64,000 bases of DNA from Chelatococcus composti (GTDB lineage: Bacteria; Pseudomonadota; Alphaproteobacteria; Rhizobiales; Beijerinckiaceae): the NCBI RefSeq assembly GCF_014201415.1, contig NZ_JACHEH010000003.1:310001-374000 (forward strand). The letters are read 5' to 3'. The position numbers were made by a program, and so were the translations under genes. Shown here in pieces: positions 1 to 64,000 of this stretch (positions within the stretch are counted from its first letter, which is position 1; every line of letters starts with the position of its first letter). The notes under the pieces are model-generated. The model worked only from the letters and a program-made list of their open reading frames with translations. It was not told the origin of the DNA and searched no databases.

Positions 1-1
1 C

Positions 2-664
2 ATGTCGCAGCGCTCGGGCGAGCAGCCGCACGTCCAGCTGCTCAACCTCGACACGGGGCAGCGCGAGATCGTCGGCAACTTTCCCGACATGACGTCGAGC
101 CCGCGCTTCTCGCCGGATGGACAGCGCATCGTCATGAGCCTGCAGCAGGGCGGCAATGCCAACATCTATCTGATGGACCTGCGCTCGCGCACGACGACGC
201 GCGTCACCTCGACGAACGCCATCGACACCTCCCCGTCCTTCTCGCCTGACGGCACGCGCATCGCCTTTGAGTCCGACCGCGGCGGCGCGCAGCAGATCTA
301 TGTGATGAATGCCGATGGCTCGAACGTGCAGCGCATCTCCTTCGGCGAGGGCTCCTATGCCCAGCCGGTCTGGTCGCCGCGCGGCGACTACATCGCCTTC
401 ACGCGCCAGAAGGGCGGCACCTTTTCCATCGGCATCATGCGGCCGGATGGCTCCGGCGAGCGCATCCTGACCGAGGGCTTCCACAACGAGGGGCCGACCT
501 GGGCGCCGAACGGGCAGTACATCATGTTCTGGCGCGATCCCGGCGGGCAGGGAGGCGGCAAGCTCTACATGGTCGACGTGACCGGTCGCGTCGAGGTGCC
601 GGTGCCGACGCCGTCTTTTGCCTCCGACCCGGCCTGGTCACCGCTTCTGACCGAGGTGCGCTGA
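2..664 (+). CDS. tolB: Tol-Pal system protein TolB, C-terminal part
   Basis: Periplasmic beta-propeller protein of the Tol-Pal envelope complex, which binds Pal and helps outer-membrane constriction at division. Only the last ~220 residues are present; the gene enters from outside the window, so the ATG at base 2 is an internal Met. The visible part holds repeated propeller blades with the TolB signature F/W-S-P-D/R-G ([30 protein letters not shown]) followed by I-Y-x-M-x. It ends in an AWSP blade, as TolB proteins do. The pal and cpoB genes follow in the same direction, the usual order. Identity is secure from repeats plus context. Confidence 0.95.
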
Positions 665-683
665 GGGGCGTTTACGAGTGGTT

Positions 684-750
684 AACCTCAAGGCAAGGTT
701 TGCCGCACGTGTCGCTTTTCGGTGCCGGTCGTCAACCTCCCGTCAAGGTT
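684..750 (+). promoter_or_regulatory. Duplicated motif AACCTC-N4-CAAGGTT between tolB and pal
   Basis: The same 17-bp pattern, AACCTC, four variable bases, CAAGGTT, occurs at 684-700 and again at 734-750, exactly 50 bp apart. The second copy lies inside a perfect inverted repeat GTCAACCT (731-738) / AGGTTGAC (746-753), and the first contains the palindrome GGTTAACC (680-687). Two equal copies about five helical turns apart upstream of pal suggest a dimeric regulator site or paired RNA hairpins. No regulator is identified. Confidence 0.45.
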
Positions 751-828
751 GACGGCTCATTGATCAGCCTTCGTTCCGCGTCTGTCCGGTGGTCGCCGAC
801 AGCCGGAAGTGCGCCAAGGAGTTGTCAG

Positions 829-1344
829 ATGATGTCCTCGCTCTTCTCGTCGGGCGGCCTCAAGGTCGCGGCCGCCCTGGCCGCAGCCCTGACGCTGGCC
901 GCCTGCTCGTCCGATCCCAACAAGGATGGCCTTGCCGGTGGTGCTGGCGCGGGCGCAGGCGGCTATGCGGCGCCGGGCACGGCCCAGGACTTCGTCGTGA
1001 ATGTCGGTGACCGTGTCTTCTTCGAGACCGACTCGTCCGACCTGACGCCGACCGCCATCGCCACCCTGAACAAGCAGGCACAGTGGCTGTCGCAGTATCC
1101 GCGCTACACCTTCGTGATCGAGGGGCACGCCGACGAGCGTGGCACGCGCGAGTACAACTTCTCGCTCGGTGCGCGCCGCGCGCAGACGGTGCGCGACTAT
1201 CTCGTCTCGCGCGGCATCGCCGCCTCGCGCATGCGCACGATCTCCTACGGCAAGGAGCGCCCGGTGGCGGTGTGCAACGACATCTCCTGCTGGTCGCAGA
1301 ACCGCCGCGCGGTCACGGTGCTCGACGCGGGCGGCGGCGTCTGA
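829..1344 (+). CDS. pal: Peptidoglycan-associated lipoprotein Pal
   Basis: Outer-membrane lipoprotein that ties the outer membrane to peptidoglycan within Tol-Pal. The ATG at 829 has AAGGAG at 816-821 and gives 171 residues. An upstream in-frame ATG at 700 would bury the signal peptide, so it was not used. The first 26 residues are a lipoprotein signal with lipobox LAAC (Cys26). The C-terminal half is an OmpA-like domain: NVGDRVFFETDSSDL, then the peptidoglycan-binding stretch EGHADERGTREYN. The length is typical of alphaproteobacterial Pal. It lies 165 bp after tolB, separated by a duplicated sequence motif. Confidence 0.96.
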   Translation: MMSSLFSSGGLKVAAALAAALTLAACSSDPNKDGLAGGAGAGAGGYAAPGTAQDFVVNVGDRVFFETDSSDLTPTAIATLNKQAQWLSQYPRYTFVIEGHADERGTREYNFSLGARRAQTVRDYLVSRGIAASRMRTISYGKERPVAVCNDISCWSQNRRAVTVLDAGGGV

Positions 1345-1454
1345 GACAGCGCCCGCAGTCAATGCCGCGCGTGGAGAAGGGGCCGGTATGCAGCCATATT
1401 GTGGCCGCAACCGGCCTGTTCTGCTAGGCGGACGCGACAATCGCGGCTAACCCA

Positions 1455-2384
1455 ATGCATGGCATGATCCAGACATTCCGAAGCATCGCCGTCGCGCTTC
1501 TTGCGGCGACTGCGGCCATCACCTTCACGCCCCAGGCCGTGCGCGCGCAGGATGCCGCCGAGCTGTTCGTGCGCCTCAACCGCCTCGAAGGCCAGGTGCG
1601 GGAGCTTTCGGGCCAGGTCGAGCAGCTGCAGCACCAGAACCGGCAGCTCATGCAGACCCTGCAACGCTTCCAGGAAGACGTGGAGTTCCGCTTCCAGGAG
1701 GGCAGCGGTGGCCGGTCCGGCGCCACGCCGCGCCCGCAGCCTGCGCCGGCGCCTGCGCCCGCCCCTCCGCAGCGTCGCGGCGATGCCTTCGACCCGTCGG
1801 CGGCGCCTGGCGCGCCGGGGGCTCCGCGCAGGCTCGGCGAGCTTCCGGTCAACACGGCCAACAGCGCCACGGGCGGGGTCGCCATCATCGGCGACGATCC
1901 GACACCGGGGGCGGGTACGCCGCTCGACATCAACTCGCTGGCGCGGGAGGTCACGGGCGCCGCGCCGGTGCCGCGCAGCGGCCCGAGCATCGCTGCCACG
2001 GGCTCGGCCGACCCGGCCGAGGACTACGAGAAGGCCGTCGCGCTGCTGCGCCAGCGTCAGTACGACGCGGCGGAGATGGGCCTGCGCCAGTTCCTCCAGT
2101 CGCACCCGCGCGACCGGCTCGTGCCCGACGCGACTTTCTTCCTCGGCGAGACCTATTATCAGCGCAAGCGCTACAACGAGGCGGCCGAGCAGTACCTGAA
2201 GCTCGCCACCGACTATCCCAATTCCGGCCGGGCTCCGGAGGGGCTGCTGAAGCTCGGGCAGGCGCTCAAGGCCATTGGCGCCCGCGAGCAGGCATGTGCC
2301 ACCTTTGCGGAAGTTACCCGCAAGTATCCGCAGGCTCCCGCAGCCGTGCGCCAGGCGGCCGAGCGTGAGCGGGCGCGCTGCTGA
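1455..2384 (+). CDS. cpoB: Cell division coordinator CpoB (YbgF), TPR protein
   Basis: Periplasmic partner of TolA/Pal that coordinates septal peptidoglycan synthesis with outer-membrane constriction. It has 309 residues. A signal peptide ends around residue 31 (AVRAQ), a coiled coil rich in Q/E/L spans ~35-75 (the YbgF trimerisation segment), a Pro/Ala-rich linker follows, and TPR repeats run from ~188 to the end (EDYEKAVALL, FFLGETYYQRKRYNEAAEQY, GLLKLGQALKAIG). A second Met three codons in (1464) could also be the start. The stop lies 3 bp before the tilS start, so the two are probably co-transcribed. Confidence 0.93.
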   Translation: MHGMIQTFRSIAVALLAATAAITFTPQAVRAQDAAELFVRLNRLEGQVRELSGQVEQLQHQNRQLMQTLQRFQEDVEFRFQEGSGGRSGATPRPQPAPAPAPAPPQRRGDAFDPSAAPGAPGAPRRLGELPVNTANSATGGVAIIGDDPTPGAGTPLDINSLAREVTGAAPVPRSGPSIAATGSADPAEDYEKAVALLRQRQYDAAEMGLRQFLQSHPRDRLVPDATFFLGETYYQRKRYNEAAEQYLKLATDYPNSGRAPEGLLKLGQALKAIGAREQACATFAEVTRKYPQAPAAVRQAAERERARC

Positions 2385-2387
2385 GTC

Positions 2388-3473
2388 GTGAGCGGTCCCT
2401 CGCATCTCGACGACGTTCCTCTTTCACGCGGTGAGATCGCCGCCGTCCTCGCGGACCTCACCGACAGCCGCCACCTTCTCCTCGCCGTCTCGGGCGGCCC
2501 CGATTCCCTTGCCCTCCTGATCGCTGTCGCCGGCTGGCTTCATGAAGGCGGGCCCAGGCCGCGCGTCAGCGTTGCCACCGTCGACCATCGCCTGAGAGCC
2601 GCGAGCGCCGCCGAGGCCGAGGCGGTGGCGCGAGTCGCGAACGATTTCGGCCTGGCGCACGCCACGCTCTGCTGGGACGGCGAGAAGCCCGCCCGCGGCA
2701 TTCCGGAAGCCGCACGGGCCGCGCGCTACCGCCTGCTGGCCGACCATGCCGCCGCGATCGGCGCCGACTGTCTCGTCACCGCCCATCACCGTGACGACCA
2801 GGCCGAAACCGTGCTGATGCGCCTTGCCGCCGGCAGTGGCATCGCCGGGCTCGCGGCCATGCGGCCACGGGTCGCGGTCGCACCCGGCCTCGCGCTGGCG
2901 CGGCCGTTCCTGCCCTTTCCAAAGGCGCGCCTCGTGGCCACCGTGGCGGCGGCCGGGCTCGAGGCGGCGGACGATCCCACGAATCGCGATCCCGCCTACA
3001 TGCGCGCGCGCTTGCGCAGCCCGGCGGCGCGCTCCGCCGCCGCGACCCTGGGCCTGACGCCGGAGCGGCTCGTGCGCCTCGCCGCACGAGCCGCCAGAGT
3101 GGACGAGGCCCTCGCGGCCTGCGCCGCCGCCGAATCGTCCCGGCTCGTCCGACCTCTCGGGAACGGCAACGGGAGCGTCGAAGTTTCGGCGGAAATCTTT
3201 GATCTGCCGGAGGAATTGATGCTGCGCGTGCTTGAGCGCGCCGTCGTGGAGGCGGCGGGCGGGGCTGCCGGACCCACGGTGCCCCTGCGCCTCGAACGGC
3301 TCGAGGCCCTCGTCACCGCGCTGCGGCAGACGCGGGAGGAAGGCAGGACGATGCGGGCCACACTGGCGGGCGCGCTCGTTGCGCTCGATGTCGCAGGCTC
3401 CCTGCGCATCGGGCCGGAGCCGCCACGGCGGAGAGGCCGGCGCGCCCCAGAAAAGCCGCCGACATCTGGCTGA
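2388..3473 (+). CDS. tilS: tRNA(Ile)-lysidine synthetase TilS
   Basis: Converts C34 of tRNA-Ile(CAU) to lysidine so that it reads AUA codons; cytoplasmic and normally essential. The N-type ATP-pyrophosphatase P-loop SGGPDS is at residues 35-40, followed by the TilS motif TAHHRDDQAETVLMRL near residue 130. The start is a GTG at 2388, 3 bp after the cpoB stop. It has 361 residues, shorter than E. coli TilS but in the alphaproteobacterial range; the C-terminal substrate-binding domain is reduced. Position between cpoB and ftsH matches the order known in rhizobia. Confidence 0.93.
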   Translation: MSGPSHLDDVPLSRGEIAAVLADLTDSRHLLLAVSGGPDSLALLIAVAGWLHEGGPRPRVSVATVDHRLRAASAAEAEAVARVANDFGLAHATLCWDGEKPARGIPEAARAARYRLLADHAAAIGADCLVTAHHRDDQAETVLMRLAAGSGIAGLAAMRPRVAVAPGLALARPFLPFPKARLVATVAAAGLEAADDPTNRDPAYMRARLRSPAARSAAATLGLTPERLVRLAARAARVDEALAACAAAESSRLVRPLGNGNGSVEVSAEIFDLPEELMLRVLERAVVEAAGGAAGPTVPLRLERLEALVTALRQTREEGRTMRATLAGALVALDVAGSLRIGPEPPRRRGRRAPEKPPTSG

Positions 3474-3524
3474 GATGGTGCGACGCCAACCTTCCCTTAA
3501 GGGTGCTTGCGGATTGGGGTTCCC

Positions 3525-3552
3525 TTGGCAAGGGTTTGGCGCGATCTTAAAT
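3525..3552 (+). promoter_or_regulatory. Candidate sigma-70-type promoter of ftsH
   Basis: TTGGCA (3525-3530), a 16-bp spacer and TTAAAT (3547-3552) lie about 60 bp upstream of the ftsH ATG. The -35 box sits in the inverted repeat CCCTT-GGC-AAGGG (3522-3534), and another palindrome, CCCTTAAGGG, lies at 3494-3503. The -10 match is only partial. A heat-shock (RpoH) promoter would be expected for ftsH but no good one was recognised. Confidence 0.3.
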
Positions 3553-3613
3553 TAGCTTCGACACGAAAGCCGCCCGCGTACCGGTGCCGGAAGAACAAAG
3601 CGACAGGGAAACG

Positions 3614-5539
3614 ATGAATCCCAATTTTCGTAACTTTGCCCTCTGGGTCGTCATCTTTCTCCTGGTGTTGGCGCTGGTAACGATCTTCCAGAACCCCGGG
3701 CAGCGGCAGGCCTCGAACGAGATTCCCTATTCGCAGCTCATCACCGACGCCGAGAACGGCCGCATCGCCTCCGTGGTGATCTCCGGCCAGAACATCACCG
3801 GCACCTACATCGGCGGTGGCGGCACCTTCTCCACCTACGCGCCCTATGACCCGAACCTGATCGGCAAGCTGTCGCAGAAGGGCGTGCAGATCTCGGCCAA
3901 GCCGCCGCAGGATTCGACGCCCTGGTTTATTGCACTGCTCGTCAATTGGCTGCCGCTCCTCGTCTTCATCGGGGCCTGGATTTTCCTGTCACGCCAGATG
4001 CAGAACGGCGCCGGCCGCGCCATGGGCTTCGGCAAGTCCAAGGCCAAGCTGCTCACCGAGGCACACGGGCGCGTGACCTTTGAGGACGTTGCCGGCATCG
4101 ACGAGGCGAAGGAGGATCTGCAGGAGATCGTTGAGTTCCTGCGCGATCCGCAGAAGTTCCAGCGCCTCGGCGGCCGCATCCCGCGCGGCGTGCTGCTCGT
4201 CGGCCCGCCCGGCACGGGCAAGACGCTCACCGCCCGCGCCGTCGCGGGTGAAGCGAACGTGCCCTTCTTCACAATTTCGGGATCGGATTTCGTCGAGATG
4301 TTCGTCGGTGTCGGCGCGAGCCGCGTGCGCGACATGTTCGAGCAGGCGAAGAAGAACGCGCCGTGCATCATCTTCATTGACGAGATCGACGCGGTTGGCC
4401 GTCACCGCGGCGCCGGCCTCGGCGGCGGCAACGACGAGCGCGAGCAGACGCTGAACCAGTTGCTGGTCGAGATGGACGGCTTCGAGGCCAACGAGGGCGT
4501 CATCATCATCGCCGCCACCAACCGGCCCGACGTGCTCGACCCGGCGCTGCTGCGTCCCGGCCGCTTCGACCGGCAGATCGTGGTGCCCAACCCGGACGTC
4601 GCAGGCCGCGAGAAGATCCTGCGCGTCCACGTGCGCAAGGTGCCGCTCGCCCCGGACGTCGACCTCAAGGTCATCGCCCGCGGTACGCCGGGCTTCTCGG
4701 GCGCCGACCTCATGAACCTCGTCAACGAGGCGGCGCTGCTTGCCGCCCGCCGTTCCAAGCGCATCGTCACCATGCGCGAGTTCGAGGACGCCAAGGACAA
4801 GGTGATGATGGGCGCGGAGCGCCGCTCTCTCGTCATGAGCGAGGAGGAGAAGCGCCTCACCGCCTACCACGAGGCCGGGCACGCCATCGTCGCCCTCAAC
4901 GTCCCGGCGACGGACCCGGTGCACAAGGCCACGATCATCCCGCGCGGGCGGGCGCTCGGCATGGTCATGCAGCTGCCGGAGCGCGACAAGCTCTCCATGA
5001 GCTACGAGCAGATGACCTCGCGCCTCGCCATCATGATGGGCGGCCGCGTGGCCGAGGAGCTCGTCTTCGGCAAGGAGAAGGTCACCTCCGGCGCCGCTTC
5101 CGACATCCAGCAGGCGACCAAGCTTGCCCGCATGATGGTGACGCAGTGGGGCTTCTCCGAGGAGCTCGGCACCGTGATGTACGGCGAGAACCAGGACGAG
5201 GTCTTCCTCGGCATGTCCGTGGCGCGTCAGCAGAACGTCTCCGAGGCCACGGCCCAGAAGATCGACGCCGAGATCCGCCGCTTCGTCGAGGCCGGCTATG
5301 CCGAGGCAACTCGCATCCTCAAGGAGAAGTATGACCAGCTCGAGATCCTGGCCAAGGGGTTGCTCGAATACGAGACACTCACGGGCGAGGAGATCCGCGA
5401 CCTGCTGGACGGCAAGCCGCCCGTGCGCGATGCCGGCGAGCCGGCGGCGCCCACGCGCCACTCGCCGGTGCCGTCGGCCGGCTTCAACCGTCCGCGCGGC
5501 GAGCCCGACGCCGGCCTCGAGCCCCAGCCGCAGGCCTGA
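3614..5539 (+). CDS. ftsH: ATP-dependent zinc metalloprotease FtsH
   Basis: Inner-membrane AAA+ protease that degrades misfolded membrane proteins and regulators such as RpoH. The start ATG 3614 ([11 protein letters not shown]) matches alphaproteobacterial FtsH; a GTG 10 codons upstream lacks support. It has 641 residues: TM1 ~8-25, periplasmic loop, TM2 ~103-124, Walker A GPPGTGKT at 197-204, Walker B IIFIDEID, the SRH region [21 protein letters not shown], and zinc-protease motif HEAGH at 419-423. The C-terminal tail is Pro/Ala-rich. All catalytic residues are present. An intrinsic terminator follows, so glmM probably has its own promoter. Confidence 0.98.
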
Positions 5540-5561
5540 TCTACAGAAACCCGGCATGCGG

Positions 5562-5595
5562 CGAACGGCGCCGAAAGGGCGCCGTTCGTCTTTCT
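5562..5595 (+). terminator. Intrinsic terminator after ftsH
   Basis: An 11-bp stem, arms 5562-5572 and 5578-5588 (CGAACGGCGCC and its complement), with loop GAAAG, is followed by TCTTTCT. It lies 20 bp after the ftsH stop. Confidence 0.8.
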
Positions 5596-5729
5596 GATGG
5601 GGCGGCGGTTGTAATCTGCGCTCATACTTTGTGAACAAACCGCGCGCATCTTTGAGCGATGCTTGATGGTATACTCGCACGGGTTCAGTTCAGCCGAGCC
5701 TCCTCTCGTTCCTACCGAGTTCTACGCAC

Positions 5730-7073
5730 ATGACACGCAGCTTCTTCGGAACCGACGGCATCCGCGGCCGGGCCAACGGCACCATCACGCCCGAACTTGC
5801 CCTGCGCGTCGGCCAGGCGGCCGGTCTTGTCTTTCACCGCGGCGACTATCGCCACCGCGTCGTCATCGGCAAGGACACGCGCCTGTCGGGCTACATGATC
5901 GAATCGGCCCTGCAGGCCGGCTTCACCTCGGTCGGCATGGACGTGCTGCTTCTCGGGCCCGTGCCGACGCCGGCCGTGGCGATGCTGACGCGGTCCATGC
6001 GCTGCGACCTGGGCGTGATGATTTCCGCCTCGCACAACCCCTATGAGGACAACGGCATCAAGCTCTTCGGCCCCGACGGCTACAAGCTCTCCGACGAGGT
6101 TGAGAGCGAGATCGAGAGCCTCATGATGAGTGACCTGACGAGCCGGCTCGCGCAGCCGGCGCGTCTTGGCCGAGCCAAGCGCATCGAGAGCGTCCATGCG
6201 CGCTACATCGAGTTCGCCAAGCGCACCCTGCCGCGCCAGCTTGACCTTGAGGGCCTGCGCATCGTCGTCGACTGCGCCAACGGCGCGGCCTACAAGGTGG
6301 CGCCCGAAGCGCTGTGGGAGCTGGGCGCGGAGGTGATCACCATCGGCGATGAGCCGGACGGGTTCAACATCAACCACGAGGTCGGCTCGACCGCGCCGGA
6401 GGCGCTGGTGCGCAAGGTGCGGGAGGTGCGCGCCGACATCGGCATCGCGCTCGACGGCGATGGCGATCGCGTGCTGATCGTCGACGAGAAGGGCCACCTC
6501 GTGGACGGCGACCAGCTCATGGCCGTCATCGCCACGAGCTGGCAGGCCGACGGGCGCCTGTCGAAGCCGGGCATCGTCGCCACCATCATGTCGAACCTGG
6601 GGCTCGAGCGCTATCTGGCCAGCCTCGGGCTCGAACTCGCCCGTACGGCCGTCGGCGACCGCTACGTGCTCGAGCACATGCGTGCGCACGGCTACAACCT
6701 CGGCGGCGAGCAGTCCGGCCATATCATCCTGTCCGACCATACGACGACGGGCGACGGCCTCATCGCCGCCCTGCAGCTCCTGGCGGTGGTCAAGGCACAG
6801 GACCGGCCGGTGAGCGAGGTCTGCCACTGTTTCGAGCCGCTGCCGCAGGTGCTGAAGAATGTGCGGTACAAGAACGGCCAGCCGCTCAAGAACGATTCCG
6901 TCATTCATGCCGTCGATGCAGCGCGTGAGCGCCTCGGCAGCAAAGGGCGCCTCGTCATTCGTCCCTCGGGCACCGAGCCGGTGATCCGCGTGATGGCAGA
7001 GGGCGACGACCGCGACCTCGTCGAGCAGGTGGTGGGCGAAGTCTGCGAAGCCCTGAGCAGTGTTGCTGCCTGA
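5730..7073 (+). CDS. glmM: Phosphoglucosamine mutase GlmM
   Basis: Interconverts glucosamine-6-phosphate and glucosamine-1-phosphate on the way to UDP-GlcNAc for peptidoglycan and LPS. It has 447 residues, the family length. The phosphoserine loop ISASHNP has Ser101 as the phosphorylated residue. The metal-binding loop [10 protein letters not shown], the sugar-binding loop GGEQSGH and the phosphate-binding loop [12 protein letters not shown] are all present. N-terminal [13 protein letters not shown] is characteristic. It lies after ftsH as in rhizobia, with no folP between. Confidence 0.97.
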
Positions 7074-7113
7074 CAAGCGACGAAAGATCACCAGCAACCT
7101 GGAGGCAACTGCA

Positions 7114-7140
7114 GCCCCCTCCTCCCGCAGGGGAGGGGGC
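7114..7140 (+). terminator. Strong hairpin after glmM, terminator-like
   Basis: GCCCCCTCC (7114-7122) pairs perfectly with GGAGGGGGC (7132-7140), with a short loop. No T-run follows, so it may act with Rho or as a 3'-end stabiliser rather than as a classic intrinsic terminator. Confidence 0.5.
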
Positions 7141-7214
7141 GCTGCTGGCTGCGCTTGCGCGTTCCGCGCAGCCGCGAAGCTGGCTTAACGGATAAGTAGG
7201 GTTAAGTGTTAGCC

Positions 7215-7229
7215 TTAAGCGTTATTTAA
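7215..7229 (+). promoter_or_regulatory. CtrA-type box TTAA-N7-TTAA upstream of first barrel gene
   Basis: TTAAGCGTTATTTAA is a perfect match to the alphaproteobacterial CtrA consensus TTAA-N7-TTAA, and lies 73 bp before the start at 7303. Extra TTAA half-sites occur at 7185 and 7202. A hairpin GGGCAA/TTGCCC (7267-7284) precedes the Shine-Dalgarno. TTAA is rare in this GC-rich DNA. Binding by CtrA is inference. Confidence 0.55.
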
Positions 7230-7302
7230 CGGGTTCTGTCTAAGTTGGCTGCGTCTGCGGTTGTGTGGGCAAGCGGAATTGCCCGGTACGAAGGACATAC
7301 TC

Positions 7303-8118
7303 ATGGGCAGCCTGAAAACCTTTGCGTTCGCCGGCCTCATGGCTGCCGGGCTCGTCTCCGGCGCCCAGGCGGCCGATCTTCTGCCTGCTCCGGCTCCCCT
7401 GCCGGCACCTGAACCCGTCGCCTTCGGCGGCTGGTATCTGCGGGGCGACATCGGCTTCAGCAACCAGGAGGTCGATAAGCTCGACAACGTGCTCTACGAT
7501 TCCAGCGTCGTGACCATCGACAAGGCGTTCGATGCTGCGCCCTTCTTCGGCGTCGGTATTGGTTACCAGCTCAACAGCTGGCTCCGTTTCGACGTCACGG
7601 GCGAATACCGGGCCCGGGCGAACTTCCACGGCTACGACGTCTATCCAGGCGGTCCCGGCTATGGTCCCGGCTCGGACAACTATTCGGGCTCCAAGTCCGA
7701 ATGGCTGTTCCTCGCCAACGCCTATCTCGATCTCGGCACCTGGAACGGCCTGACGCCCTTCATCGGCGCTGGCATCGGCGGTTCCTACAACACCATCCAC
7801 AGCTTCCGCGACGAGAACGTTCCCAACTGGGGCTCGGCCTATGCGCGCGAAGCCTCGAAGTGGAATTTTGCCTGGGCGCTCTATGCGGGGCTCGCCTATG
7901 CCGTGACGCCGAACTTCACGGTGGAGCTCGGCTATCGCTACGTGAACCTGGGCGATGCGCAGAGCGGTGACATCATCACCTACACGGGCACGAACAACGT
8001 GTACAACCCGATGAAGTTCAAGGATCTCACGTCGCATGACGTGAAGCTCGGCCTGCGCTGGAACCTTGGTGGCACGGCTCCGAACGGCAGCTACGAGCCC
8101 ATCGTCGCCAAGTACTGA
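7303..8118 (+). CDS. Outer-membrane beta-barrel protein (Omp25/31-like), first of three
   Basis: Predicted small outer-membrane barrel. ATG 7303 has AAGGA at 7291-7295 and gives 271 residues. The signal peptide ends at AQAAD (~residue 22), the usual AxAAD cleavage site of rhizobial Omp25/31-type proteins. A Pro-rich linker (LLPAPAPLPAPEP) follows, then alternating amphipathic strands with many aromatic residues and Gly: GGWYLRGDIGFS, GVGIGYQLNSWLRFDVTGEYR, ANAYLDLGTW, VELGYRYVNLGD, VKLGLRWNL. The substrate is unknown. It resembles the next gene in strand pattern (YLRGD, YLDLGTW, GYRYxxLG) and probably arose by duplication. A CtrA-type box lies upstream. Confidence 0.85.
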   Translation: MGSLKTFAFAGLMAAGLVSGAQAADLLPAPAPLPAPEPVAFGGWYLRGDIGFSNQEVDKLDNVLYDSSVVTIDKAFDAAPFFGVGIGYQLNSWLRFDVTGEYRARANFHGYDVYPGGPGYGPGSDNYSGSKSEWLFLANAYLDLGTWNGLTPFIGAGIGGSYNTIHSFRDENVPNWGSAYAREASKWNFAWALYAGLAYAVTPNFTVELGYRYVNLGDAQSGDIITYTGTNNVYNPMKFKDLTSHDVKLGLRWNLGGTAPNGSYEPIVAKY

Positions 8119-8159
8119 TCGAAATACTGGGCCAAGAGTTCCCCCCGATGCATTACACG

Positions 8160-8187
8160 AGCGCGGCGCCCGACGCCGCGCTTTTTT
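8160..8187 (+). terminator. Intrinsic terminator after first barrel gene
   Basis: AGCGCGGCG (8160-8168) pairs with CGCCGCGCT (8174-8182), loop CCCGA, followed by a run of six T (8182-8187). It separates the first barrel gene from the second. Confidence 0.9.
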
Positions 8188-8233
8188 CATGCCGGAACAG
8201 GTCCGGATTTTTTCCGGTCAATATTCGTTAAGG

Positions 8234-8248
8234 TTAATCGTCACTTAA
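8234..8248 (+). promoter_or_regulatory. CtrA-type box TTAA-N7-TTAA upstream of second barrel gene
   Basis: TTAATCGTCACTTAA matches TTAA-N7-TTAA perfectly and lies 79 bp before the start at 8328, about the same distance as the box before the first barrel gene. It is preceded by another TTAA at 8228, giving TTAAGGTTAA, a decamer repeated at 9032-9041. Confidence 0.55.
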
Positions 8249-8327
8249 CTTCTTGGCGGCAGTCTCCCAGCGAGCGGTGGTGCAAGTGCCGCACATCCGT
8301 TGCGTCCGTTCCGGGAGTTTTCCTCCG

Positions 8328-9011
8328 ATGCGTCATGTCTTCCTCGCAGCCCTGTCCTTCACCATGGCCGCTCCGGTTGCCGCGGCAGAGCTTCCACCGG
8401 CGCCGGTGCTCGATCCCGAGCCGGGAGTGCTGGCGAGCGGGGAGGGGCTCTACCTGCGCGGCGACGTCGGCTATGCCATGCCCATCGATCCGTCGCTGTC
8501 CGTCAACGGCGTCGGCCATGTGGGCGAGCGGCTGAAGAAGCACGCCACCTTCGGGCTCGGCGTCGGCTATGACTTCGGCTGGCTGAGGGCGGACGTAACG
8601 GGCGATGTCTTCGCCGAGCGCCGCCTCACGGCCGCCGCGCCGGGGCTCGGCTTTTCCGCCAAGGTCAACTCGGTTGCCGTCCTCGCCAATCTCTATGCCG
8701 ATCTCGGCACGTGGTCCGGCATCACGCCCTATGTGGGCGTCGGCGCGGGCGTCGCGGTCAACAGGCTCGGCGCGGTGCGGGAGACGGTGACGGCAACCGG
8801 CGAGGGGCTCGCCTATGGCGGCGGCACGCGCACCGGCTTCGCCTGGGCACTGATGGCCGGCGCGTCCATAGACATCACGACCTCCCTGAAATTCGACATC
8901 GGCTACCGCTTCAGCGACCTCGGCAAGGCGCGGGCAGCGGGCGGGGCCGTGCGTGTCGGCGAGCTGCGCAGCCACGAGGTGCGTTTCGGCCTGCGCTACA
9001 CCTTCGACTGA
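8328..9011 (+). CDS. Outer-membrane beta-barrel protein, second of three
   Basis: Predicted outer-membrane barrel of 227 residues. The start ATG 8328 follows GGGAG at 8312-8316 and opens a clear signal peptide (MRHVFLAALSF...VAAAE). An upstream in-frame TTG at 8253 would put an uncharged leader first and was not used. Motifs shared with the preceding gene are LYLRGDVGY, LANLYADLGTWSGITPYVGVG, FDIGYRFSDLG and HEVRFGLRYTF at the C-terminus. The terminal Phe-Asp is slightly unusual, because barrels recognised by BamA usually end in Phe. Probably a duplicate of its neighbour, with shorter loops. Confidence 0.82.
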   Translation: MRHVFLAALSFTMAAPVAAAELPPAPVLDPEPGVLASGEGLYLRGDVGYAMPIDPSLSVNGVGHVGERLKKHATFGLGVGYDFGWLRADVTGDVFAERRLTAAAPGLGFSAKVNSVAVLANLYADLGTWSGITPYVGVGAGVAVNRLGAVRETVTATGEGLAYGGGTRTGFAWALMAGASIDITTSLKFDIGYRFSDLGKARAAGGAVRVGELRSHEVRFGLRYTFD

Positions 9012-9031
9012 GCGGTGCCGGCAACCGAATA

Positions 9032-9041
9032 TTAAGGTTAA
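9032..9041 (+). promoter_or_regulatory. TTAAGGTTAA element upstream of third barrel gene
   Basis: The decamer TTAAGGTTAA is identical to 8228-8237 upstream of the second barrel gene. Here the TTAA-N7 partner is degenerate (CGAGCAA then TAAT), so this is a half-site at best. It lies 45 bp before the start at 9087. Confidence 0.35.
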
Positions 9042-9086
9042 CGAGCAATAATCGGCGCGATACTGGCGGTTGGGGAGTTCTTATCG

Positions 9087-9929
9087 ATGCGCGCGCTTCT
9101 TCCGGGCCTGGTTCTTGGTCTCGGCTGGGCTTTCGCGGCTCCGGCCGTTCACGCCGCCGATCTCGGCGACAGCTGGCTGCGAGGCTCCATGCCGGCCTAT
9201 GGCGAAAGCGAGCCGACCGGAGCCTGGGGCGGCTTCTACATCGGCTTCCAGGGCGGCTACACCAACGCCAATGTCGATTTCGGCACGGCGAGCAGCAGCC
9301 AGATTGCCTTTATCCTGCGCAACCTCGCCGTCGAGCAGGAGCGCCGCATCTCGGGGGCGACGGTGCTGCCGGAACGAGACGTCCGCGGCGGCAACTACGG
9401 CTTCCTCGTCGGCTACAACAGCCAGTGGGAGGACGTGGTCCTGGGCGTCGAGCTCGGCTACACCCGGCTCAACCTCGATGCCAACGCGGCGGCCGGCAAC
9501 CGGTTCTGGACGGCCACGAGCAACGGCTACACCTATGACGTCGGGCTCGAATCGAGCGCGCAGGTGAAGCTGACAGATTACCTGACCTTCCGTGGCCGCG
9601 CGGGCTACGATCTCGGCAACTTCCTGCCCTACGCGACACTGGGCCTTGCCGTCGGGCGGGCCGAAGTGACGCGCAGTGCGAACGTCTATCTGTGCGAGGA
9701 CACAACCGGCAGCACGCCGCCGGCCTGCGCTGTGGGGCTCTACGGTTCGGCCAGCGAGCGCAAGAAGGATACCTATGCGGTGGGCATCGCCGCCGGCCTC
9801 GGTCTCGACATTCTCCTGACCGAGAACCTCTTCCTGCGCGGCGAATACGAGTATGTCCGATTTGGCTCGTTCGAGAACGTGAACGTGGATTTCCACACCG
9901 TACGCGGCGCCGTTGCGGCGAAGTTCTGA
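9087..9929 (+). CDS. Outer-membrane beta-barrel protein, third of three
   Basis: Predicted outer-membrane barrel of 280 residues. The signal peptide ends near HAAD (~residue 25). The mature part begins with [19 protein letters not shown], the W-x-G-F-Y-x-G-x-x-x-G-Y start typical of Omp25/RopB-like proteins. It contains strands such as [21 protein letters not shown] and [14 protein letters not shown], and ends in a C-terminal Phe (VAAKF), the barrel-assembly signal. Two Cys ([15 protein letters not shown]) could form a disulfide in an extracellular loop. It is more distant from the two preceding barrels than they are from each other. Confidence 0.85.
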
Positions 9930-9960
9930 TCCGGACGTTCCGGTCCTTACTACAGTTTTC

Positions 9961-10003
9961 CCGGCCCACCTGCGGCGGCGGCCACGGGTGGGCCGGCCCA
10001 TTT
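9961..10003 (+). terminator. Stem-loop after third barrel gene
   Basis: CCGGCCCACC (9961-9970) pairs perfectly with GGTGGGCCGG (9987-9996), 16-nt GC-rich loop, then CCCATTT. The weak T-tract makes it an imperfect intrinsic terminator. Confidence 0.55.
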
Positions 10004-10110
10004 CGGGCGCCCGAACAAAGGCGCGGAGCGCGTTGCGCCGTCCGGCAGCCGTCGTCCAGTCCTGCGCACACCTGCGGCAACTTGGACCAACTCTGTCGTT
10101 GACGCGTGGG

Positions 10111-10173
10111 TGGGGGGAGCGTATCCCCGTCGGCGGGACACTTCCCCCCAACGGGAAGCGCCCATCTGAGAGG
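10111..10173 (+). ncRNA. Structured 5' leader of serC (candidate serC-motif RNA)
   Basis: Immediately before serC, TGGGGGGA (10111-10118) pairs with TCCCCCCA (10143-10150). It encloses a second hairpin CCCG-TCGG-CGGG (10126-10137) capped by a stable tetraloop. The segment runs into the Shine-Dalgarno AGAGG (10169-10173). A short structured RNA upstream of serC is known as the serC motif in Alphaproteobacteria. Whether this one matches that family needs a covariance search. Confidence 0.55.
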
Positions 10174-10182
10174 ATGGACTAC

Positions 10183-11358
10183 ATGACGACGAACGCTCCC
10201 GCCGCGCGGCCTCAGCGCGCGCATTTTTCGTCTGGCCCCTGTGCCAAGCGCCCCGGCTGGACCCTCGAAGCCCTCAAGGACGCACCGCTCGGCCGCTCCC
10301 ACCGTGCCAAGGTGGGCAAGGCGAAGCTGAAGCTCGCCATCGATCTGACCCGCGAAGTGCTCGGCGTGCCGGCGGACTACCGCATCGGCATCGTGCCAGC
10401 CTCGGACACCGGCGCCGTCGAGATGGCGCTGTGGTCCCTGCTCGGCGCCCGCGGCGTCGACATGCTCGCCTGGGAGTCGTTCGGTGAGGGTTGGGTCACC
10501 GACGTCGTCAAGCAGCTCAAGCTCACCGACGTGCGCGTCATCAAGGCGCCCTATGGCAAGCTGCCGAACCTCGCGGAGGTCGACACCCGCACGCGCGACG
10601 TGGTCTTCACCTGGAACGGCACGACCTCGGGTGTGCGCGTGCCGAATGCCGACTGGATCGCCGCCGACCGCGAAGGCCTCGTGATCTGCGACGCGACATC
10701 CGCAGCCTTTGCGCAGGATCTCGACTGGCAGAAGCTCGATGTCGTCACGTTCTCCTGGCAGAAGGTGCTGGGCGGCGAGGCGGCGCATGGCATGCTGATC
10801 CTCTCCCCGCGCGCCGTCGAGCGCCTGGAGAGCTACACGCCGGCCTGGCCGCTGCCCAAGATCTTCCGCATGACCAAGGGCGGCAAGCTCATCGAGGGCA
10901 TCTTCATCGGCGAGACGATCAATACGCCGTCGATGCTCTGCGTCGAGGACTACATTGACGCACTGCAGTGGGCGAAGTCCCTCGGCGGCCTCAAGGCCCT
11001 CATCGCCAAGGCCGATGCCAACGCCCGGGCGCTTCTCGACTGGGTCGAGGCGAGCCCGTGGGTGGCCAACCTCGCCGAGGATCCGGCGACGGCGTCCAAC
11101 ACCTCCGTCTGCCTCAAGATCGTTGACCCCGAAGTGGTGGCGAAGGGGCCCGAGGCGGTCGCCGCGGTGGCCAAGGGCATCGCGGCCGCTCTCGAGAAGG
11201 AGGGTGTCGCCTACGACATCGGCTCCTATCGCGACGCCCCTCCCGGCCTGCGCATCTGGTGCGGCGCCACCGTCGAGGTGGACGACATCAAGGCCCTGAC
11301 GGCCTGGCTTGACTGGGCCTTCGCCGCTGAAAAGGCAAAGCTCGCCGCCGCGGCGTAA
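10183..11358 (+). CDS. serC: Phosphoserine aminotransferase SerC
   Basis: PLP enzyme converting 3-phosphohydroxypyruvate to phosphoserine, second step of serine synthesis. It has 391 residues from ATG 10183, which has AGAGG nine bases upstream; the in-frame ATG at 10174 abuts the Shine-Dalgarno. The N-terminus [12 protein letters not shown] is the signature of the alphaproteobacterial SerC branch. [15 protein letters not shown] holds the PLP-binding lysine. serA follows 178 bp downstream in the same direction. A structured leader suggests post-transcriptional control. Confidence 0.96.
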
Positions 11359-11363
11359 GGTGC

Positions 11364-11384
11364 CCCCTTCGCCGACGGCGAGGG
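11364..11384 (+). other. Hairpin between serC and serA
   Basis: CCCCT-CGCC (one T bulged) pairs with GGCGAGGGG around a GAC loop, starting six bases after the serC stop. No T-run follows. It could terminate partially or protect the serC 3' end. Confidence 0.4.
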
Positions 11385-11536
11385 GCTGCTTCTAGGAGCG
11401 GCGGGGGAGCTGAACGCTTCGCCTGCCGCCCGGCCCGCCAGACAATTGCAAGCGTTTTCCCGGTCATTCCGCCCCGGCTGCAGCGCGCAGCCCCGTTCCC
11501 AGAACGGGCGGAGGTGGCCCCGATGAGGACAAACCC

Positions 11537-13126
11537 ATGACCGCCCCCAAGGTTCTCATTTCCGATGCCCTGTCGCCCGCCGCCGTGCAGATCTTCAAGG
11601 ATCGCGGCATCGAGGTCGATTTCCAGCCGAACCTCGGCAAGGACAAGGACAAGCTCGCCGAGATCATCGGCAACTACGACGGCCTCGCCATCCGTTCGGC
11701 CACCAAGGTCACGCCGAAGATCCTCGAGCGGGCCACCCGCCTCAAGGTCATCGGCCGCGCCGGCATCGGCGTCGACAACGTCGACATCCCGGCCGCGACT
11801 GCCAGGGGCATCATCGTGATGAACACGCCCTTCGGCAATTCGATCACGACCGCCGAGCACGCCATTGCCATGATGTTTGCGCTGGCGCGCCAGATCCCCG
11901 CCGCCGACGCCTCCACCCAGGCCGGCAAGTGGGAGAAAAACCGCTTCATGGGCGTCGAGATCACGGGCAAGACGCTCGGCGTCATCGGCTGCGGCAACAT
12001 CGGCTCCATCGTGGCTGACCGCGCCATCGGCCTGAAGATGAAGGTCATCGCCTACGATCCCTTCCTGTCGCCCGAGCGCGCGGTCGACATCGGCGTCGAG
12101 AAGGTGGAGCTCGATGATCTCCTCGCCCGGGCCGACATCATCACCCTGCATACGCCGCTCACCGAGAAGACGCGCAATATCCTCTCGGCGGAGAACATCG
12201 CCAAGACGAAGAAGGGCGTGCGCATCATCAACTGCGCCCGCGGCGGCCTGGTGGACGAGGTGGCGCTGCGCAAGGCGCTCGACGAGGGGCATGTGGCAGG
12301 CGCCGCCTTCGACGTCTTCACCGTCGAGCCGGCCACTGAGAACCCGCTCTTCGGCCATCCGAACGTCGTCTGCACGCCGCACCTCGGCGCCTCGACGACG
12401 GAGGCGCAGGAGAACGTCGCCCTGCAGGTGGCCGAGCAGATGTCGGAGTACCTGCTGCGCGGCGCCATCTCGAACGCGGTGAACTTCCCGTCGATCACGG
12501 CGGAGGAGGCGCCGAAGCTGCGGCCCTTCATCACCCTTGCCGAGAACCTCGGCTCGTTTGCCGGCCAGCTCACCGAAACGGGCATCAAGAGCGTGCATCT
12601 CACCTACGAGGGCACGGTGGCGCAGCTCAACACGCGTGCGCTCACCTCGGCGGCCATCGCCGGCCTGCTGCGCCCGATGCTGCAGGATGTGAACGTCGTG
12701 TCGGCTCCGGTCGTCGCCAAGGAGCGCGGCATCGTCGTCGAGGAGACGGTCCGCGAGGCTGAGCATGACTATGACGCGCTCATCACGCTCACGGTGGTGA
12801 CCGAGCGGCAGACCCGCTCCGTGTCGGGCACTGTCTTCGCCAACGGCAAGCCGCGCATCGTCAACATCAAGGGCATCTCGGTCGATGCCGAGTTCGCGCC
12901 CTCGATGATCTACGTGACGAACGAGGACAAGCCCGGCTTCATCGGCCGCTTCGCCGGCATTCTGGGCGACGCCGGCATCAATATCGCCACCTTCGCCCTC
13001 GGCCGCGATGCGCCCGGAGGCTCGGCCATCGCGCTCGTGGAGGTGGACGGCGAGGTGCCCGCCAAGGTGCTGGAGGACATCCAGGCCATTCCGGGCGTCA
13101 AGCAGGCGAAGCCGCTGGTCTTCTGA
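11537..13126 (+). CDS. serA: D-3-phosphoglycerate dehydrogenase SerA
   Basis: Oxidises 3-phosphoglycerate to 3-phosphohydroxypyruvate, first step of serine synthesis. Its 529 residues match the long SerA type: substrate-binding and Rossmann domains (GVIGCGNIGSIVADRA), catalytic Arg in NCARGGLVDE, catalytic His in CTPHLGAST, then the allosteric substrate-binding domain, and a C-terminal ACT domain from ~457 (PGFIGRFAGILGDAGINIATF). The ACT domain suggests regulation by an amino acid, serine in characterised relatives. A terminator lies 30 bp after the stop. Confidence 0.97.
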   Translation: MTAPKVLISDALSPAAVQIFKDRGIEVDFQPNLGKDKDKLAEIIGNYDGLAIRSATKVTPKILERATRLKVIGRAGIGVDNVDIPAATARGIIVMNTPFGNSITTAEHAIAMMFALARQIPAADASTQAGKWEKNRFMGVEITGKTLGVIGCGNIGSIVADRAIGLKMKVIAYDPFLSPERAVDIGVEKVELDDLLARADIITLHTPLTEKTRNILSAENIAKTKKGVRIINCARGGLVDEVALRKALDEGHVAGAAFDVFTVEPATENPLFGHPNVVCTPHLGASTTEAQENVALQVAEQMSEYLLRGAISNAVNFPSITAEEAPKLRPFITLAENLGSFAGQLTETGIKSVHLTYEGTVAQLNTRALTSAAIAGLLRPMLQDVNVVSAPVVAKERGIVVEETVREAEHDYDALITLTVVTERQTRSVSGTVFANGKPRIVNIKGISVDAEFAPSMIYVTNEDKPGFIGRFAGILGDAGINIATFALGRDAPGGSAIALVEVDGEVPAKVLEDIQAIPGVKQAKPLVF

Positions 13127-13156
13127 CCTTCGCTTTCCCGTTCAGCGATCCCGCGG

Positions 13157-13182
13157 TGCCCGGCCTCTGGCCGGGCATTTGC
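13157..13182 (+). terminator. Terminator between serA and the EamA gene
   Basis: TGCCCGGCC (13157-13165) and GGCCGGGCA (13169-13177) form a 9-bp stem with a TCT loop, followed by TTTGCTTT. It lies in a convergent junction; on the plus strand it ends serA. Confidence 0.8.
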
Positions 13183-13266
13183 TTTCCGGACATGCCGAAA
13201 AAGGGGAGCAGCAACGGGCCCGTCATCCGTCAGCCGGCCGGCTGACGAAGCGGACCGGCGTCGCGC

Positions 13267-14187
13267 CTAGCCGACCGTCCGGCCCAGGCGCTCCGCGATG
13301 AAGATGCCGCCGAGCACCATGGCCATGGCGACCGCGTGATGCCAACCGAAGGGTTCCCCGAGGACGACGACGGCGAGCAGTGCGCCGAAGACGGGCACGA
13401 GATTGACGAAGACACCCGCACGGCTCGGCCCGATGAGCTCGACCCCGCGCATGAAGGTGATCTGCGACAAGAGCGAGGGAAAGACCGCGACGAAGGCGAG
13501 GACGAGATAGCCCTGCAGGGTGGGCCAGAAGGCATCGCCGGCGGCGATTTCCCAGGCCAGCAGGGGCAGGGAGGTGAGGCAGGCGACGATGGCGAGCGCC
13601 AGGAAGAAGACGAGACCGGGCACGTCCGGGCGGCCGCGTAGCGCCAGCGTGTATCCGGTGTAGAAGGCGCAGGCGATCAGCATCCACACGTCGCCGATGT
13701 TGAAGGAGAGCTGCGTGATGGTTGTGATGTCGCCGTGGGTTGCGGTCATGGCGACGCCACCGAGCGTCACGACGACGCCGACGATCTGCAGCCAGGTGGC
13801 GCGGACGCCGAAGAAGACGAGCGCGCCGATGAGCACAAGGATCGGTATCGATCCCTGCATGATCGAGATGTTGACGGCGCTGGTGTGGTGGCCGGCGAGG
13901 TAGAAGAGCGCGTTGAACCCCGTGAAGCCGAAGGTGCCCATCAGGACGGCGCGCACGCGGTGGGCTGCGATGGTGCGCCAGTGGTCGCGCAGGGCCTTGC
14001 CGTAGAGCGGCAGCAGGATGAGGCAGACGAGAATCCAGCGCGCCGAGGTCAGCACCATCGGCGAGATGTGGCCGACCGCGAGCTTGCTGGCGACGGCATT
14101 GCCACCCCACATGAGCGTGGTGAGCGTCAGCAGCAGGTAGGCGTGGTCGAGGCGGTGTCGTGCGGCGGACAACGGCTGCAGGGTCAA
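13267..14187 (-). CDS. EamA/DMT-superfamily transporter
   Basis: Inner-membrane carrier with about ten transmembrane helices, 306 residues. Two EamA repeats are visible. The first starts at ~residue 17 (LLLTLTTLMWGGNAVASKL), the second at ~165 (IGDVWMLIACAFYTGYTLALRG). Each ends with a conserved glycine-rich helix (ALVFFGVRATWLQIVGVVVTLGGV; VLGEPFGWHHAVAMAMVLGGIFIAERLG). Family members export amino acids or other metabolites; the substrate here cannot be told. It is transcribed alone, against serA. Confidence 0.88.
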   Translation of the reverse strand: MTLQPLSAARHRLDHAYLLLTLTTLMWGGNAVASKLAVGHISPMVLTSARWILVCLILLPLYGKALRDHWRTIAAHRVRAVLMGTFGFTGFNALFYLAGHHTSAVNISIMQGSIPILVLIGALVFFGVRATWLQIVGVVVTLGGVAMTATHGDITTITQLSFNIGDVWMLIACAFYTGYTLALRGRPDVPGLVFFLALAIVACLTSLPLLAWEIAAGDAFWPTLQGYLVLAFVAVFPSLLSQITFMRGVELIGPSRAGVFVNLVPVFGALLAVVVLGEPFGWHHAVAMAMVLGGIFIAERLGRTVG

Positions 14188-14287
14188 GGTTGGTTTCCGT
14201 GAAAAGGGCGTTGAAGACTAGGGTGCTTGCCGCCGGCTCGTAAGGGGCCTAGACGCAGGGGTGCATTGCGGTGGAGGGGGTCACAGG

Positions 14288-15136
14288 ATGCGGGTGCTGA
14301 TCGTCGATGGTTATCCTGCCGATGCGCGCGAGCGCCACCGCGCCGGCTTCGGCATGACGCCGGGTGAGGCCTATGCCGCGGTGGTGAAGGCCATCGCCCC
14401 GGCCGCGGCCTGCGACATCGTGCTGCCGGCTGACGCTGATGCGCAGCTGCCTGCGGGTGCGGAGCTCTCCTCCTATCATGCGGTCATCCTCACGGGCTCG
14501 CCGCTGCACGTCTATCATGACGAGCCGTCGGTGCGGCGGCAGGTCGAGCTGATGCGGGCCGTCTACGACAGCGGCGTGCCTTCCTTCGGCTCATGCTGGG
14601 GGCTCCAGGTGGCGGCGGTGGCCGCTGGTGGCACGGTGACGCCCAACCCGCTCGGCCGCGAAGTCGGCTTCGCGCGGCGAATCACTCCGAGCGAGGCGGG
14701 CAGGGGGCATGCGCTGCTGGCCGGGCGGCCCGCTGCCTTTGATGCGCCCTGCGTGCATCTCGACGTCGTCGCCAGCCTGCCGGCGGAAGCCGTCGTGCTC
14801 GCCTCCAACCGCATGACGGGCGTTCAGGCGGCCGAGATTCGCCACAGGCGCGGCGTCTTCTGGGGCGTCCAGTATCACCCGGAATTCTCGCTCACCGAGC
14901 TTGCAGCAATTATGGACCGCATGGCCGATGCGCTCGCCGAGGAGGGCTTCTTCCGGGATCCGTCGGAGGTCGCCGGCTATGTCGCGGACCTGCGGACACT
15001 TGATGCCGATCGCAGCCGTCGTGACATCGCCTGGCGCCACGGCCTCGACGAGCAGGTGCTGGACGAGAGGCAGCGCACGCTCGAGATCCGCAATTTCCTG
15101 GCCCGCTGCCTCGCCGGTGACGCGATGCGGCAGTGA
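14288..15136 (+). CDS. Class I glutamine amidotransferase-like protein
   Basis: Stand-alone GATase1-fold protein of 282 residues. ATG 14288 is preceded by GGAGGGGG. The catalytic triad is complete: Cys103 in FGSCWGLQ, and His197 and Glu199 in VQYHPEF. This suggests ammonia release from glutamine or hydrolysis of a gamma-glutamyl bond. No synthase domain is fused or adjacent, and the protein extends ~80 residues past the triad. It could be a gamma-glutamyl hydrolase-type enzyme or an amidotransferase subunit; the acceptor is unknown. purA lies downstream beyond a hairpin, so the link to purines is only by position. Confidence 0.85.
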   Translation: MRVLIVDGYPADARERHRAGFGMTPGEAYAAVVKAIAPAAACDIVLPADADAQLPAGAELSSYHAVILTGSPLHVYHDEPSVRRQVELMRAVYDSGVPSFGSCWGLQVAAVAAGGTVTPNPLGREVGFARRITPSEAGRGHALLAGRPAAFDAPCVHLDVVASLPAEAVVLASNRMTGVQAAEIRHRRGVFWGVQYHPEFSLTELAAIMDRMADALAEEGFFRDPSEVAGYVADLRTLDADRSRRDIAWRHGLDEQVLDERQRTLEIRNFLARCLAGDAMRQ

Positions 15137-15217
15137 GGCGGTGGCCGTCCAAATCGTCGCGGGGATGGTCGGCGGACTTGATTTTCGCCCCCCAATCGCC
15201 CAAGAGAAGGTGCAAGG

Positions 15218-15252
15218 AAACCCCGGCCAAGGTGAGCTTGCGCCGGGGTTTG
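15218..15252 (+). terminator. Long hairpin between the amidotransferase gene and purA
   Basis: AAACCCCGGC (15218-15227) pairs with GCCGGGGTTT (15242-15251). The stem continues as CAAG/CTTG with one bulged C and a GTGAG loop. It lies 39 bp before the purA ATG. It could terminate the upstream gene or act in the purA leader. Confidence 0.6.
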
Positions 15253-15290
15253 TCATGTTAGTGGCCGGAACAGCCGGAGGCTGGACTTAA

Positions 15291-16583
<1,293 letters not shown>

Positions 16584-16616
16584 CGGGCCCCACGTTTTCG
16601 GGACATTCGGGAGCCG

Positions 16617-17882
16617 ATGGCGGACTATTATCCCTTGCTCTCGCGGGCCATTGCCGGCCTGCCGGAGAACACCCCCGAGACGCGGCGCGCAATCTATGAT
16701 CGCGCGCGCGTCGTGCTGCTGCAGCAGTTGCGGGCAGTCGACCCGCCGCTGTCGGAGGCCGACATCGAGCGCGAGCAGATCGCCCTTGATGACGTCATTG
16801 CGCGCATTGAGAGCGAATACGCGCCGCCCGTCCGCGACGATCCGCTGGAGCCGCGCTTCGACGAGGCGGCCGAGATGCCGCCGGCCTACGGCGACGATCA
16901 GAACGCTTATGCGAACGAGGGCACGTATGACAGCGAGCCCGCCGGCTACGGGGCGGACAGCTACCCGCCGGCCGAGCCGCCCGGCGTGCCCTCTGATCAG
17001 GGCATATCGCCCCGTGTCGCGGACGAGCGCCCGGCGCGTCCGCGCCTGTCCACGACGCGCAGCAACCGCGACGGCGGCGAGCGTCGCCGTACGCTGATCG
17101 TCGCCGGCGTCCTCGGCCTCGTCATCGCCGCCATCGCCGGTACCGCCCTGTGGCTGCGGCAGGAGGCGCCCACGCCGGGACAGGAGCAGGAGCAGGCACA
17201 GACGCAGACGGAGCCGGGCGAGCAGCCGCCCGGCGAGACGAAGTTCAACGACCGTATCGGCGGGCCGCCGCCGGAGGAGGCCCCGCCCGCGCAGCCGCGG
17301 CCGCAGCAGCAGGCGACGCCGCCCGGCGGTACCGTTGCCGTCTCGCAGCGGGCGATTCTCTATGAGGAGAGCGCCGACGCAAATCAGGCACCGCGGGTGA
17401 CCGGGGGGCGCGCCGTCTGGCGTCTCGACTCCGTCAACCCCGGCGAAGGCCAGCCGCTCGAGACGGTGGTGCGTGCCGAGGTTACCGTGCCGGAGGCGGG
17501 GCTGACGCTGTATCTCACCTTCCGTCGCAACACCGACGAAACACTGCCGGCATCCCACACTGTGGAGATGACCTTCGAGTCGACGGACCCCGAGCGCACG
17601 GTGCGCGAGGTGGGGGTGCCGCAGCTCAAGACGGACGAGGCATCGCGCGGCACGCCGCTCGCCGGGCTGCCGGTGCCGGTGACGCCGAACTTCTTCCTGA
17701 TCGGTCTCTCCAACCTCGCCAGCGACGTGGAGCGCAATACCGAACTCCTGCGCTCGCGGTCGTGGCTGGACATTCCGCTGCGCTATGCGTCCGGCCGGCG
17801 CGCCGTGCTCGCCTTCGAGAAGGGGCTGTCCGGCGAGCAGACGCTGGAGGCAGCCCTGCGCGCCTGGCAGGGGCAGCAGTAG
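16617..17882 (+). CDS. Conserved unknown membrane-anchored protein downstream of purA
   Basis: It has 421 residues in three parts. An N-terminal helical region (MADYYPLLSRAIAGLPENTPETRRAIYDRA...) resembles a conserved N-terminus of uncharacterised rhizobial proteins. An acidic, Tyr/Pro-rich linker follows. One transmembrane helix lies at ~159-180 (TLIVAGVLGLVIAAIAGTALWL), then a Gln/Pro-rich stretch ~182-245 and a folded C-terminal domain to 421. The layout suggests a cytoplasmic N-terminus and a periplasmic C-terminal domain. No enzymatic motif is recognised. It is likely co-transcribed with purA. Function unknown. Confidence 0.8.
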   Translation: MADYYPLLSRAIAGLPENTPETRRAIYDRARVVLLQQLRAVDPPLSEADIEREQIALDDVIARIESEYAPPVRDDPLEPRFDEAAEMPPAYGDDQNAYANEGTYDSEPAGYGADSYPPAEPPGVPSDQGISPRVADERPARPRLSTTRSNRDGGERRRTLIVAGVLGLVIAAIAGTALWLRQEAPTPGQEQEQAQTQTEPGEQPPGETKFNDRIGGPPPEEAPPAQPRPQQQATPPGGTVAVSQRAILYEESADANQAPRVTGGRAVWRLDSVNPGEGQPLETVVRAEVTVPEAGLTLYLTFRRNTDETLPASHTVEMTFESTDPERTVREVGVPQLKTDEASRGTPLAGLPVPVTPNFFLIGLSNLASDVERNTELLRSRSWLDIPLRYASGRRAVLAFEKGLSGEQTLEAALRAWQGQQ

Positions 17883-17909
17883 TCATCCCGGCGGCAAGAC
17901 GGACGGCAC

Positions 17910-17939
17910 AAAAAAAACGGCGGCCCGACGGCCGCCGTT
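17910..17939 (-). terminator. Intrinsic terminator of rpoH
   Basis: On the minus strand, AACGGCGGCC and GGCCGCCGTT (plus-strand arms 17916-17925 and 17930-17939) form a 10-bp stem with a four-base loop, followed by eight T (A-run 17910-17917 on the plus strand). It lies 22 bp after the rpoH stop. Confidence 0.93.
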
Positions 17940-17961
17940 GGCATTTCGCCCGTCCGGCGGA

Positions 17962-18867
17962 TCAGGCCGGGCTCAGCGCCTGGCCACCGGCCTTCGGCGC
18001 CTCGATGCGGGCGAGACCCTGTTTCACAGCCTCCTGCACCTTCTCGAAAGCGCGCACCTCGATCTGCCGCACGCGCTCGCGGGAGACGCCGAACTCGCTG
18101 GACAGATCCTCGAGCGTGATCGGGTCGTCGCGCAGGCGGCGCGCCTCGAAGATGCGGCGCTCGCGCTCGTTGAGCACGCCGAGCGCCTGGCGCAGGGCGG
18201 CGAGCCGGTTGCGTCCCTCTTCCTCGGCGACGAGGTTGGCTTCCTGGTTTTCGCTCTCGTCGACCAGCCAGTCCTGCCACTCGCCGTCGCCGTCCTGGCG
18301 CAGGGGCGCGTTGAGCGAGGTATCGCCGCCGAGGCGGCGGTTCATCTCGATCACGTCCTGCTCGGGCACGCCGAGGCGCTTGGCGATGGCCTTCACCTGC
18401 TCGGGCCGCAGGTCGCCCTCGTCATAGGCGGAGATGCGGCCCTTGGCCTTGCGCAGGTTGAAGAACAGCTTCTTCTGGCTTGCCGTCGTCCCCATCTTCA
18501 CGAGGGACCACGAGCGCAGGATGTATTCCTGTATCGCGGCCTTGATCCACCACATGGCGTAGGTCGCGAGCCGGAAGCCCTTGTCGGGCTCGAAACGCTT
18601 CACCGCCTGCATCAGGCCGACGTTGCCTTCGGAGACCACCTCGGCGATGGGCAGGCCGTAGCCGCGGTATCCCATGGCGATTTTCGCCACGAGCCGCAGG
18701 TGGGATGTGACGAGCTTGTGCGCCGCTTCGCGGTCGCCATGTTCGCGCCACCGCTTCGCGAGCATGTACTCCTCGTCGGGCGTCAGCATCGGAAAACGGC
18801 GGATCTCTTCGAGATAGCGCGCGAGCCCGCCTTCGCTGGCGAGCGTGGGAAGTGCGCCGGTAGCCAT
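17962..18867 (-). CDS. rpoH: RNA polymerase heat-shock sigma factor RpoH
   Basis: Sigma-32-type factor directing RNA polymerase to heat-shock promoters. The ATG at 18867 has AAGGAGG five bases upstream; the GTG two codons earlier overlaps that site. It gives 301 residues. Region 2 reads SEGNVGLMQAVKRFEPDKGFRLATYAMWWIKAAIQ; the RpoH box, S-Q-K-K-L-F-F-N-L-R, is at ~130-139; region 4 has the helix-turn-helix TLEDLSSEFGVSRERVRQIE. Alphaproteobacteria often carry several RpoH paralogues, and which one this is cannot be told. rluD lies upstream on the same strand. Confidence 0.96.
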   Translation of the reverse strand: MATGALPTLASEGGLARYLEEIRRFPMLTPDEEYMLAKRWREHGDREAAHKLVTSHLRLVAKIAMGYRGYGLPIAEVVSEGNVGLMQAVKRFEPDKGFRLATYAMWWIKAAIQEYILRSWSLVKMGTTASQKKLFFNLRKAKGRISAYDEGDLRPEQVKAIAKRLGVPEQDVIEMNRRLGGDTSLNAPLRQDGDGEWQDWLVDESENQEANLVAEEEGRNRLAALRQALGVLNERERRIFEARRLRDDPITLEDLSSEFGVSRERVRQIEVRAFEKVQEAVKQGLARIEAPKAGGQALSPA

Positions 18868-19058
18868 GTTCACCTCCTTTCGGCCCCCTCTTGGCAGGCC
18901 GTATGACGGCCGCCCCCTGGCCAGCCGTCCCTGAACACCCTACATCCGCGAACACGTTGTCCGAAAGAGGGCGTCCGACTGTCTCAGAACTGCACTTTCT
19001 GCCCTTGGTTTCCTCCAGCATGTGCGCCAGCGCACACGACGAACGCCGCGCCGCGCGC

Positions 19059-20078
19059 TCAGGCGTTCGCGCGCAGTGCGGTGATCAGTCGCTGCAGATC
19101 CGGGGGCAGCGGGCTTTCGAAGCGCATTTCCCGACCCGTCACGGGGTGAGCGAAGCCCAGCTCGGCGGCGTGGAGCGCCTGGCGGGAGAGCGCGCCCAAG
19201 GCTTGGCGCGCCTGCTCCCCGAGGCGGGCAGATTTGGTCCGGAAGCCGCTGCCGTAGGTTTCGTCGCCGAGAAGCGGATGTCCGCGATGGGCGAGATGCA
19301 CCCTGATCTGGTGCGTGCGCCCCGTTTCCAGCCGGCAGCGCACGAGGCTCGCCACATCCGCCGCGTCCCCGGCGGCGAAGCGCTCCTCTACAATATAGTG
19401 TGTGATCGCCGTGCGTCCATGGCCGGGGCGAACGACGGCCATCTTCTCGCGGTTGTGCGGCGCCCGGTCGATCGGTGCATCGATGGTGCCGGCGAGCGGC
19501 TGCGGCACGCCCCACACCAGCGCCACATAGGCGCGGTGCAGCGGGCCGGTGCGGCCGTGGTCGGCGAACTGGGCGCTCAACCCTTTGTGCGCCTCATCGG
19601 TCTTCGCCGCCACCATGACGCCGGACGTGTCCTTGTCGAGCCGGTGCACGATACCGGGGCGCCGGACGCCGCCGATGCCGGAGAGGCTCGCCCCGCAATG
19701 GGCGATGAGCGCGTTGACGAGGGTCCCCGACTCGTTGCCGGGGGCCGGGTGCACGACGAGCCCGGCCGGCTTGTCGATGACGATGAGCGAATCGTCCTCG
19801 TAGAGGACGGTGAGGGGGATGTCCTCGCCGGCCGGCTCCGGTGCCACCGGCAGCGGCACGGCCACCGCAAGGGCAAGGCCAGGGACGAGCTTTCGCGACG
19901 CGTTGGTCTCGGTCGCTCCGCCAACCGTGACGCAGCCGTCCTTGATGAGCTGCTGGATGCGGCTGCGCGACAGCTCGGGCAGCCGCAGCGCCAGCGCCCG
20001 GTCGAGCCGCACCCCGGCATCTTCCGCCGTGGCGGTCAGATGGATGATTTGCCCGGCATCCGTCATCTCATGTCCCAT
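19059..20078 (-). CDS. rluD: Ribosomal large subunit pseudouridine synthase (RluD family)
   Basis: Makes pseudouridines in 23S rRNA helix 69 (positions 1911, 1915 and 1917 in E. coli). It has 339 residues. The N-terminal S4 RNA-binding domain is at ~20-65 (VRLDRALALRLPELSRSRIQQLIKDG). The RluA-family catalytic motif HRLDKDTSG contains the nucleophilic Asp. Downstream motifs RTHQIRVHLAHRGHPLLGDETYG are typical. The start may instead be the Met at residue 5 (20066). It sits upstream of rpoH on the same strand, with 190 bp between them. Confidence 0.93.
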   Translation of the reverse strand: MGHEMTDAGQIIHLTATAEDAGVRLDRALALRLPELSRSRIQQLIKDGCVTVGGATETNASRKLVPGLALAVAVPLPVAPEPAGEDIPLTVLYEDDSLIVIDKPAGLVVHPAPGNESGTLVNALIAHCGASLSGIGGVRRPGIVHRLDKDTSGVMVAAKTDEAHKGLSAQFADHGRTGPLHRAYVALVWGVPQPLAGTIDAPIDRAPHNREKMAVVRPGHGRTAITHYIVEERFAAGDAADVASLVRCRLETGRTHQIRVHLAHRGHPLLGDETYGSGFRTKSARLGEQARQALGALSRQALHAAELGFAHPVTGREMRFESPLPPDLQRLITALRANA

Positions 20079-20188
20079 GCGCGCTCGTCGCCCGTTCCGG
20101 CCGGGCAGTCAAGCCTTCTGCGGGGCTGCCGCCAGCGTCAGCCTGTGGGAGGATTGGCGCTTTTCGACACAAAGTCCGCGCCAGGGGC

Positions 20189-20217
20189 TTGAACGGGGAG
20201 CAAAGCCTCGATATAGA
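20189..20217 (+). promoter_or_regulatory. Sigma-70-type promoter of tRNA-Glu
   Basis: TTGAAC (20189-20194), a spacer of exactly 17 bp and TATAGA (20212-20217) end 17 bp before the mature tRNA. This is the best housekeeping promoter seen in the window. Confidence 0.8.
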
Positions 20218-20234
20218 GGCGGCGCTCGCGAGAC

Positions 20235-20310
20235 GCTCCCATCGTCTAGCGGTCTAGGACGTCGCCCTCTCACGGCGAAAACAGGGGTTCGAGTCCCCTT
20301 GGGAGCGCCA
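20235..20310 (+). tRNA. tRNA-Glu (anticodon CUC)
   Basis: The 76-base cloverleaf has acceptor arms GCTCCCA (20235-20241) and TGGGAGC (20300-20306), anticodon stem TCGCC/GGCGA around loop CTCTCAC (anticodon CTC, reads GAG), T-arm GGGGTTCGAGTCCCC, discriminator G and an encoded CCA (20308-20310). A promoter lies directly upstream. It is a single tRNA, not in an rRNA operon within this window. Confidence 0.96.
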
Positions 20311-20776
20311 TTCCCTTCGTGCTTCAGTGGTTTATCGGGCGGTTAGCCAAGCGGGTTAGCCAATGTCGCTGCGACGCTTTCGGGCGCCGGTGAAGCAGGC
20401 AGTGTTACCGCCCCGCGCGGGCAGCGATCCCCTCTTCGCAAGACGTTTCTTCTCTGCTCCGCGAGTGCTGCGGCGTCGGCATATGGCGCGGTTACTCGCA
20501 GACGGATGGTATTCGTCAGTATTCCGCAGCTTTCGGCGGCGAGGAGCGGTAGGGCCTGTCTGGCGGGAAAATGGCGGTTCCGGCCGCTCGCCGGCGCGAT
20601 CTTCGCCTCGCGGACCGTCGTCTGCTCATCCGCGGCATGGAATCGTAGCGCGAATCGCGATCCGGTGTGGCCGGAAGCGCGACAGGGGCGTTTCCGTGCC
20701 GGGGGGGCGCCATGATGCTCTCGGATGGGCGGAAAGCGGCGCGAATGGCGGTGGTCGATCGCCGAAATTTACGAAA
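20311..20776 (+). other. Gene-poor stretch after tRNA-Glu with a short tandem repeat
   Basis: No convincing gene. GGTTAGCCAA occurs at 20341-20350 and 20354-20363, separated by GCG. An open frame at 20363-20782 has no Shine-Dalgarno, is very rich in Arg, Ser and Pro and resembles nothing known, so it is not called. From ~20755 the DNA becomes A/T-rich and leads into the control region of the next barrel gene. Confidence 0.5.
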
Positions 20777-20788
20777 ATTTAGCTAAAT
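20777..20788 (+). promoter_or_regulatory. Palindrome ATTTAGCTAAAT upstream of barrel gene
   Basis: A perfect 12-bp palindrome in an AT-rich patch lies 99 bp before the start at 20888. Its size and position fit an operator for a dimeric regulator. No known regulator consensus is claimed. Confidence 0.35.
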
Positions 20789-20887
20789 CTGCCCGTTTTA
20801 TCGCTCTGGGTGCGCATAGTGTAGATTTCAATTGCATAATTACGCGGCATGCGTATGGTGCGTGTACTCTTACATTGGGGGTTACCG

Positions 20888-21673
20888 ATGCGTGCACTTC
20901 GCACTTCCATTTCCATCCTCGCCCTTGCCATTGCCGGCCCGGCCCTTGCTGCTGACCTGCCGTCGCGGCATGTGGCTCCCGCCGCGCCTGCTGTGGCGCC
21001 GATCTTCACTTGGACCGGCTTCTATGCCGGTGTGAACATCGGCGGTGCCTGGGAGCACGGCTCCCTGCACGTGCGCGACGAGGATACGCTCCAGTCGATC
21101 AACCTGGGCGCGGCTCTCGGCCTGCGTGAGTCCGACAGCGGTGGTTTCACTGGCGGTGCGCAGATCGGCTACAACTACCAGATCGGCCAGTTCGTCCTCG
21201 GCGCCGAGGCGGATTTCAACTACATCAACGTCAACCGCCGCATCGCCGGCACGGTCGTTGACCACGAGGGTGACGGCGGCTCCGTCTTCGCCAAGGCGAC
21301 GGTGAACTGGTACGGCACCGTCCGTGCGCGTCTCGGCTTCACGCCGACCGAGCGCCTCCTCGTCTACGCCACCGGTGGTCTTGCCTATGGCCAGGTCAAG
21401 CACCGCATGTCGGTGGCCGACGACATCGGCGAGGATTCCTGGGCCGGCCGCGGCAACCACACCCAGTGGGGCTGGACGCTGGGCGCGGGCCTCGAGTACG
21501 CGATCACCAACAACCTGACGCTGCGCGGCGAGTATCTCTACGTCGACCTCGGCGACAAGAACACGCGTCTCGGCTACACGGGCACGGACGCCGCGCTCGC
21601 CGGCGACACTCTGACGCTCAAGAGCGACACGCAGTTCAGCGTGGTCCGCGCCGGGCTCAACTACAAGTTCTAA
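20888..21673 (+). CDS. Outer-membrane beta-barrel protein (Omp25/RopB-like)
   Basis: It has 261 residues. The start ATG 20888 follows GGGGG at 20877-20881. The signal peptide MRALRTSISILALAIAGPALAAD ends in the AxAAD site of this family; an in-frame ATG at 20849 would extend the leader. The mature part starts FTWTGFYAGVNIGGAWEHGS, matching the W-T-G-F-Y-x-G start of Omp25/RopB. Strands such as GFTGGAQIGYNYQIGQFVLGAEADFNY and TLRGEYLYVDLGD follow, and it ends VRAGLNYKF with the terminal Phe. These are abundant outer-membrane proteins of Brucella and rhizobia. A strong terminator follows. Confidence 0.92.
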   Translation: MRALRTSISILALAIAGPALAADLPSRHVAPAAPAVAPIFTWTGFYAGVNIGGAWEHGSLHVRDEDTLQSINLGAALGLRESDSGGFTGGAQIGYNYQIGQFVLGAEADFNYINVNRRIAGTVVDHEGDGGSVFAKATVNWYGTVRARLGFTPTERLLVYATGGLAYGQVKHRMSVADDIGEDSWAGRGNHTQWGWTLGAGLEYAITNNLTLRGEYLYVDLGDKNTRLGYTGTDAALAGDTLTLKSDTQFSVVRAGLNYKF

Positions 21674-21698
21674 CCGGACGCCCTTTGAGGCAGACTGG

Positions 21699-21733
21699 CG
21701 GCCGCCCGCGCGATGCGCGGGCGGCCGTTCTCG
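21699..21733 (+). terminator. Intrinsic terminator after the Omp25-like gene
   Basis: A perfect 13-bp GC-rich stem (arms 21699-21711 and 21715-21727) with loop GAT is followed by TTCTCGTTT. The next 150 bp are AT-rich and contain the palindrome GTTAATTAAC (21746-21755). Confidence 0.85.
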
Positions 21734-21889
21734 TTTGGGCTGTCGGTTAATTAACGGCTTCAATCGCAAAATTAAAATAATTTGTCGAGAGAAGTGTAAT
21801 TAGCGCTTGCGGCCGTCGCGAAATGTTGAATAGGTTGCGTTTTTGAGACGCCCGCGGGTTGATCCTGCGGCGCGACGAGGAGGGGGGCA

Positions 21890-23185
21890 GTGGAGCGTAT
21901 GGATCGGGCCTGGCCGCCGTCGCTGTGGGCAGCCGTGACGCCTTCAGGGGAAGACTATCCAGCGCTGGCGGGAACCGCGACTGGCGATGTCGTCGTCATC
22001 GGCGGCGGCTTTACCGGTCTGTCGACGGCGCTTCATCTCGCGGAGGACGGCAAGAACGTCGTGCTTCTCGAGGCGGCAGCGCCGGGGTGGGGCGCCTCGG
22101 GGCGTAACAACGGGCAGGTCATTCCCACCCTGACGCGCCCGAACCCGGACGATATCGTCGCCAAGCACCGCGCGGCCGGTGAGCGCTTCGTCGCCCTGCT
22201 TCGCGACAGTGCCTCCGTCCTGTTCGATCTCGTGCGCCGCCTCGACATTCCGGCGGAGGCGGAGCAGACGGGCTGGATCCAGCCCGTGCACTCGCCCGGC
22301 CGCATGAAGATTGCGGAGACGCGCTTTTCCCAGTGGAGCCGCCATGGCGCGCCCGTCGAGCTGCTCGACCGCGAGCAGGTGCGGCGGATGACCGGCTCAG
22401 ACGCCTGGTATGGCGGATTCTGGAATCGCACCGGCGGGCACATCAACCCGCTGGCGCTGGCGCGGGGGCTGGCGCGTGCCGCCGCTGCCCGCGGCGTGAG
22501 CATCTTTGCCGGCACGCCCGCCCTGTCCATCGCGCGCGACGGCTCCGGCTGGCGCGTCACGACGCCGCAGGGGGAGGTGCGGGCGAGGGCGCTCGTGCTC
22601 GCCACCAATGCCTATACCGGCGAGTTCGCCGGGGGGCTCGCGCCCTCCGTCGCGCACGAGGTGGTGCCGGTGCTGTCGTGGCAGATGGCCACAGAGCCGC
22701 TCGGCGAGGAGCTGCGCGCCTCGATCATTCCCGGCCGGCAGGCCGTGTCCGACACGCACGGCGATCTCTGGTTCATGCGCTACGACGCACGCAACCGGCT
22801 GGTGACCGGCGGGGCCCTCATTTCGCCGATAAACGGGGCGGACCGGCTCCGCCGCCGCATCGGCGAGCGGCTGAGGCGCATCTTCCCGCAGATCGGGGAG
22901 GTTCGTTTCGACTACGTGTGGAACGGCTACATCGGCATGACGACCGACTACTTCCCGCGCTTTCACCGCCTCGGGCCGGATGCCTATGCCTGGGCCGGCT
23001 GCAACGGCCGGGCGGTCGCGCTGTCGATCAGCATTGGCCGCGAACTGGCGCGCGCCGTCTCTGGCGCGGAAGTTGCCTTGCCGTTCACCGAACCGCGGCC
23101 GCTGCCGCTGCACGGCTTGCTGCGGCGGGTCGCGCCGCTCAATCTGGTTCTTTATCGCTGGCGCGATGCCCGTGAAATCGCTTGA
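21890..23185 (+). CDS. FAD-dependent amine/amino-acid oxidase (DadA/PuuB-like)
   Basis: Flavoprotein of the D-amino-acid-oxidase fold, 431 residues. The GTG at 21890 has GAGGAGG (21877-21883) six bases upstream and is preferred to ATG 21899. The dinucleotide-binding motif VVVIGGGFTGLSTALHLAEDGKNVVLLE starts near residue 33, followed by the GASGRNNGQV loop typical of the gamma-glutamylputrescine oxidase (PuuB) branch. WNGYIGMTTDYFPRFHRLGPDAYAWAGCNGRAVALS is the C-terminal FAD-binding signature. It likely oxidises a secondary amine or amino acid. It is the first gene of an operon with two ATCH-family proteins and a Liv transporter. Confidence 0.88.
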   Translation: MERMDRAWPPSLWAAVTPSGEDYPALAGTATGDVVVIGGGFTGLSTALHLAEDGKNVVLLEAAAPGWGASGRNNGQVIPTLTRPNPDDIVAKHRAAGERFVALLRDSASVLFDLVRRLDIPAEAEQTGWIQPVHSPGRMKIAETRFSQWSRHGAPVELLDREQVRRMTGSDAWYGGFWNRTGGHINPLALARGLARAAAARGVSIFAGTPALSIARDGSGWRVTTPQGEVRARALVLATNAYTGEFAGGLAPSVAHEVVPVLSWQMATEPLGEELRASIIPGRQAVSDTHGDLWFMRYDARNRLVTGGALISPINGADRLRRRIGERLRRIFPQIGEVRFDYVWNGYIGMTTDYFPRFHRLGPDAYAWAGCNGRAVALSISIGRELARAVSGAEVALPFTEPRPLPLHGLLRRVAPLNLVLYRWRDAREIA

Positions 23186-23217
23186 ATCGGTTTGAGCCTG
23201 CAGCGGAAGGGGACGAC

Positions 23218-23715
23218 ATGGCGGACAAGACCGACGACCACACCATAAACCTCCTGCGCCGGGCCTTCGCCATGCGCGCCGCGGCCTATGCCTATATGTT
23301 CGACACGCTGCGCGAGGAGCTGGGGGAGGAGAAGGCGCTCGAGCTCGGCATGAAGGCGACGCGCCGCATGGGCGAGGACATGGGGCGCCACTTCAAGGAC
23401 TACGGCCCGGGCGACCTCTGCGGCCTGAAGGATGCCTTCCTCGGCGGCATCATCGAGGGCGAGCGCATGTTCGCGCCCGAGGTGCGGCGCTGCGACGGCG
23501 AGGAGCTGGAAATCTACTTCCACCGCTGCCCGCTGAAGGAGGCTTGGCAGGAGATGGGCCGTTCCGACGAGGACGTGCGCAAACTGTGCCGCATGGCGGG
23601 TGCCATCGACACAGGTCTGTTCACCGCAGCAGGCTTCACCTTTGCCGGCGAGACATGGAAGCCGGGCGAGACCGGCTGCTGCCGTCTCAGGGTCCTGCCC
23701 GGCAAGGCAGCCTGA
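23218..23715 (+). CDS. L-2-amino-thiazoline-4-carboxylate hydrolase (ATCH) family protein 1
   Basis: It has 165 residues from ATG 23218, which has GGAAGGGG just upstream; an earlier in-frame TTG lacks a ribosome site. The pattern is that of the ATCH family: RRAFAMRAAAYAYMFDTLREELG, then CPLKEAWQEMGRSDEDVRKLC, and a terminal Cys motif WKPGETGCCRLRV. The characterised member opens the thiazoline ring of ATC to N-carbamoyl-L-cysteine; most members are uncharacterised. It sits 32 bp after the oxidase and 32 bp before the livK-like gene, and a second, divergent member closes the same operon. The substrate here is unknown. Confidence 0.78.
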   Translation: MADKTDDHTINLLRRAFAMRAAAYAYMFDTLREELGEEKALELGMKATRRMGEDMGRHFKDYGPGDLCGLKDAFLGGIIEGERMFAPEVRRCDGEELEIYFHRCPLKEAWQEMGRSDEDVRKLCRMAGAIDTGLFTAAGFTFAGETWKPGETGCCRLRVLPGKAA

Positions 23716-23747
23716 AGCACAAGGAACCATTGGGGAGAGCGATTGAA

Positions 23748-24866
23748 ATGGACAGGCGGAATCTTCTGATCGGTGCGGGGCTTGCCGCGCTCGTCGCCTC
23801 GGGCGGCATGGCGTTTGCCCAGCAACCGGTCGTCAAGCTCGGCTATCAGCTGCCGCTCACGGGTAACACGGCCCAGTACGGCCAGGACTTCAAGAACGCG
23901 GCCGAGATCGCGCTCGCCAAGTTCAACTCCTCGGGCAAGCCCTTCAAGGTGGAGATCATCTTCGAGGACTCGCGCTCGGACGCGAAGGAAGGCATCGCCA
24001 TCGCGCGCAAGTTCGTCGACAACAAGGAGATTGTCGGCGTGCTCGGCGACTTCACCTCGGGCGTGTCCATGGCCTCGGCGCAGGTCTACAAGAGCGCCGG
24101 CATGCCGCAGCTCTCGCAGACGGCCTCGCACCCGGACTATGCCAAGATTTCCGAATGGCAGTTCCGCAACATCACGACCCAGGCGCAGGAAGGGCCCTAC
24201 AACGCCAACTGGATGCTCGAGCGCGGCTTCAAGAAGATCGCCGTCATCGCGGAGCAGACCGACTGGGGCCAGACCGTCGTCTCCAACTTCGCTGACGAGG
24301 TGAAGGCCAAGGGCGGCGAGATCGTCTTCAGCGAGTTCTTCAACCGCGGCCTCGCCGACTTCCGGCCGATCATCACGAAGATCGCGCGCGAGAAGCCCGA
24401 CGCGATCTACACGGGCTTCTTCTACGAGGACGGCGCCCAGTTCCTCAAGCAGATGAAGCAGCTCGGCGTTGACATCCCGGTCTATTCCACATCGGCCGCC
24501 TACAACCAGAAGCTCATCGAGCTCGCCGGCGCCGACGCCGAGGGCATGCACCTGACGGCGACCTTCCTGCCGTCGAACCCGGCGCCGCACGTGCAGGAGT
24601 TCGTTGCGGCGTGGAAGGAGAAGACAGGCCAGGCCGAGCCCGGCCAGTTCCCGGCCCAGGCCTATGATGCCGTCAACATCATGCTCGCTGCGGTCGAGAA
24701 GGCCTGGCCGGAGCCGACGCGCCAGAAGGTGCGGGATGCGCTCGCCGCAACGAAGGACTTCCCGGGCGTGACCGGCGACACCACCTTCGACGCCAACCGC
24801 GAGCCGGCCAAGAAGCTGACCAAGGCTGTCGTCAAGAACGGCCAGTTCGTCGCCGTTACCGACTGA
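23748..24866 (+). CDS. Branched-chain-amino-acid-type ABC transporter, periplasmic binding protein
   Basis: It has 372 residues from ATG 23748 (GGGGAGAG upstream). The signal peptide is MDRRNLLIGAGLAALVASGGMAFA. It is a type I periplasmic-binding fold: KLGYQLPLTGNTAQYGQDFKNAAEIALAKFN, VGVLGDFTSGVSMASAQVYKSAGMPQLSQTASHPD, KKIAVIAEQTDWGQTVVSNF. Liv-type binding proteins take up amino acids, but also ureides, amides and aromatic acids, so the ligand is open. Three stem-loops follow before the permease genes, which fits higher expression of the binding protein than of the membrane parts. Confidence 0.9.
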   Translation: MDRRNLLIGAGLAALVASGGMAFAQQPVVKLGYQLPLTGNTAQYGQDFKNAAEIALAKFNSSGKPFKVEIIFEDSRSDAKEGIAIARKFVDNKEIVGVLGDFTSGVSMASAQVYKSAGMPQLSQTASHPDYAKISEWQFRNITTQAQEGPYNANWMLERGFKKIAVIAEQTDWGQTVVSNFADEVKAKGGEIVFSEFFNRGLADFRPIITKIAREKPDAIYTGFFYEDGAQFLKQMKQLGVDIPVYSTSAAYNQKLIELAGADAEGMHLTATFLPSNPAPHVQEFVAAWKEKTGQAEPGQFPAQAYDAVNIMLAAVEKAWPEPTRQKVRDALAATKDFPGVTGDTTFDANREPAKKLTKAVVKNGQFVAVTD

Positions 24867-24880
24867 ACCGGAGGGGGCGG

Positions 24881-24969
24881 CGGGCCGGAAGCAGCGGCCC
24901 GTCCGTCCGCCGCGCCGTGCCCGCGCCTGCCGCGGGCACGGGAGCGGCGTGGCCGGGCGTGGCCCGGCC
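24881..24969 (+). repeat. Three tandem stem-loops between binding-protein and permease genes
   Basis: Three perfect hairpins in a row: CGGGCCG/CGGCCCG (24881-24901, 7 bp), CGTGCCCGCG/CGCGGGCACG (24916-24940, 10 bp, 5-nt loop) and GGCCGGG/CCCGGCC (24951-24969, 7 bp). No T-runs follow. Such structures protect or partly terminate the mRNA after a binding-protein gene. They fill most of the 171-bp gap before livH. Confidence 0.65.
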
Positions 24970-25037
24970 GACACCGGAACCCCGGTTGCGACAACGCTTG
25001 AATCCCGCGGCCTTGCCGCCCCAACCTCGCGGTCCCG

Positions 25038-25946
25038 ATGGATTACTATCTCCAGCAGCTCGCCATCGGCCTCTCGCTCGGCATGGTTTATGCCCTGATG
25101 GCCATCGGCTTCACGCTGATCTTCGGCGTGCTCAACGTCGTGAACTTTGCGCATGGCGAGGTCTACACGATCGGCGCCTTCGCCGGGCTCGTGGTCATCA
25201 CCGCCTTCGCGCCGCCGCTCTTCGTCGTGCTACTCATCGTCGTGGCGGTGGGCGCGCTCGCTGGTGTCGGGCTGGAGCGCATCGCATTCAAGCCCTTCCG
25301 GCGATTCAGCGACGAGGCCTCGCTCAAGTCGCGTGCCATGCGTGAGGCGACGCTGATGTCGTCGCTCGCCGTGTCCATCATCGTGCGTGAGGCGATCGAG
25401 ATCGGCTTCGGTTCGCAGTTCCAGACCGTGCCGCTTGACCGGCTGCTCAACAAGCCGATCAGCCTCGGCCCCGTCACCATCGTCTCGGGTGACGTCATCA
25501 TCTTCGTCGTTGCGGCGCTGATGCTGGGCGGGCTGCAGTACGTCCTCAAGCGCACCAACGTGGGGCTGTCGATCCGCGCCGTCTCCAGCAACCCGCTCGG
25601 CGCCAAATATGTCGGCATCAATACCGACCGCACCATCATCTGGACCTTCGCCGTGGGGTCGATGATGGGGGCTGCGGCCGGCATCCTCGTCGGCCTCTAC
25701 TATGGTGCCATCTTTCCGAGCATGGGGTTCATTCCCGGCATCAAGGCTTTCGTGGCCATGGTCATGGGCGGGCTCTCGTCCATTCCCGGTGCCGTCATCT
25801 GTGCGCTCATCCTCGGCTTCAGCGAGAGCATCGCAACCATCTTCGTGCCCTCCGTCTGGGCCGACATGGTGGCTTACGGATTTCTCATCGTGACGCTCAT
25901 CTTCTTCCCGCGCGGCATCTTCGGCGGAGCTCGCGACCGTGTCTGA
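25038..25946 (+). CDS. livH: Liv-type ABC transporter permease LivH
   Basis: Inner-membrane permease of a branched-chain-amino-acid-type transporter, 302 residues with about eight helices. The conserved N-terminus LSLGMVYALMAIGFTLIFGVLNVVNFAHGEVYTIGAF and the EAA-like region NPLGAKYVGINTDRTIIWTFAVGSMMGAAAGIL are typical LivH. The last 8 bp overlap the start of livM. Confidence 0.92.
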   Translation: MDYYLQQLAIGLSLGMVYALMAIGFTLIFGVLNVVNFAHGEVYTIGAFAGLVVITAFAPPLFVVLLIVVAVGALAGVGLERIAFKPFRRFSDEASLKSRAMREATLMSSLAVSIIVREAIEIGFGSQFQTVPLDRLLNKPISLGPVTIVSGDVIIFVVAALMLGGLQYVLKRTNVGLSIRAVSSNPLGAKYVGINTDRTIIWTFAVGSMMGAAAGILVGLYYGAIFPSMGFIPGIKAFVAMVMGGLSSIPGAVICALILGFSESIATIFVPSVWADMVAYGFLIVTLIFFPRGIFGGARDRV

Positions 25947-26952
25947 CCGTCTGCGCCCCCTTCTCGTCGTCGCGGCCGCGCTCGTCCTCGTCCTCGGGGT
26001 CGTGCCTGCCGTGCTCGGCGCCCTCGATCGCAGCTACCTCTACCAGGTGGCCAACCTCGCGCTCATCTTCGTGCTGCTCGCGGCCTCCATGCATCTCGTC
26101 ACGGGTGTCGCGGGCCTGCTTCAGCTCGGCCATGCCGCCTTCTATGGCATCGGCGCCTACACGGCGGCGCTGCTCGCCACCGAGGCGGGTCTGACCTTCG
26201 GCTGGACACTGCCGCTCTCCGGGCTCAGCGCCGCCTTCGTCGCCGTCCTCGTGGCGCTGCCGACGATGCGGCTCGTGTCGATCTATTTCGCGGTGGCGAC
26301 GCTCGGCATCGGGCAGATGATCTATCTCGTCATGCTCAACTGGGTGCCGGTGACGAAGGGGCCGAACGGCATCCTCGTCACCAGCGGCCTCGAGCTCTTC
26401 GGCTACGACCTGTCGGCTTCGGCACCTGCCTATTTCGTGGTGGCGATCATCACCCTCGTTTCGCTGTGGGTGATCCACCGCCTGTCGCACTCCTACTACG
26501 GCAACGCGCTGCGCGCGCTGCGCGAGGACGACCAGTGCGCCGATGCCATGGGGCTCGACACCGTGCGGCTGAAGATCGAGAGCTTCGCTGTGTCGGGCTT
26601 CTTTGCCGGCATCGCCGGGGCGCTGTGGGCGCACACGGCCGGCTACATCTCGCCGGCGGACTTCGCCTTTCCGCAGTCCATCCTCATCCTGGCGATGGTC
26701 GTGGTGGGCGGGCTCGGCAGCCTGCCGGGCGCTGTCATCGGCGCGCTCATTCTCATCCTGCTGCCGGAGGTTCTGCGGCCCGTCGGAGACTTCCGCAACA
26801 TCATCGTGGGCGGGGTCCTGTTCTTCTCCATCCTGCTGATGCCCAAGGGCATCATCGGCGAGGTCTCGGCGCTCGACCTCGTGCGGCGGCAGCTCGGCGG
26901 CGCCTGGCGCGGCGAAGGGACCAAGGCGGGCCCGGAGGTGGGCTGGCGATGA
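25939..26952 (+). CDS. livM: Liv-type ABC transporter permease LivM
   Basis: Second permease, 337 residues, starting with GTG 25939 inside the livH 3' end. The LivM signature ASMHLVTGVAGLLQLGHAAFYGIGAYTAALLA and the cytoplasmic loop ALREDDQCADAMGLDTVRLKIESFAVSGFFAGIAGALWAH are present. Its stop overlaps the livG start (ATGA), a sign of translational coupling. Confidence 0.92.
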   Translation: MSDRLRPLLVVAAALVLVLGVVPAVLGALDRSYLYQVANLALIFVLLAASMHLVTGVAGLLQLGHAAFYGIGAYTAALLATEAGLTFGWTLPLSGLSAAFVAVLVALPTMRLVSIYFAVATLGIGQMIYLVMLNWVPVTKGPNGILVTSGLELFGYDLSASAPAYFVVAIITLVSLWVIHRLSHSYYGNALRALREDDQCADAMGLDTVRLKIESFAVSGFFAGIAGALWAHTAGYISPADFAFPQSILILAMVVVGGLGSLPGAVIGALILILLPEVLRPVGDFRNIIVGGVLFFSILLMPKGIIGEVSALDLVRRQLGGAWRGEGTKAGPEVGWR

Positions 26953-27704
26953 CGGCGCTTCTCACCATCGACGGCGCGACGCGCCGCTTCGGCGGTCTCA
27001 CCGCCGTGGACAACGTCTCGACCACGGTCGCCAAGGGCGAGCTCGTGGGCGTCATCGGCCCGAACGGCGCCGGCAAGACGACGCTGTTCAACCTCATCTC
27101 GGGCTTCACGCCGCTCTCCTCGGGCGCGGTCCACTTCAAGGGCCGGCGCATCGACGGGCTGAAGCCCTTCCGCATCGCGCGGCTCGGCATCGCCCGCACG
27201 TTCCAGAACCTGCGCATCTTCCCGAACATGAGCGTGTTCGACAACGTCTCGGTCGGGGCGGCGGGCATGCTGGGCGTCAGCGCCGCGGAGGCCGTGTTCG
27301 GCGGCAGGGCACGCAGCGAGGCCATCTCGCGCCGGGCCTGGGCAGCGCTGGAGCAGGTGGGGCTGCAGGATCTCGCCGGAGAGCTTGCAGCCAACATCTC
27401 CTATGGCCGGCGCAAGTATCTCGAGATCGCACGTGCGCTTGCCATGGAGCCGGAGCTCATCATTCTCGACGAGCCGGCGGCCGGCCTCAACGATACGGAG
27501 ACGCGCGAACTCGCGGCCTTCATCCAGCGTCTGCACGGCGCGGGCATGACGGTGCTGCTCGTCGAGCATGACATGGGGCTCGTCATGGGCATCTGCCAGC
27601 GGGTTGTGGTGCTCGCGAGCGGCCGCAAGATCGCCGATGCGCCGCCGGAGGTGGTTCGCAAGGATCCGGCCGTGCTCGAGGCCTATCTCGGCGTGGAGGA
27701 ATAG
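26949..27704 (+). CDS. livG: Liv-type ABC transporter ATPase LivG
   Basis: Cytoplasmic ATPase of 251 residues; start ATG 26949 overlaps the livM stop by 4 bp. Walker A GPNGAGKTT is at 37-45, the LivG-type signature ISYGRRKYLEIARAL replaces the usual LSGGQ, and Walker B LIILDEPAAGLN and the switch His (LLVEHDM) are intact. It should pair with LivF. Confidence 0.94.
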   Translation: MTALLTIDGATRRFGGLTAVDNVSTTVAKGELVGVIGPNGAGKTTLFNLISGFTPLSSGAVHFKGRRIDGLKPFRIARLGIARTFQNLRIFPNMSVFDNVSVGAAGMLGVSAAEAVFGGRARSEAISRRAWAALEQVGLQDLAGELAANISYGRRKYLEIARALAMEPELIILDEPAAGLNDTETRELAAFIQRLHGAGMTVLLVEHDMGLVMGICQRVVVLASGRKIADAPPEVVRKDPAVLEAYLGVEE

Positions 27705-27707
27705 GGC

Positions 27708-28427
27708 ATGGCGCTTCTCGAAGTCCGCGACCTTCACGTCTCCATGGGCGTGCAGGAGATCCTGCACGGCATCGACATTGATCTGGGCGAGGGCGAGATC
27801 GTCGCCATGCTCGGCGCCAACGGCGTCGGCAAAACGACGCTGATGCGTGCGCTCTCGGGCATCTACCGCGTCAAGCGTGGCACGATCACGCTCGCCGGTG
27901 AGGACATCACCAATGCGCCCTCGCACACCATCGTGGCGCGCGGCCTCTGCCAGGCCCCCGAGGGGCGGCAGATCTTCGCCACCATGAGCGTGCGCGAGAA
28001 CCTGGTGCTCGGCGGGGGACCGCACGGCCTCGCCCGCCTCGATGAGGTGCTGCAGCTCTTTCCCATCCTCGGCGAGCGTATGGGGCAGGCGGCGGGCTCG
28101 CTTTCGGGCGGCGAGCAGCAGATGCTGTGCATCGCCCGCGCCCTGATGCGCAACCCCCGAGTGCTCCTGCTCGACGAGCCCTCGCTCGGCCTTGCGCCCA
28201 AGCTCGTCAAGCTTATCTTCGATCTCGTCGCGCAGATCCGCGAGCAGGGCGTGTCGATCCTGATCGTCGAGCAGAATGCGCGCGGGGCGCTCAGGGTGGC
28301 TGACAGGGCCGCGGTGATGGAGAGCGGGCGCGTCGTCCTCTCCGGGCCGGCCGCTGAACTGGCCAGCGACCCGCGTATCGTCGAGGCCTATCTCGGCGGC
28401 CATGTCGCCGGGGGAAGGAGAGGATGA
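27708..28427 (+). CDS. livF: Liv-type ABC transporter ATPase LivF
   Basis: Second ATPase, 239 residues, starting 3 bp after livG. Walker A GANGVGKT is at 36-43, signature LSGGEQQMLCIARAL, Walker B VLLLDEPSLGLAP, and switch region LIVEQN as is typical of LivF. The last bases overlap the ATG of the second ATCH-family gene, placing that gene in the same translational unit. Confidence 0.94.
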   Translation: MALLEVRDLHVSMGVQEILHGIDIDLGEGEIVAMLGANGVGKTTLMRALSGIYRVKRGTITLAGEDITNAPSHTIVARGLCQAPEGRQIFATMSVRENLVLGGGPHGLARLDEVLQLFPILGERMGQAAGSLSGGEQQMLCIARALMRNPRVLLLDEPSLGLAPKLVKLIFDLVAQIREQGVSILIVEQNARGALRVADRAAVMESGRVVLSGPAAELASDPRIVEAYLGGHVAGGRRG

Positions 28428-28942
28428 TGGCTTCAGCCAAGGACACGACCGCCAGGGAAACAGCAACCTCCGCCCCGATGCCGATGATCGAGCGCCGGCG
28501 CATCGAGGCCGAGATCCTCAAGCACGTCTACGAGACGCTGAAGGAGAGTCACGGCCTCGAGGTGGCGCAGAAGACGGTGGCCGACGCGGTGCGCCGCTCG
28601 TCCATCGAGCAGGGGGCGCGCTTCGCCGCGATGCAGGACGGGCAGACCTCCATCGAGAGTTTTGCCGCGCTGCAGCCGCTGTGGACCATGGAGAACGCCC
28701 TCGAGATCGACGTGATCGAGAAGACGGATACGACGTTCTCGTTCAACGTCACACGCTGCCGCTATGCCGAGATGTATCGGCAGATGGGGCTCGGCGAGAT
28801 CGGCCACCTGCTGTCGTGCCAGCGGGACGGCACCTTCTGCGAGGGCTACGACAAGCGCCTCAAGCTCGCCCGCTCGCAGACCATCATGCAGGGCGCCAGC
28901 CACTGCGACTTCCGCTACACCTACGAGAAGGCCGAAAGCTGA
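28424..28942 (+). CDS. L-2-amino-thiazoline-4-carboxylate hydrolase (ATCH) family protein 2
   Basis: It has 172 residues; ATG 28424 (or the adjacent ATG 28427) overlaps the livF stop, with GGAAGGAGAGG upstream. Family features: RRIEAEILKHVYETLKESHGLEVAQKTV, NVTRCRYAEMYRQMGLGEIGHLLSCQRD and the closing QGASHCDFRYTYEK, in which Cys is conserved. It is clearly different from the other ATCH-family protein in this operon, sharing the fold pattern but few residues. The pair may act on successive or alternative substrates or form a heteromer; that is inference. A terminator follows directly. Confidence 0.85.
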   Translation: MMASAKDTTARETATSAPMPMIERRRIEAEILKHVYETLKESHGLEVAQKTVADAVRRSSIEQGARFAAMQDGQTSIESFAALQPLWTMENALEIDVIEKTDTTFSFNVTRCRYAEMYRQMGLGEIGHLLSCQRDGTFCEGYDKRLKLARSQTIMQGASHCDFRYTYEKAES

Positions 28943-28945
28943 CGG

Positions 28946-28973
28946 ACGCCGCCCCCGGGGCGGCGTTTTCTTT
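28946..28973 (+). terminator. Intrinsic terminator closing the ATCH-Liv operon
   Basis: ACGCCGCC (28946-28953) pairs with GGCGGCGT (28959-28966), loop CCCGG, followed by TTTTCTTT. It starts four bases after the stop of the last gene. Confidence 0.9.
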
Positions 28974-29189
28974 CGGGTTGTCCTGGCCCTGCCCTGCGCC
29001 TTGCCGGCGGCGGCGAACCCGGCGGACTGAAACAGAACTGTCAGACAGGGGCATTAGAAAACGCCTCGCACAAGCCTGCGCATGGCCGGCCTGCCCCTGT
29101 CGCGCTGGTGCTGCCGGACCGATGTTGCTTCGATGGCAGGAAGGGGCGGTTGTCGCTGCCTGCACAACCCGAGGGAGGATGGAAGGGAC

Positions 29190-30113
29190 ATGGCGCACGC
29201 AAGCAAGATCATCGCCGGCGTCGGCTTCTGCACCGGCAACGGCACTGGCGACCTTTCGGTGCTGGAGCGGGCGCTGGCCCGCTATGCAGACCTCGGCGCG
29301 GATATTGCCGAGCTGTCGCTCTACAGTGAGGATCTCGTCGCCGGCGGTCGCGTGCTGCCGGAGCGCGCCGCGAGGCTCGTCGAGATCACGAAGCGCTACA
29401 ATCTCGGCTACACGGTGCACGGCCTCGTCTGTTCCAACTTCATGGACGAGGTGAACCTGCCCTACCAGAAGGCGGCGATGCGCGCGATGCTGGAGCTGTG
29501 CGACCGCGTGGGGGCGAGCGTTCTCGTGCATCACTCCGGCGTCGCCACCAGGAAGGGGCCCGAAGAGCTGGCGCGGATCGAGGCAATGGAGCGCGACGCG
29601 CTCGCCGAAATGGCGGAGGTTGCGCGCAGCTACGGCGTGCGCATCGCGCTTGAGAACATCTTCGCCATGAGCGACGACGAATACCGCAAGACACCCTCCG
29701 ATGTCGCGGCGACGGTGGCCGCCATCGGCCATCCGAACCTGTGCGCCCTCATCGACTTCAGTCACGCCTACATCGAATCCACGCGCCGCGGCCTCGACTG
29801 GCGGGCGGAGATCCGCGCCATGGCGCCTGTTGCCGGGCACCTGCACGTGCATGATTCCTTCGGCCGGCCCTACACGATGACGCGCTTCTTCCACCAAGGC
29901 GAGCCGATGGCCCTCGGCATCGGTGACCTGCACATGCCGCTCGGCTGGGGCGACATCCCGTGGGAGGAGATCTTCCAGGAACTGACCTTCCCGGCCGGCA
30001 CGACCATGATCATGGAGATCACGGAACGCTTTGACCCGGAGCTGCCGGCCTGCCTCGCGCGCGCCCGCGGCCTTGCGGCTCTGGCCGACGCGAAGGCTAC
30101 CGTCGCGGCGTGA
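29190..30113 (+). CDS. TIM-barrel sugar isomerase/epimerase-like protein
   Basis: It has 307 residues of the AP-endonuclease-2/xylose-isomerase-like barrel family. The start ATG 29190 (MAHASKIIAGVGFCTG) has GAGGGAGG about 11 bases upstream. Candidate metal ligands appear at the ends of barrel strands: Glu in RIALENIF, Asp/His in CALIDFSHAY, His/Asp in GHLHVHDSFG, Glu in TMIMEITERF. Relatives isomerise or epimerise sugars, hydroxypyruvate or inositol derivatives. It lies beyond the operon terminator and converges with puuD. Substrate unknown. Confidence 0.8.
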   Translation: MAHASKIIAGVGFCTGNGTGDLSVLERALARYADLGADIAELSLYSEDLVAGGRVLPERAARLVEITKRYNLGYTVHGLVCSNFMDEVNLPYQKAAMRAMLELCDRVGASVLVHHSGVATRKGPEELARIEAMERDALAEMAEVARSYGVRIALENIFAMSDDEYRKTPSDVAATVAAIGHPNLCALIDFSHAYIESTRRGLDWRAEIRAMAPVAGHLHVHDSFGRPYTMTRFFHQGEPMALGIGDLHMPLGWGDIPWEEIFQELTFPAGTTMIMEITERFDPELPACLARARGLAALADAKATVAA

Positions 30114-30134
30114 CGACCGGCGCGGCGGCGCCGG

Positions 30135-31346
30135 TCACTCTCGCCGTGCCCCGTCCTCGAACCAGCGCGCCAGCACAGCCCGCTCGGCCGGCGTCATCTG
30201 CGTGACGTTCCCGGGCGGCATGGCGTGGGTGAAGGCGGCCTGCATGGCGATGTCGTGGGCGCGCAGGTGGATCTCGTCGCCGTTTTCCAGAAGCACGTTT
30301 TTCGGCGGCACGACGACGCCGTCCCACACCGGTTCCATCGCATGGCACATGCTGCAGCGGCTGGTGACGATCTCCTCCACGCGGGCGAAGGTCACCGGCC
30401 CGGCCGGTGCAGCCGCGTCCATGGTGCCGCGCACCGGCCCCTTCGGCCCGAGCGCACTCAGGAACATCACGAGCAGCATCAGCAGGGCGGAGACGAACCA
30501 CGGCCACGTCTTCATCTCGCCCGTCTTGTGCATGGTGTTGAAGAAGTGGCGGATGAGCGCGCCCATCACGATGATGCAGGCGAGGATGGCCCAGGAATAC
30601 TGCGTCGCGAAGGCGAGCGGGTAGTGGTTGCCGATCATGACGAAGACAACCGGCAGCGTCAGGTAGTTGTTGTGCAGCGAGCGCTGCTTGCCCTTCGCGC
30701 CGAGGGAGGGATCTGGCGTCTGCCCCGCGATCAGCGCCGCCACCACCTTGCGCTGGTTGGGAATGATGACGAGGAAAACGTTCGCCACCATCATCGTGCC
30801 GATGAGCGCCCCCATCTGCATGAAGGCGCCCCGGCCCGAGAAGACGTGGCTGAAGCCGTAGGAAAGCGCGACGAGAAAGACGAAACCGGCGATGGCAAGG
30901 TGCGTGTCGTTGCGCCCGAGCGGCGAACGGCACAGGCCGTCGTAGACGAGCCAGCCGAGCGCGAGGCCGCCGACCGAAAGGGCGATTGCCGCCCAGGCGG
31001 GCAGGGGCAGGACGCTCTCGTCGATGAGGTAGAGCTCGGCCCCCATGTAGTAGACGAGCACCAGCAGCGCCGCACCTGACAGCCAGGTGGTATAGGCCTC
31101 CCACTTGAACCACGTCAGCTTGTCCGGCAGCGACCGCGGCGCAACGAGATACTTCACCATGTTGTAGAAGCCGCCGCCGTGCACCTGCCAGGCCTCGCCG
31201 TAGGCCTCCTCGGGCAGGCCCTTGCGCGGCTTGAGGCTGAGGTCGAGGTGCACGAAGTAGAACGACGAGCCGATCCAGGCGATGCCGGCGATCACGTGCA
31301 GCCAGCGTACGCCGAAGTTGAGCCACTCCCAGAGGATTGCACCCAT
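30135..31346 (-). CDS. puuD: Membrane cytochrome-c-type urate oxidase PuuD
   Basis: Oxidises urate to 5-hydroxyisourate, passing electrons to a c-type cytochrome instead of making H2O2. It has 403 residues from ATG 31346 (MGAILWEWLNFGVRWLHVIAGIAWIGSSFYF), with GGGAG upstream. About eight or nine transmembrane helices are followed by a C-terminal cytochrome c domain with CSMCH (Cys331, Cys334, His335) and a likely Met ligand at ~376 (HAMPPGNVT). Purine-catabolic partners (HIU hydrolase, OHCU decarboxylase, allantoinase) are not in this window. Confidence 0.93.
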   Translation of the reverse strand: MGAILWEWLNFGVRWLHVIAGIAWIGSSFYFVHLDLSLKPRKGLPEEAYGEAWQVHGGGFYNMVKYLVAPRSLPDKLTWFKWEAYTTWLSGAALLVLVYYMGAELYLIDESVLPLPAWAAIALSVGGLALGWLVYDGLCRSPLGRNDTHLAIAGFVFLVALSYGFSHVFSGRGAFMQMGALIGTMMVANVFLVIIPNQRKVVAALIAGQTPDPSLGAKGKQRSLHNNYLTLPVVFVMIGNHYPLAFATQYSWAILACIIVMGALIRHFFNTMHKTGEMKTWPWFVSALLMLLVMFLSALGPKGPVRGTMDAAAPAGPVTFARVEEIVTSRCSMCHAMEPVWDGVVVPPKNVLLENGDEIHLRAHDIAMQAAFTHAMPPGNVTQMTPAERAVLARWFEDGARRE

Positions 31347-31574
31347 GCCCAGCTCCCGGTGAATCGCCCGCCCGTGCCGGCAGGCGGCATCAGCGTGCAT
31401 GGGGCGTGCCAGCTCGGCAAGCGGGAGACGGCGCCGCCCTTGGCGCGGGGTGTGAGCCGCGTGTGTTGCAACCGGCGCCCAGGTGCGGCGGTTGCCTGGC
31501 ACCGCCCGCAGGGCCTATGACTTCGGCTCCCGCCCGTTGTCTCGCCGGGCCACCCCAACTGCCACAGGACCGCC

Positions 31575-32291
31575 ATGAGCCTCGATCCCGCCGTCGCCGC
31601 CGCCCTTGCCGAAGTCTCCACCGCCACGCTGACCACGGTCCTGCTCAAGAAGGGGCTGCGCAACGTGTGGATGCGGGGCACGCGTCCGCTCGCGCCGGGG
31701 CAGAAGCGTGTGGTCGGCCCGGCCTTCACGCTGCGCTTCGTGCCAGCGCGGGAGGATCTGGCGACGCCGGAATCCTGGGGTTCTCCCATCTCGACCCGCG
31801 CCGCCATCGAGGCGATGCCGGAAGGGGCCATCGCAGTGGTCGATGCCATGGGCGTCACCGATGCCGGCATCTTCGGCGACATCCTCTGCGCGCGCATGCA
31901 GAAGCGGGGCGTGGCCGCCCTGGTTACCGACGGCGTGGTGCGCGACGTGGCCGGCGTGCTCGGCACCGGCCTCAAGGTGTGGTGCCGGGGCGCGGCCTCG
32001 CCGCCCTCCGTCGCGGGCCTCACTTTCGTCGGCTGGCAGGATCCGATCGCCTGCGGCGGCGTTGCCGTCTTTCCCAATGATATCGTGGTGGCCGACGAGG
32101 ACGGGGCTGTGCTCATTCCGCGCGCCCTCCTCGACGACGTGGTCAAGGCCGCGGTGGCGCAGGAGAAGCTTGAGAACTGGATCATGCGGGAGGTCGAGAA
32201 CGGCGCCGCACTGCCGGGCCTCTATCCGCCAAACGAGGCCAACAAGGCCCGCTACGAGGCCTTCCTGGCGGCGAACGGTGGCGAGAACTGA
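31575..32291 (+). CDS. RraA-fold aldolase/decarboxylase-like protein
   Basis: It has 238 residues, of the RraA/HMG-CHA aldolase family. Signature motifs are GDILCARMQKRGVAALVTDGVVRD, with the Asp-Gly-x-x-Arg-Asp metal/substrate site, and FPNDIVVADEDGAVLIP. Members are either RNase E inhibitors or aldolases/decarboxylases for 4-hydroxy-4-methyl-2-oxoglutarate and similar oxoacids. The preserved Arg and Asp favour an enzyme. It is divergent from puuD with 228 bp between; the two may share a control region. Confidence 0.85.
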   Translation: MSLDPAVAAALAEVSTATLTTVLLKKGLRNVWMRGTRPLAPGQKRVVGPAFTLRFVPAREDLATPESWGSPISTRAAIEAMPEGAIAVVDAMGVTDAGIFGDILCARMQKRGVAALVTDGVVRDVAGVLGTGLKVWCRGAASPPSVAGLTFVGWQDPIACGGVAVFPNDIVVADEDGAVLIPRALLDDVVKAAVAQEKLENWIMREVENGAALPGLYPPNEANKARYEAFLAANGGEN

Positions 32292-32490
32292 TCGCAAGCA
32301 TCGTTAGCGAATTCTGCACCTTATCGTGCAAGATACCGGCAAAGATGCGTGCGCCGCCCATGGGCCGGGTCTTGTGCCTCGATTACGGCGCAATCCGGCG
32401 AATATAGCGGAGCCGGGGGAGGCGGAAGGAGACCGCGCGAGCGGCTGAGGTGTATTGCGTAGTCAGGTGCCAAAGGAAGAGAAGGGCGGC

Positions 32491-34470
32491 ATGGGTCGCC
32501 CGCCACGGTGCAGCTGGCTCGCTGCCGGCACCGCGTTGGCGCTCGTCCTCGTGGCGGCCGAGGCGCAGGCCGACGACCGGCCCGGCTTCTTCGCGCGCCT
32601 CTTCGGTGCGGAGGAGAAGGAGGAGGGCCCGGCCTTCCCGGTTCCCGACCCCGTGACCTATGACGTCACCTTCGACTTTCGCGGCGATACCGAGGATCTC
32701 GGCGAGCGGCTGAAGGAGCTCTCCAACCTCGAGAAGCTGAAGAACGAGCCGCCTTCGGGCGCCATCGGGCTGCAGCGGCGTGCCGAGGGCGACAGGCAGC
32801 AGCTTCTCGGGGCGCTGTCGGCCTTCGGCTATTACCAGCCGCGCATCGACATCACCGTGGCGGGTGTCGACGTCTCCTCGCCGCGGGCACCGCAGCGCAT
32901 CGATGCCGCCCGCCGCGCCGGATCGGTGCCGGTGCGCGTCACGGTGACCTTCGGGCCGCGCTTCACCTTCTCGCGCCTCGCCATCGTCGACGAGGCGACG
33001 GGCAGGCCGCTGCCGCCGCCCGCGGGCTGGGCCGCGGCCGGACTGGCGCCGGGCGAGCCGGCCCAGAGCGCGGCGGTGCTTGCCGGCGAGCGGGCCATCG
33101 TCGCCGCCCTGCGCGACGAGGGCTATGCCTTCGCCGCCGTGCCGCGGCGCGAGGCGGTGGTCGACCACGCCACCCACACGATGGACGTGACGTTCTATGT
33201 CGTGCCCGGGCGCAAGGCGCGTTTCGGTCGAGTGACGGTCGAGGGGACGGATCGGCTCGACCCGTCCTTCGTCGAGGAACGGGTTCCGTTCAAGACGGGC
33301 GATCTCTTCTCGCCCGAGCCGCTGGCCGAGCTGAGGCGCGAGCTCGGCGAATATGACGTCTTCAGCTCCGTGCGCATCCGCGAGGGCGAGGCGCTCGACG
33401 CCGACGGCACCTTGCCGATCACCATCGAGGTGCAGGAGCGGGCGCGCCGTTTCATCGGCTTCGGCGCCAGATATTCGACCACCGAGGGACCAGGCATCAA
33501 CGCCTACTGGGGCCATCGCAACCTCTTCGGCGGGGCGGAGCGGCTGCGGCTCGATGCACAGGTGTCGGGCACCGACATCAAAACTGCCGGCGTGACGGGC
33601 AGGAAGGCCGAGTGGCAGGACAAGCTCGGCTACCGCTTCGGCGCCACCTTTACCAAGCCTGGCATCATCACGGCGCGGGACGATCTCGTCGTGCAGGCGA
33701 CCTACCTGCGCGAGGTCACGGAGAGCTATTCGCGCCAGGGCTTCGTCGGCGCCGTCGCGCTCAAGCGCCGCTTCACGCGCGAGTGGTCGGGCCAGATCGG
33801 TCTCGATCTCGAGCGGGCCAAGTACCTGCGTGGCTACGACACGGAGTTCGACACCGGCCGCTGGTACACGCTCGTCGGCGTGCCGGTGCAGGTCGACTAC
33901 GACAGCACGAACGACAAGCTCGATCCCAAGCGCGGCATCCGTGCCTCGGTGACGGTGGAACCGTTCACCAGCCTCCTCGGTTCGACCGTCGACATGACCA
34001 TGGTCAAGGCGAGCCTCTCCGCCTACTGGCCGATCGATTCCGGGGAGCGTTTCGTGCTGGCCGGACGGGTCGGCTTCGGCAGTCTCATCGGCGCCGATCT
34101 CGGCGACATCCCGCCGCCGCGCCGGTTCTATGCCGGCGGCGGCGGGTCCGTGCGCGGCTACGACTACCAGAGCCTTGGGCCGACGAATGCCTTCGGTCAG
34201 CCCATCGGCGGGCGCAGCCTCCTCGAGGCCTCGGCCGAGCTGCGCATGAAGGTGACGGACACCATCGGCATCGTGCCCTTCGTCGATGCGGGCATGGCCT
34301 ATCGCTCGAGCTATCCCGACTTCGAGGGGCCGATGCGTTACTCGGCGGGCATCGGCCTGCGCTATTACACCGCCATCGGGCCGCTGAGGCTCGATATCGC
34401 CCGGGGCCTTAACCGCGAGAAGGGTGACCCGCCCTTCGGCCTCTACATCAGCCTGGGGCAGGCCTTCTGA
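32491..34470 (+). CDS. tamA: Translocation and assembly module TamA (BamA/Omp85 family)
   Basis: Outer-membrane Omp85 protein that works with TamB in envelope assembly and phospholipid transport. The start ATG 32491 gives 659 residues and a signal peptide ending AEAQAD; a TTG 12 codons upstream is less likely. POTRA domains cover ~50-330, and the 16-strand barrel follows. The conserved lid-lock loop GGGGSVRGYDYQSLGP and the final GLYISLGQAF with terminal Phe are diagnostic. tamB starts on the last base of its stop codon. Confidence 0.93.
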   Translation: MGRPPRCSWLAAGTALALVLVAAEAQADDRPGFFARLFGAEEKEEGPAFPVPDPVTYDVTFDFRGDTEDLGERLKELSNLEKLKNEPPSGAIGLQRRAEGDRQQLLGALSAFGYYQPRIDITVAGVDVSSPRAPQRIDAARRAGSVPVRVTVTFGPRFTFSRLAIVDEATGRPLPPPAGWAAAGLAPGEPAQSAAVLAGERAIVAALRDEGYAFAAVPRREAVVDHATHTMDVTFYVVPGRKARFGRVTVEGTDRLDPSFVEERVPFKTGDLFSPEPLAELRRELGEYDVFSSVRIREGEALDADGTLPITIEVQERARRFIGFGARYSTTEGPGINAYWGHRNLFGGAERLRLDAQVSGTDIKTAGVTGRKAEWQDKLGYRFGATFTKPGIITARDDLVVQATYLREVTESYSRQGFVGAVALKRRFTREWSGQIGLDLERAKYLRGYDTEFDTGRWYTLVGVPVQVDYDSTNDKLDPKRGIRASVTVEPFTSLLGSTVDMTMVKASLSAYWPIDSGERFVLAGRVGFGSLIGADLGDIPPPRRFYAGGGGSVRGYDYQSLGPTNAFGQPIGGRSLLEASAELRMKVTDTIGIVPFVDAGMAYRSSYPDFEGPMRYSAGIGLRYYTAIGPLRLDIARGLNREKGDPPFGLYISLGQAF

Positions 34471-37400
34471 TGCACCGCTCGAGCAAGGCGGGCCGCGTCG
34501 CCCGCGCCATTCTCCTCACCGTCGCCGGGGCGGTGATCCTCCTCGCCGTCGCCGCTGTGCTGATGCTGCGCACCGATGTCGGGCGCGGGCAGCTCGTGCG
34601 GCTCGTCGAGACCCTTGCGAGCGGCCCCGACATGCGCCTTTCCATCGGCCGGCTCGACGGTGCGCTGCCCTTCGACATGACGGTAAGCGACGTTTCCGTC
34701 GCTGACCGCGAGGGCGTGTGGCTGACGCTCGACCGGGCGCATCTTGCCTGGCGGCCACTGTCGCTCCTGTCCGGGGTCGTGGAGGTGAACGTCCTTGAGG
34801 CCGGCCGCGTGGCGGTGGCCCGCCCGCCCGTTCCCGGCACCGGGCCGGCCACCGAAGGCTCGGGCCCGCCGCGCCTGCCGTTTGGCGTCATCGTCGAGCG
34901 TCTCGCCGTCGAGGAGGTCGCCCTCGGCGAAGCGCTGGTGGGGGAACCGGTCAGTCTCGCCGTCAGCGGCGATGCGCGGCTCGTCGACCCTGCCGACGGG
35001 CTGTCGGGCGAGATCGCCATCCGGCGCACGGATGGCGTGGCGGCCACAGTGGACGGCACCTTGCGCTTCGTGCCCGACACCGGGCAGCTCGTCGTCGACG
35101 TGAGGGCGGTGGAGCCTGCGGGGGACATCGTGTCTCGCCTTGCCGGTCTGCCGGACCTGCCGCCGCTCGACTTCTCCCTGCGCGGGGACGGCCCGCTCGA
35201 CAACTGGCGCGGAGACCTCGCGCTCACGCTCGGCGCAAGCGCGCGCGCACAGGCGACGGCGACCATCACGCGCGATGCCGACGGGCGGCAGCTCGCCCTC
35301 GACGGCACGGCCGACATCGCCGCCCTGCTGCCGGATCGCTACGCGCCGCTCGCAGCCGGCGAGGCCACCTTGCACTTGCGCGCGAAGCGTTTTGACGACG
35401 GGCGCATCGAGGTCGGCGAGCTCTTCGCCGAGGGGGCCGGTGGCCGCGTGACGGGCACGGGCACGCTCGACGAGGCTCGCGATGCCGTCAGCGGCCGGCT
35501 CACGCTCTCCCTGCCGTCGGCCATGCCCTATGCGGCGCTCGCGCCCGTCGCGCTGTCCTGGCGGGGTCTCGAGGCGACGGCGACCGTTGAGGGCCCACTG
35601 TCGCGGCCGAGGCTCGCCTTAACCGCCACCGGTGACGGCCTTTCCATCGAGCAGAACGCCATCGGTCGCGCCATCCTCGGGCTCAGGGCCGAGGCGGACG
35701 GCGCACCGCTGCAGCCGGACACGCGCTTTGCCTTCGACCTCACGGCGGATCTGCGGGATCTCGCGCCACAGTCTTCCGAGCTTGCCGGTGTCGTCGGCAG
35801 CGAGGCACACCTCACCGCGAATGGCACCGCGACGCTGGACGGCGCCGACATCGCCGCCCTCCGCCTCGACCTCGCGCCGCTCGCCGCCACCTTCTCCGGC
35901 ACCGTCTCCACGGAAGCGGTGGACGGCAAGGTCAATGTGGAGCGGGCGGACCTCGCTGCCCTGCGCGCCTTCATGGACCGGCCGCTCGCCGGCGTCGTCG
36001 CGCTCACGGGGGACGTCTCGGCGAGCTTCGATCTATCCCGGCTCGCGGTGACGCTCAACGGCATGGCGCGCGGGCTCGAGACCGGCGTGGCGCAGGCCGA
36101 CGGCCTCCTTGGGCGCGACGTGCGCCTGTCCGGCGGCTTCCGCCGCAATGCCGACGGCAGCTTCGGCTTCGAACGGTTCACCGTCTCCGGCGCCCACGTG
36201 GGCCTTATCGCCGACGGTTCGGCGACCGAGAACCGTGCCAATGTCACGGCCAAGCTGGACCTGCCGGACCTGTCGCAGCTCGACGCGCGTGTCACCGGAC
36301 GCGCGGATGTCGATGCGACGCTGACCGGCTCGCTTGATGCGCTCGATGCGCGCCTGCGCCTCGTGATCGACGGGGCGAGCGCGCTCGGCCGGCCCGTCGA
36401 GCGGCTGGCGGCGGACATCGAGGCCCGCGACCTCACGGGCGCCGCCACCGGCACGCTCTCCCTGTCGGGCAGCGTGGACGGCAAGCCGGCGACGGGCAGC
36501 GGCCGCTTTGCCCGCGATGCGGCAGGGGCGGTGAGGGTGTCGGATCTCGACATCGGGCTCGGCTCCGTCCGTGCGCAGGGGGCGTTCGACATTTCGCCGG
36601 CCTCGCTCACGAGCGGCCGGCTGGTGCTGCGGGCCGGAGACCTTGCGGACATCGCGCCGCTGCTGCTCACGAAGCTGGCAGGTGCCGTGGACCTCGACCT
36701 GACCCTTTCCTCAGAGGATGGCCGCCAGAATCTCGTCGCCAAGGGGCGCGTGTCGGATTTTTCGGGCTTCGATGCCTCCCTCGCCAGGGCCGACATCGAC
36801 CTGAGCGCGCGTGACGTGCTCGGCCGGTTCGCGGCCGACGGCAAGGTGATGCTCGAGAGGCTGGCTGTCGCGGGTGTGGACGTGCCGCGCGCCGAGATCT
36901 CCGCCGAGGGCACGCGCGAGGCGACGCGCCTTTCCCTCGGCGGCTCCGTGCGCGGCATCGACGTGGCCGCCGACGCACGGCTCGCCATGCGCCCGGACGA
37001 GACCGTCGTGACGCTGGACAGCGCCAGCGCCTCGCGCGGCGGCCAGCGCGTCACCGTCGCCCGCGGGGCGGTGTTCACCCTGCGTGACGGTACTGTCGCC
37101 GTCAGCGGCCTCACGCTCAACGCCAATGGCGGCTCGCTTGCTGTGTCTGGCTCGGCAGGCGAGCAGCTCGATCTCTCTGCCACCATGCGCAACCTGCCGC
37201 TTGCCCTGGCCGAGCTTGCGGCGCCGGGCCTCGGCCTTGCCGGTCAGCTCTCCGGCGAGGCGCAGATAACCGGCAGCCCTTCACGGCCGGACGGGCGCTA
37301 CCGCCTCTCGGTCAGCGGCTTCACCATGCCGCAGATCCGCGATGCGGGCCTGGCGCCGCTCGCCGTGGAGGCAAACGGCACGCTGGCCGACGGGCGGGCG

Positions 37401-38780
37401 GGCATCGACGCCTCAGTGCGGGGCATCTCCGACGCGCCGATCCGCATCACCGGCTCGCTGCCGACGACGGCTGAGGGCAATCTCGACCTCGCCGTCGCCG
37501 GCCGCATCGACCTTGCCGTTGCGAACCGTCTCGCGGCGGCGGACGGGCAGCGCTATGGGGGCACGGCCACTGCGGACCTGCGCCTCGCCGGCACCTTCGC
37601 CGCGCCGCGGGCAGAGGGCACCGTGCGCCTCACGGGCGGCCGCTTCGAGGACGTCGTCAACGGCATCCTCCTGTCCGACATCGACGCGACCGTCACGGGC
37701 TCCGAGCGCGAGCTTGTCATCCAGAGCCTGGCGGCGCGGGCGCGCAACGGCGGCCGGATCACCGGCAGCGGGCGCATCGCGCTCGATCCGGCGGCGGGCT
37801 TTCCGGGCAGCATCAGCCTGCGGGCGGCGAATGCCCAGCTCGTGTCGAACGACACGACCAACGCCATCGTCGGCTTCGACCTTTCCGTCGCGGGCCCCAT
37901 GGCCACGGCGCCGCGCGTGACGGGGCGGGTGACGGTGGACAACCTGCAGATTTTCGTGCCCGACCGGTTGCCGCCCTCCGTGACGCCCATCGAGGTGCGG
38001 CACAAGAATGCGCCGCCGCGCGTCGCCGAGCGCGTCCGGGCGCAGGAGCGGCAGCAGCGCGCACGTGCGGCGGGCGGGGGCTTCGACGCGGCGCTCGACA
38101 TCACGGTCGATGCCTCGTCCGGGCGGGTCCTGGTGCGCGGACAGGGCATCAACGCCGAACTTGGCGGCACGCTCGCCATCCGCGGCACGTCGTCCAACCC
38201 GGTCATCGACGGCGGATTCTCCATGCGCCGCGGCACCTTCCAGGTGCTCGGCCGGCGCCTCACCTTCACGCGCGGCAACGTCACCTTCCCCGGCACGCTT
38301 GACCCGCAGATCGACTTCGTGGCCGAGGCTCCGGCCGGCGACGTGACGGCCCGCGTTGCCGTCGACGGCATCGCCTCAAGCCCGCAGATACGCTTCTCCT
38401 CCTCGCCCGAGCTGCCGCAGGACGAGGTCCTGGCGCGCCTGCTCTTCGGCAAGCCTTCGGGCAACCTGACGGCGGGGCAGGCGTTGCAGCTGGCGCAGGC
38501 AGTGGCACAGTTTGCCGGCGGCAATCGTGTGCTCGATGATCTCAGCCGCTCGCTCGGCGTTGATGCGGTCGACATCGACACCGATGCCAGCGGCAATGTG
38601 GCGGTCGGCGTCGGCAAGCGCATCAATGACAACATCTATCTCGGGGTGAAGCAGGGAGCGACACCCGACTCCAGCCGCGTGACGGTCGATATCGACATTA
38701 CCGACCACATCAAGGTGCAGGGTGAGGCCGGGGCCGACGGCTCCAGCGCCGTCGGCATCGGCATGGAATGGGATTATTGA
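34470..38780 (+). CDS. tamB: Translocation and assembly module TamB (DUF490)
   Basis: Very long (1436 residues) AsmA-like protein with one N-terminal transmembrane anchor (~10-32, ILLTVAGAVILLAVAAVLML) and a periplasmic beta-taco spanning to the outer membrane. It is built of repetitive beta-rich segments with many LSGxLDG/DLxLS-like units. The DUF490 C-terminal domain (from ~1150: FSMRRGTFQVLGRRLTFTRGNVTF; EVLARLLFGKPSGNLTAGQALQLAQAV) ends in GIGMEWDY. TGATG overlap with tamA shows translational coupling. Its last 7 bp overlap the convergent unknown gene. Confidence 0.94.
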   Translation: MHRSSKAGRVARAILLTVAGAVILLAVAAVLMLRTDVGRGQLVRLVETLASGPDMRLSIGRLDGALPFDMTVSDVSVADREGVWLTLDRAHLAWRPLSLLSGVVEVNVLEAGRVAVARPPVPGTGPATEGSGPPRLPFGVIVERLAVEEVALGEALVGEPVSLAVSGDARLVDPADGLSGEIAIRRTDGVAATVDGTLRFVPDTGQLVVDVRAVEPAGDIVSRLAGLPDLPPLDFSLRGDGPLDNWRGDLALTLGASARAQATATITRDADGRQLALDGTADIAALLPDRYAPLAAGEATLHLRAKRFDDGRIEVGELFAEGAGGRVTGTGTLDEARDAVSGRLTLSLPSAMPYAALAPVALSWRGLEATATVEGPLSRPRLALTATGDGLSIEQNAIGRAILGLRAEADGAPLQPDTRFAFDLTADLRDLAPQSSELAGVVGSEAHLTANGTATLDGADIAALRLDLAPLAATFSGTVSTEAVDGKVNVERADLAALRAFMDRPLAGVVALTGDVSASFDLSRLAVTLNGMARGLETGVAQADGLLGRDVRLSGGFRRNADGSFGFERFTVSGAHVGLIADGSATENRANVTAKLDLPDLSQLDARVTGRADVDATLTGSLDALDARLRLVIDGASALGRPVERLAADIEARDLTGAATGTLSLSGSVDGKPATGSGRFARDAAGAVRVSDLDIGLGSVRAQGAFDISPASLTSGRLVLRAGDLADIAPLLLTKLAGAVDLDLTLSSEDGRQNLVAKGRVSDFSGFDASLARADIDLSARDVLGRFAADGKVMLERLAVAGVDVPRAEISAEGTREATRLSLGGSVRGIDVAADARLAMRPDETVVTLDSASASRGGQRVTVARGAVFTLRDGTVAVSGLTLNANGGSLAVSGSAGEQLDLSATMRNLPLALAELAAPGLGLAGQLSGEAQITGSPSRPDGRYRLSVSGFTMPQIRDAGLAPLAVEANGTLADGRAGIDASVRGISDAPIRITGSLPTTAEGNLDLAVAGRIDLAVANRLAAADGQRYGGTATADLRLAGTFAAPRAEGTVRLTGGRFEDVVNGILLSDIDATVTGSERELVIQSLAARARNGGRITGSGRIALDPAAGFPGSISLRAANAQLVSNDTTNAIVGFDLSVAGPMATAPRVTGRVTVDNLQIFVPDRLPPSVTPIEVRHKNAPPRVAERVRAQERQQRARAAGGGFDAALDITVDASSGRVLVRGQGINAELGGTLAIRGTSSNPVIDGGFSMRRGTFQVLGRRLTFTRGNVTFPGTLDPQIDFVAEAPAGDVTARVAVDGIASSPQIRFSSSPELPQDEVLARLLFGKPSGNLTAGQALQLAQAVAQFAGGNRVLDDLSRSLGVDAVDIDTDASGNVAVGVGKRINDNIYLGVKQGATPDSSRVTVDIDITDHIKVQGEAGADGSSAVGIGMEWDY

Positions 38781-39775
38781 GCGAGCGGCGCGCTCGTGGC
38801 TTCCCGCGGAGGGGCGTCGCGCCTGTCCGGCAGCAGCGGCATGTCCGAGAAATTGCCGAAGATCATGTCCGGTGCGCTGGTGTTGTGACGCGACGGCATG
38901 ACCCGTCCGGTCCAGAGTTCCAGCGCCTCGGCGCCCGGAAAGGTCATGACCGGGGCTTCGCCCCAGCCCCTGGCGCCGGGCGTGCGCCAGGCGACGCGGG
39001 CGGTGTCGGCATTGGTCTCCATCACGTACATCGAGCGCAGCGCCGCGAAAGGCCTGTCCCGCGGCATGTCGCCTGAGAATGACACGTCGAGCACGATGTG
39101 CTCGTCATCGAGGGCGGCGAGCCTCACCTTGCCCTCGCCGCCGTCGGCGAAGGCGAGAGTGAAGGTCCGCGTTGCGGGATCGAAGACGACCTCCTTCAGC
39201 GCCACGATGGGGCGGCCCTCGTTCTTGACCGGGCCGACGAGAAAGGAGCTGCCGTAGGCTGTCCAGCGCGTGTCGCCGGGCGGTATCGGGCGGGCCCGCC
39301 AGTAGCCGTCCGGCGGATAGAGCACGAGCACCTCCTCGGCGCGCTCCCTGTGGCGCACCCACACCTGGATGAGGTGCAGGCCGTGCTCGACACGGTCGCC
39401 GACGCGCACCGGCACGTCGTTCGGCCGCCAGAAGGAGGGATAGGTATAGCCGACGAGCCACAGGTCCGGCGTCTCGTAGAAGGTGACGCGGCGCGGCTCG
39501 GCCACGTGCACGGGATCGCCCGACATGTCGCAGCTCGTCCAGTCCGCGGCCCAGCGGTCGGTGTCGAGCATGCCGAGATAGGCCGGGTGCACCGCCCGGA
39601 TGCGGAAGTGCCGCACCTGCGGGTTGGTGAAGGTAAGGCTGACGTTGTCCTTCTCCGCGCACAGCACGGGCTCGCTCTCGTTGTCGACGCGGGCCGCGAG
39701 TTCGGCTGCGCCGGCGGAGGGTGCGGCGGCGGCGAGCAGGCCGGCGACGAGCAGACCCCGGATGGTTCTCGACAT
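38774..39775 (-). CDS. Unknown secreted protein downstream of fkbM and mdoH
   Basis: It has 333 residues with a signal peptide (MSRTIRGLLVAGLLAAAAPSAGAAE). The mature part is rich in beta-strand-like segments, Trp and Tyr, for example VRHFRIRAVHPAYLGMLDTDRWAADWTSCDMSGDP and WLVGYTYPSFWRPNDVPVRVGDRVEHGLHLIQVWV. Two Cys (CAEKDN, SCDMSG) could pair. No domain is recognised. It starts 3 bp after fkbM and is the last gene of the mdoH-fkbM operon, which suggests a periplasmic role tied to glucans; that is inference. Confidence 0.75.
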   Translation of the reverse strand: MSRTIRGLLVAGLLAAAAPSAGAAELAARVDNESEPVLCAEKDNVSLTFTNPQVRHFRIRAVHPAYLGMLDTDRWAADWTSCDMSGDPVHVAEPRRVTFYETPDLWLVGYTYPSFWRPNDVPVRVGDRVEHGLHLIQVWVRHRERAEEVLVLYPPDGYWRARPIPPGDTRWTAYGSSFLVGPVKNEGRPIVALKEVVFDPATRTFTLAFADGGEGKVRLAALDDEHIVLDVSFSGDMPRDRPFAALRSMYVMETNADTARVAWRTPGARGWGEAPVMTFPGAEALELWTGRVMPSRHNTSAPDMIFGNFSDMPLLPDRRDAPPREATSAPLAQ

Positions 39776-39778
39776 GCG

Positions 39779-40576
39779 TTATCCTGTGAAGATGCTGTTC
39801 TGGGCCGCTCGGGGCCCCGTTGCGGCGAGTGTCGCATAAACGTCACCTGAATTCGCCCGAAGAGGCAATGTGGCCAGATGATCCCGCATCGCCTCGGCGC
39901 AGACGGGCTCGGGGAAGACGAGGCGCTGTTCCTCGCCGAGCGACAGGTTGAAGCGGTAGGGGCCGAGCGCGGCGAGCCGGTCGAGGCAGCGCATGGCGAC
40001 CTCGCGGGCGATGGTGGTGAACTCGAAGGACAGTGCGGGCAGCGGCTGCGACAGGCCGGCCAGCACGGCGTCCTCGAAGCCCTCGACATCAATCTTGGCG
40101 AAGGCGGGCATGCCATGGCGGGCGATGAGCACATCGAGCGTCGTCATCGCCACAGTCAGGGTGTGGTCCCAGTGCTGGTCGCGCCAGCCGTCGGCCTCGC
40201 GCGCGGCGGCGAGGAAAGTCCCGGAGGCGGAGGAGACGGTGGGGTTGGCGCTGTTGACGTGGAGCGTGACGTAGCCCTCCGCGGCTCCGACCGCCGCCTC
40301 GACCAGAGTCACGTTCCTGTCCCGGCCATGGATGAGACGCAGGAGGCGCATCGGGCCGGGCTGGGGCTCGACGGCGACGACGCGCGCGCCGAGGCGACGG
40401 AAGGAGGAGGTGCGGTCGCCGACATGGGCCCCGATGTCGAAGGCGAGATCACCCGCAGCGAGGAAGCGGCGGTAAAGGGCATCCATCGCGCGATGGCGGG
40501 CGCGATTGCCGTGATAGAGCAGGAGCGAACGGGCGAGCCCGCGCCATTCGGTGAGGGTGGCGCGGAGCCGGCTCAT
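39779..40576 (-). CDS. FkbM-family methyltransferase
   Basis: SAM-dependent methyltransferase of 265 residues. Motif I is LAFDIGAHVGDRTSSFRRLGARVVAVEPQPGPM; the FkbM core TLDVLIARHGMPAFAKIDVEGFEDAVLAGLS is complete. Family members O-methylate sugars or polyketides. The ATG overlaps the mdoH stop (ATGA), so it is translationally coupled to the glucan synthase. A periplasmic-glucan or precursor sugar is a plausible acceptor, but this is inference. Confidence 0.87.
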   Translation of the reverse strand: MSRLRATLTEWRGLARSLLLYHGNRARHRAMDALYRRFLAAGDLAFDIGAHVGDRTSSFRRLGARVVAVEPQPGPMRLLRLIHGRDRNVTLVEAAVGAAEGYVTLHVNSANPTVSSASGTFLAAAREADGWRDQHWDHTLTVAMTTLDVLIARHGMPAFAKIDVEGFEDAVLAGLSQPLPALSFEFTTIAREVAMRCLDRLAALGPYRFNLSLGEEQRLVFPEPVCAEAMRDHLATLPLRANSGDVYATLAATGPRAAQNSIFTG

Positions 40577-42402
40577 GCGGCGACGGCCACGGGCGGCGGC
40601 GCCGGGCGGGCGAGGGCGGCGATCTCGGCTGGTTCGTCGAACTCCTCAGGGACGGCGCAGAGCCGGTGTCGCGCGAGGAAGGCGCCGAAGGCCGGTCGCG
40701 CCGTCACGACGGCGAAGGGGATGGCGAGCAGGTAACCGGCCGTGAGTGGCAGGCTCCACAGGAGCGCCGCCGGCGAGATCCACGCCAGCGCGCCACAGAC
40801 GACGAGGCCGAACACGGTCTGCGGCCACAGCCCGGCCGCCGCCGTCACCCAGGACAGGGCATGCGCGTCCCGCTCCTGGCCGTTCCAGCCCACATGCGCG
40901 CGCCCGGCGAGGAGGCCGGCCATGAACAGGCTGGTGCGGAAGGAGGACACAGCCCCCTGCAGGAAGGAGAAGACGATCTCGAGGCAGGCCGAGAGGCCGA
41001 AGCGCATCGCCCCGCCGTAGCGGGCAACCTCGCCGCGCCTCAGCGCGATGTCGGCGAGCCCGGCGAGCTTGGGGAAGAGGCACAGGAAGAGGAACGTGCC
41101 GTAGAGGGCAGTGGCGGCGGTCGTGGGGAAGGCGTCGGCCAACTGCGCCTCGCGCACGGCGAGCGGCGACAGCGCGACCATCGCCGTCATGGCCGGCAGC
41201 CCGGCGAACATCAGGGTGGCCCACAGGAGCTGGATGCGGCTGACGGGATGCAGGCCGGGCAGGGCGAGGAGCCGGATGTACTGCATGTTGCCGAGGCACC
41301 AGCGCAGGTCGCGGCGCACGAAGTCCACCACCGTCGGCGGGTTTTCCTCCCAGCTGCCGACCTCGACCGGCAGGACGCGCACCTCATAGCCGGCGCGGCG
41401 CATGAGGGTGGCCTCCAGCTGGTCGTGCGACAGGATGGCGCCGCTGAGCGGGCCGCGGCCGGAAAGGACGGGCAGGCGGCATCCGTCACGATAGGGCGCG
41501 ATGCGGACGAGCGCGTTGTGACCCCAGAAGGGGCCGCAGTCGCCGGTCCACCAGGCACTGCCCATGGTGTAGGCCCGCATGCCGTGCCGCATGCCGAACT
41601 GGAAGATGCGGGCGAAGCCGCTCGCGGCCGGCAGGCCGGTGACGAGGCTCTGCAGGATGCCGAGGCGGGGATGGGCCTGCATCATGCGCACCATGGCGAG
41701 GATGGTCTCCCCCGCCATCAGGCTGTCTGCGTCGAGCGGCAGCATCAGCTCGTAGTCGTTGCCCCAGCGGGCGCAGAAGTCGCGCAGGTTGCCGGCCTTG
41801 TAGCCGACATTGTCCTCGCGCCGGCGGTAGACGGCCCTGGCACCGTCTGCCAGCGAGGCGCGGAAGGCGGCGAAGGCCTCCTCCTCCGCGACCGCGATCT
41901 CGGGCAGCGAGGTATCGCTCAGGACGAAATAGCCGAAGTGGTGGCCTTGTCCGGTGCGGGCGATGCTTCCGGCGACGGCCGCGAGGCGTGCGAAGGCGCG
42001 CGCCGGGTCTTCGTTGCGCAGCGTCATCAGTACGGCGGTGCGCAGGAAGACCGGTTCGCCCGACGTGCCGGCGCCGGCGAAGGGGGCAACCTCGGCAAGC
42101 CCGTCACGGCGTCCGTGCAGCAGCCACAGGCCAATCGCGGCATTCCAGAACCCGAGGACCACCCACGGCGTTACGAGAAAAAAGCAGGTGAGGAGGATGC
42201 CGTCGAGAAGGCTCCACCCGCCGGCCGAGAGGATCCACGCCATGGCCGCGCCGAGGAGGGCCCACGTGACGACGTTGAGCACCGCGACCAGCGCCCGCCG
42301 CCACGCCAGCGCGGCGGTGGACTGCATTCCGCCCGGTGTCTTAGATGGGGAGGACGAACCCTCGACGAGCGTGAGGGTCGCAGGATCGAGCCATTCCGTC
42401 AT
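40573..42402 (-). CDS. mdoH: Glucans biosynthesis glucosyltransferase MdoH (OpgH)
   Basis: Inner-membrane glycosyltransferase family 2 enzyme that polymerises the beta-1,2-glucan backbone of osmoregulated periplasmic glucans from UDP-glucose. It has 609 residues, shorter than E. coli OpgH (847) because the N-terminal region is reduced, as in other alphaproteobacterial forms. Two helices precede the catalytic domain (MLPLDADSLM; GNLRDF; SHDQLEATLMRRAGYEVRVLPVEVGSWEENPPT), and RRDLRWCLGNMQ is the (Q/R)xxRW motif. At least six helices follow. No opgG/mdoG partner lies next to it. It heads an operon with fkbM and a secreted unknown. Confidence 0.9.
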   Translation of the reverse strand: MTEWLDPATLTLVEGSSSPSKTPGGMQSTAALAWRRALVAVLNVVTWALLGAAMAWILSAGGWSLLDGILLTCFFLVTPWVVLGFWNAAIGLWLLHGRRDGLAEVAPFAGAGTSGEPVFLRTAVLMTLRNEDPARAFARLAAVAGSIARTGQGHHFGYFVLSDTSLPEIAVAEEEAFAAFRASLADGARAVYRRREDNVGYKAGNLRDFCARWGNDYELMLPLDADSLMAGETILAMVRMMQAHPRLGILQSLVTGLPAASGFARIFQFGMRHGMRAYTMGSAWWTGDCGPFWGHNALVRIAPYRDGCRLPVLSGRGPLSGAILSHDQLEATLMRRAGYEVRVLPVEVGSWEENPPTVVDFVRRDLRWCLGNMQYIRLLALPGLHPVSRIQLLWATLMFAGLPAMTAMVALSPLAVREAQLADAFPTTAATALYGTFLFLCLFPKLAGLADIALRRGEVARYGGAMRFGLSACLEIVFSFLQGAVSSFRTSLFMAGLLAGRAHVGWNGQERDAHALSWVTAAAGLWPQTVFGLVVCGALAWISPAALLWSLPLTAGYLLAIPFAVVTARPAFGAFLARHRLCAVPEEFDEPAEIAALARPAPPPVAVAA

Positions 42403-42458
42403 CGGGCACCGTCCTCTGCCGTGCCGCGGCGATATAGGGCAGAACGAAGGGAAGCGCG

Positions 42459-43457
42459 ATGGGCATTAGCGCAAGCAACGGCGAAGGTTCCGGCATTTTC
42501 GCACTGTGGTACGTGGCGCGGCGCCACGCCGAGCTGCGACCCGTCGCGCCCGTCGTGCCCGGGGCGGGCGAGGTGATGGTCCGTACCCTCTTCAGCGGCA
42601 TCAGCCGCGGCACGGAGCGCCTCGTCTTCAACGGCCTGTGCCGGCCTCGGCACAACCGGCGCATGTGCGCGCCCATGCAGGAGGGGACCTTTCCCTTTCC
42701 CGTGAAGTATGGCTATTGCGCTGTCGGCGTCGTGGAGGCCGGGGCGGCTGACCTCGTCGGCCGCACGGTCTTTGCACTCCATCCCCACCAGCAGCTGTTC
42801 ACGGCACCCGCCGTCGCCGTCGCCGTGGTGCCCGAGGCTGTGCCCGCGCGCCGTGCGGTTCTCGCCGCCAACATGGAGACGGCGCTGAACGGCGTGTGGG
42901 ATGCAGGCGCCGGGCCGGGCGACCGGATCGTGGTGGTGGGCGCAGGCGTCGTCGGGCTTCTGGTCACGTTCCTGTGTGCGGGCCTGCCTGGCGCGGAGGT
43001 GACGGTGGTCGACACCGATCCCGCGCGGGCCGAGGTGGCGCGGCGCCTTGGCGCCAGCTTCGCCCTGCCGGGGCGGGCGCGCGGCGAGGCCGACGTCGTC
43101 ATCCACGCCAGCGGCACGCCCGCCGGCCTTGCCACGGCTCTGGAGCTGTGCGGCGACGAGGCGACGCTCGTCGAGATGAGCTGGTATGGAGACGAGGCGG
43201 TGTCGGTCCATCTCGGCGGCGAGTTCCACGCCCGCCGCCTGAGGCTCGTCTCCTCCCAGGTGGGGCAGGTGGCGGCCTCGCGCCGGCCGCGCTGGGAGCC
43301 GGCTCGACGCCTCGCCAAGGCGCTCGCGCTGCTGGCTGACCCGCGGCTCGACGATCTCATTACCGGCGAGGTTGCCTTCGCCGATCTGCCCGCGGCGCTG
43401 CCGGCCATCCTCGATGAGGGGGCGCAGGGGCTGATGACCGCGGTGCGCTATCAATGA
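42459..43457 (+). CDS. Medium-chain dehydrogenase/reductase (zinc-site degenerate)
   Basis: It has 332 residues, MDR fold. ATG 42459 has AAGGGAAG upstream. The Rossmann motif is IVVVGAGVVGLLVTFLCAGLPGAEVTVVDTD. In place of the usual C-G-x-C-G-T-D catalytic-zinc motif it has SGISRGTERLVFNG, the form seen in BchC-like and other non-classical MDR proteins, so classical alcohol-dehydrogenase chemistry is doubtful. It heads a tight plus-strand cluster with a PTPS-like protein, glycosyltransferase and methyltransferase. Probably a reductase or dehydrogenase acting on the cluster product. Confidence 0.85.
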   Translation: MGISASNGEGSGIFALWYVARRHAELRPVAPVVPGAGEVMVRTLFSGISRGTERLVFNGLCRPRHNRRMCAPMQEGTFPFPVKYGYCAVGVVEAGAADLVGRTVFALHPHQQLFTAPAVAVAVVPEAVPARRAVLAANMETALNGVWDAGAGPGDRIVVVGAGVVGLLVTFLCAGLPGAEVTVVDTDPARAEVARRLGASFALPGRARGEADVVIHASGTPAGLATALELCGDEATLVEMSWYGDEAVSVHLGGEFHARRLRLVSSQVGQVAASRRPRWEPARRLAKALALLADPRLDDLITGEVAFADLPAALPAILDEGAQGLMTAVRYQ

Positions 43458-43481
43458 GCGGCGCGATTGAGGGAGAGGGCC

Positions 43482-43889
43482 ATGTATGCCGTCGAGGTGC
43501 GTGACCACGTCATGATTGCCCACAGTTTCCGCGGAGACCTGTTCGGGCCGGCGCAGGCCCTGCATGGGGCGACCTTCATCGTCGATGTGGCTTTTTTCCG
43601 GTCGGAGCTGATGGCCGAGGGCGTGGTGGTCGACATTGGACGCGCCACGGAGGCGTTGAAGGCGGTGCTCGCGCCCCTCAACTACCGCAACCTCGACGAG
43701 CTGCCGCAGTTCGCCGGGCGCAACACGACAACGGAGTTCCTGAGCCGCCACATCTTCGACGCGATGGCCGAGGCGGCGCGCAGCGGTGCGCTGGGCCCGG
43801 GCGGCGAGGGCATCGATCACATCCGCGTGACGCTGCACGAGAGCCATGTGGCACGGGCGTGGTTCGAGGGAGCCGTCGCCTGTGCCTGA
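43482..43889 (+). CDS. 6-pyruvoyl-tetrahydropterin synthase-like protein lacking the usual active site
   Basis: It has 135 residues from ATG 43482 (GAGGGAGAGG upstream). The T-fold is recognisable: MIAHSF (His14), ALHGATFIVDVAFF (His28), VVVDIGRATEALKAVLAPLNYRNLDEL, NTTTEFLSRHIFDAM and HIRVTLHESHVARAWF (Glu120). Compared with PTPS/QueD, the catalytic Cys before LHGH is Ala24, the third zinc His (HGH) is Ala30, and the Asp-His pair in LDHHYLN is replaced by Asn67-Tyr68. So normal PTPS, sepiapterin or QueD lyase chemistry seems impossible, while fold and substrate pocket remain. The gene overlaps the glycosyltransferase gene by 8 bp. Confidence 0.82.
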   Translation: MYAVEVRDHVMIAHSFRGDLFGPAQALHGATFIVDVAFFRSELMAEGVVVDIGRATEALKAVLAPLNYRNLDELPQFAGRNTTTEFLSRHIFDAMAEAARSGALGPGGEGIDHIRVTLHESHVARAWFEGAVACA

Positions 43890-44943
43890 TGTCGTCTTCG
43901 CCATACCGGGCGACCTCGCCAGCCCGACGGGCGGTTACGCCTATGCGCGACGCATGCTCGCCGACCTGCCGGGGCAGGGCGTCGATGTCGTCTACCGGCC
44001 GCTGCCCGGCGCCTTCCCCTTTCCCTCCGAGGCGGATGTTGCTGCGACCGCCGCGGCCCTCGCGGCAACGCCCCCCGATGCGGTGCTGCTGATCGACGGG
44101 CTTGCCTGCGGGGTCCTGCCTCCCGCGCTGCTGCGCGACTGCGGCAGGCGGTGCGTGGCCCTGGTGCACCATCCGCTCGGGCACGAGACGGGGCTCGCGG
44201 AAGCGGACAGCCAGCGGCTGCTCGCCAGCGAGAAGGCGGCGCTCGCGGCGGTGGATGCCGTCATCACATCAAGCGTGCCGACGGGGCGGGTGCTGGTGAG
44301 CGAGTTTGGCGTCGCGCCCGGACGGCTGACGGTGGCGGAGCCCGGCACCGATCCGGCCCCGCGTGCCCCGGCCCGGGGCGAGCCGCCGCATCTCGTCTCG
44401 GTCGGGTCCGTCTCGCCGCGCAAGGGCTATGACGTGCTTGTCACGGCGCTGGCGAAGCTCGTGGTCCTGCCGTGGCGCGCCACCATTGTCGGCAGCCTCG
44501 AGCGGATGCCGGACGAAGCGGCGCGGCTGCGGGCGGCGATCGCAGAGGCCGGCCTCGGCGAGCGCATCGCGCTTGCGGGCACCTGCGAGGACGCGGTTCT
44601 GGAGCGTCTCTACGCCTCGGCCGACGTCTTTGTAATGGCCTCGCGCTACGAGGGCTACGGCATGGCGCTGACGGAGGCGCTGGCGCGTGGCCTGCCGATC
44701 GTGACGACCCGTGTCGGCGCGGCGGACGAGCGCGTGCCCGACGCCGCAGGGCTCAAGGTGCCGCCGGGCGACGCCGACGCCCTCTGCGATGCACTGGCGA
44801 CGGTGCTTGGAGACCGCGAAAGACGCCTTGCCATGGCCGAGGCGTCCTGGCGTGCGGGGCAGGCCCTGCCGCGCTGGGTGGACACTGCGGCGGTCATCGC
44901 CGGTGTCGTCCGCTCCCTCGCAGGCCGGGAGAAGGGTGCATGA
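43882..44943 (+). CDS. Family 4 glycosyltransferase
   Basis: GT-B-fold glycosyltransferase of 353 residues starting at GTG 43882 inside the PTPS-like gene. The N-terminal domain opens with a glycine-rich loop (AIPGDLASPTGGYAYARRMLADL); the C-terminal nucleotide-sugar domain has VSVGSVSPRKGYDVLVTAL and the GT4 signature SRYEGYGMALTEALARGLPIVTT with its catalytic Glu. GT4 enzymes transfer sugar from a nucleotide sugar with retention. Coupling to a pterin-type protein points to glycosylation of a small molecule rather than a polysaccharide, as inference. Confidence 0.88.
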   Translation: MPDVVFAIPGDLASPTGGYAYARRMLADLPGQGVDVVYRPLPGAFPFPSEADVAATAAALAATPPDAVLLIDGLACGVLPPALLRDCGRRCVALVHHPLGHETGLAEADSQRLLASEKAALAAVDAVITSSVPTGRVLVSEFGVAPGRLTVAEPGTDPAPRAPARGEPPHLVSVGSVSPRKGYDVLVTALAKLVVLPWRATIVGSLERMPDEAARLRAAIAEAGLGERIALAGTCEDAVLERLYASADVFVMASRYEGYGMALTEALARGLPIVTTRVGAADERVPDAAGLKVPPGDADALCDALATVLGDRERRLAMAEASWRAGQALPRWVDTAAVIAGVVRSLAGREKGA

Positions 44944-45890
44944 GCGGCTTTTCCGCCGACTGGCTTGCGCTGCGCGAGCCGGCCGATCATGCCGCCCGCA
45001 GCCGTGCGCTTCTCGACAGGGCTGCGGCGGCGGTCGCGGGCCGGCAGCCCGTGCATGTCCTCGACCTTGGATGCGGGACCGGCTCCAACCTGCGGGCGAT
45101 GGCGGTGCATCTCGGGGGCAACCAGCACTGGCAGCTCGTCGACCACGATCCGCTCCTGCTCGCGAAGGCGCGGGCGGAGCTCCGGCGCTGGGCGGATGCC
45201 GTCCTGCGAGATGGGGAAGACATGCTGGAGCTGTCGTTTTCCGGACGGCGCATCGCGATTTCGTTCATCGCGTTCGAGCTTTCCGGCGGGGTCGGGCCGC
45301 TCCTTGTGGAGCCCGTCGATCTGGTCACGGCAGCCGCGCTTTTCGATCTCGCATCGCCGGCGTGGATCACGGCCTTCGTGCGCACGGTCGCGGCGGCGGG
45401 GCTGCCATTCTACACGGCGCTGACCTTCGACGGCCGTTATGACTGGGAGCCGTCCCACCCGGACGACGCGGCGGTGCGCCGGGCCTTTCTCGCCCATCAG
45501 CGGCAGGACAAGGGCTTTGGCCCTGCGGCCGGGCCGGACGCGACGGCGCTGCTCGCGGCCGGCTTCCGCGCGGCGGGCTATGCCGTCTCCGAGGAGCAGA
45601 GCCCGTGGCGGCTGACCGGCCGGGAACGGGCGCTGATTGCAAGTCTCGCCGATGGGACGGCCGCCGCGGCGGGCGAGACGGGGCAACTGTCCGACGAGCG
45701 GCTGGCCGCCTGGCGCGCGGCGCGCCGACTTGCCGAGAGCTGCCTCATTGGCCACGCCGATCTTCTCGCCCTGCCATCGGCGGGTCAGTGCGGCGGGTGG
45801 GCAGCATCCGCGCCAGCACGCCGTCACGGCGCACGAAGCCGTGCCAGAGGCCGGCGCCGATGTGCAGCGCCGCCAGCGCCGCGAGCGTGA
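44940..45890 (+). CDS. SAM-dependent methyltransferase with run-on C-terminus
   Basis: Class I methyltransferase; the ATG overlaps the glycosyltransferase stop (ATGA). Motif I is VLDLGCGTGSNLRAMAVHL near residue 38. The conserved core seems to end near HADLLALP (~residue 277). The frame then continues ~40 residues in Arg/Ala-rich, low-complexity sequence (APARRHGARSRARGRRRC) to a stop at 45888-45890, antisense to the cytochrome b561 gene. The tail has the composition of non-coding frame, so an ancestral stop codon near 45780 was probably lost. The overlap with the convergent gene is 146 bp. Confidence 0.82.
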   Translation: MSGFSADWLALREPADHAARSRALLDRAAAAVAGRQPVHVLDLGCGTGSNLRAMAVHLGGNQHWQLVDHDPLLLAKARAELRRWADAVLRDGEDMLELSFSGRRIAISFIAFELSGGVGPLLVEPVDLVTAAALFDLASPAWITAFVRTVAAAGLPFYTALTFDGRYDWEPSHPDDAAVRRAFLAHQRQDKGFGPAAGPDATALLAAGFRAAGYAVSEEQSPWRLTGRERALIASLADGTAAAAGETGQLSDERLAAWRAARRLAESCLIGHADLLALPSAGQCGGWAASAPARRHGARSRARGRRRCAAPPAPRA

Positions 45891-46320
45891 AGGCGGCGAG
45901 CTTGTGCAGACTGAGCAGCAGGGCCGACAGAGCCTCATCCTTGGGCAGGATCGGCGGCAGCACGAAGAGGCCGAAGACGGTGATCTGCGCGCCGAAGGCC
46001 GAGGTTCCGGCCCAGCCGAGCAGCGGCACGAGGACGATGAGCACGTAGAGCGCCCGGTGCACCGTGAGCGATAGTGCGCGCAGCAGCGGGCCGAGCGCCG
46101 GATGGGGCGCCGGCGCCCCCTTCAGCAGGCGCACGGCAAGGCGCACCGCCGCCAGGGCGAGGACGAGCGCACCGAAGGAGCGATGCAGGTCGTAGAGACT
46201 GTTCTGCGTGGGGCCCGGCGCCGCGTTGACCATGGCGATGCCGAGCGGGATTGTCGTCAGAATGGCGAGGGCGGTGAGCCAGTGCAGCCACTTAGCTGCC
46301 GGGCGGTAGCCCTCGTACAT
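45745..46320 (-). CDS. Cytochrome b561-family membrane protein
   Basis: Four-helix di-heme membrane protein of 191 residues, starting at ATG 46320 (MYEGYRPAAKWLHWLTALAIL); a GTG 5 codons upstream (46335) is an alternative. The N-terminal KWLHW, DLHRSFGALVL, VHRALYVLIVLVPLLGW and SLHKLAAFTLAALAALHIGAGLWHGF carry the His ligands expected for two b hemes. Bacterial b561 proteins move electrons between quinol and other acceptors, including superoxide. Its start lies within 30 bp of the stop of the upstream reductase gene, so they form an operon. Confidence 0.88.
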   Translation of the reverse strand: MYEGYRPAAKWLHWLTALAILTTIPLGIAMVNAAPGPTQNSLYDLHRSFGALVLALAAVRLAVRLLKGAPAPHPALGPLLRALSLTVHRALYVLIVLVPLLGWAGTSAFGAQITVFGLFVLPPILPKDEALSALLLSLHKLAAFTLAALAALHIGAGLWHGFVRRDGVLARMLPTRRTDPPMAGREDRRGQ

Positions 46321-47092
46321 CGGTCTCGGGGACACAGCATGCCTCCCCGTTGCAGCGCCTCAGATCACAGTCGAACAGAACGTCCCCGTCGGCAAGCACG
46401 TAGATGTCGGTCTGCGGCCGGATCGCCTCGCTCAGCGGGCCGATGGGCGAGAGTTCGAGCCCGGCCCGGCCCGAGCCGATGATGATGGGCGCAACGAGGA
46501 GGTGCAGCCGGTCGATGCAGCCGGCATCGAGGAAGGCGGAGATGGTGCGCGCCCCACCTTCGATGAGCAGCCGGCACAGCCCGCGGGCGGCCAGGGCGGC
46601 GACGATGGCGTGTGGATCGAGCCGGCCCGCGGCGGATGGCAGGACGATCTCCTCGACGCCGGCCGGACACGGGCCGGAGACAGAGCGGATCACGAGGCGC
46701 CGCGCGTCCGGGCTCGTCATGCAGCGGGCGTCCGGCGGCAGGCGCCCGCGCGGGTCGAGGACGACGCGGGCGGGGTTGCGGCCGGGGACGCGCCGGACGG
46801 TGAGCTGCGGATCGTCAGCGACGACCGTGCCGACGCCGACGACCACGGCATCGACGGCCGCCCGCAGGCGGTGCAGATGGTCGAGTGCCGCGGCGCGGTT
46901 GATATATCGGGAGTCGCCCGTTGCCGTCGCGATGCGCCCGTCGAGCGACTGGCCGAGCTGTGCGACGACGAAGCTGCGGCCCTCCGGCACATCCGCTATG
47001 CGTTGGAGCGCGCGATGTGATAAGCAGTCCATCGGCGCGGAACGCCCGTCCATCTCGTCGGGTGTGGTCACAGGGCCCTCTTGCTGCTGCAT
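46292..47092 (-). CDS. RibD C-terminal-type (DHFR-fold) reductase
   Basis: It has 266 residues from ATG 47092; Met14 or Met21 could be the true start. It is the stand-alone reductase domain of riboflavin synthesis, without the deaminase half: FVVAQLGQSLDGRIATATGDSRYINRAAALDHLHRLRAAVDAVVVGVGTVVADDPQLTVR, and LLIEGGARTISAFLDAGCIDRLHLLVAPIIIGSG. In the standard pathway this domain reduces the ribosylamino side chain with NADPH. It diverges from a ribA gene and is coupled to a cytochrome b561 gene, so a specialised pathway is more likely than housekeeping riboflavin synthesis. Confidence 0.86.
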   Translation of the reverse strand: MQQQEGPVTTPDEMDGRSAPMDCLSHRALQRIADVPEGRSFVVAQLGQSLDGRIATATGDSRYINRAAALDHLHRLRAAVDAVVVGVGTVVADDPQLTVRRVPGRNPARVVLDPRGRLPPDARCMTSPDARRLVIRSVSGPCPAGVEEIVLPSAAGRLDPHAIVAALAARGLCRLLIEGGARTISAFLDAGCIDRLHLLVAPIIIGSGRAGLELSPIGPLSEAIRPQTDIYVLADGDVLFDCDLRRCNGEACCVPETDVRGLPPGS

Positions 47093-47299
47093 GCTGTCCC
47101 GCCGGAGGGAGTGTCCTCGTTCGTCGAAGGCATGTCCCGTTCATACATCGGCAACGGCTGGGCCGCCATGGCACGGCCGGCTATGCAGGAGACCGGGACC
47201 GTCAGGCGACAGGTAGAGCCTTGCCGGATCTTATTTCGATGCACATGTGTTGTCTGTTTTGCGGTACGTGAAAACCGGCAGGCTTCACGGCCAGGAGCG

Positions 47300-48433
47300 A
47301 TGGCCCACGAGAGTTCACCGTCGATGAGTTCAGATTTCATCCAGGATCGCGGCCAGATCAGCGTCGAGAGGGCGCTGGCGGAGTTCCGCGCGGGGCGCCC
47401 CGTCCGCATCACCGGCGACGGCGTCTCGCTGCTGGCCGTGGGGATCGAGGGCCTTAACGAGGATCTTGCGAAGGCTCTGGAACGCAAGGCCGCCGACCGA
47501 GCCCGGCTGGTGTTGCCCAGGGCGCGCCTGCGCCGCCTGGGCGCCGAGCGCGGGAGCGCCGGCATCATTGCCCTGCCGGAAATCGACCTGAAGCGCGTGA
47601 CGCACCTGTCGCTCGCGCCCGATGCCCGGCTCGATGCGCCCGTGGGCTGCCTGCAGCCGCTCGACGAGGCCGCGCTCGAGCTTGCGCGCCTGTCGCTCGT
47701 CCTGCCGGCGGTCGTCACGGTGTCGGTGTCGCCCGACGATCCGGCGCTCGCCGACGTGGTGGCCGTGCGTGAGGCGGACGTCCTCGCCTACCGGCAGAGC
47801 CAAGTGCGCGCGCTGCGCATTGTCGGGCGCGCGCCGGTGCCGCTTGAGGGCGCGGGCGAGACGGAGTTCGTGGTCTTCCGCGGCGGTGAGGGCCTGCGCG
47901 ACCAGGTGGCCATCATCGTCGGCCGGCCGGACCTCTCACGCACCGTTCCCGTGCGCCTGCATTCGGCCTGCCTCACCGGCGACCTCTTCGGCAGCCTCAA
48001 GTGCGACTGCGGCGACCAGCTGCGCAGCACCGTGCAGTGGATGGCGGGGAACGGCGGCGGCATCCTGCTCTATCTGGACCAGGAAGGGCGTGGCAACGGC
48101 ATCGCCAACAAGATGCGCGCCTACAAGCTGCAGGCGCAGGGCTTCGACACCTACGACGCCGACGAGATCCTTGGCTTCGGGCTCGACCAGCGACGGTTCG
48201 ATTTCGCTGCCGAGATGCTGCGCCAGCTGGGTGTCACCAGCGTCAGCATCATGACCAACAACCCGGAGAAGATCGCGGCGCTGAAGGCGGCGGGCCTTGC
48301 CGTCGTCGCCGAGCAGCGCGTCATTGGCCGGCCGACGAGCGAGAACATCCGCTATCTGGCGGCCAAGCGCGAGCGCGCAGGGCACTTCATCGACATCGAC
48401 AGCCTCTCCGCGCATCTGCCGTCGCGGGACTGA
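47300..48433 (+). CDS. ribA: GTP cyclohydrolase II with a degenerate RibB-like N-terminus
   Basis: Hydrolyses GTP to formate, pyrophosphate and 2,5-diamino-6-ribosylamino-pyrimidinone phosphate. It has 377 residues from ATG 47300; 47324 is an alternative and the ribosome site is unclear. The C-terminal half is complete: zinc Cys224, Cys235 and Cys237 in HSACLTGDLFGSLKCDCGDQL, then YLDQEGRGNGIANKMRAY and MTNNPEKIAAL. The N-terminal ~170 residues begin like DHBP synthase (VERALAEFRAGRPVRITGD) but lack the acidic D-D-E-D-R-E-N catalytic stretch, so no RibB activity is expected. Confidence 0.9.
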   Translation: MAHESSPSMSSDFIQDRGQISVERALAEFRAGRPVRITGDGVSLLAVGIEGLNEDLAKALERKAADRARLVLPRARLRRLGAERGSAGIIALPEIDLKRVTHLSLAPDARLDAPVGCLQPLDEAALELARLSLVLPAVVTVSVSPDDPALADVVAVREADVLAYRQSQVRALRIVGRAPVPLEGAGETEFVVFRGGEGLRDQVAIIVGRPDLSRTVPVRLHSACLTGDLFGSLKCDCGDQLRSTVQWMAGNGGGILLYLDQEGRGNGIANKMRAYKLQAQGFDTYDADEILGFGLDQRRFDFAAEMLRQLGVTSVSIMTNNPEKIAALKAAGLAVVAEQRVIGRPTSENIRYLAAKRERAGHFIDIDSLSAHLPSRD

Positions 48434-48509
48434 CGGCGCGGCAGGCCATCGACGCGCCTGCGTCCTTGGCCTATAGCGGAGGCCCTGCGACGATTCCCAG
48501 AGGCCCTCG

Positions 48510-49205
48510 ATGAAGACATTGTTCGCCCTGCCGCCCGTGCCCGTGATCCCCGTGGTGGGCCAGGAGGCCGGCTTCCCCGTGCGCCGCGTGTTCTGCGTGG
48601 GGCGCAACTACGCGGAGCATGCCCGCGAGATGGGGCGCGACCCGGACCGCGAGCCGCCCTTCTTCTTCACCAAATGGGCCGAGACGGTGGTGCCGGGCGG
48701 CGGCGAGATCGCCTATCCGCGGCAGACGAAGAACTATCATTACGAGCTGGAGCTGGTGGTCGCGATCGACGGGTCGGGGCAGGACCTCGACGAGGAGGCC
48801 GCTGCCAAGCTGGTCTTCGGCTATGCCGTTGGCCTCGACATGACGCGGCGCGACCTGCAGGCGGCGGCGAAGGAGCTGGCCCGTCCGTGGGACTTCGCCA
48901 AGAATGTCGAGCAGTCGGCGCCGATCGGCGCCATCACGCCGGCAGCAACAATGGGCCCCTTCACGAAGGCCGCGATGGAGCTCAAGGTCAACGGCCAGAC
49001 ACGCCAGCGCGGCGACATCGCCGACATGATCTGGCCGGTGGCGCCCATGCTCTCCATCCTTTCGCGCTTCTACCGGCTGGAGCCCGGCGACCTCGTCATG
49101 ACGGGCACCCCGGCAGGTGTCGGGGCCGTCGTACCGGGCGACGTCATCGAGGGGACCATTGAGGGCCTCACCCCGCTGACGGTGACGATCGCGCCCTTGC
49201 GCTGA
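48510..49205 (+). CDS. Fumarylacetoacetate hydrolase-family protein
   Basis: It has 231 residues, FAH fold. [16 protein letters not shown] starts the domain; the metal site comprises Glu in PFFFTKW...[11 protein letters not shown] and Asp in [35 protein letters not shown] ends it. It most resembles the fumarylpyruvate hydrolase/acylpyruvase branch (MTRRDLQ, KEFxRPWDFAK-like region). It hydrolyses C-C bonds of acylpyruvates or decarboxylates oxaloacetate; the exact substrate is unknown. It lies 77 bp after ribA and 231 bp before a Liv transporter set. Confidence 0.87.
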
Positions 49206-49436
49206 TACGCGCAGCGATGCAGCAGAAGGCTCGCCGGCGGTCGAAAGGGCAGCCGGCGAAGACTGCGTTGGCGCCGGCGGCATTGCCCTGCGGCCTTCGG
49301 GGTGCTCTTTAGGGGGCATCCGGTCGCACGCACATGCGATGTCGGTCAGGCGCACTGACCGGTCCCTTGCAAAAGCGTCGTCCGCGATTAGTGTCGTGAC
49401 GGCTCGCAAGAGGCTGTACAAAGCAGGGGGAACGCC

Positions 49437-50351
49437 GTGGGCTATTTTGTGGACCAGCTCATCAACGGGCTCACCCTCGGCTCCGTTTATGGCCTCATCG
49501 CCATCGGCTACACGATGGTCTACGGCATCATCGGCATGATTAACTTCGCCCACGGCGAAGTCTTCATGATCGGTGCCTTCATTTCCCTCATCGTGCTGCT
49601 GCTGCTGGCGCAGCTCGGTGTGGCCTCGGTGCCGCTGGCCATCCTGGTGGCGCTCGTGCTCACGGCGGTCTTTACCGCCCTGTGGGGGTTCGTCGTGGAG
49701 CGAATCGCCTACCGGCCACTGCGCGGCTCGTTCCGCCTCGCGCCGCTCATCTCGGCCATCGGCATGTCGATCTTCCTGCAAAACCTGGTGCAGTTGCTGC
49801 AGGGCGCGCGGGTTAAGCCGCTGCCGCCGGTGCTGACGGGGCGCATTCCCCTCGGTTCCATCGGCGACCATCAGATTTCGGTGGCGATGGTGCAGGTCGT
49901 GATCGTGGTTGTCACGGTGGTGCTGATGGCCGGCTTCAGCCTGCTCGTGTCGCGCACCGCGCTCGGTCGCGCCCAGCGCGCCTGCGAGCAGGACCGGCGC
50001 ATGGCCGAGCTCGTCGGCGTCAACGTGGACCGCACGATCTCGCTGACCTTCGTCTTCGGGGCCGCGCTCGCTGCCGTCGCCGGGCTGCTCTACACGATCT
50101 ATTACGGCTCGATCGACTTCTTCATCGGCTTTTTCGCCGGCCTCAAGGCCTTCACGGCCGCCGTGCTCGGCGGCATCGGCTCGTTGCCCGGCGCCATGCT
50201 CGGCGGGCTGCTCATCGGCCTCATCGAGGCGCTGTGGTCGGCCTATTCCGACATCCAGTACAAGGACGTGGCGGTGTTCGCCATCCTCGTCCTCATCCTC
50301 CTCTTCCGGCCGACGGGACTGCTCGGCCGGCAGGAGGTGGAGAAGGTTTGA
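49437..50351 (+). CDS. livH: Liv-type ABC transporter permease LivH, second set
   Basis: It has 304 residues starting at GTG 49437 with AGGGGG upstream. Typical LivH N-terminus LINGLTLGSVYGLIAIGYTMVYGIIGMINFAHGEVFMIGAF, and RACEQDRRMAELVGVNVDRTISLTFVFGAALAAVAGLLY. It is closer to the E. coli/Pseudomonas LivH type than the copy at 25.0 kb. It is first in the unusual order livH-livK-livM. Confidence 0.92.
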   Translation: MGYFVDQLINGLTLGSVYGLIAIGYTMVYGIIGMINFAHGEVFMIGAFISLIVLLLLAQLGVASVPLAILVALVLTAVFTALWGFVVERIAYRPLRGSFRLAPLISAIGMSIFLQNLVQLLQGARVKPLPPVLTGRIPLGSIGDHQISVAMVQVVIVVVTVVLMAGFSLLVSRTALGRAQRACEQDRRMAELVGVNVDRTISLTFVFGAALAAVAGLLYTIYYGSIDFFIGFFAGLKAFTAAVLGGIGSLPGAMLGGLLIGLIEALWSAYSDIQYKDVAVFAILVLILLFRPTGLLGRQEVEKV

Positions 50352-50409
50352 GCGCAAGACATGCGCACCGCCGGCGCTGCCGGGCGGGGGCGGTCAAGGG
50401 AGGAAGACC

Positions 50410-51513
50410 ATGAATGCGATGACGAAACTGATGCTGTCGGCCTGCGCTGCGGCGCTTCTGGCAGCCTCGCCGGCCCGGGCGGACGTGACCTTCGCCCTCG
50501 GCATTCCCGCCACCGGCGGCCAGATCGCCGCCATCGGCGCCCAGGCGCGCCTCGGCGCCGAGGCCGCGGTGAAAGCCATCAACGACAAGGGCGGCATCAA
50601 GGGCGAGAAGCTGGTGCTCGAGATCGCCGACGACCAGTGCGACCCCAAGAGCGCGGTGAGCGCCGCCAACCAGGTGGTGTCGAAGGGCATCCGCTTCGTC
50701 GTCGGCCACCTGTGCTCCGGCGCCTCGATCGCGGCTTCCGGCGTCTATGACGAGGAGGGCATCCTGATGATGACCGCCTCGGCGACCGCGCCGGAGCTGA
50801 CCGACCGCGGCATGAAGCTGGTCTTCCGGGCCTGCGGGCGCGACGACCAGCAGGGCGTCGTCGCTGCCAAGTTCATTGCCGACAAGTTCAAGGGCAAGAA
50901 GGTCGCCATCGTCCACGACAAGCAGGTCTACGGCCAGGGTCTCGCCGAGGCGGCCAAGAAGACGCTTGCCGAGGCGGGCGTCACGCCGGCCTACGAAGGT
51001 TCTGTCAACGCCGGCGAGCGTGACTTCTCGGCCCTCGTCGCCCGCCTGAAGCAGGAGGGTATCGATATCGTCTATTACGGCGGTTATCACACGGAGCTCG
51101 GCCTCATCGTGCGGCAGGCGCGCCAGGCCGGCCTCGAGACGCGCTTCGTCGGTGCCGACGGCCTCGCCACCAATGAGTTCTGGTCCATCGCCGGCGAGGG
51201 CGGAGCCGGTACGCTTTTCACCTTCAGTGCCGACGTGAAGGCCAAGCCCTCGGCCAAGGACGTCTACGAGGAGCTGAAGAAGAGCGGCGAGCCGGACAAC
51301 TTCGCCTTCTACTACTATGCCGCGGTGCAGGCGCTGGCCGATGCCGTGGCGCGCGCTGGCAAGGAGCCCGAGGCGGTGGCCGAAGACCTGCGTAAGAACA
51401 GCTTCGAGACGGTGGTCGGCTCCTTCCGCTTCGACGCCAAGGGCGACTTGATCGACCCCGAATACGTCATCTTCGAGTGGCGTGACGGCGCCTATGCGCC
51501 GACGAAACTCTGA
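50410..51513 (+). CDS. livK: Liv-type periplasmic amino-acid binding protein, second set
   Basis: It has 367 residues; signal peptide MNAMTKLMLSACAAALLAASPARAD. Classical LivJ/LivK features: LGAEAAVKAINDKGGIKGEKLVLEIADDQCDPKSAVSAANQVVSKGIRFVVGHLCSG (first Cys pair region) and ATAPELTDRGMKLVFRACGRDDQQG. Its closeness to leucine/isoleucine/valine binding proteins is much stronger than for the 23.7-kb gene, so amino acids are a likely ligand. A strong hairpin follows. Confidence 0.92.
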   Translation: MNAMTKLMLSACAAALLAASPARADVTFALGIPATGGQIAAIGAQARLGAEAAVKAINDKGGIKGEKLVLEIADDQCDPKSAVSAANQVVSKGIRFVVGHLCSGASIAASGVYDEEGILMMTASATAPELTDRGMKLVFRACGRDDQQGVVAAKFIADKFKGKKVAIVHDKQVYGQGLAEAAKKTLAEAGVTPAYEGSVNAGERDFSALVARLKQEGIDIVYYGGYHTELGLIVRQARQAGLETRFVGADGLATNEFWSIAGEGGAGTLFTFSADVKAKPSAKDVYEELKKSGEPDNFAFYYYAAVQALADAVARAGKEPEAVAEDLRKNSFETVVGSFRFDAKGDLIDPEYVIFEWRDGAYAPTKL

Positions 51514-51525
51514 CGCCACGCCGAT

Positions 51526-51548
51526 GGAGCGGGCCGAACGCCCGCTCC
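51526..51548 (+). terminator. Hairpin after livK of the second set
   Basis: GGAGCGGGC (51526-51534) pairs with GCCCGCTCC (51540-51548), loop CGAAC, followed by GTTCCTT. It lies 13 bp after the livK stop and 48 bp before livM, so it is probably a partial terminator or stabiliser. Confidence 0.65.
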
Positions 51549-51596
51549 GTTCCTTCCCCTGCCGCACCGAAGTCTTGTCGGCCTCGAGAACCCACG

Positions 51597-52895
<1,299 letters not shown>

Positions 52896-53147
52896 GACCG
52901 GCGTTCCCGGTCAATCATCAACCGTCGTGATGTTGTGAACGGCTGCGTGCTGCGGTCGGTCATAAAATTGCTTCGGCAAACGCTCGACGGCAGTAAAGAA
53001 ATTCTATCAGGCAATCTGCAAGTAATAACCTTGCGCGCTGCTTCTGGTTGCGTGAATTATTGATATATGAAGGCGGCAATTGCTGTCCACGTGTGTTCAT
53101 TTGGGTCGTCGCGCGCTATTATTCCGAACAATAGGGAGGAAAATATC
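52896..53147 (+). promoter_or_regulatory. AT-richer intergenic control region before the dehydrogenase gene
   Basis: A 250-bp stretch has clearly lower GC content than its surroundings, with AATTATTGATATATGA near 53055-53069 as a possible -10 area and AGGGAGG (53133-53139) as the ribosome site. No clear -35/-10 pair at 16-18 bp was found. The composition suggests a promoter, not a gene. Confidence 0.4.
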
Positions 53148-54212
53148 GTGCTGATGACATCGACTGCATTTCGCGATCACGAGGAGGTTGTGTTCTTCCG
53201 TGAGCCAGACTGCGGGCTCAGTGCGATCATCGCCGTACATTCCACGGCGCTCGGCCCGGCCTGCGGCGGGGTGCGCTTCCACGCCTATGGCGACGAGCAG
53301 GAGGCCATCGACGACGTGCTGCGCCTCAGCGCGGCCATGAGCCTCAAGAATGCGCTCGCCGGCCTGCCTTTCGGCGGCGGCAAGTCCGTCATCATCGGTG
53401 ATCCGCGGCGGGACAAGACACCGGCGCTGCTCGCGGCCTTCGGACGGGCGGTGGAGCGTCTCGCCGGGCGCTACATCGCGGCCGAGGACGTGGGGATGAG
53501 CCCTGCCGACATCGCCATCGTCGGCCGCCAGACGCGCCATGTGGCGGGGCTCGACCGGGGGCCGGCGGCGAGCGGCGATCCCTCGCCCGTCACCGCGCGC
53601 GGCGTCTTGCGCGGCATCGAGGTGGCGGTGCGCCATCGCCTCGGGCGCAGCGGGCTTGCGGGCGCCACTGTGGGCGTTCTCGGCCTCGGCCACGTTGGCA
53701 GCGCGCTCGCGGGGCTGCTGCACGAGGCCGGCGCCCGGCTCGTGGTGGCGGACATCGCCGCCGACCGATGCCGCGCCATCGCTGACCGGTACGGGGCCCG
53801 TGTCGTCCCTGTCGACGCGCTCGTCGGCGAGCGCCTCGACGTCTTCGCTCCCTGCGCACTCGGCGGCATCCTCAATGCCGAGACGATCGGCCGGCTCGCG
53901 GCGCCGGTGGTCGCCGGGGCGGCCAACAATCAGCTTGCCGACGAGGCCAGCGCCGATGCGCTGCACATGCGTGGCATCCTCTACGCGCCGGACTTCGCCA
54001 TCAATGCGGGCGGCATCGTGAACGTGGCGGCGGAGATCGCCGGCAACTACGACCGCGCCGCGGTGCTGCGACGGGTGGACCGAATAGCCGATACGCTCGA
54101 CGAGATCTTTATACGGGCGGCGCGCGAAGGGCGCTCTCCCCACTTCGTCGCGGTCGACCTGGCGCAGGAGCGACTTGACGCAGCGCGCAGGGCGCGGCAG
54201 CAAACAGCATGA
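53148..54212 (+). CDS. Leucine/valine/phenylalanine dehydrogenase-like enzyme
   Basis: NAD-dependent oxidative deaminase of the Glu/Leu/Phe/Val dehydrogenase family, 354 residues. GTG 53148 has AGGGAGG eight bases upstream; ATG 53154 is further from it. The substrate domain holds CGGVRFH and the catalytic-Lys loop LPFGGGKSVIIGDP; the Rossmann domain has VGVLGLGHVGSALAGLLHEAGA; CALGGILNAETI and AGAANNQLAD complete the family pattern. It lies between a branched-chain-type transporter and a TrpXYZ-like transporter, which fits catabolism of imported hydrophobic amino acids. Confidence 0.9.
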   Translation: MLMTSTAFRDHEEVVFFREPDCGLSAIIAVHSTALGPACGGVRFHAYGDEQEAIDDVLRLSAAMSLKNALAGLPFGGGKSVIIGDPRRDKTPALLAAFGRAVERLAGRYIAAEDVGMSPADIAIVGRQTRHVAGLDRGPAASGDPSPVTARGVLRGIEVAVRHRLGRSGLAGATVGVLGLGHVGSALAGLLHEAGARLVVADIAADRCRAIADRYGARVVPVDALVGERLDVFAPCALGGILNAETIGRLAAPVVAGAANNQLADEASADALHMRGILYAPDFAINAGGIVNVAAEIAGNYDRAAVLRRVDRIADTLDEIFIRAAREGRSPHFVAVDLAQERLDAARRARQQTA

Positions 54213-54240
54213 ATAGCCAATTCAGGCGGGAGGGGAGAGA

Positions 54241-55200
54241 ATGCACAGGACAACAATCGTCGGCGCTCTGGCCGGGATGCTGCTGGCATCAGGCGTGGCG
54301 CAGGCTGAGACGCCGACTGTCGCCATTACCGCGATCGTCGACCATCCCGCCCTTGAGGCAGTGCGCGACGGGGTGAAGGAGGGCCTCGCCAAGGCGGGCT
54401 ATGCCGAGGGCAAGGACGTCAAGTTCGTCTACGAGAGCGCCCAGGGCCAGGCGGCGACGGCTGTGCAGATCGCGCGCCAGTTCGTTGGCGACAAGGTTTC
54501 GGTCATCGTCGCCATCTCCACTCCCTCCGCCCAGGCCGCGGCATCTGCGACAAAGTCGATCCCGGTCGTTTTCAGCGCTGTCACCGATCCGGTCGGGGCG
54601 CAGCTCGTGAAGTCCGCCGAGAAGCCGGGCGGCAACGTCACAGGCGTGTCTGACATGGCGCCGTTCGGCGATCAGCTCGCCCTCATCAAGGAGATCACGC
54701 CGAACGTGAAGACCATCGGCGTGCTCTACAACCCCGGCGAGGCCAACTCCGTCACCTCCCTTGCCATGATCAAGGAGGCGGCCGGGAAGGTCGGCCTTGC
54801 CGTTGTCGAGGGGCCGGCCACCAAGTCGGCCGAGGTGCAGGCTGCGGCCCGCGGGCTCATCGGCAAGGCCGACGCCCTGTTCATCCCGACCGACAACACC
54901 ATCGTCTCGGCGCTCGAGGCCGCGGTGGGCGCCGCCCAGCAGGGCAACATCCCCGTCTATGCCGCGGATACCGACAGCGTCGCCCGCGGAGCGTTGGCCT
55001 CCGTCGGCTTCAACTACAAGCAGGTCGGTCTCCAGACCGCCGAGATCGTGGAGAAGGTGCTGAAGGGCGAGAAGCCCGGCGACATTCCGGTGGTCTTTGC
55101 GCAGGGCACCGAGCTCTTCGTCAACAAGGGAATGGCGGCGAAGCTCGGCATCACGCTGCCGGAGGCGCTGCTCGCCCGCGCCGTCAAGGTCGTCGACTGA
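54241..55200 (+). CDS. ABC transporter substrate-binding protein (TrpX-like)
   Basis: It has 319 residues; signal peptide ending GVAQAE. Domain of the ABC_sub_bind family: VAITAIVDHPALEAVRDGVKEGLAKAGYAEGKDVKFVY, IPVVFSAVTDPVGAQLV, PGGNVTGVSD, KTIGVLYNPGEANS, VYAADTDSVARGALASVGFNYKQVG. Homologues act in tryptophan or other aromatic-compound uptake. It starts 28 bp after the dehydrogenase gene. A bulged hairpin follows before the permease gene. Confidence 0.88.
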   Translation: MHRTTIVGALAGMLLASGVAQAETPTVAITAIVDHPALEAVRDGVKEGLAKAGYAEGKDVKFVYESAQGQAATAVQIARQFVGDKVSVIVAISTPSAQAAASATKSIPVVFSAVTDPVGAQLVKSAEKPGGNVTGVSDMAPFGDQLALIKEITPNVKTIGVLYNPGEANSVTSLAMIKEAAGKVGLAVVEGPATKSAEVQAAARGLIGKADALFIPTDNTIVSALEAAVGAAQQGNIPVYAADTDSVARGALASVGFNYKQVGLQTAEIVEKVLKGEKPGDIPVVFAQGTELFVNKGMAAKLGITLPEALLARAVKVVD

Positions 55201-55236
55201 CAAGGAAGCCTGGCTGCCAACCGGGGCGCGCGCAGC

Positions 55237-55259
55237 AAGGCGGCGTGCGCCCGCCGCTT
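55237..55259 (+). other. Hairpin between binding-protein and permease genes
   Basis: AAG-CGGCG (one bulged G at 55240) pairs with CGCCGCTT (55252-55259) around TGCGCC. It lies in the 169-bp gap after the binding-protein gene and resembles the arrangement in the two Liv sets. Confidence 0.45.
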
Positions 55260-55369
55260 GCGAGAAACGTTGCGGGGCGGCGCCCGCCGCGCCACAGTCA
55301 TGAGCCCTGCCGCGGGTGGGAGGTCGGGGGCGTTCCCCGGTGCCGCGCGCAGGCCAAACAGGTCAACGA

Positions 55370-56263
55370 ATGAGTCAAATCGCCCTTGTGGGTGCGGTCG
55401 AGCTGGGGCTCGTCTATGCCCTTGTCGCCCTCGGCGTCTATCTCTCCTTCCGGGTGCTCGATTTCCCCGACCTGACGGTGGACGGCTCCTTTCCGCTCGG
55501 CGCGGCCGTGGCGGCGACGATGATCGTCTCCGGCGTCGACCCCTGGCTCGCGACCGCCATCGCCATCGCCGCCGGGGCGCTGGCGGGCTTCGTCACAGCC
55601 TTCGTCAGCGTGCGCTTCGGCGTGCTGCACCTGCTTGCGTCGATCCTCACCATGATCGCGCTGTTCTCGGTGAACCTGCGCATCATGGGCCGGCCCAACG
55701 TGGCGCTGCTGACGCAGGACACGGTTCTGACGCCCTTCCTTGGCCGGGGGCTCGACGATCTGTGGGTGCGTCCACTGTTCCTCGCCGTCGTCGTGCTGGC
55801 CGCCCTCGTCGGGCTCGCCTGGTTCCTGCGCAGCGAGACGGGGCTTGCCATGCGGGCTACCGGCGCCAACCCGCGCATGGCCCGCGCCCAGGGCGTGCGG
55901 GTCGGGGCGCAGGTGATCGCCGGCGTCATGCTGTCGAACGCGCTCGTCAGCCTCGCGGGGGCGCTGTTCGCGCAGACCAACGGCTTTGCGGACGTTACCT
56001 CCGGTGTCGGCACCATCGTGGTGGGCCTTGCCGCGGTCATCGTGGGCGAGACGGTGATGCCCTCGCGCCGCCTGTCGGTGGCGCTCGTCTCCTGCATCGT
56101 CGGCGCGGTGATCTATCGTCTCGCCGTCCAGCTCGCGCTCAGCGCCGACTTCCTCGGCCTGCAGGCGTCCGACCTCAACCTCGCAACCGCCGTCCTGGTG
56201 CTCGTCGCACTGGTGCTGCCGAAGCTGCGTGGCCGCGCCCTCGGCCGGAGGGCCCGGGCATGA
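55370..56263 (+). CDS. ABC transporter permease (TrpY-like)
   Basis: It has 297 residues from ATG 55370 (MSQIALVGAVELGLVYALVALGVYLSFRVLDFPDLTVDGSFPLGAA), the typical start of the permease partner of ABC_sub_bind proteins. About eight transmembrane helices; conserved loop TGANPRMARAQGVRVGAQVIAGVMLSNALVSLAGALFAQTNGFADV. Its stop overlaps the ATPase start. Confidence 0.88.
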   Translation: MSQIALVGAVELGLVYALVALGVYLSFRVLDFPDLTVDGSFPLGAAVAATMIVSGVDPWLATAIAIAAGALAGFVTAFVSVRFGVLHLLASILTMIALFSVNLRIMGRPNVALLTQDTVLTPFLGRGLDDLWVRPLFLAVVVLAALVGLAWFLRSETGLAMRATGANPRMARAQGVRVGAQVIAGVMLSNALVSLAGALFAQTNGFADVTSGVGTIVVGLAAVIVGETVMPSRRLSVALVSCIVGAVIYRLAVQLALSADFLGLQASDLNLATAVLVLVALVLPKLRGRALGRRARA

Positions 56264-57054
56264 TCGCCGTCGAGAACCTGTCTGTCGTCTTCAACGCCGG
56301 CACACCGCTGGAGCGGCGGGCCCTGCGCGGCATCTCGCTGACGCTCGACAATGGCGAGTTCGTCTGCGTCATCGGCTCGAACGGGGCCGGCAAGTCGACG
56401 CTGCTCGGCGCCATTGCCGGCGACGTTCCCGCCACCTCCGGCCGCATTCTCGTCGCCGGCCAGGACATGACGCGCCAGCCGGCGGAGGCGCGGGCCCGGC
56501 ACGTGGCCCGCGTGTTTCAGGATCCGCTCGCCGGCAGCTGCGGCAATCTATCGATTGCCGAGAACCTCGCGCTCGCCGCGGGGCGCGGCAGCCGCCGCGG
56601 CTTCGGCTACGCCCTGCGCCGCGAGCGGGCCGAGATGCTGCACGCGCGCATCAGGGAATTGGGGCTCGGCCTTGAGGACAGGCTCGACCAGCCGATGGGC
56701 TCGCTCTCGGGCGGGCAGCGGCAGGCGCTGTCCCTCGTCATGGCGACGCTCGCCCCCTCGAGCGTCCTGCTGCTCGACGAGCACACGGCGGCGCTCGACC
56801 CGCGCAATGCCGATTTCGTGCTGGATCTCACGCGCACCCTGGCGGCGCGCTTCGGGCTCACCGTGCTCATGGTGACCCACTCCATGCGCCAGGCACTCGA
56901 TCTCGGCTCGCGCACCATCATGCTTCACGAGGGGCGCATCCTGCTCGACGTCGCCGGCGAGCATCGCAGCAAGCTGACGGTGGAGGACCTGATCGACGCC
57001 TTCCGCAAGGCGCGCGGCGAGGACCTGACCGAGGACCGGCTGCTGACGAGCTGA
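56260..57054 (+). CDS. ABC transporter ATPase (TrpZ-like)
   Basis: It has 264 residues; the ATG overlaps the permease stop by 4 bp. Walker A GSNGAGKST is at 39-47, signature LSGGQRQALSLVMATL, Walker B VLLLDEHTAALDP, switch MVTHSMRQAL. The Glu after the Walker B Asp is followed by His instead of the common Pro, as is usual in this transporter branch. It completes the three-gene importer. Confidence 0.9.
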   Translation: MIAVENLSVVFNAGTPLERRALRGISLTLDNGEFVCVIGSNGAGKSTLLGAIAGDVPATSGRILVAGQDMTRQPAEARARHVARVFQDPLAGSCGNLSIAENLALAAGRGSRRGFGYALRRERAEMLHARIRELGLGLEDRLDQPMGSLSGGQRQALSLVMATLAPSSVLLLDEHTAALDPRNADFVLDLTRTLAARFGLTVLMVTHSMRQALDLGSRTIMLHEGRILLDVAGEHRSKLTVEDLIDAFRKARGEDLTEDRLLTS

Positions 57055-57067
57055 GAGGGCAGGTGGT

Positions 57068-57556
57068 TCAGGCGACGGCGATCGCGGTGGCGCCGGTGAT
57101 CTCGGCGAGGCGCCGCGGATCGACGGGAAAGACGGAGGTCGGCGTGCCGGCGGCCGCCCAGACGACGTCGTGGGCGAGCAGGTCCTCGTCGATGAAGGTT
57201 TTCAGAGCCTCGGCGTGGCCGAAGGGCGGGATGCCGCCGATGGCGTAACCCGTCACGGCCCGCACCTTGCCGGCGTCCGGCCGGCGCAGCGCCTCGCCGA
57301 TCGTCGCGGCGGCCTTCTTCTCGTCGACCCGGTTGTTGCCGGCGACGAGGAGGAGATAGGGCCGGCCGCTCTCGATCCCCTCGAAGACGAGCGACTTGAC
57401 GATGCGCTCGACGCGGGTGCCGCAGGCTTCCGCCGCCTCTTCGGCGGTGCGCGTTGGCCGGTCGTGCACAGTGATGGCGATGGTGAGGCCGAGCCTGCGG
57501 GCAGCCTCCGCCACCCGTGCCGAGCTCGGCGGCAGTTCCTGTGTCGTCTCGCTCAT
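57068..57556 (-). CDS. YbaK/aminoacyl-tRNA-deacylase-type protein
   Basis: It has 162 residues from ATG 57556 with GGAGGAGG upstream; a second ATG at 57595 lacks this. Family motifs: TRTAEEAAEACGTRVERIVKSLVF, YLLLVAGNNRVDEKKAA, VTGYAIGGIPPFGHAEALKTFIDEDL, which has the G-x-x-P loop of the active site. Free-standing YbaK/ProX proteins clear mischarged Cys- or Ala-tRNA. The specificity here cannot be read. Convergent with the ATPase gene, 13 bp apart. Confidence 0.88.
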   Translation of the reverse strand: MSETTQELPPSSARVAEAARRLGLTIAITVHDRPTRTAEEAAEACGTRVERIVKSLVFEGIESGRPYLLLVAGNNRVDEKKAAATIGEALRRPDAGKVRAVTGYAIGGIPPFGHAEALKTFIDEDLLAHDVVWAAAGTPTSVFPVDPRRLAEITGATAIAVA

Positions 57557-57659
57557 GCCGTCGCCTCCTCCAACACTCCCTGCGCCTTGCGGCATTCGCA
57601 GCAGCCGGGTGATGGTCTACCATGGCTGCCGGCGTTGTGGTGCCGCGTATGGACGAGAG

Positions 57660-58208
57660 ATGAACGAGCACAGCCCGTCGGTGCAAGACAAGACCAGCGA
57701 GCTCAAGGACGCGGTGCGCCGGGCCCGTCTCGAGGACGCCGAGCGCTCCGAGGTGATAGCGGAGCTGCGGACGGCGGCACTGGCGCGGCTCGAGCTCGTC
57801 GCGGCGGCGGTTGCGCCGGTCCTGGCGGAGCTGCCGGAAGGCATTGACCTCTTCGACCATGGCCTCGTCGCGGGCGAGCGGCCGCGCTTCTATGTGGACG
57901 TGCTCGCCTTCGTCGAGGTGGACCGCGACCGCCGAACCTTCCGTTTCCTCGTCGATACGCGGCACGGGCGCCGCCTGCTGGCCGCCAGCGAGGATGTGGA
58001 CGTCATCCGGCGGGCCGTGACCGATTACGTGGCGAGGCGGCTCGTGGAGCGCGAGAAGGCGCTTGCCGCCGATGCGTCCCCGGCGGCGGCGCCGTCGCAC
58101 GAGGCCGCGGGCCGCCATGGCGGGGACCTTCTCTTCGCCTTCGTTATGGGGGCGCTCGTCGGGGCGACGCTGTTTTACCTCGCCCTGTGGTGGAGGATTC
58201 TGGAATAG
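57660..58208 (+). CDS. Unknown small protein with a C-terminal membrane anchor
   Basis: It has 182 residues from ATG 57660 (GGACGAGAG upstream). Charged helical N-terminus (DAVRRARLEDAERSEVIAELRTAALARLELV), a central domain (GLVAGERPRFYVDVLAFVEVDRDRRTFRFLVDTRHGRRLL), an Ala/Pro linker and one helix at ~156-176 (LLFAFVMGALVGATLFYLALWW). The layout is a tail-anchored cytoplasmic protein. No function is recognised. Its central domain resembles unknown rhizobial proteins by general appearance only. Confidence 0.75.
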   Translation: MNEHSPSVQDKTSELKDAVRRARLEDAERSEVIAELRTAALARLELVAAAVAPVLAELPEGIDLFDHGLVAGERPRFYVDVLAFVEVDRDRRTFRFLVDTRHGRRLLAASEDVDVIRRAVTDYVARRLVEREKALAADASPAAAPSHEAAGRHGGDLLFAFVMGALVGATLFYLALWWRILE

Positions 58209-58224
58209 GCTGCCGCGGCGCGCG

Positions 58225-59272
58225 TCATGGTTCCTGGCGGATGACGCCGTGCCAGCCGAGCCCGGCATAGGTCTCGTAGCCCGGCGTCTTGTGGAAGGCG
58301 ACGATGGCACCGCCGGGCTCCGTGTAGAAGCCTGACTCGCGGCCGCCGGTGACGAGGTTGAACCGTTCGGTCAGCACCCCCTGGCCATCGCTGGCGGCGA
58401 TGACCCGGTTGGCGGCGTCGAGGATGAGGACGCGCGAGCGCGCCTTTCCCTCCGGGCGCAGGCGCACGCCCTCGACGACCGTGCGGGCCTGTGGCTCCCA
58501 GTCGAAATGGATGGCGAGCAGGCCGAGCGGCCTGCCGTCGGCCACGCCGCCCTCGCGCACCGTGGCGACATAGGTGGCGGCCTTGGCGCCGCCGAGCAGC
58601 GGCTCCACGGCGATGTCGCCGGCATGATAGTCGTTGCCACTGGCGAGCGCCTTGCCGCAGGCGAACCACTCACGGCCACGCACGTTCTGCCCGGCGACGG
58701 CGAAGCGGTCCGGCCGGCCGGAAGCGAGGATGCGCCCGTCGAGGTCGCAGAGCCACAGGTCGAGATAGACGGTGTAGGCGGAGAGGATCACGCCCATGCG
58801 CCGGCTGGCATGGTCGCAATGGGCTTCGGTTGGCTGCGCGGCGGCATCGACGATGGCCGAATCGGTGGCCCACCAGCGCACGTCGCAGGTGCGCTCGTAG
58901 AGATTGCGGTCGATGATCTCGATAGCGTTGAGGGCCAGGTCGACGAGACGCTGGCCCTGCGCCTCGCCGGCCATCATCTGCGTCAGGCGTTCCAGGGCCG
59001 CAATCTCGCTGGCGAGCTCCTGCTCGAGTGAGGTTGCGATGCCCTCGACCTCGGTCGAGGTGCCGCGTACCTCCTGCGCCACCACGGAGAAAGCCCCGGC
59101 CGGCGTCGCCCGCCCGCGCGCTCTCGACAAGGGCGTTGAGGGCCAGGATGCGCAGGCGCTGCGTCACGGAGCGGATCTGCCCGACCTTGGCATTGGTGAG
59201 GTCGCGCGCTGTGGCCGTGCGTGCCGCAATGTCCGAGAGACGGATGGTATTGTCGCTGCTGACGTCCGCCAT
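58225..59272 (-). pseudogene. Chemoreceptor-like protein with Cache-type sensor, frameshifted
   Basis: Two minus-strand frames make one protein. The first, from ATG 59272, reads MADVSSDNTIRLSDIAARTATARDL and then the MCP hairpin tip RILALNALVESARAGDAGRGF. The second continues as FSVVAQEVRGTSTEVEGIATSLEQE and runs to 58225. Removing one T from the TTT at minus-strand 59092-59090 restores G-F-S-V-V-A-Q-E-V-R, the standard MCP sequence. The C-terminal ~250 residues look like a Cache/PDC sensor (YLDLWLCDLDGRILASGRPDRF; VRGREWFACGKAL; GLLAIHFDWEPQ). The MCP part is short. Either a recent pseudogene or a base-call error. Confidence 0.75.
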
Positions 59273-59389
59273 GACATGTCCCCGTTGCCTCCGGCGCCCC
59301 GTCCGCGGGCGGGCAGGATGGCGGAGGATGTGACGGTGTGCTGGGCGGGTAGAATCTAGGCCGCCGCGCTTGTGCCGGGCTGTCGGGGG

Positions 59390-60280
59390 TCAGCGCGTCG
59401 AGAAGTCGAGCTTGCCGACTTCCGCAATGTTGCCGTCGGGCGTCAGGCCGCGGGTAAGCCCGGTGATACGCGAGCGGGGACCGTCCGGTTCGATGCTGAT
59501 GAGGTGGTAGCCGGCGCGGTGCGTCCACGTGCCCTTTACGGCCGAGCAGGACGGGACGCCCACCACCGGCACCGGCCCGTGCTTGCCCTTGATGTGGGTG
59601 AGCGAGGTGCGGTGATTGTGCCCGTGCAGCACGACCTCGGCCCCGACACGGGCAATGACTTTCTCGAAGGCTGCTGCGTCGGTGAGGCTGCGTCCGACGG
59701 CGGCGCCGCTGCGCAGGGGCGGATGGTGCAGCATGACGACGCGGCACAGGCCCTCGCGGTCCAGCTCTTCCATCATCGCCTCGAAGGCGGCGAGCTGCGG
59801 CTTGCCCAGCGTGCCGCTGGCGACGAAGGGCATGGTCGGCACGGCCGAGGAGAGGCCGATGAAGGCGATGCCGTCGCGCCGGCGCAGGTAGGGGAAGGCG
59901 CTTGAGGAGGCGCCGTCGCTCGCCATCCACGGCCACAGTGCGTTGGTCAGCGGCTTCAGCGAACCGCGCACATAGGCGTCATGGTTGCCGGGGACGAAGG
60001 AGACGAAGTCGGGCGAGCCGAGCCGTTCGAGGAAGGCGCGCGCGATGGGGAATTCAGAGGCGAGGCCGATGTTGGCGATATCGCCGGTGAAGGCGATGTG
60101 GTCGGGCTTGTGGGCCCGCATGTCCTCGATCAGCCGTTCCAGCACCGTCATGTCGTGGGCGACCTTGCGGCCGCGGCGCCAGTTGACGTAGCCCGTCATG
60201 CGCTTGCCGACGAGCTCGCGCAGCTTGGGCTGTGGAATGGGGCCGATATGCGGATCGGAAAGGTGGGCGATGAGATACAT
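59390..60280 (-). CDS. Metallophosphoesterase (calcineurin-like)
   Basis: Dinuclear-metal phosphoesterase of 296 residues. All family motifs are visible: D-x-H (LSDPHIG, residues 9-11), GD (FTGDIANIG), GNHD (VPGNHDAYV), H-H (MLHHPPL) and GH-x-H (VLHGHNHRTS). Family members cleave phosphomonoesters, cyclic nucleotides or UDP-sugars; the size and GHNH ending resemble CpdA- and LpxH-like groups, but the substrate is undetermined. It is single, with 360 bp of non-housekeeping DNA upstream. Confidence 0.9.
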   Translation of the reverse strand: MYLIAHLSDPHIGPIPQPKLRELVGKRMTGYVNWRRGRKVAHDMTVLERLIEDMRAHKPDHIAFTGDIANIGLASEFPIARAFLERLGSPDFVSFVPGNHDAYVRGSLKPLTNALWPWMASDGASSSAFPYLRRRDGIAFIGLSSAVPTMPFVASGTLGKPQLAAFEAMMEELDREGLCRVVMLHHPPLRSGAAVGRSLTDAAAFEKVIARVGAEVVLHGHNHRTSLTHIKGKHGPVPVVGVPSCSAVKGTWTHRAGYHLISIEPDGPRSRITGLTRGLTPDGNIAEVGKLDFSTR

Positions 60281-60368
60281 TGGCTATCCGGCGGATCGCC
60301 AAGGCATCGCCGCTCAGAGCCCGCGCGTCAAGCCGCAGGCGATACAAATTGGAGATACCGATGCGCAG

Positions 60369-60488
60369 TCAGTGCTGCGCATCGGGAATGAGGGTCGAGA
60401 TGAGCTGCGGGTCGTCGAGCTGGACGGCGGGCTGCCAGGCGTAGCCGCTGAGCCTGGAAAGCCGCGAGAGGATGAAGGTGAGAAGCAT
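60369..60488 (-). CDS. Possible small protein (39 residues)
   Basis: In the 358-bp gap between the phosphoesterase and Nudix genes, an ATG at 60488 on the minus strand has AAGGACAGGA just upstream and encodes MLLTFILSRLSRLSGYAW... ending in LDDPQLISTLIPDAQH. The hydrophobic/basic start and LDD-x-x-L-I segment faintly recall DUF1127 small proteins, without the conserved Arg-rich core. The rest of the gap (60500-60630) has lower GC and no other gene. Confidence 0.35.
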   Translation of the reverse strand: MLLTFILSRLSRLSGYAWQPAVQLDDPQLISTLIPDAQH

Positions 60489-60638
60489 TGGTCCTGTCCT
60501 TGACTTCACTTGCCCCTCATATGGCGATTCTTTTGTCTGACTGCACGTCATATCTTCAGGCAAGGGAGCACATTTGGTATGCGTTCTGCGCATGGTATGG
60601 CGGTGCGGCGTTAACGACTTGTTCAGGAGTTATTCCCG

Positions 60639-61127
60639 ATGGGCGGCATCCGGCTTCCACGGCGGATGAACGGGCTGGAGCCCGTAACGCGGCGCTTGAT
60701 GCACACGTGGTGGCGCTTCTCGCGGCCGATGACGCTGGGCGTGCGCGCCGCAGTGATTGACGAGGACGAGCGCGTTTTCCTCGTGCGTCACAGCTACACG
60801 CCCGGCTGGCACCTGCCCGGGGGTGGGGTGGAGGCCGGCGAGAGCATGCTGGAGGCGCTCTATCGCGAGCTTGCGGAGGAAGGCAACATCGTGCCCCAGG
60901 GCGAGGTCACGCTGCACGGCATCTTCTTCAACCGCAAGGTGTCGCGGCGTGACCATGTTGCCATCTACGTGGTGCGCGACTTCGTGGCGGGGCCGCGCCC
61001 GCCCGACAGGGAGATCGTCGAGACCGGCTTCTTCCCCGTGACGGCGCTGCCCGAGGATGTCACGCCCGGCACGCGTGCCCGCATTGTCGAGATCGTGGAG
61101 GAGCGCCCCCCTTCGCCGGACTGGTGA
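60639..61127 (+). CDS. Nudix hydrolase
   Basis: It has 162 residues from ATG 60639, with AGGAG at 60625-60629. The Nudix box starts at Gly62 (GGGVEAGESMLEALYRELAEEGNI): Glu68, Arg76-Glu77, Glu80-Glu81 are present, while the Gly of E-E-x-G-U is shifted by one position. WHLPGGG precedes it. Such enzymes hydrolyse nucleoside diphosphate derivatives. The N-terminal RRLMHTWWRFSRPMTLGVRAAVID is common in a rhizobial group. A near-CtrA site, TTAA-N7-TTCA, lies at 60611-60625. Confidence 0.9.
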   Translation: MGGIRLPRRMNGLEPVTRRLMHTWWRFSRPMTLGVRAAVIDEDERVFLVRHSYTPGWHLPGGGVEAGESMLEALYRELAEEGNIVPQGEVTLHGIFFNRKVSRRDHVAIYVVRDFVAGPRPPDREIVETGFFPVTALPEDVTPGTRARIVEIVEERPPSPDW

Positions 61128-61347
61128 GGCTGGCTGGCCGCCGGCAACCGCATCACGGCCATGGACGCTGGCGCCGGGTCTGTGGTAGAGCGGCAATCCT
61201 CACGAGAGCGGATGACGACGTGCGCATCTTGGCTGTCCAGCGACGACGATAACGGCACGGCCGCGCCGAGCGGCCGCAGCACCGTGCGCACCGCCGCTTC
61301 CCTGCGGGAGGCGGCATTGAAGACAACGCCCTTCTGCAAGATCCGTC

Positions 61348-61857
61348 ATGACCGATCTCAAGCTCACCATCCGGCGTGAGTTGCCCGCCGATGCCGAGGC
61401 CGTAGAGAAGCTGCACGAACGCGCCTTCGGGCCGGGGCGCTTCTCGCGCACGGCCTTCCGCCTGCGCGAGGGGGTGCCGCCGCTTCCCGATCTCTCCTTC
61501 ACCGCGCTGGTCGGCACGCTCATCGTCGGCTCCGTGCGCGTTTCGCCGGTGATGGCGGGCGACGAGCCGGCGCTCGTGCTCGGTCCGCTCACGGTGGATC
61601 CGGCCTTCGAGAACCGGGGTATCGGCTCTGCGCTGATGAATGCCTCGCTGGATGCTGCCCGCCAGGCCGGGCACAGCCTCGTCCTGCTCGTCGGCGACGA
61701 ACCCTATTACAGGCGCTTCGGCTTCGCGCCCGTGCCGCCGGGCCAGTTCACGCTGCCCGGGCCAGTCGACCCGCGCCGCTTCCTCGCCTGTCCGCTGAGG
61801 GAGGGAGTCATGGAGCGGGCGCGGGGGCCGGTCACCGCGTTGCGTCCGGCTCGTTGA
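61348..61857 (+). CDS. GNAT-family N-acetyltransferase (YhbS-like)
   Basis: It has 169 residues. N-terminal IRRELPADAEAVEKLHERAFGPGRFSRTAFRLREG, acetyl-CoA-binding motif A LGPLTVDPAFENRGIGSALMNASLDAARQAGHSLVLLVGDEPYYRRFGFAP. This is the YhbS-like group of unknown acceptor. Its last 26 bp overlap the convergent membrane-protein gene. The 220 bp before it contain no recognisable gene. Confidence 0.88.
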   Translation: MTDLKLTIRRELPADAEAVEKLHERAFGPGRFSRTAFRLREGVPPLPDLSFTALVGTLIVGSVRVSPVMAGDEPALVLGPLTVDPAFENRGIGSALMNASLDAARQAGHSLVLLVGDEPYYRRFGFAPVPPGQFTLPGPVDPRRFLACPLREGVMERARGPVTALRPAR

Positions 61858-63934
61858 GGCCGCGGCGCCGGCCTTCCACGAGCCAGACCGCAAGCACGAT
61901 CCCCAAGAGCAGTGCGAGGCCGAGGAAGCCATAGCCAAGCGGCACCACCGAGACGCCGCGCACCACGGCGCTGCCGCTCGCCCTCAGGCCAATCCAGTCA
62001 CCGCCGGCAAAGCGCGAGCCGCTTGAGACGAGGTTGAGACGCGGCAGGTCGACGGCATCCGCGGGGCCCGACGCGATGCGCCGCACGGAGCCGCGCGTCG
62101 CCTCCGCCAGCGGGCGCAGGCGCTCGGTATCGCTGAAGACATCGGTCAGCTCGCGCGGGTTCTCTGGCCCCACGTTGACGAAGGCCGTGAGGCCGCCGCT
62201 CGTCAGCCGATAGAGACCGAGCTGATCGGCGGACATGACAGCATTGAACAGCCCGGGTGCGCCGGGGGTGAGCGTGACCTCGCGCGTCGAGCCGTCGGGG
62301 CTCGTCACCACGACGGGCTCCGGCGCATCCGCCATGGTCTGACGCTCGATGACGATCTCGCCGCCGCGGGCGCTGGCACGCAGCGCCTCTTCCTCCAGGG
62401 CCGGCTCCTTCATCAGCCAGTGGGCGAGGCGCCGCAGCAGGTCGAGGTGGGGGCCGCCGTTGCGGTAGCCCCGCGCCCACAGCCAGGCATGGTCCGACAG
62501 CAGCATGCCGACGCGGCCTTCGCCCTCGCGCAGCAACACGAGGAGGGGGCGGTCTTCCGCGCCCGACATCAGCACCGAGCCAGCGTCGACATGGGCGCCG
62601 ACGAGGCGCAGCCACTCGCCCCAGGAGGGCGGCGAGGTCTCGCTGCCCGGCAGGGCGCGCGTGACGGGGTGGCGGTTGCCCGTGTCGGTGACCGCCGCCT
62701 TGTAGGGCATTTCGAGCACCCGCCCGTCCGGCGCCGCCGGCAGGACCGGGCCGAGTGCGGTGCGGGCGATACTGCCGGCGGTGGCGAATTCCGGCCCCGC
62801 GGCGACGAGCAGGGCGCCGCCCTCACGGACGTAGCGGGCGATGTTGTCGTAGTAGACGTTCGGCAGAATGCTCTGGTTTGCGTAGCGATCGAAGATGATG
62901 AGATCGAACTCGCTGATCTTCTGCTGGAAGAGCTCACGCGTCGGAAAGGCGATGAGCGACAGCTCGTTGATCGGCGTGCCATCCTGCTTCTCCGGCGGGC
63001 GCAGGATGGTGAAGTGGACGAGGTCCACATTGGCGTCCGACTTGAGGAGGTTGCGCCACGTGCGTTCGCCCGCGTGCGGCTCGCCCGAGATCAGCAGCAC
63101 GCGCAGCTTCTCGCGGATTCCCTCGATGGTGAGGACGGCGCGGTTGTTGGCGCTCGTCAGCTCACCGTCGAGGCCATCCACCTCGAGCTCGACGACATTG
63201 GGCCCGCCGTGGTCGATCGTGATCGGCAGGGCAAAGGGGCGCCCGGTCGCGACGGAGAGGGTGCGCAGCAGCTGGCCGTCACGGCGCACGGTGAGCGTCG
63301 CGGTGCCCGTGCCGCCGCGCTCGTCCACCATCAGGCGGATGGTCTGATCCTTGCCGACGAGGCCGAAGCGCGGAGCCTCCAGCAGTGCGATGCGGCGGTC
63401 GCGCTCGTCCTCACGTCCGGTGACGAGGGCGTGCAGCGGCGCATTGAAGCCGAGAAGGGCGGTGGAGGCCGGAATGTCGTGCACCACCCCGTCGGTGACG
63501 AGGATGGCACCGGCGATGCGCTCGCTCGGCACGTCGGCGAGAAGATCGGCGAGGGCGGAGAAGAGGCGGGTCCCGTCGCCACCGCCGGCATTGTCCGTCA
63601 CCGTGGCGAAGCGCGCCTCGATCTCCCGTTCCATGGCGCCGAGGCGGGTCTGCAGCTCCTCGACCGCCGCTGTCGTCTGGGCTGCGCGCGGCCCCAGCGT
63701 CTGTGAGGTGGAGCGGTCGACGACAACGGCGACGATGTCCTTCACGGGCTCGCGCTCCTCGCGCACGAGCGATGGATTGGCGAGGGCGCCGACGAGGCAG
63801 GCGAGCGCAAGGGTGCGCACGAGGCCGGCCAGGCCGCGGGTGAGCACGGCTGCGAGGCCCGCCGCCACCGCGAGGGCGCCGACGGCCGCCAGCATGAGCG
63901 GCGGTACGAGCGGGGTGAAGGAAAGGCTCAACAT
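61832..63934 (-). CDS. Large membrane protein of the MoxR/BatA-type operon (GATase1-like)
   Basis: It has 700 residues from ATG 63934 (AGGGGG upstream). Two N-terminal helices (PPLMLAAVGALAVAAGLAAVL; LVRTLALACLVGALANPSLV), a large periplasmic part and one C-terminal helix (YGFLGLALLLGIVLAVWLVEG). The periplasmic part has a von-Willebrand-A-like start (DIVAVVVDRSTSQTLG) and a class I amidotransferase-like fold (IARYVREGGALLVAAGPEFA) without a catalytic Cys. Such proteins accompany MoxR ATPase, DUF58 and DUF4159 genes in Alphaproteobacteria. The end of the upstream gene supports this. Confidence 0.82.
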   Translation of the reverse strand: MLSLSFTPLVPPLMLAAVGALAVAAGLAAVLTRGLAGLVRTLALACLVGALANPSLVREEREPVKDIVAVVVDRSTSQTLGPRAAQTTAAVEELQTRLGAMEREIEARFATVTDNAGGGDGTRLFSALADLLADVPSERIAGAILVTDGVVHDIPASTALLGFNAPLHALVTGREDERDRRIALLEAPRFGLVGKDQTIRLMVDERGGTGTATLTVRRDGQLLRTLSVATGRPFALPITIDHGGPNVVELEVDGLDGELTSANNRAVLTIEGIREKLRVLLISGEPHAGERTWRNLLKSDANVDLVHFTILRPPEKQDGTPINELSLIAFPTRELFQQKISEFDLIIFDRYANQSILPNVYYDNIARYVREGGALLVAAGPEFATAGSIARTALGPVLPAAPDGRVLEMPYKAAVTDTGNRHPVTRALPGSETSPPSWGEWLRLVGAHVDAGSVLMSGAEDRPLLVLLREGEGRVGMLLSDHAWLWARGYRNGGPHLDLLRRLAHWLMKEPALEEEALRASARGGEIVIERQTMADAPEPVVVTSPDGSTREVTLTPGAPGLFNAVMSADQLGLYRLTSGGLTAFVNVGPENPRELTDVFSDTERLRPLAEATRGSVRRIASGPADAVDLPRLNLVSSGSRFAGGDWIGLRASGSAVVRGVSVVPLGYGFLGLALLLGIVLAVWLVEGRRRGLNEPDATR

Positions 63935-63944
63935 GCCGCGCCCC

Positions 63945-64000
63945 CTATTGCCCGAGCCGCTCGAGCAGCGCCGGCACATGCACCTGGTCGGCCTTGTAGT
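63945..64000 (-). CDS. C-terminal end of upstream gene, probably DUF4159 protein
   Basis: The minus strand reads YKADQVHVPALLERLGQ and a TAG stop at 63947-63945, 10 bp before the start of the large membrane protein. Only 17 residues are inside the window. The ending and the position before a GATase-like membrane protein fit the DUF4159/BatA-type protein of the MoxR operon; the assignment rests mostly on context. Confidence 0.55.
   Translation of the reverse strand, partial: YKADQVHVPALLERLGQ

Follow-up and report, generated by a model that had tools for sequence, protein, structure and literature searches.

A widespread, functionally uncharacterised gene cluster built on the orphan PTPS-IV protein, with a possible pterin-type product

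Background

The closest described relatives of the locus analysed here come from work on PTPS-IV, an orphan subfamily of COG0720. As far as the available portions of the two papers go, the subfamily carries an FGPAQ signature (PMC5445326, PMC5041015) and was described in 2017 as having PF00925 (GCH II) and PF01872 (RibD-C) for neighbours (PMC5445326), while the MdoH-like, GT4, MT, MDR and FkbM genes and the interchangeable end modules considered below are not described in those portions. Because this reported neighbourhood and a structure in the PDB (3d7j) came earlier, an earlier sequence-only reading of the present DNA, which had called the cluster possibly new, was only partly right on that point.

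We analysed a 64,000-nucleotide stretch of the Chelatococcus composti genome, referred to as the window, and loci related to it in other genomes. On balance we favour the view that positions 38774-48433 hold one example of a biosynthetic cluster of about ten genes, widespread and of uncharacterised function, built on PTPS-IV, which would convert GTP into a pterin-type core decorated with sugars and methyl groups and fitted with an envelope tail. What was computed directly is reported first: which genes are present, how well they are conserved and how they co-occur, which residues have changed, and how two end modules interchange.

Results

The locus consists of the following genes:

38774..39775, minus strand: hyp333, a secreted-looking protein of 333 aa and unknown family, with a hydrophobic stretch seen by eye at its N terminus; its gene ends the minus-strand arm
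39779..40576, minus strand: FkbM-family methyltransferase (PF05050, 50.8 bits; TIGR01444, 83.4 bits, over the cut-off)
40573..42402, minus strand: MdoH-like membrane GT2 glycosyltransferase, divergent from MDR (NF003963, 917 bits; cut-off 884)
42459..43457, plus strand: MDR dehydrogenase, distantly BchC-like (PF00107, 35.5 bits)
43482..43889, plus strand: PTPS-IV protein with FGPAQ, HGA replacing HGH (PF01242, 74 bits; PDB 3d7j)
43882..44943, plus strand: GT4-family glycosyltransferase (PF00534, 105 bits)
44940..45890, plus strand: class I SAM methyltransferase, MT (PF13649, 33 bits)
45745..46335, minus strand: cytochrome b561 (PF01292, 97.8 bits)
46292..47092, minus strand: stand-alone RibD-C-type reductase without deaminase domain (PF01872, 144.5 bits)
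47300..48433, plus strand: GTP cyclohydrolase II, RibA (NF006456, 522 bits; cut-off 464)

Open reading frames and profile matches recovered in place every gene that the sequence-only reading had named. It had missed the MdoH-like GT2, the FkbM methyltransferase and the secreted 333-aa protein (38774-42402, minus strand), which belong to the same unit. The GT4 gene starts with GTG at 43882, inside the end of the PTPS gene (a start chosen by homologue comparison), the MT start overlaps the GT4 end via ATGA, and the b561 gene overlaps the reductase gene, both on the minus strand. By alignment, the homologous part of MT stops near 45770, the rest of its open frame being a tail that overlaps b561. 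No zinc-ligand motif was seen by eye in MDR, whose match to the BchC model TIGR01202 (5e-12) is far under the cut-off. For hyp333, no Pfam family scored above its cut-off with the window protein, matches among 20 members were weak throughout (E no better than 0.001), and no PDB relative was found. Scanning 42300-48600 for promoters and terminators gave nothing above shuffled sequence.

The comparison covers 94 loci, 80 of them found by a scan that partly used the FGPAQ pattern and 13 by a class-genome search that did not use it; two loci (L022 and L098) are probably one organism, and L098 was omitted from the tree and kept in the counts of 94. The genes recur together across six bacterial classes or phyla, with organisms as named in the records. 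MDR, PTPS, GT4 and MT lie on one strand in that order in 66/94 loci from several phyla, and all four are present in another arrangement in 8/94; at least one was not found in 20/94, many of which are partial loci. Taken singly, MDR is present in 87, GT4 in 90 and MT in 84 of the 94 loci. The reductase lies near the rest of the cluster in 58/94 loci and RibA in 41/94. The MdoH-like gene occurs in 59/94, on the strand opposite to PTPS in 58 of the 59, and less frequent companions are b561 (36/94), FkbM (27/94), hyp333 homologues (20/94, all 20 with the MdoH-like gene) and creatininase-family genes (9/94).

Presence and absence across 142 genomes of the window's class tell the same way. PTPS-IV was found in 14 genomes, the cluster MT in 13, all within those 14, and the cluster-type reductase in 13, of which 12 also have PTPS-IV (Fisher test: PTPS and MT, p = 1.6e-17; PTPS and reductase, p = 1.3e-14). 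The thirteenth reductase genome (74% complete, without PTPS-IV) has its reductase next to a cluster-family CDP-alcohol phosphotransferase, and two PTPS-IV genomes (G064 and G096) are without a cluster-type reductase. A chance neighbourhood was rejected on these associations, and the co-occurrence on which the earlier proposal of a cluster hinged extends far beyond close relatives. In a wider set PTPS-IV was counted in 27/398 genomes, a figure that omits three of the 30 matching genomes, which reach only 59 bits and probably carry other PTPS types.

The window PTPS-like protein matches 3d7j (SCO6650) with E 4.9e-47, shares FGPAQ and HGA stretches with it in the alignment, and can be assigned to PTPS-IV. 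F-G-P-A is found in 94/94 members and the Q in 93/94, and His14, His28, Glu85 and Glu120 are retained in 94/94; for 80/94 loci the scan patterns already contained His14, His28 and FGPAQ, and the remaining scored positions are independent of those patterns. All 94 members have Ala at the position of the third zinc His; they do not match the PTPS-I and PTPS-II motifs (CxxxHGH and CxxxxxHGH), having HGA in place of HGH. The 14 PTPS-IV sequences aligned to what we take to be the E. coli QueD sequence have no Cys at the motif and are without the catalytic Cys and His of QueD. We assume the usual PTPS roles for these residues, with the two Glu in the pterin pocket, the His at the zinc and the Cys and His catalytic. 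The active site is altered, as had been suspected from the window protein alone. Its score against the QueD model TIGR03367 is 34.6 bits (cut-off 89.25), and QueD or BH4 synthesis was rejected on this score, the missing catalytic residues and the uniform HGA.

The same residues bear on the form of the product. It could be a diaminopyrimidine, glycosylated and methylated but never cyclised, or another pyrimidine nucleoside-like compound, which PTPS-IV merely binds or carries. The third zinc ligand and the catalytic residues are missing, so that no known PTPS chemistry would be available to PTPS-IV, and the identified upstream enzymes end at a diaminopyrimidine. We nevertheless consider an open pyrimidine rather unlikely: the two Glu presumed to form the pterin pocket are invariant, free diaminopyrimidines are chemically labile, and the position of MDR next to PTPS suggests side-chain oxidation ahead of ring closure.

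In the window reductase PF01872 alone was found, the N-terminal deaminase domain of bifunctional RibD being absent. In the PDB its closest matches are two stand-alone reductases, 6p8c, labelled as a diaminopyrimidine reductase, and 2azn, and its score against TIGR01508 is 108.9 bits, below the cut-off of 186.45. Archaeal-type diaminopyrimidine reductases, with which it was compared through this model and the following residue, have an amide in place of the RibG lysine and act on the 2-amino substrate. At the position of Lys151 of B. subtilis RibG the window protein has Gln, 2azn, 6p8c and 5xv2 have Asn, and none of 58 cluster reductases has Lys (48 Gln, 7 His, 1 Leu, 1 Ser, 1 gap). Since no cluster copy has the RibD lysine, whose meaning we presume here, the change points to a 2-amino (non-deaminated) substrate. 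Of the 28 RibD-C loci given for the 14 PTPS-IV genomes 26 were readable, and 13 of these 26 copies have Lys, 11 are of the cluster type without it and 2 are neither. The idea of a dedicated, non-deaminating reductase is supported by the residue counts and the stand-alone PDB matches.

The cluster RibA retains all three zinc Cys as well as Tyr105 (E. coli numbering); the 41 RibA rows across loci comprise 36 with Tyr, 2 with His, 1 with Leu, 1 degenerate without zinc Cys and 1 incomplete at the site. An expected correspondence between creatininase-family genes and RibA without Tyr105 failed in part: such a gene accompanies both His-type RibAs (L107, L115) and also five Tyr-type ones (L077, L082, L091, L109, L113). 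The sequence-only reading had proposed looking for complete ribD and ribBA genes elsewhere in the genome. A complete housekeeping RibD does lie beside RibE and RibH, but the sole RibBA has a GCH II domain without zinc cysteines, and the other GCH II-like gene is of the GTP_CH_N type. The cluster RibA, judged by its residues, is thus the window genome's sole enzyme of canonical RibA type and may for that reason serve riboflavin too. Canonical RibA is not near PTPS in nine of the 14 PTPS-IV genomes, and in four of these nine it was not found at all (G064, 68% complete with one copy unread; G095; G096; G128).

This standing of RibA is one reason to consider a flavin or lumazine product, such as a secreted or glycosylated riboflavin derivative, with RibA and the reductase forming a second riboflavin branch. 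The cluster and the riboflavin pathway have the first-step families RibA and RibD in common, and the available part of PMC9478397 describes riboflavin branches of modular build and a formamidase of the creatininase family, which is also seen in some of our loci. However, the riboflavin pathway has a deaminase, RibB, RibH and RibE, whereas profile matches of the ten window proteins include none of these, the reductase has Gln where RibD conserves Lys, and the housekeeping RibD-RibE-RibH set is intact elsewhere in the genome. Rfam has no match in 38000-50500 and hence no FMN riboswitch there, on which ground a riboswitch-controlled riboflavin operon was rejected. We know of no riboflavin role for MDR, PTPS-IV, GT4 or MT, and regard a flavin product as improbable.

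The two end modules replace one another. Among 64 fully flanked loci, 40 have the MdoH-like gene only, 16 the CDP-alcohol phosphotransferase/LtaS-like module only, none both and 8 neither, and well-supported tree branches force at least four changes between modules. "LtaS-like" is a label given to the membrane protein by eye; convincing Pfam or PDB relatives of this family were not found. The MDR-PTPS-GT4-MT core is retained where MdoH is absent, and no cluster-type MdoH-like gene was found in three of the 14 PTPS-IV genomes (G330, G346, G394). The MdoH-like GT2 is not the OpgH of periplasmic glucans, because four genomes that carry it have no OpgG match (G151, G425, G181, G060) and the window genome has a separate OpgGH pair, whose OpgH, beside OpgG, is distinct from it; in the OpgH-OpgG pairing test the unit was without OpgG. 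That the locus modifies osmoregulated periplasmic glucans or exopolysaccharide, the GTP-derived part being incidental, is accordingly very improbable, even though the MdoH-like GT2 exceeds the OpgH model cut-off and FkbM, GT4 and the CDP-alcohol phosphotransferase are typical envelope genes: OpgGH glucans were rejected on the absence of OpgG from the unit and from those four genomes, and the core persists without MdoH.

A role of PTPS-IV in coenzyme F420, mentioned as unpublished in the available part of PMC5041015, is hardly credible and was rejected as a general one, because the Fo synthase subunit CofH (TIGR03551), over its cut-off in 3/14 PTPS-IV genomes, has no match at E 0.001 in the other 11/14, the window's included.

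Discussion

For the substrates, the order of steps, the cyclisation, the envelope location and the redox role we infer the following scheme. RibA would open GTP to 2,5-diamino-6-ribosylamino-4(3H)-pyrimidinone 5'-phosphate, and the stand-alone RibD-C reductase, adapted to a 2-amino substrate that has not been deaminated, would turn the ribosyl into a ribityl chain. The MDR dehydrogenase would then oxidise a side-chain alcohol, and PTPS-IV, with its pterin-binding Glu kept and the zinc/Cys/His catalytic set gone, may guide closure or rearrangement to a pterin-type bicycle; from a 2'-ketone and the 5-amino group, a dihydroneopterin-like core would form with no need for GTP cyclohydrolase I. GT4 would attach a sugar and MT a methyl group, and a membrane module would complete the molecule at the envelope, namely the MdoH-like GT2 (with the FkbM methyltransferase) in the window locus and, in other lineages, the CDP-alcohol phosphotransferase with the membrane LtaS-like protein. 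Cytochrome b561 could link a redox-active product to the respiratory membrane, a link that is weak because b561 is present in only 36 of the loci. Our literature search turned up neither a metabolite nor any enzyme assay or mutant linked to these genes as a set.

The conserved gene set and the non-deaminating reductase agree with the reduced, glycosylated, methylated pteridine or pyrimidine of the sequence-only reading, within which we infer a pterin rather than an open pyrimidine. The b561 partner to which that reading appealed is frequent but not universal, and its suggestion of a light-related cofactor found no support. GTP cyclohydrolase I already yields dihydroneopterin in a single step, so another pathway to that core would be surprising, and the actual product may instead be some other pteridine or an uncyclised pyrimidine.

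Tentatively, and as a possibility more than an expectation, the product may be a hitherto unknown envelope redox cofactor: a pterin made via GTP cyclohydrolase II, ribityl reduction and side-chain oxidation, carrying interchangeable tails and linked by b561 to respiration. Its tail would be a methylated oligosaccharide, made with the MdoH-like enzyme, or a phospho-alcohol or lipid.

Knowing the gene set, the reductase and the two end modules makes a testable pathway out of PTPS-IV, an orphan family whose structure has been solved. Should the pterin reading hold, bacteria would have a second pterin route and a new type of envelope pterin, glycosylated or linked to lipid, which would bear on the passage of pterins to the periplasm, described as unknown in the available part of PMC13259868. 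An envelope cofactor of this kind would occur in about a tenth of the window's class (14/142) and in several other phyla, and would work like mycofactocin while being chemically unrelated to it. Mycofactocin has MftE, which we take to be of the creatininase family, as are genes in 9/94 cluster loci. According to the available part of PMC7491314 it is a small redox cofactor with a sugar chain and a methyl group, as proposed for the cluster product, but it is a ribosomal peptide product made via a radical SAM enzyme. No radical SAM family was found among the ten window proteins scanned, and the likeness is one of working, not of membership. The pterin glycosides of cyanobacteria and Chlorobium are made by a route through GTP cyclohydrolase I. 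In the available parts of PMC13259868 and PMC5683033 they (cyanopterin, with its pteridine glycosyltransferase) are glycosylated pterins, the type of product expected here, and of the biopterin type, whereas the present cluster adjoins GTP cyclohydrolase II and has two glycosyltransferases.

Results

Organization of the gene cluster

The genes around the PTPS-IV gene of the window (PTPS-IV being the orphan FGPAQ subfamily of COG0720) are a dedicated set, the families of which could convert GTP to an intermediate of the 2-amino ribityl-pyrimidine type. Beside these families the set includes a PTPS-fold protein, a dehydrogenase, a GT4 glycosyltransferase, a methyltransferase (MT), and one of two membrane modules.

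Genes of the cluster in the window
38774-39775, minus: hyp333, a secreted-looking protein of 333 aa with no known domain
39779-40576, minus: FkbM methyltransferase
40573-42402, minus: MdoH-like GT2, 56 bases upstream of the MDR gene and divergent from it
42459-43457, plus: MDR dehydrogenase
43482-43889, plus: PTPS-like protein (PTPS-IV)
43882-44943, plus: GT4 glycosyltransferase, coding overlap with the end of PTPS
from 44940, plus: SAM methyltransferase (MT), coding overlap with GT4
45745-46335, minus: cytochrome b561, overlapping the end of the RibD-C reductase
46292-47092, minus: RibD-C reductase, deaminase-less
start most likely 47300, plus: RibA

MDR, PTPS, GT4 and MT form a single plus-strand unit in which the last two joints overlap in coding sequence, and the genes of the minus-strand arm (MdoH-like, FkbM, hyp333) overlap or nearly do so. 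The start of RibA is placed where it is because the sequence upstream is not frame-conserved in comparison with Chelatococcus. A sequence-only reading had proposed a pterin/pyrimidine natural-product cluster around an altered PTPS-like protein; all the genes it named are present where it placed them, but the second arm (MdoH-like GT2, FkbM, hyp333) was absent from it. The MT frame of the window outruns its homologues by about 40 codons (45745-45890, plus strand) and enters the end of b561 on the opposite strand, and the MT of Chelatococcus locus L038 stops after a 7-base overlap; the long frame reflects either a lost stop codon or a sequencing error.

Distribution and co-occurrence of the genes

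In an even sample of 142 genomes of the class, a protein search finds the PTPS-like protein in 14 genomes of 14 different families, with 46-65% identity across the matches (the window itself excluded). The cluster MT profile matches 13 of the 142, all within these 14; the sole PTPS-IV genome without a match, G053, is 87% complete and has its PTPS gene at a contig end. When matches are taken to E 1e-40, the cluster reductase profile finds 13 genomes at 249-337 bits, followed by ordinary RibD at 172 bits or less. Twelve of the 13 carriers are PTPS-IV genomes, among them G028 and G035, where the reductase and PTPS genes lie apart or on separate contigs, and in the thirteenth, G127 (74% complete), it adjoins a CDP-alcohol phosphotransferase of the cluster family. 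The cluster reductase is missing from two PTPS-IV genomes, G064 (68% complete) and G096 (93%). Over the 142 genomes, Fisher p is 1.6e-17 for PTPS with MT and 1.3e-14 for PTPS with the reductase.

A draw of 398 genomes from the phylum contains a clear PTPS match in 27 genomes, and three more match at only 59 bits. The scan of named-species genomes gave at least 596 stretches and at least 584 relatives; by record title the relatives include Alpha-, Beta- and Gammaproteobacteria, Lentzea and Pseudonocardia (Actinomycetota), and MAGs labelled Acidobacteria and Gemmatimonadota. Co-occurrence beyond close relatives, the check proposed with the sequence-only reading, is thus found both in the class draw and, judging by record titles, in several phyla.

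Gene order was compared in 94 loci, namely the window, 13 class loci and the best 80 of the at least 584 scanned relatives. The order MDR, PTPS, GT4, MT on one strand occurs in 66; all four core genes in another arrangement are found in 8, of which 6, whose record titles are of Beta type, have MT on the far side of the MdoH-like gene; and at least one core gene was not found in 20, many of them short at the ends. The counts within 9.5 kb of PTPS are lower bounds, because in 30 of the 94 loci one flank or both fall short of 8.5 kb: GT4 90, MDR 87, MT 84, MdoH-like 59, RibD-C 58, RibA 41, b561 36, FkbM 27, hyp333 20, CDP-alcohol phosphotransferase 15, LtaS-like (a membrane family so called by eye) 12, creatininase family 9, LPG-synthase-TM 7 and YceI 5. 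The set is for the most part inherited as one unit.

Interchangeable end modules

Of the 64 loci in which both flanks of PTPS exceed 8.5 kb, 40 carry only the MdoH-like gene, 16 only the CDP-alcohol phosphotransferase and/or LtaS-like gene, none carries both and 8 carry neither. Carriers of the MdoH type include Xanthobacter autotrophicus (L049) and Roseibium aggregatum (L067). On a tree of MDR, PTPS and GT4 (77 rows, quick search), 5 changes are needed for the MdoH label and 7 for the CDP label, and well-supported branches force at least 4 changes of each; the end modules have therefore been swapped repeatedly, as we infer would be expected for alternative membrane-side completion of one product.

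The LtaS-like family (L092 4416-6176, L113 16448-18187 and 10 other loci), sulfatase/LtaS-like in appearance by eye, never shares a locus with the MdoH-like gene and ranges from Alphaproteobacteria to Lentzea and Gemmatimonadota; the two members scanned have no Pfam match and L092 has no PDB match. The hyp333 family (38774-39775, minus, in the window) occurs in 20/94 loci, each of which also has the MdoH-like gene, and has invariant Cys39 and Cys82 along with many invariant charged residues; no PDB relative or convincing Pfam match was found for it.

The MdoH-like protein could be taken for OpgH of periplasmic glucans. We compared 14 PTPS-IV genomes (the own genome of the window, GCF_014201415.1; G060; and 12 relatives from the phylum draw). 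A cluster-type copy is present in 11 (734-942 bits) and a second class, of OpgH type, in 9 (412-477 bits); G330 and G346 have the OpgH type only, G394 has neither, and in G517 the cluster-type copy and PTPS are on different contigs. The identification with OpgH is rejected, since OpgG has no match in G151, G425, G181 and G060, all with the cluster-type copy, and the own genome has a separate OpgH-type gene adjoining OpgG on a different contig from the cluster.

The PTPS-IV protein, dehydrogenase and reductase

The best PDB relative of the PTPS-like protein is 3d7j (E 4.9e-47), which is SCO6650 of Streptomyces coelicolor; true PTPS/QueD follow at E 0.009 and weaker. SCO6650 is reported to have shown neither PTPS activity nor zinc in the 3d7j study, and the nearby SCO6655 is reported to be a GTP cyclohydrolase II (GCH II) yielding a formylated product. 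All 94 members keep the first two zinc His, have Ala as the third, and keep Glu85 and Glu120; the two His and FGPAQ were part of the scan patterns and so are not independent for 80 loci, while the Ala and both Glu lie outside the patterns. The MDR protein is distantly BchC-like (5e-12, far under the BchC model cut-off), no zinc motif was seen in it by eye, and it would oxidise a secondary alcohol.

The position of B. subtilis RibG Lys151, which we take to read the pyrimidine 2-position, is occupied in 58 cluster reductases by Gln (48), His (7), Leu (1), Ser (1) or a gap (1). The 14 PTPS-IV genomes contain 26 readable RibD-C copies: 13 of the ordinary RibD type with Lys, 11 of the cluster type lacking it, and 2 that fit neither group. 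In printed alignments Asn stands here in three stand-alone reductases, 6p8c (labelled diaminopyrimidine reductase), 2azn and 5xv2 (archaeal), and Lys in the bifunctional RibD 3zpc. The residue favours a 2-amino, pterin-type product over one of uracil type.

RibA and its possible link to riboflavin

The sequence-only reading had asked for full ribD and ribBA elsewhere in the genome. A full RibD adjoining RibE and RibH is there, but the only RibBA lacks the GCH II zinc Cys, and the third GCH II-like gene belongs to the GTP_CH_N type; the cluster RibA, with three zinc Cys and Tyr105, is consequently the one canonical RibA-type enzyme in the own genome, and may feed riboflavin too. A canonical RibA lies within 6 kb of PTPS in 5 of the 14 PTPS-IV genomes (G000, G015, G033, G060, G131), with a second one elsewhere in G015, and is found only elsewhere in G028, G035, G053, G107 and G135 (the PTPS contigs of G035 and G053 being short). 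None was found in G095, G096 and G128, where the first riboflavin step is therefore unexplained, nor in G064, the one copy of which (118 bits) was unreadable.

A GCH II-family copy without the zinc cysteines is seen in 13 of the 14 genomes, with G064 unreadable: L035 4294-5595 (C4 of the own genome, the RibBA), L126-L128, L132-L138 and L141-L143. Another protein of the own genome (L036 4596-5966, C2) joins GTP_CH_N to a GCH II-like part with three Cys kept; G095 and G128 have copies with the same motif. It may act in pyrimidine catabolism or may be the missing GTP-opening enzyme. In the actinomycete cluster RibAs L107 9274-10014 and L115 13940-14590, His takes the place of Tyr105, and both loci carry a creatininase-family gene, a combination compatible with a formylated product from which a separate deformylase would remove the formyl group (compare PMC9478397).

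Discussion

In the route that we propose, MDR would form a 2'-ketone on the side chain, and PTPS-IV would be the site where this ketone reacts with the 5-amino group, closing the ring of a dihydropterin. GT4 and MT would then decorate the dihydropterin, the membrane module would attach a glycan or phospho-alcohol tail, and b561 (together with YceI in a few loci) may join the product to respiration.

The assignment to PTPS-IV, as the term is used in PMC5445326 and PMC5041015, is made because of the FGPAQ motif. The novelty claimed for the cluster holds in part: PMC5445326 already places PF00925 (taken there as FolE2) and PF01872 near a PTPS-IV cluster of 561 sequences. No description of the full gene set was found in the open literature searched. 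SCO6655 is named in PMC2853524, and no mention of SCO6650 was found in the open literature searched. An unpublished link of PTPS-IV to F420, mentioned in PMC5041015, is rejected as a general role because the Fo synthase subunit passes the cut-off in only 3 of the 14 PTPS-IV genomes, and the own genome gives no match to it.

According to PMC13259868, most biological pterins derive from GTP cyclohydrolase I and their route across membranes is unknown; a GCH II-derived, envelope-tailored pterin would therefore be new. The nearest working analogy is mycofactocin, described in PMC7491314 as a cofactor with an oligoglucose chain bearing 2-O-methylglucose, although its chemistry and genes differ from those of the cluster.
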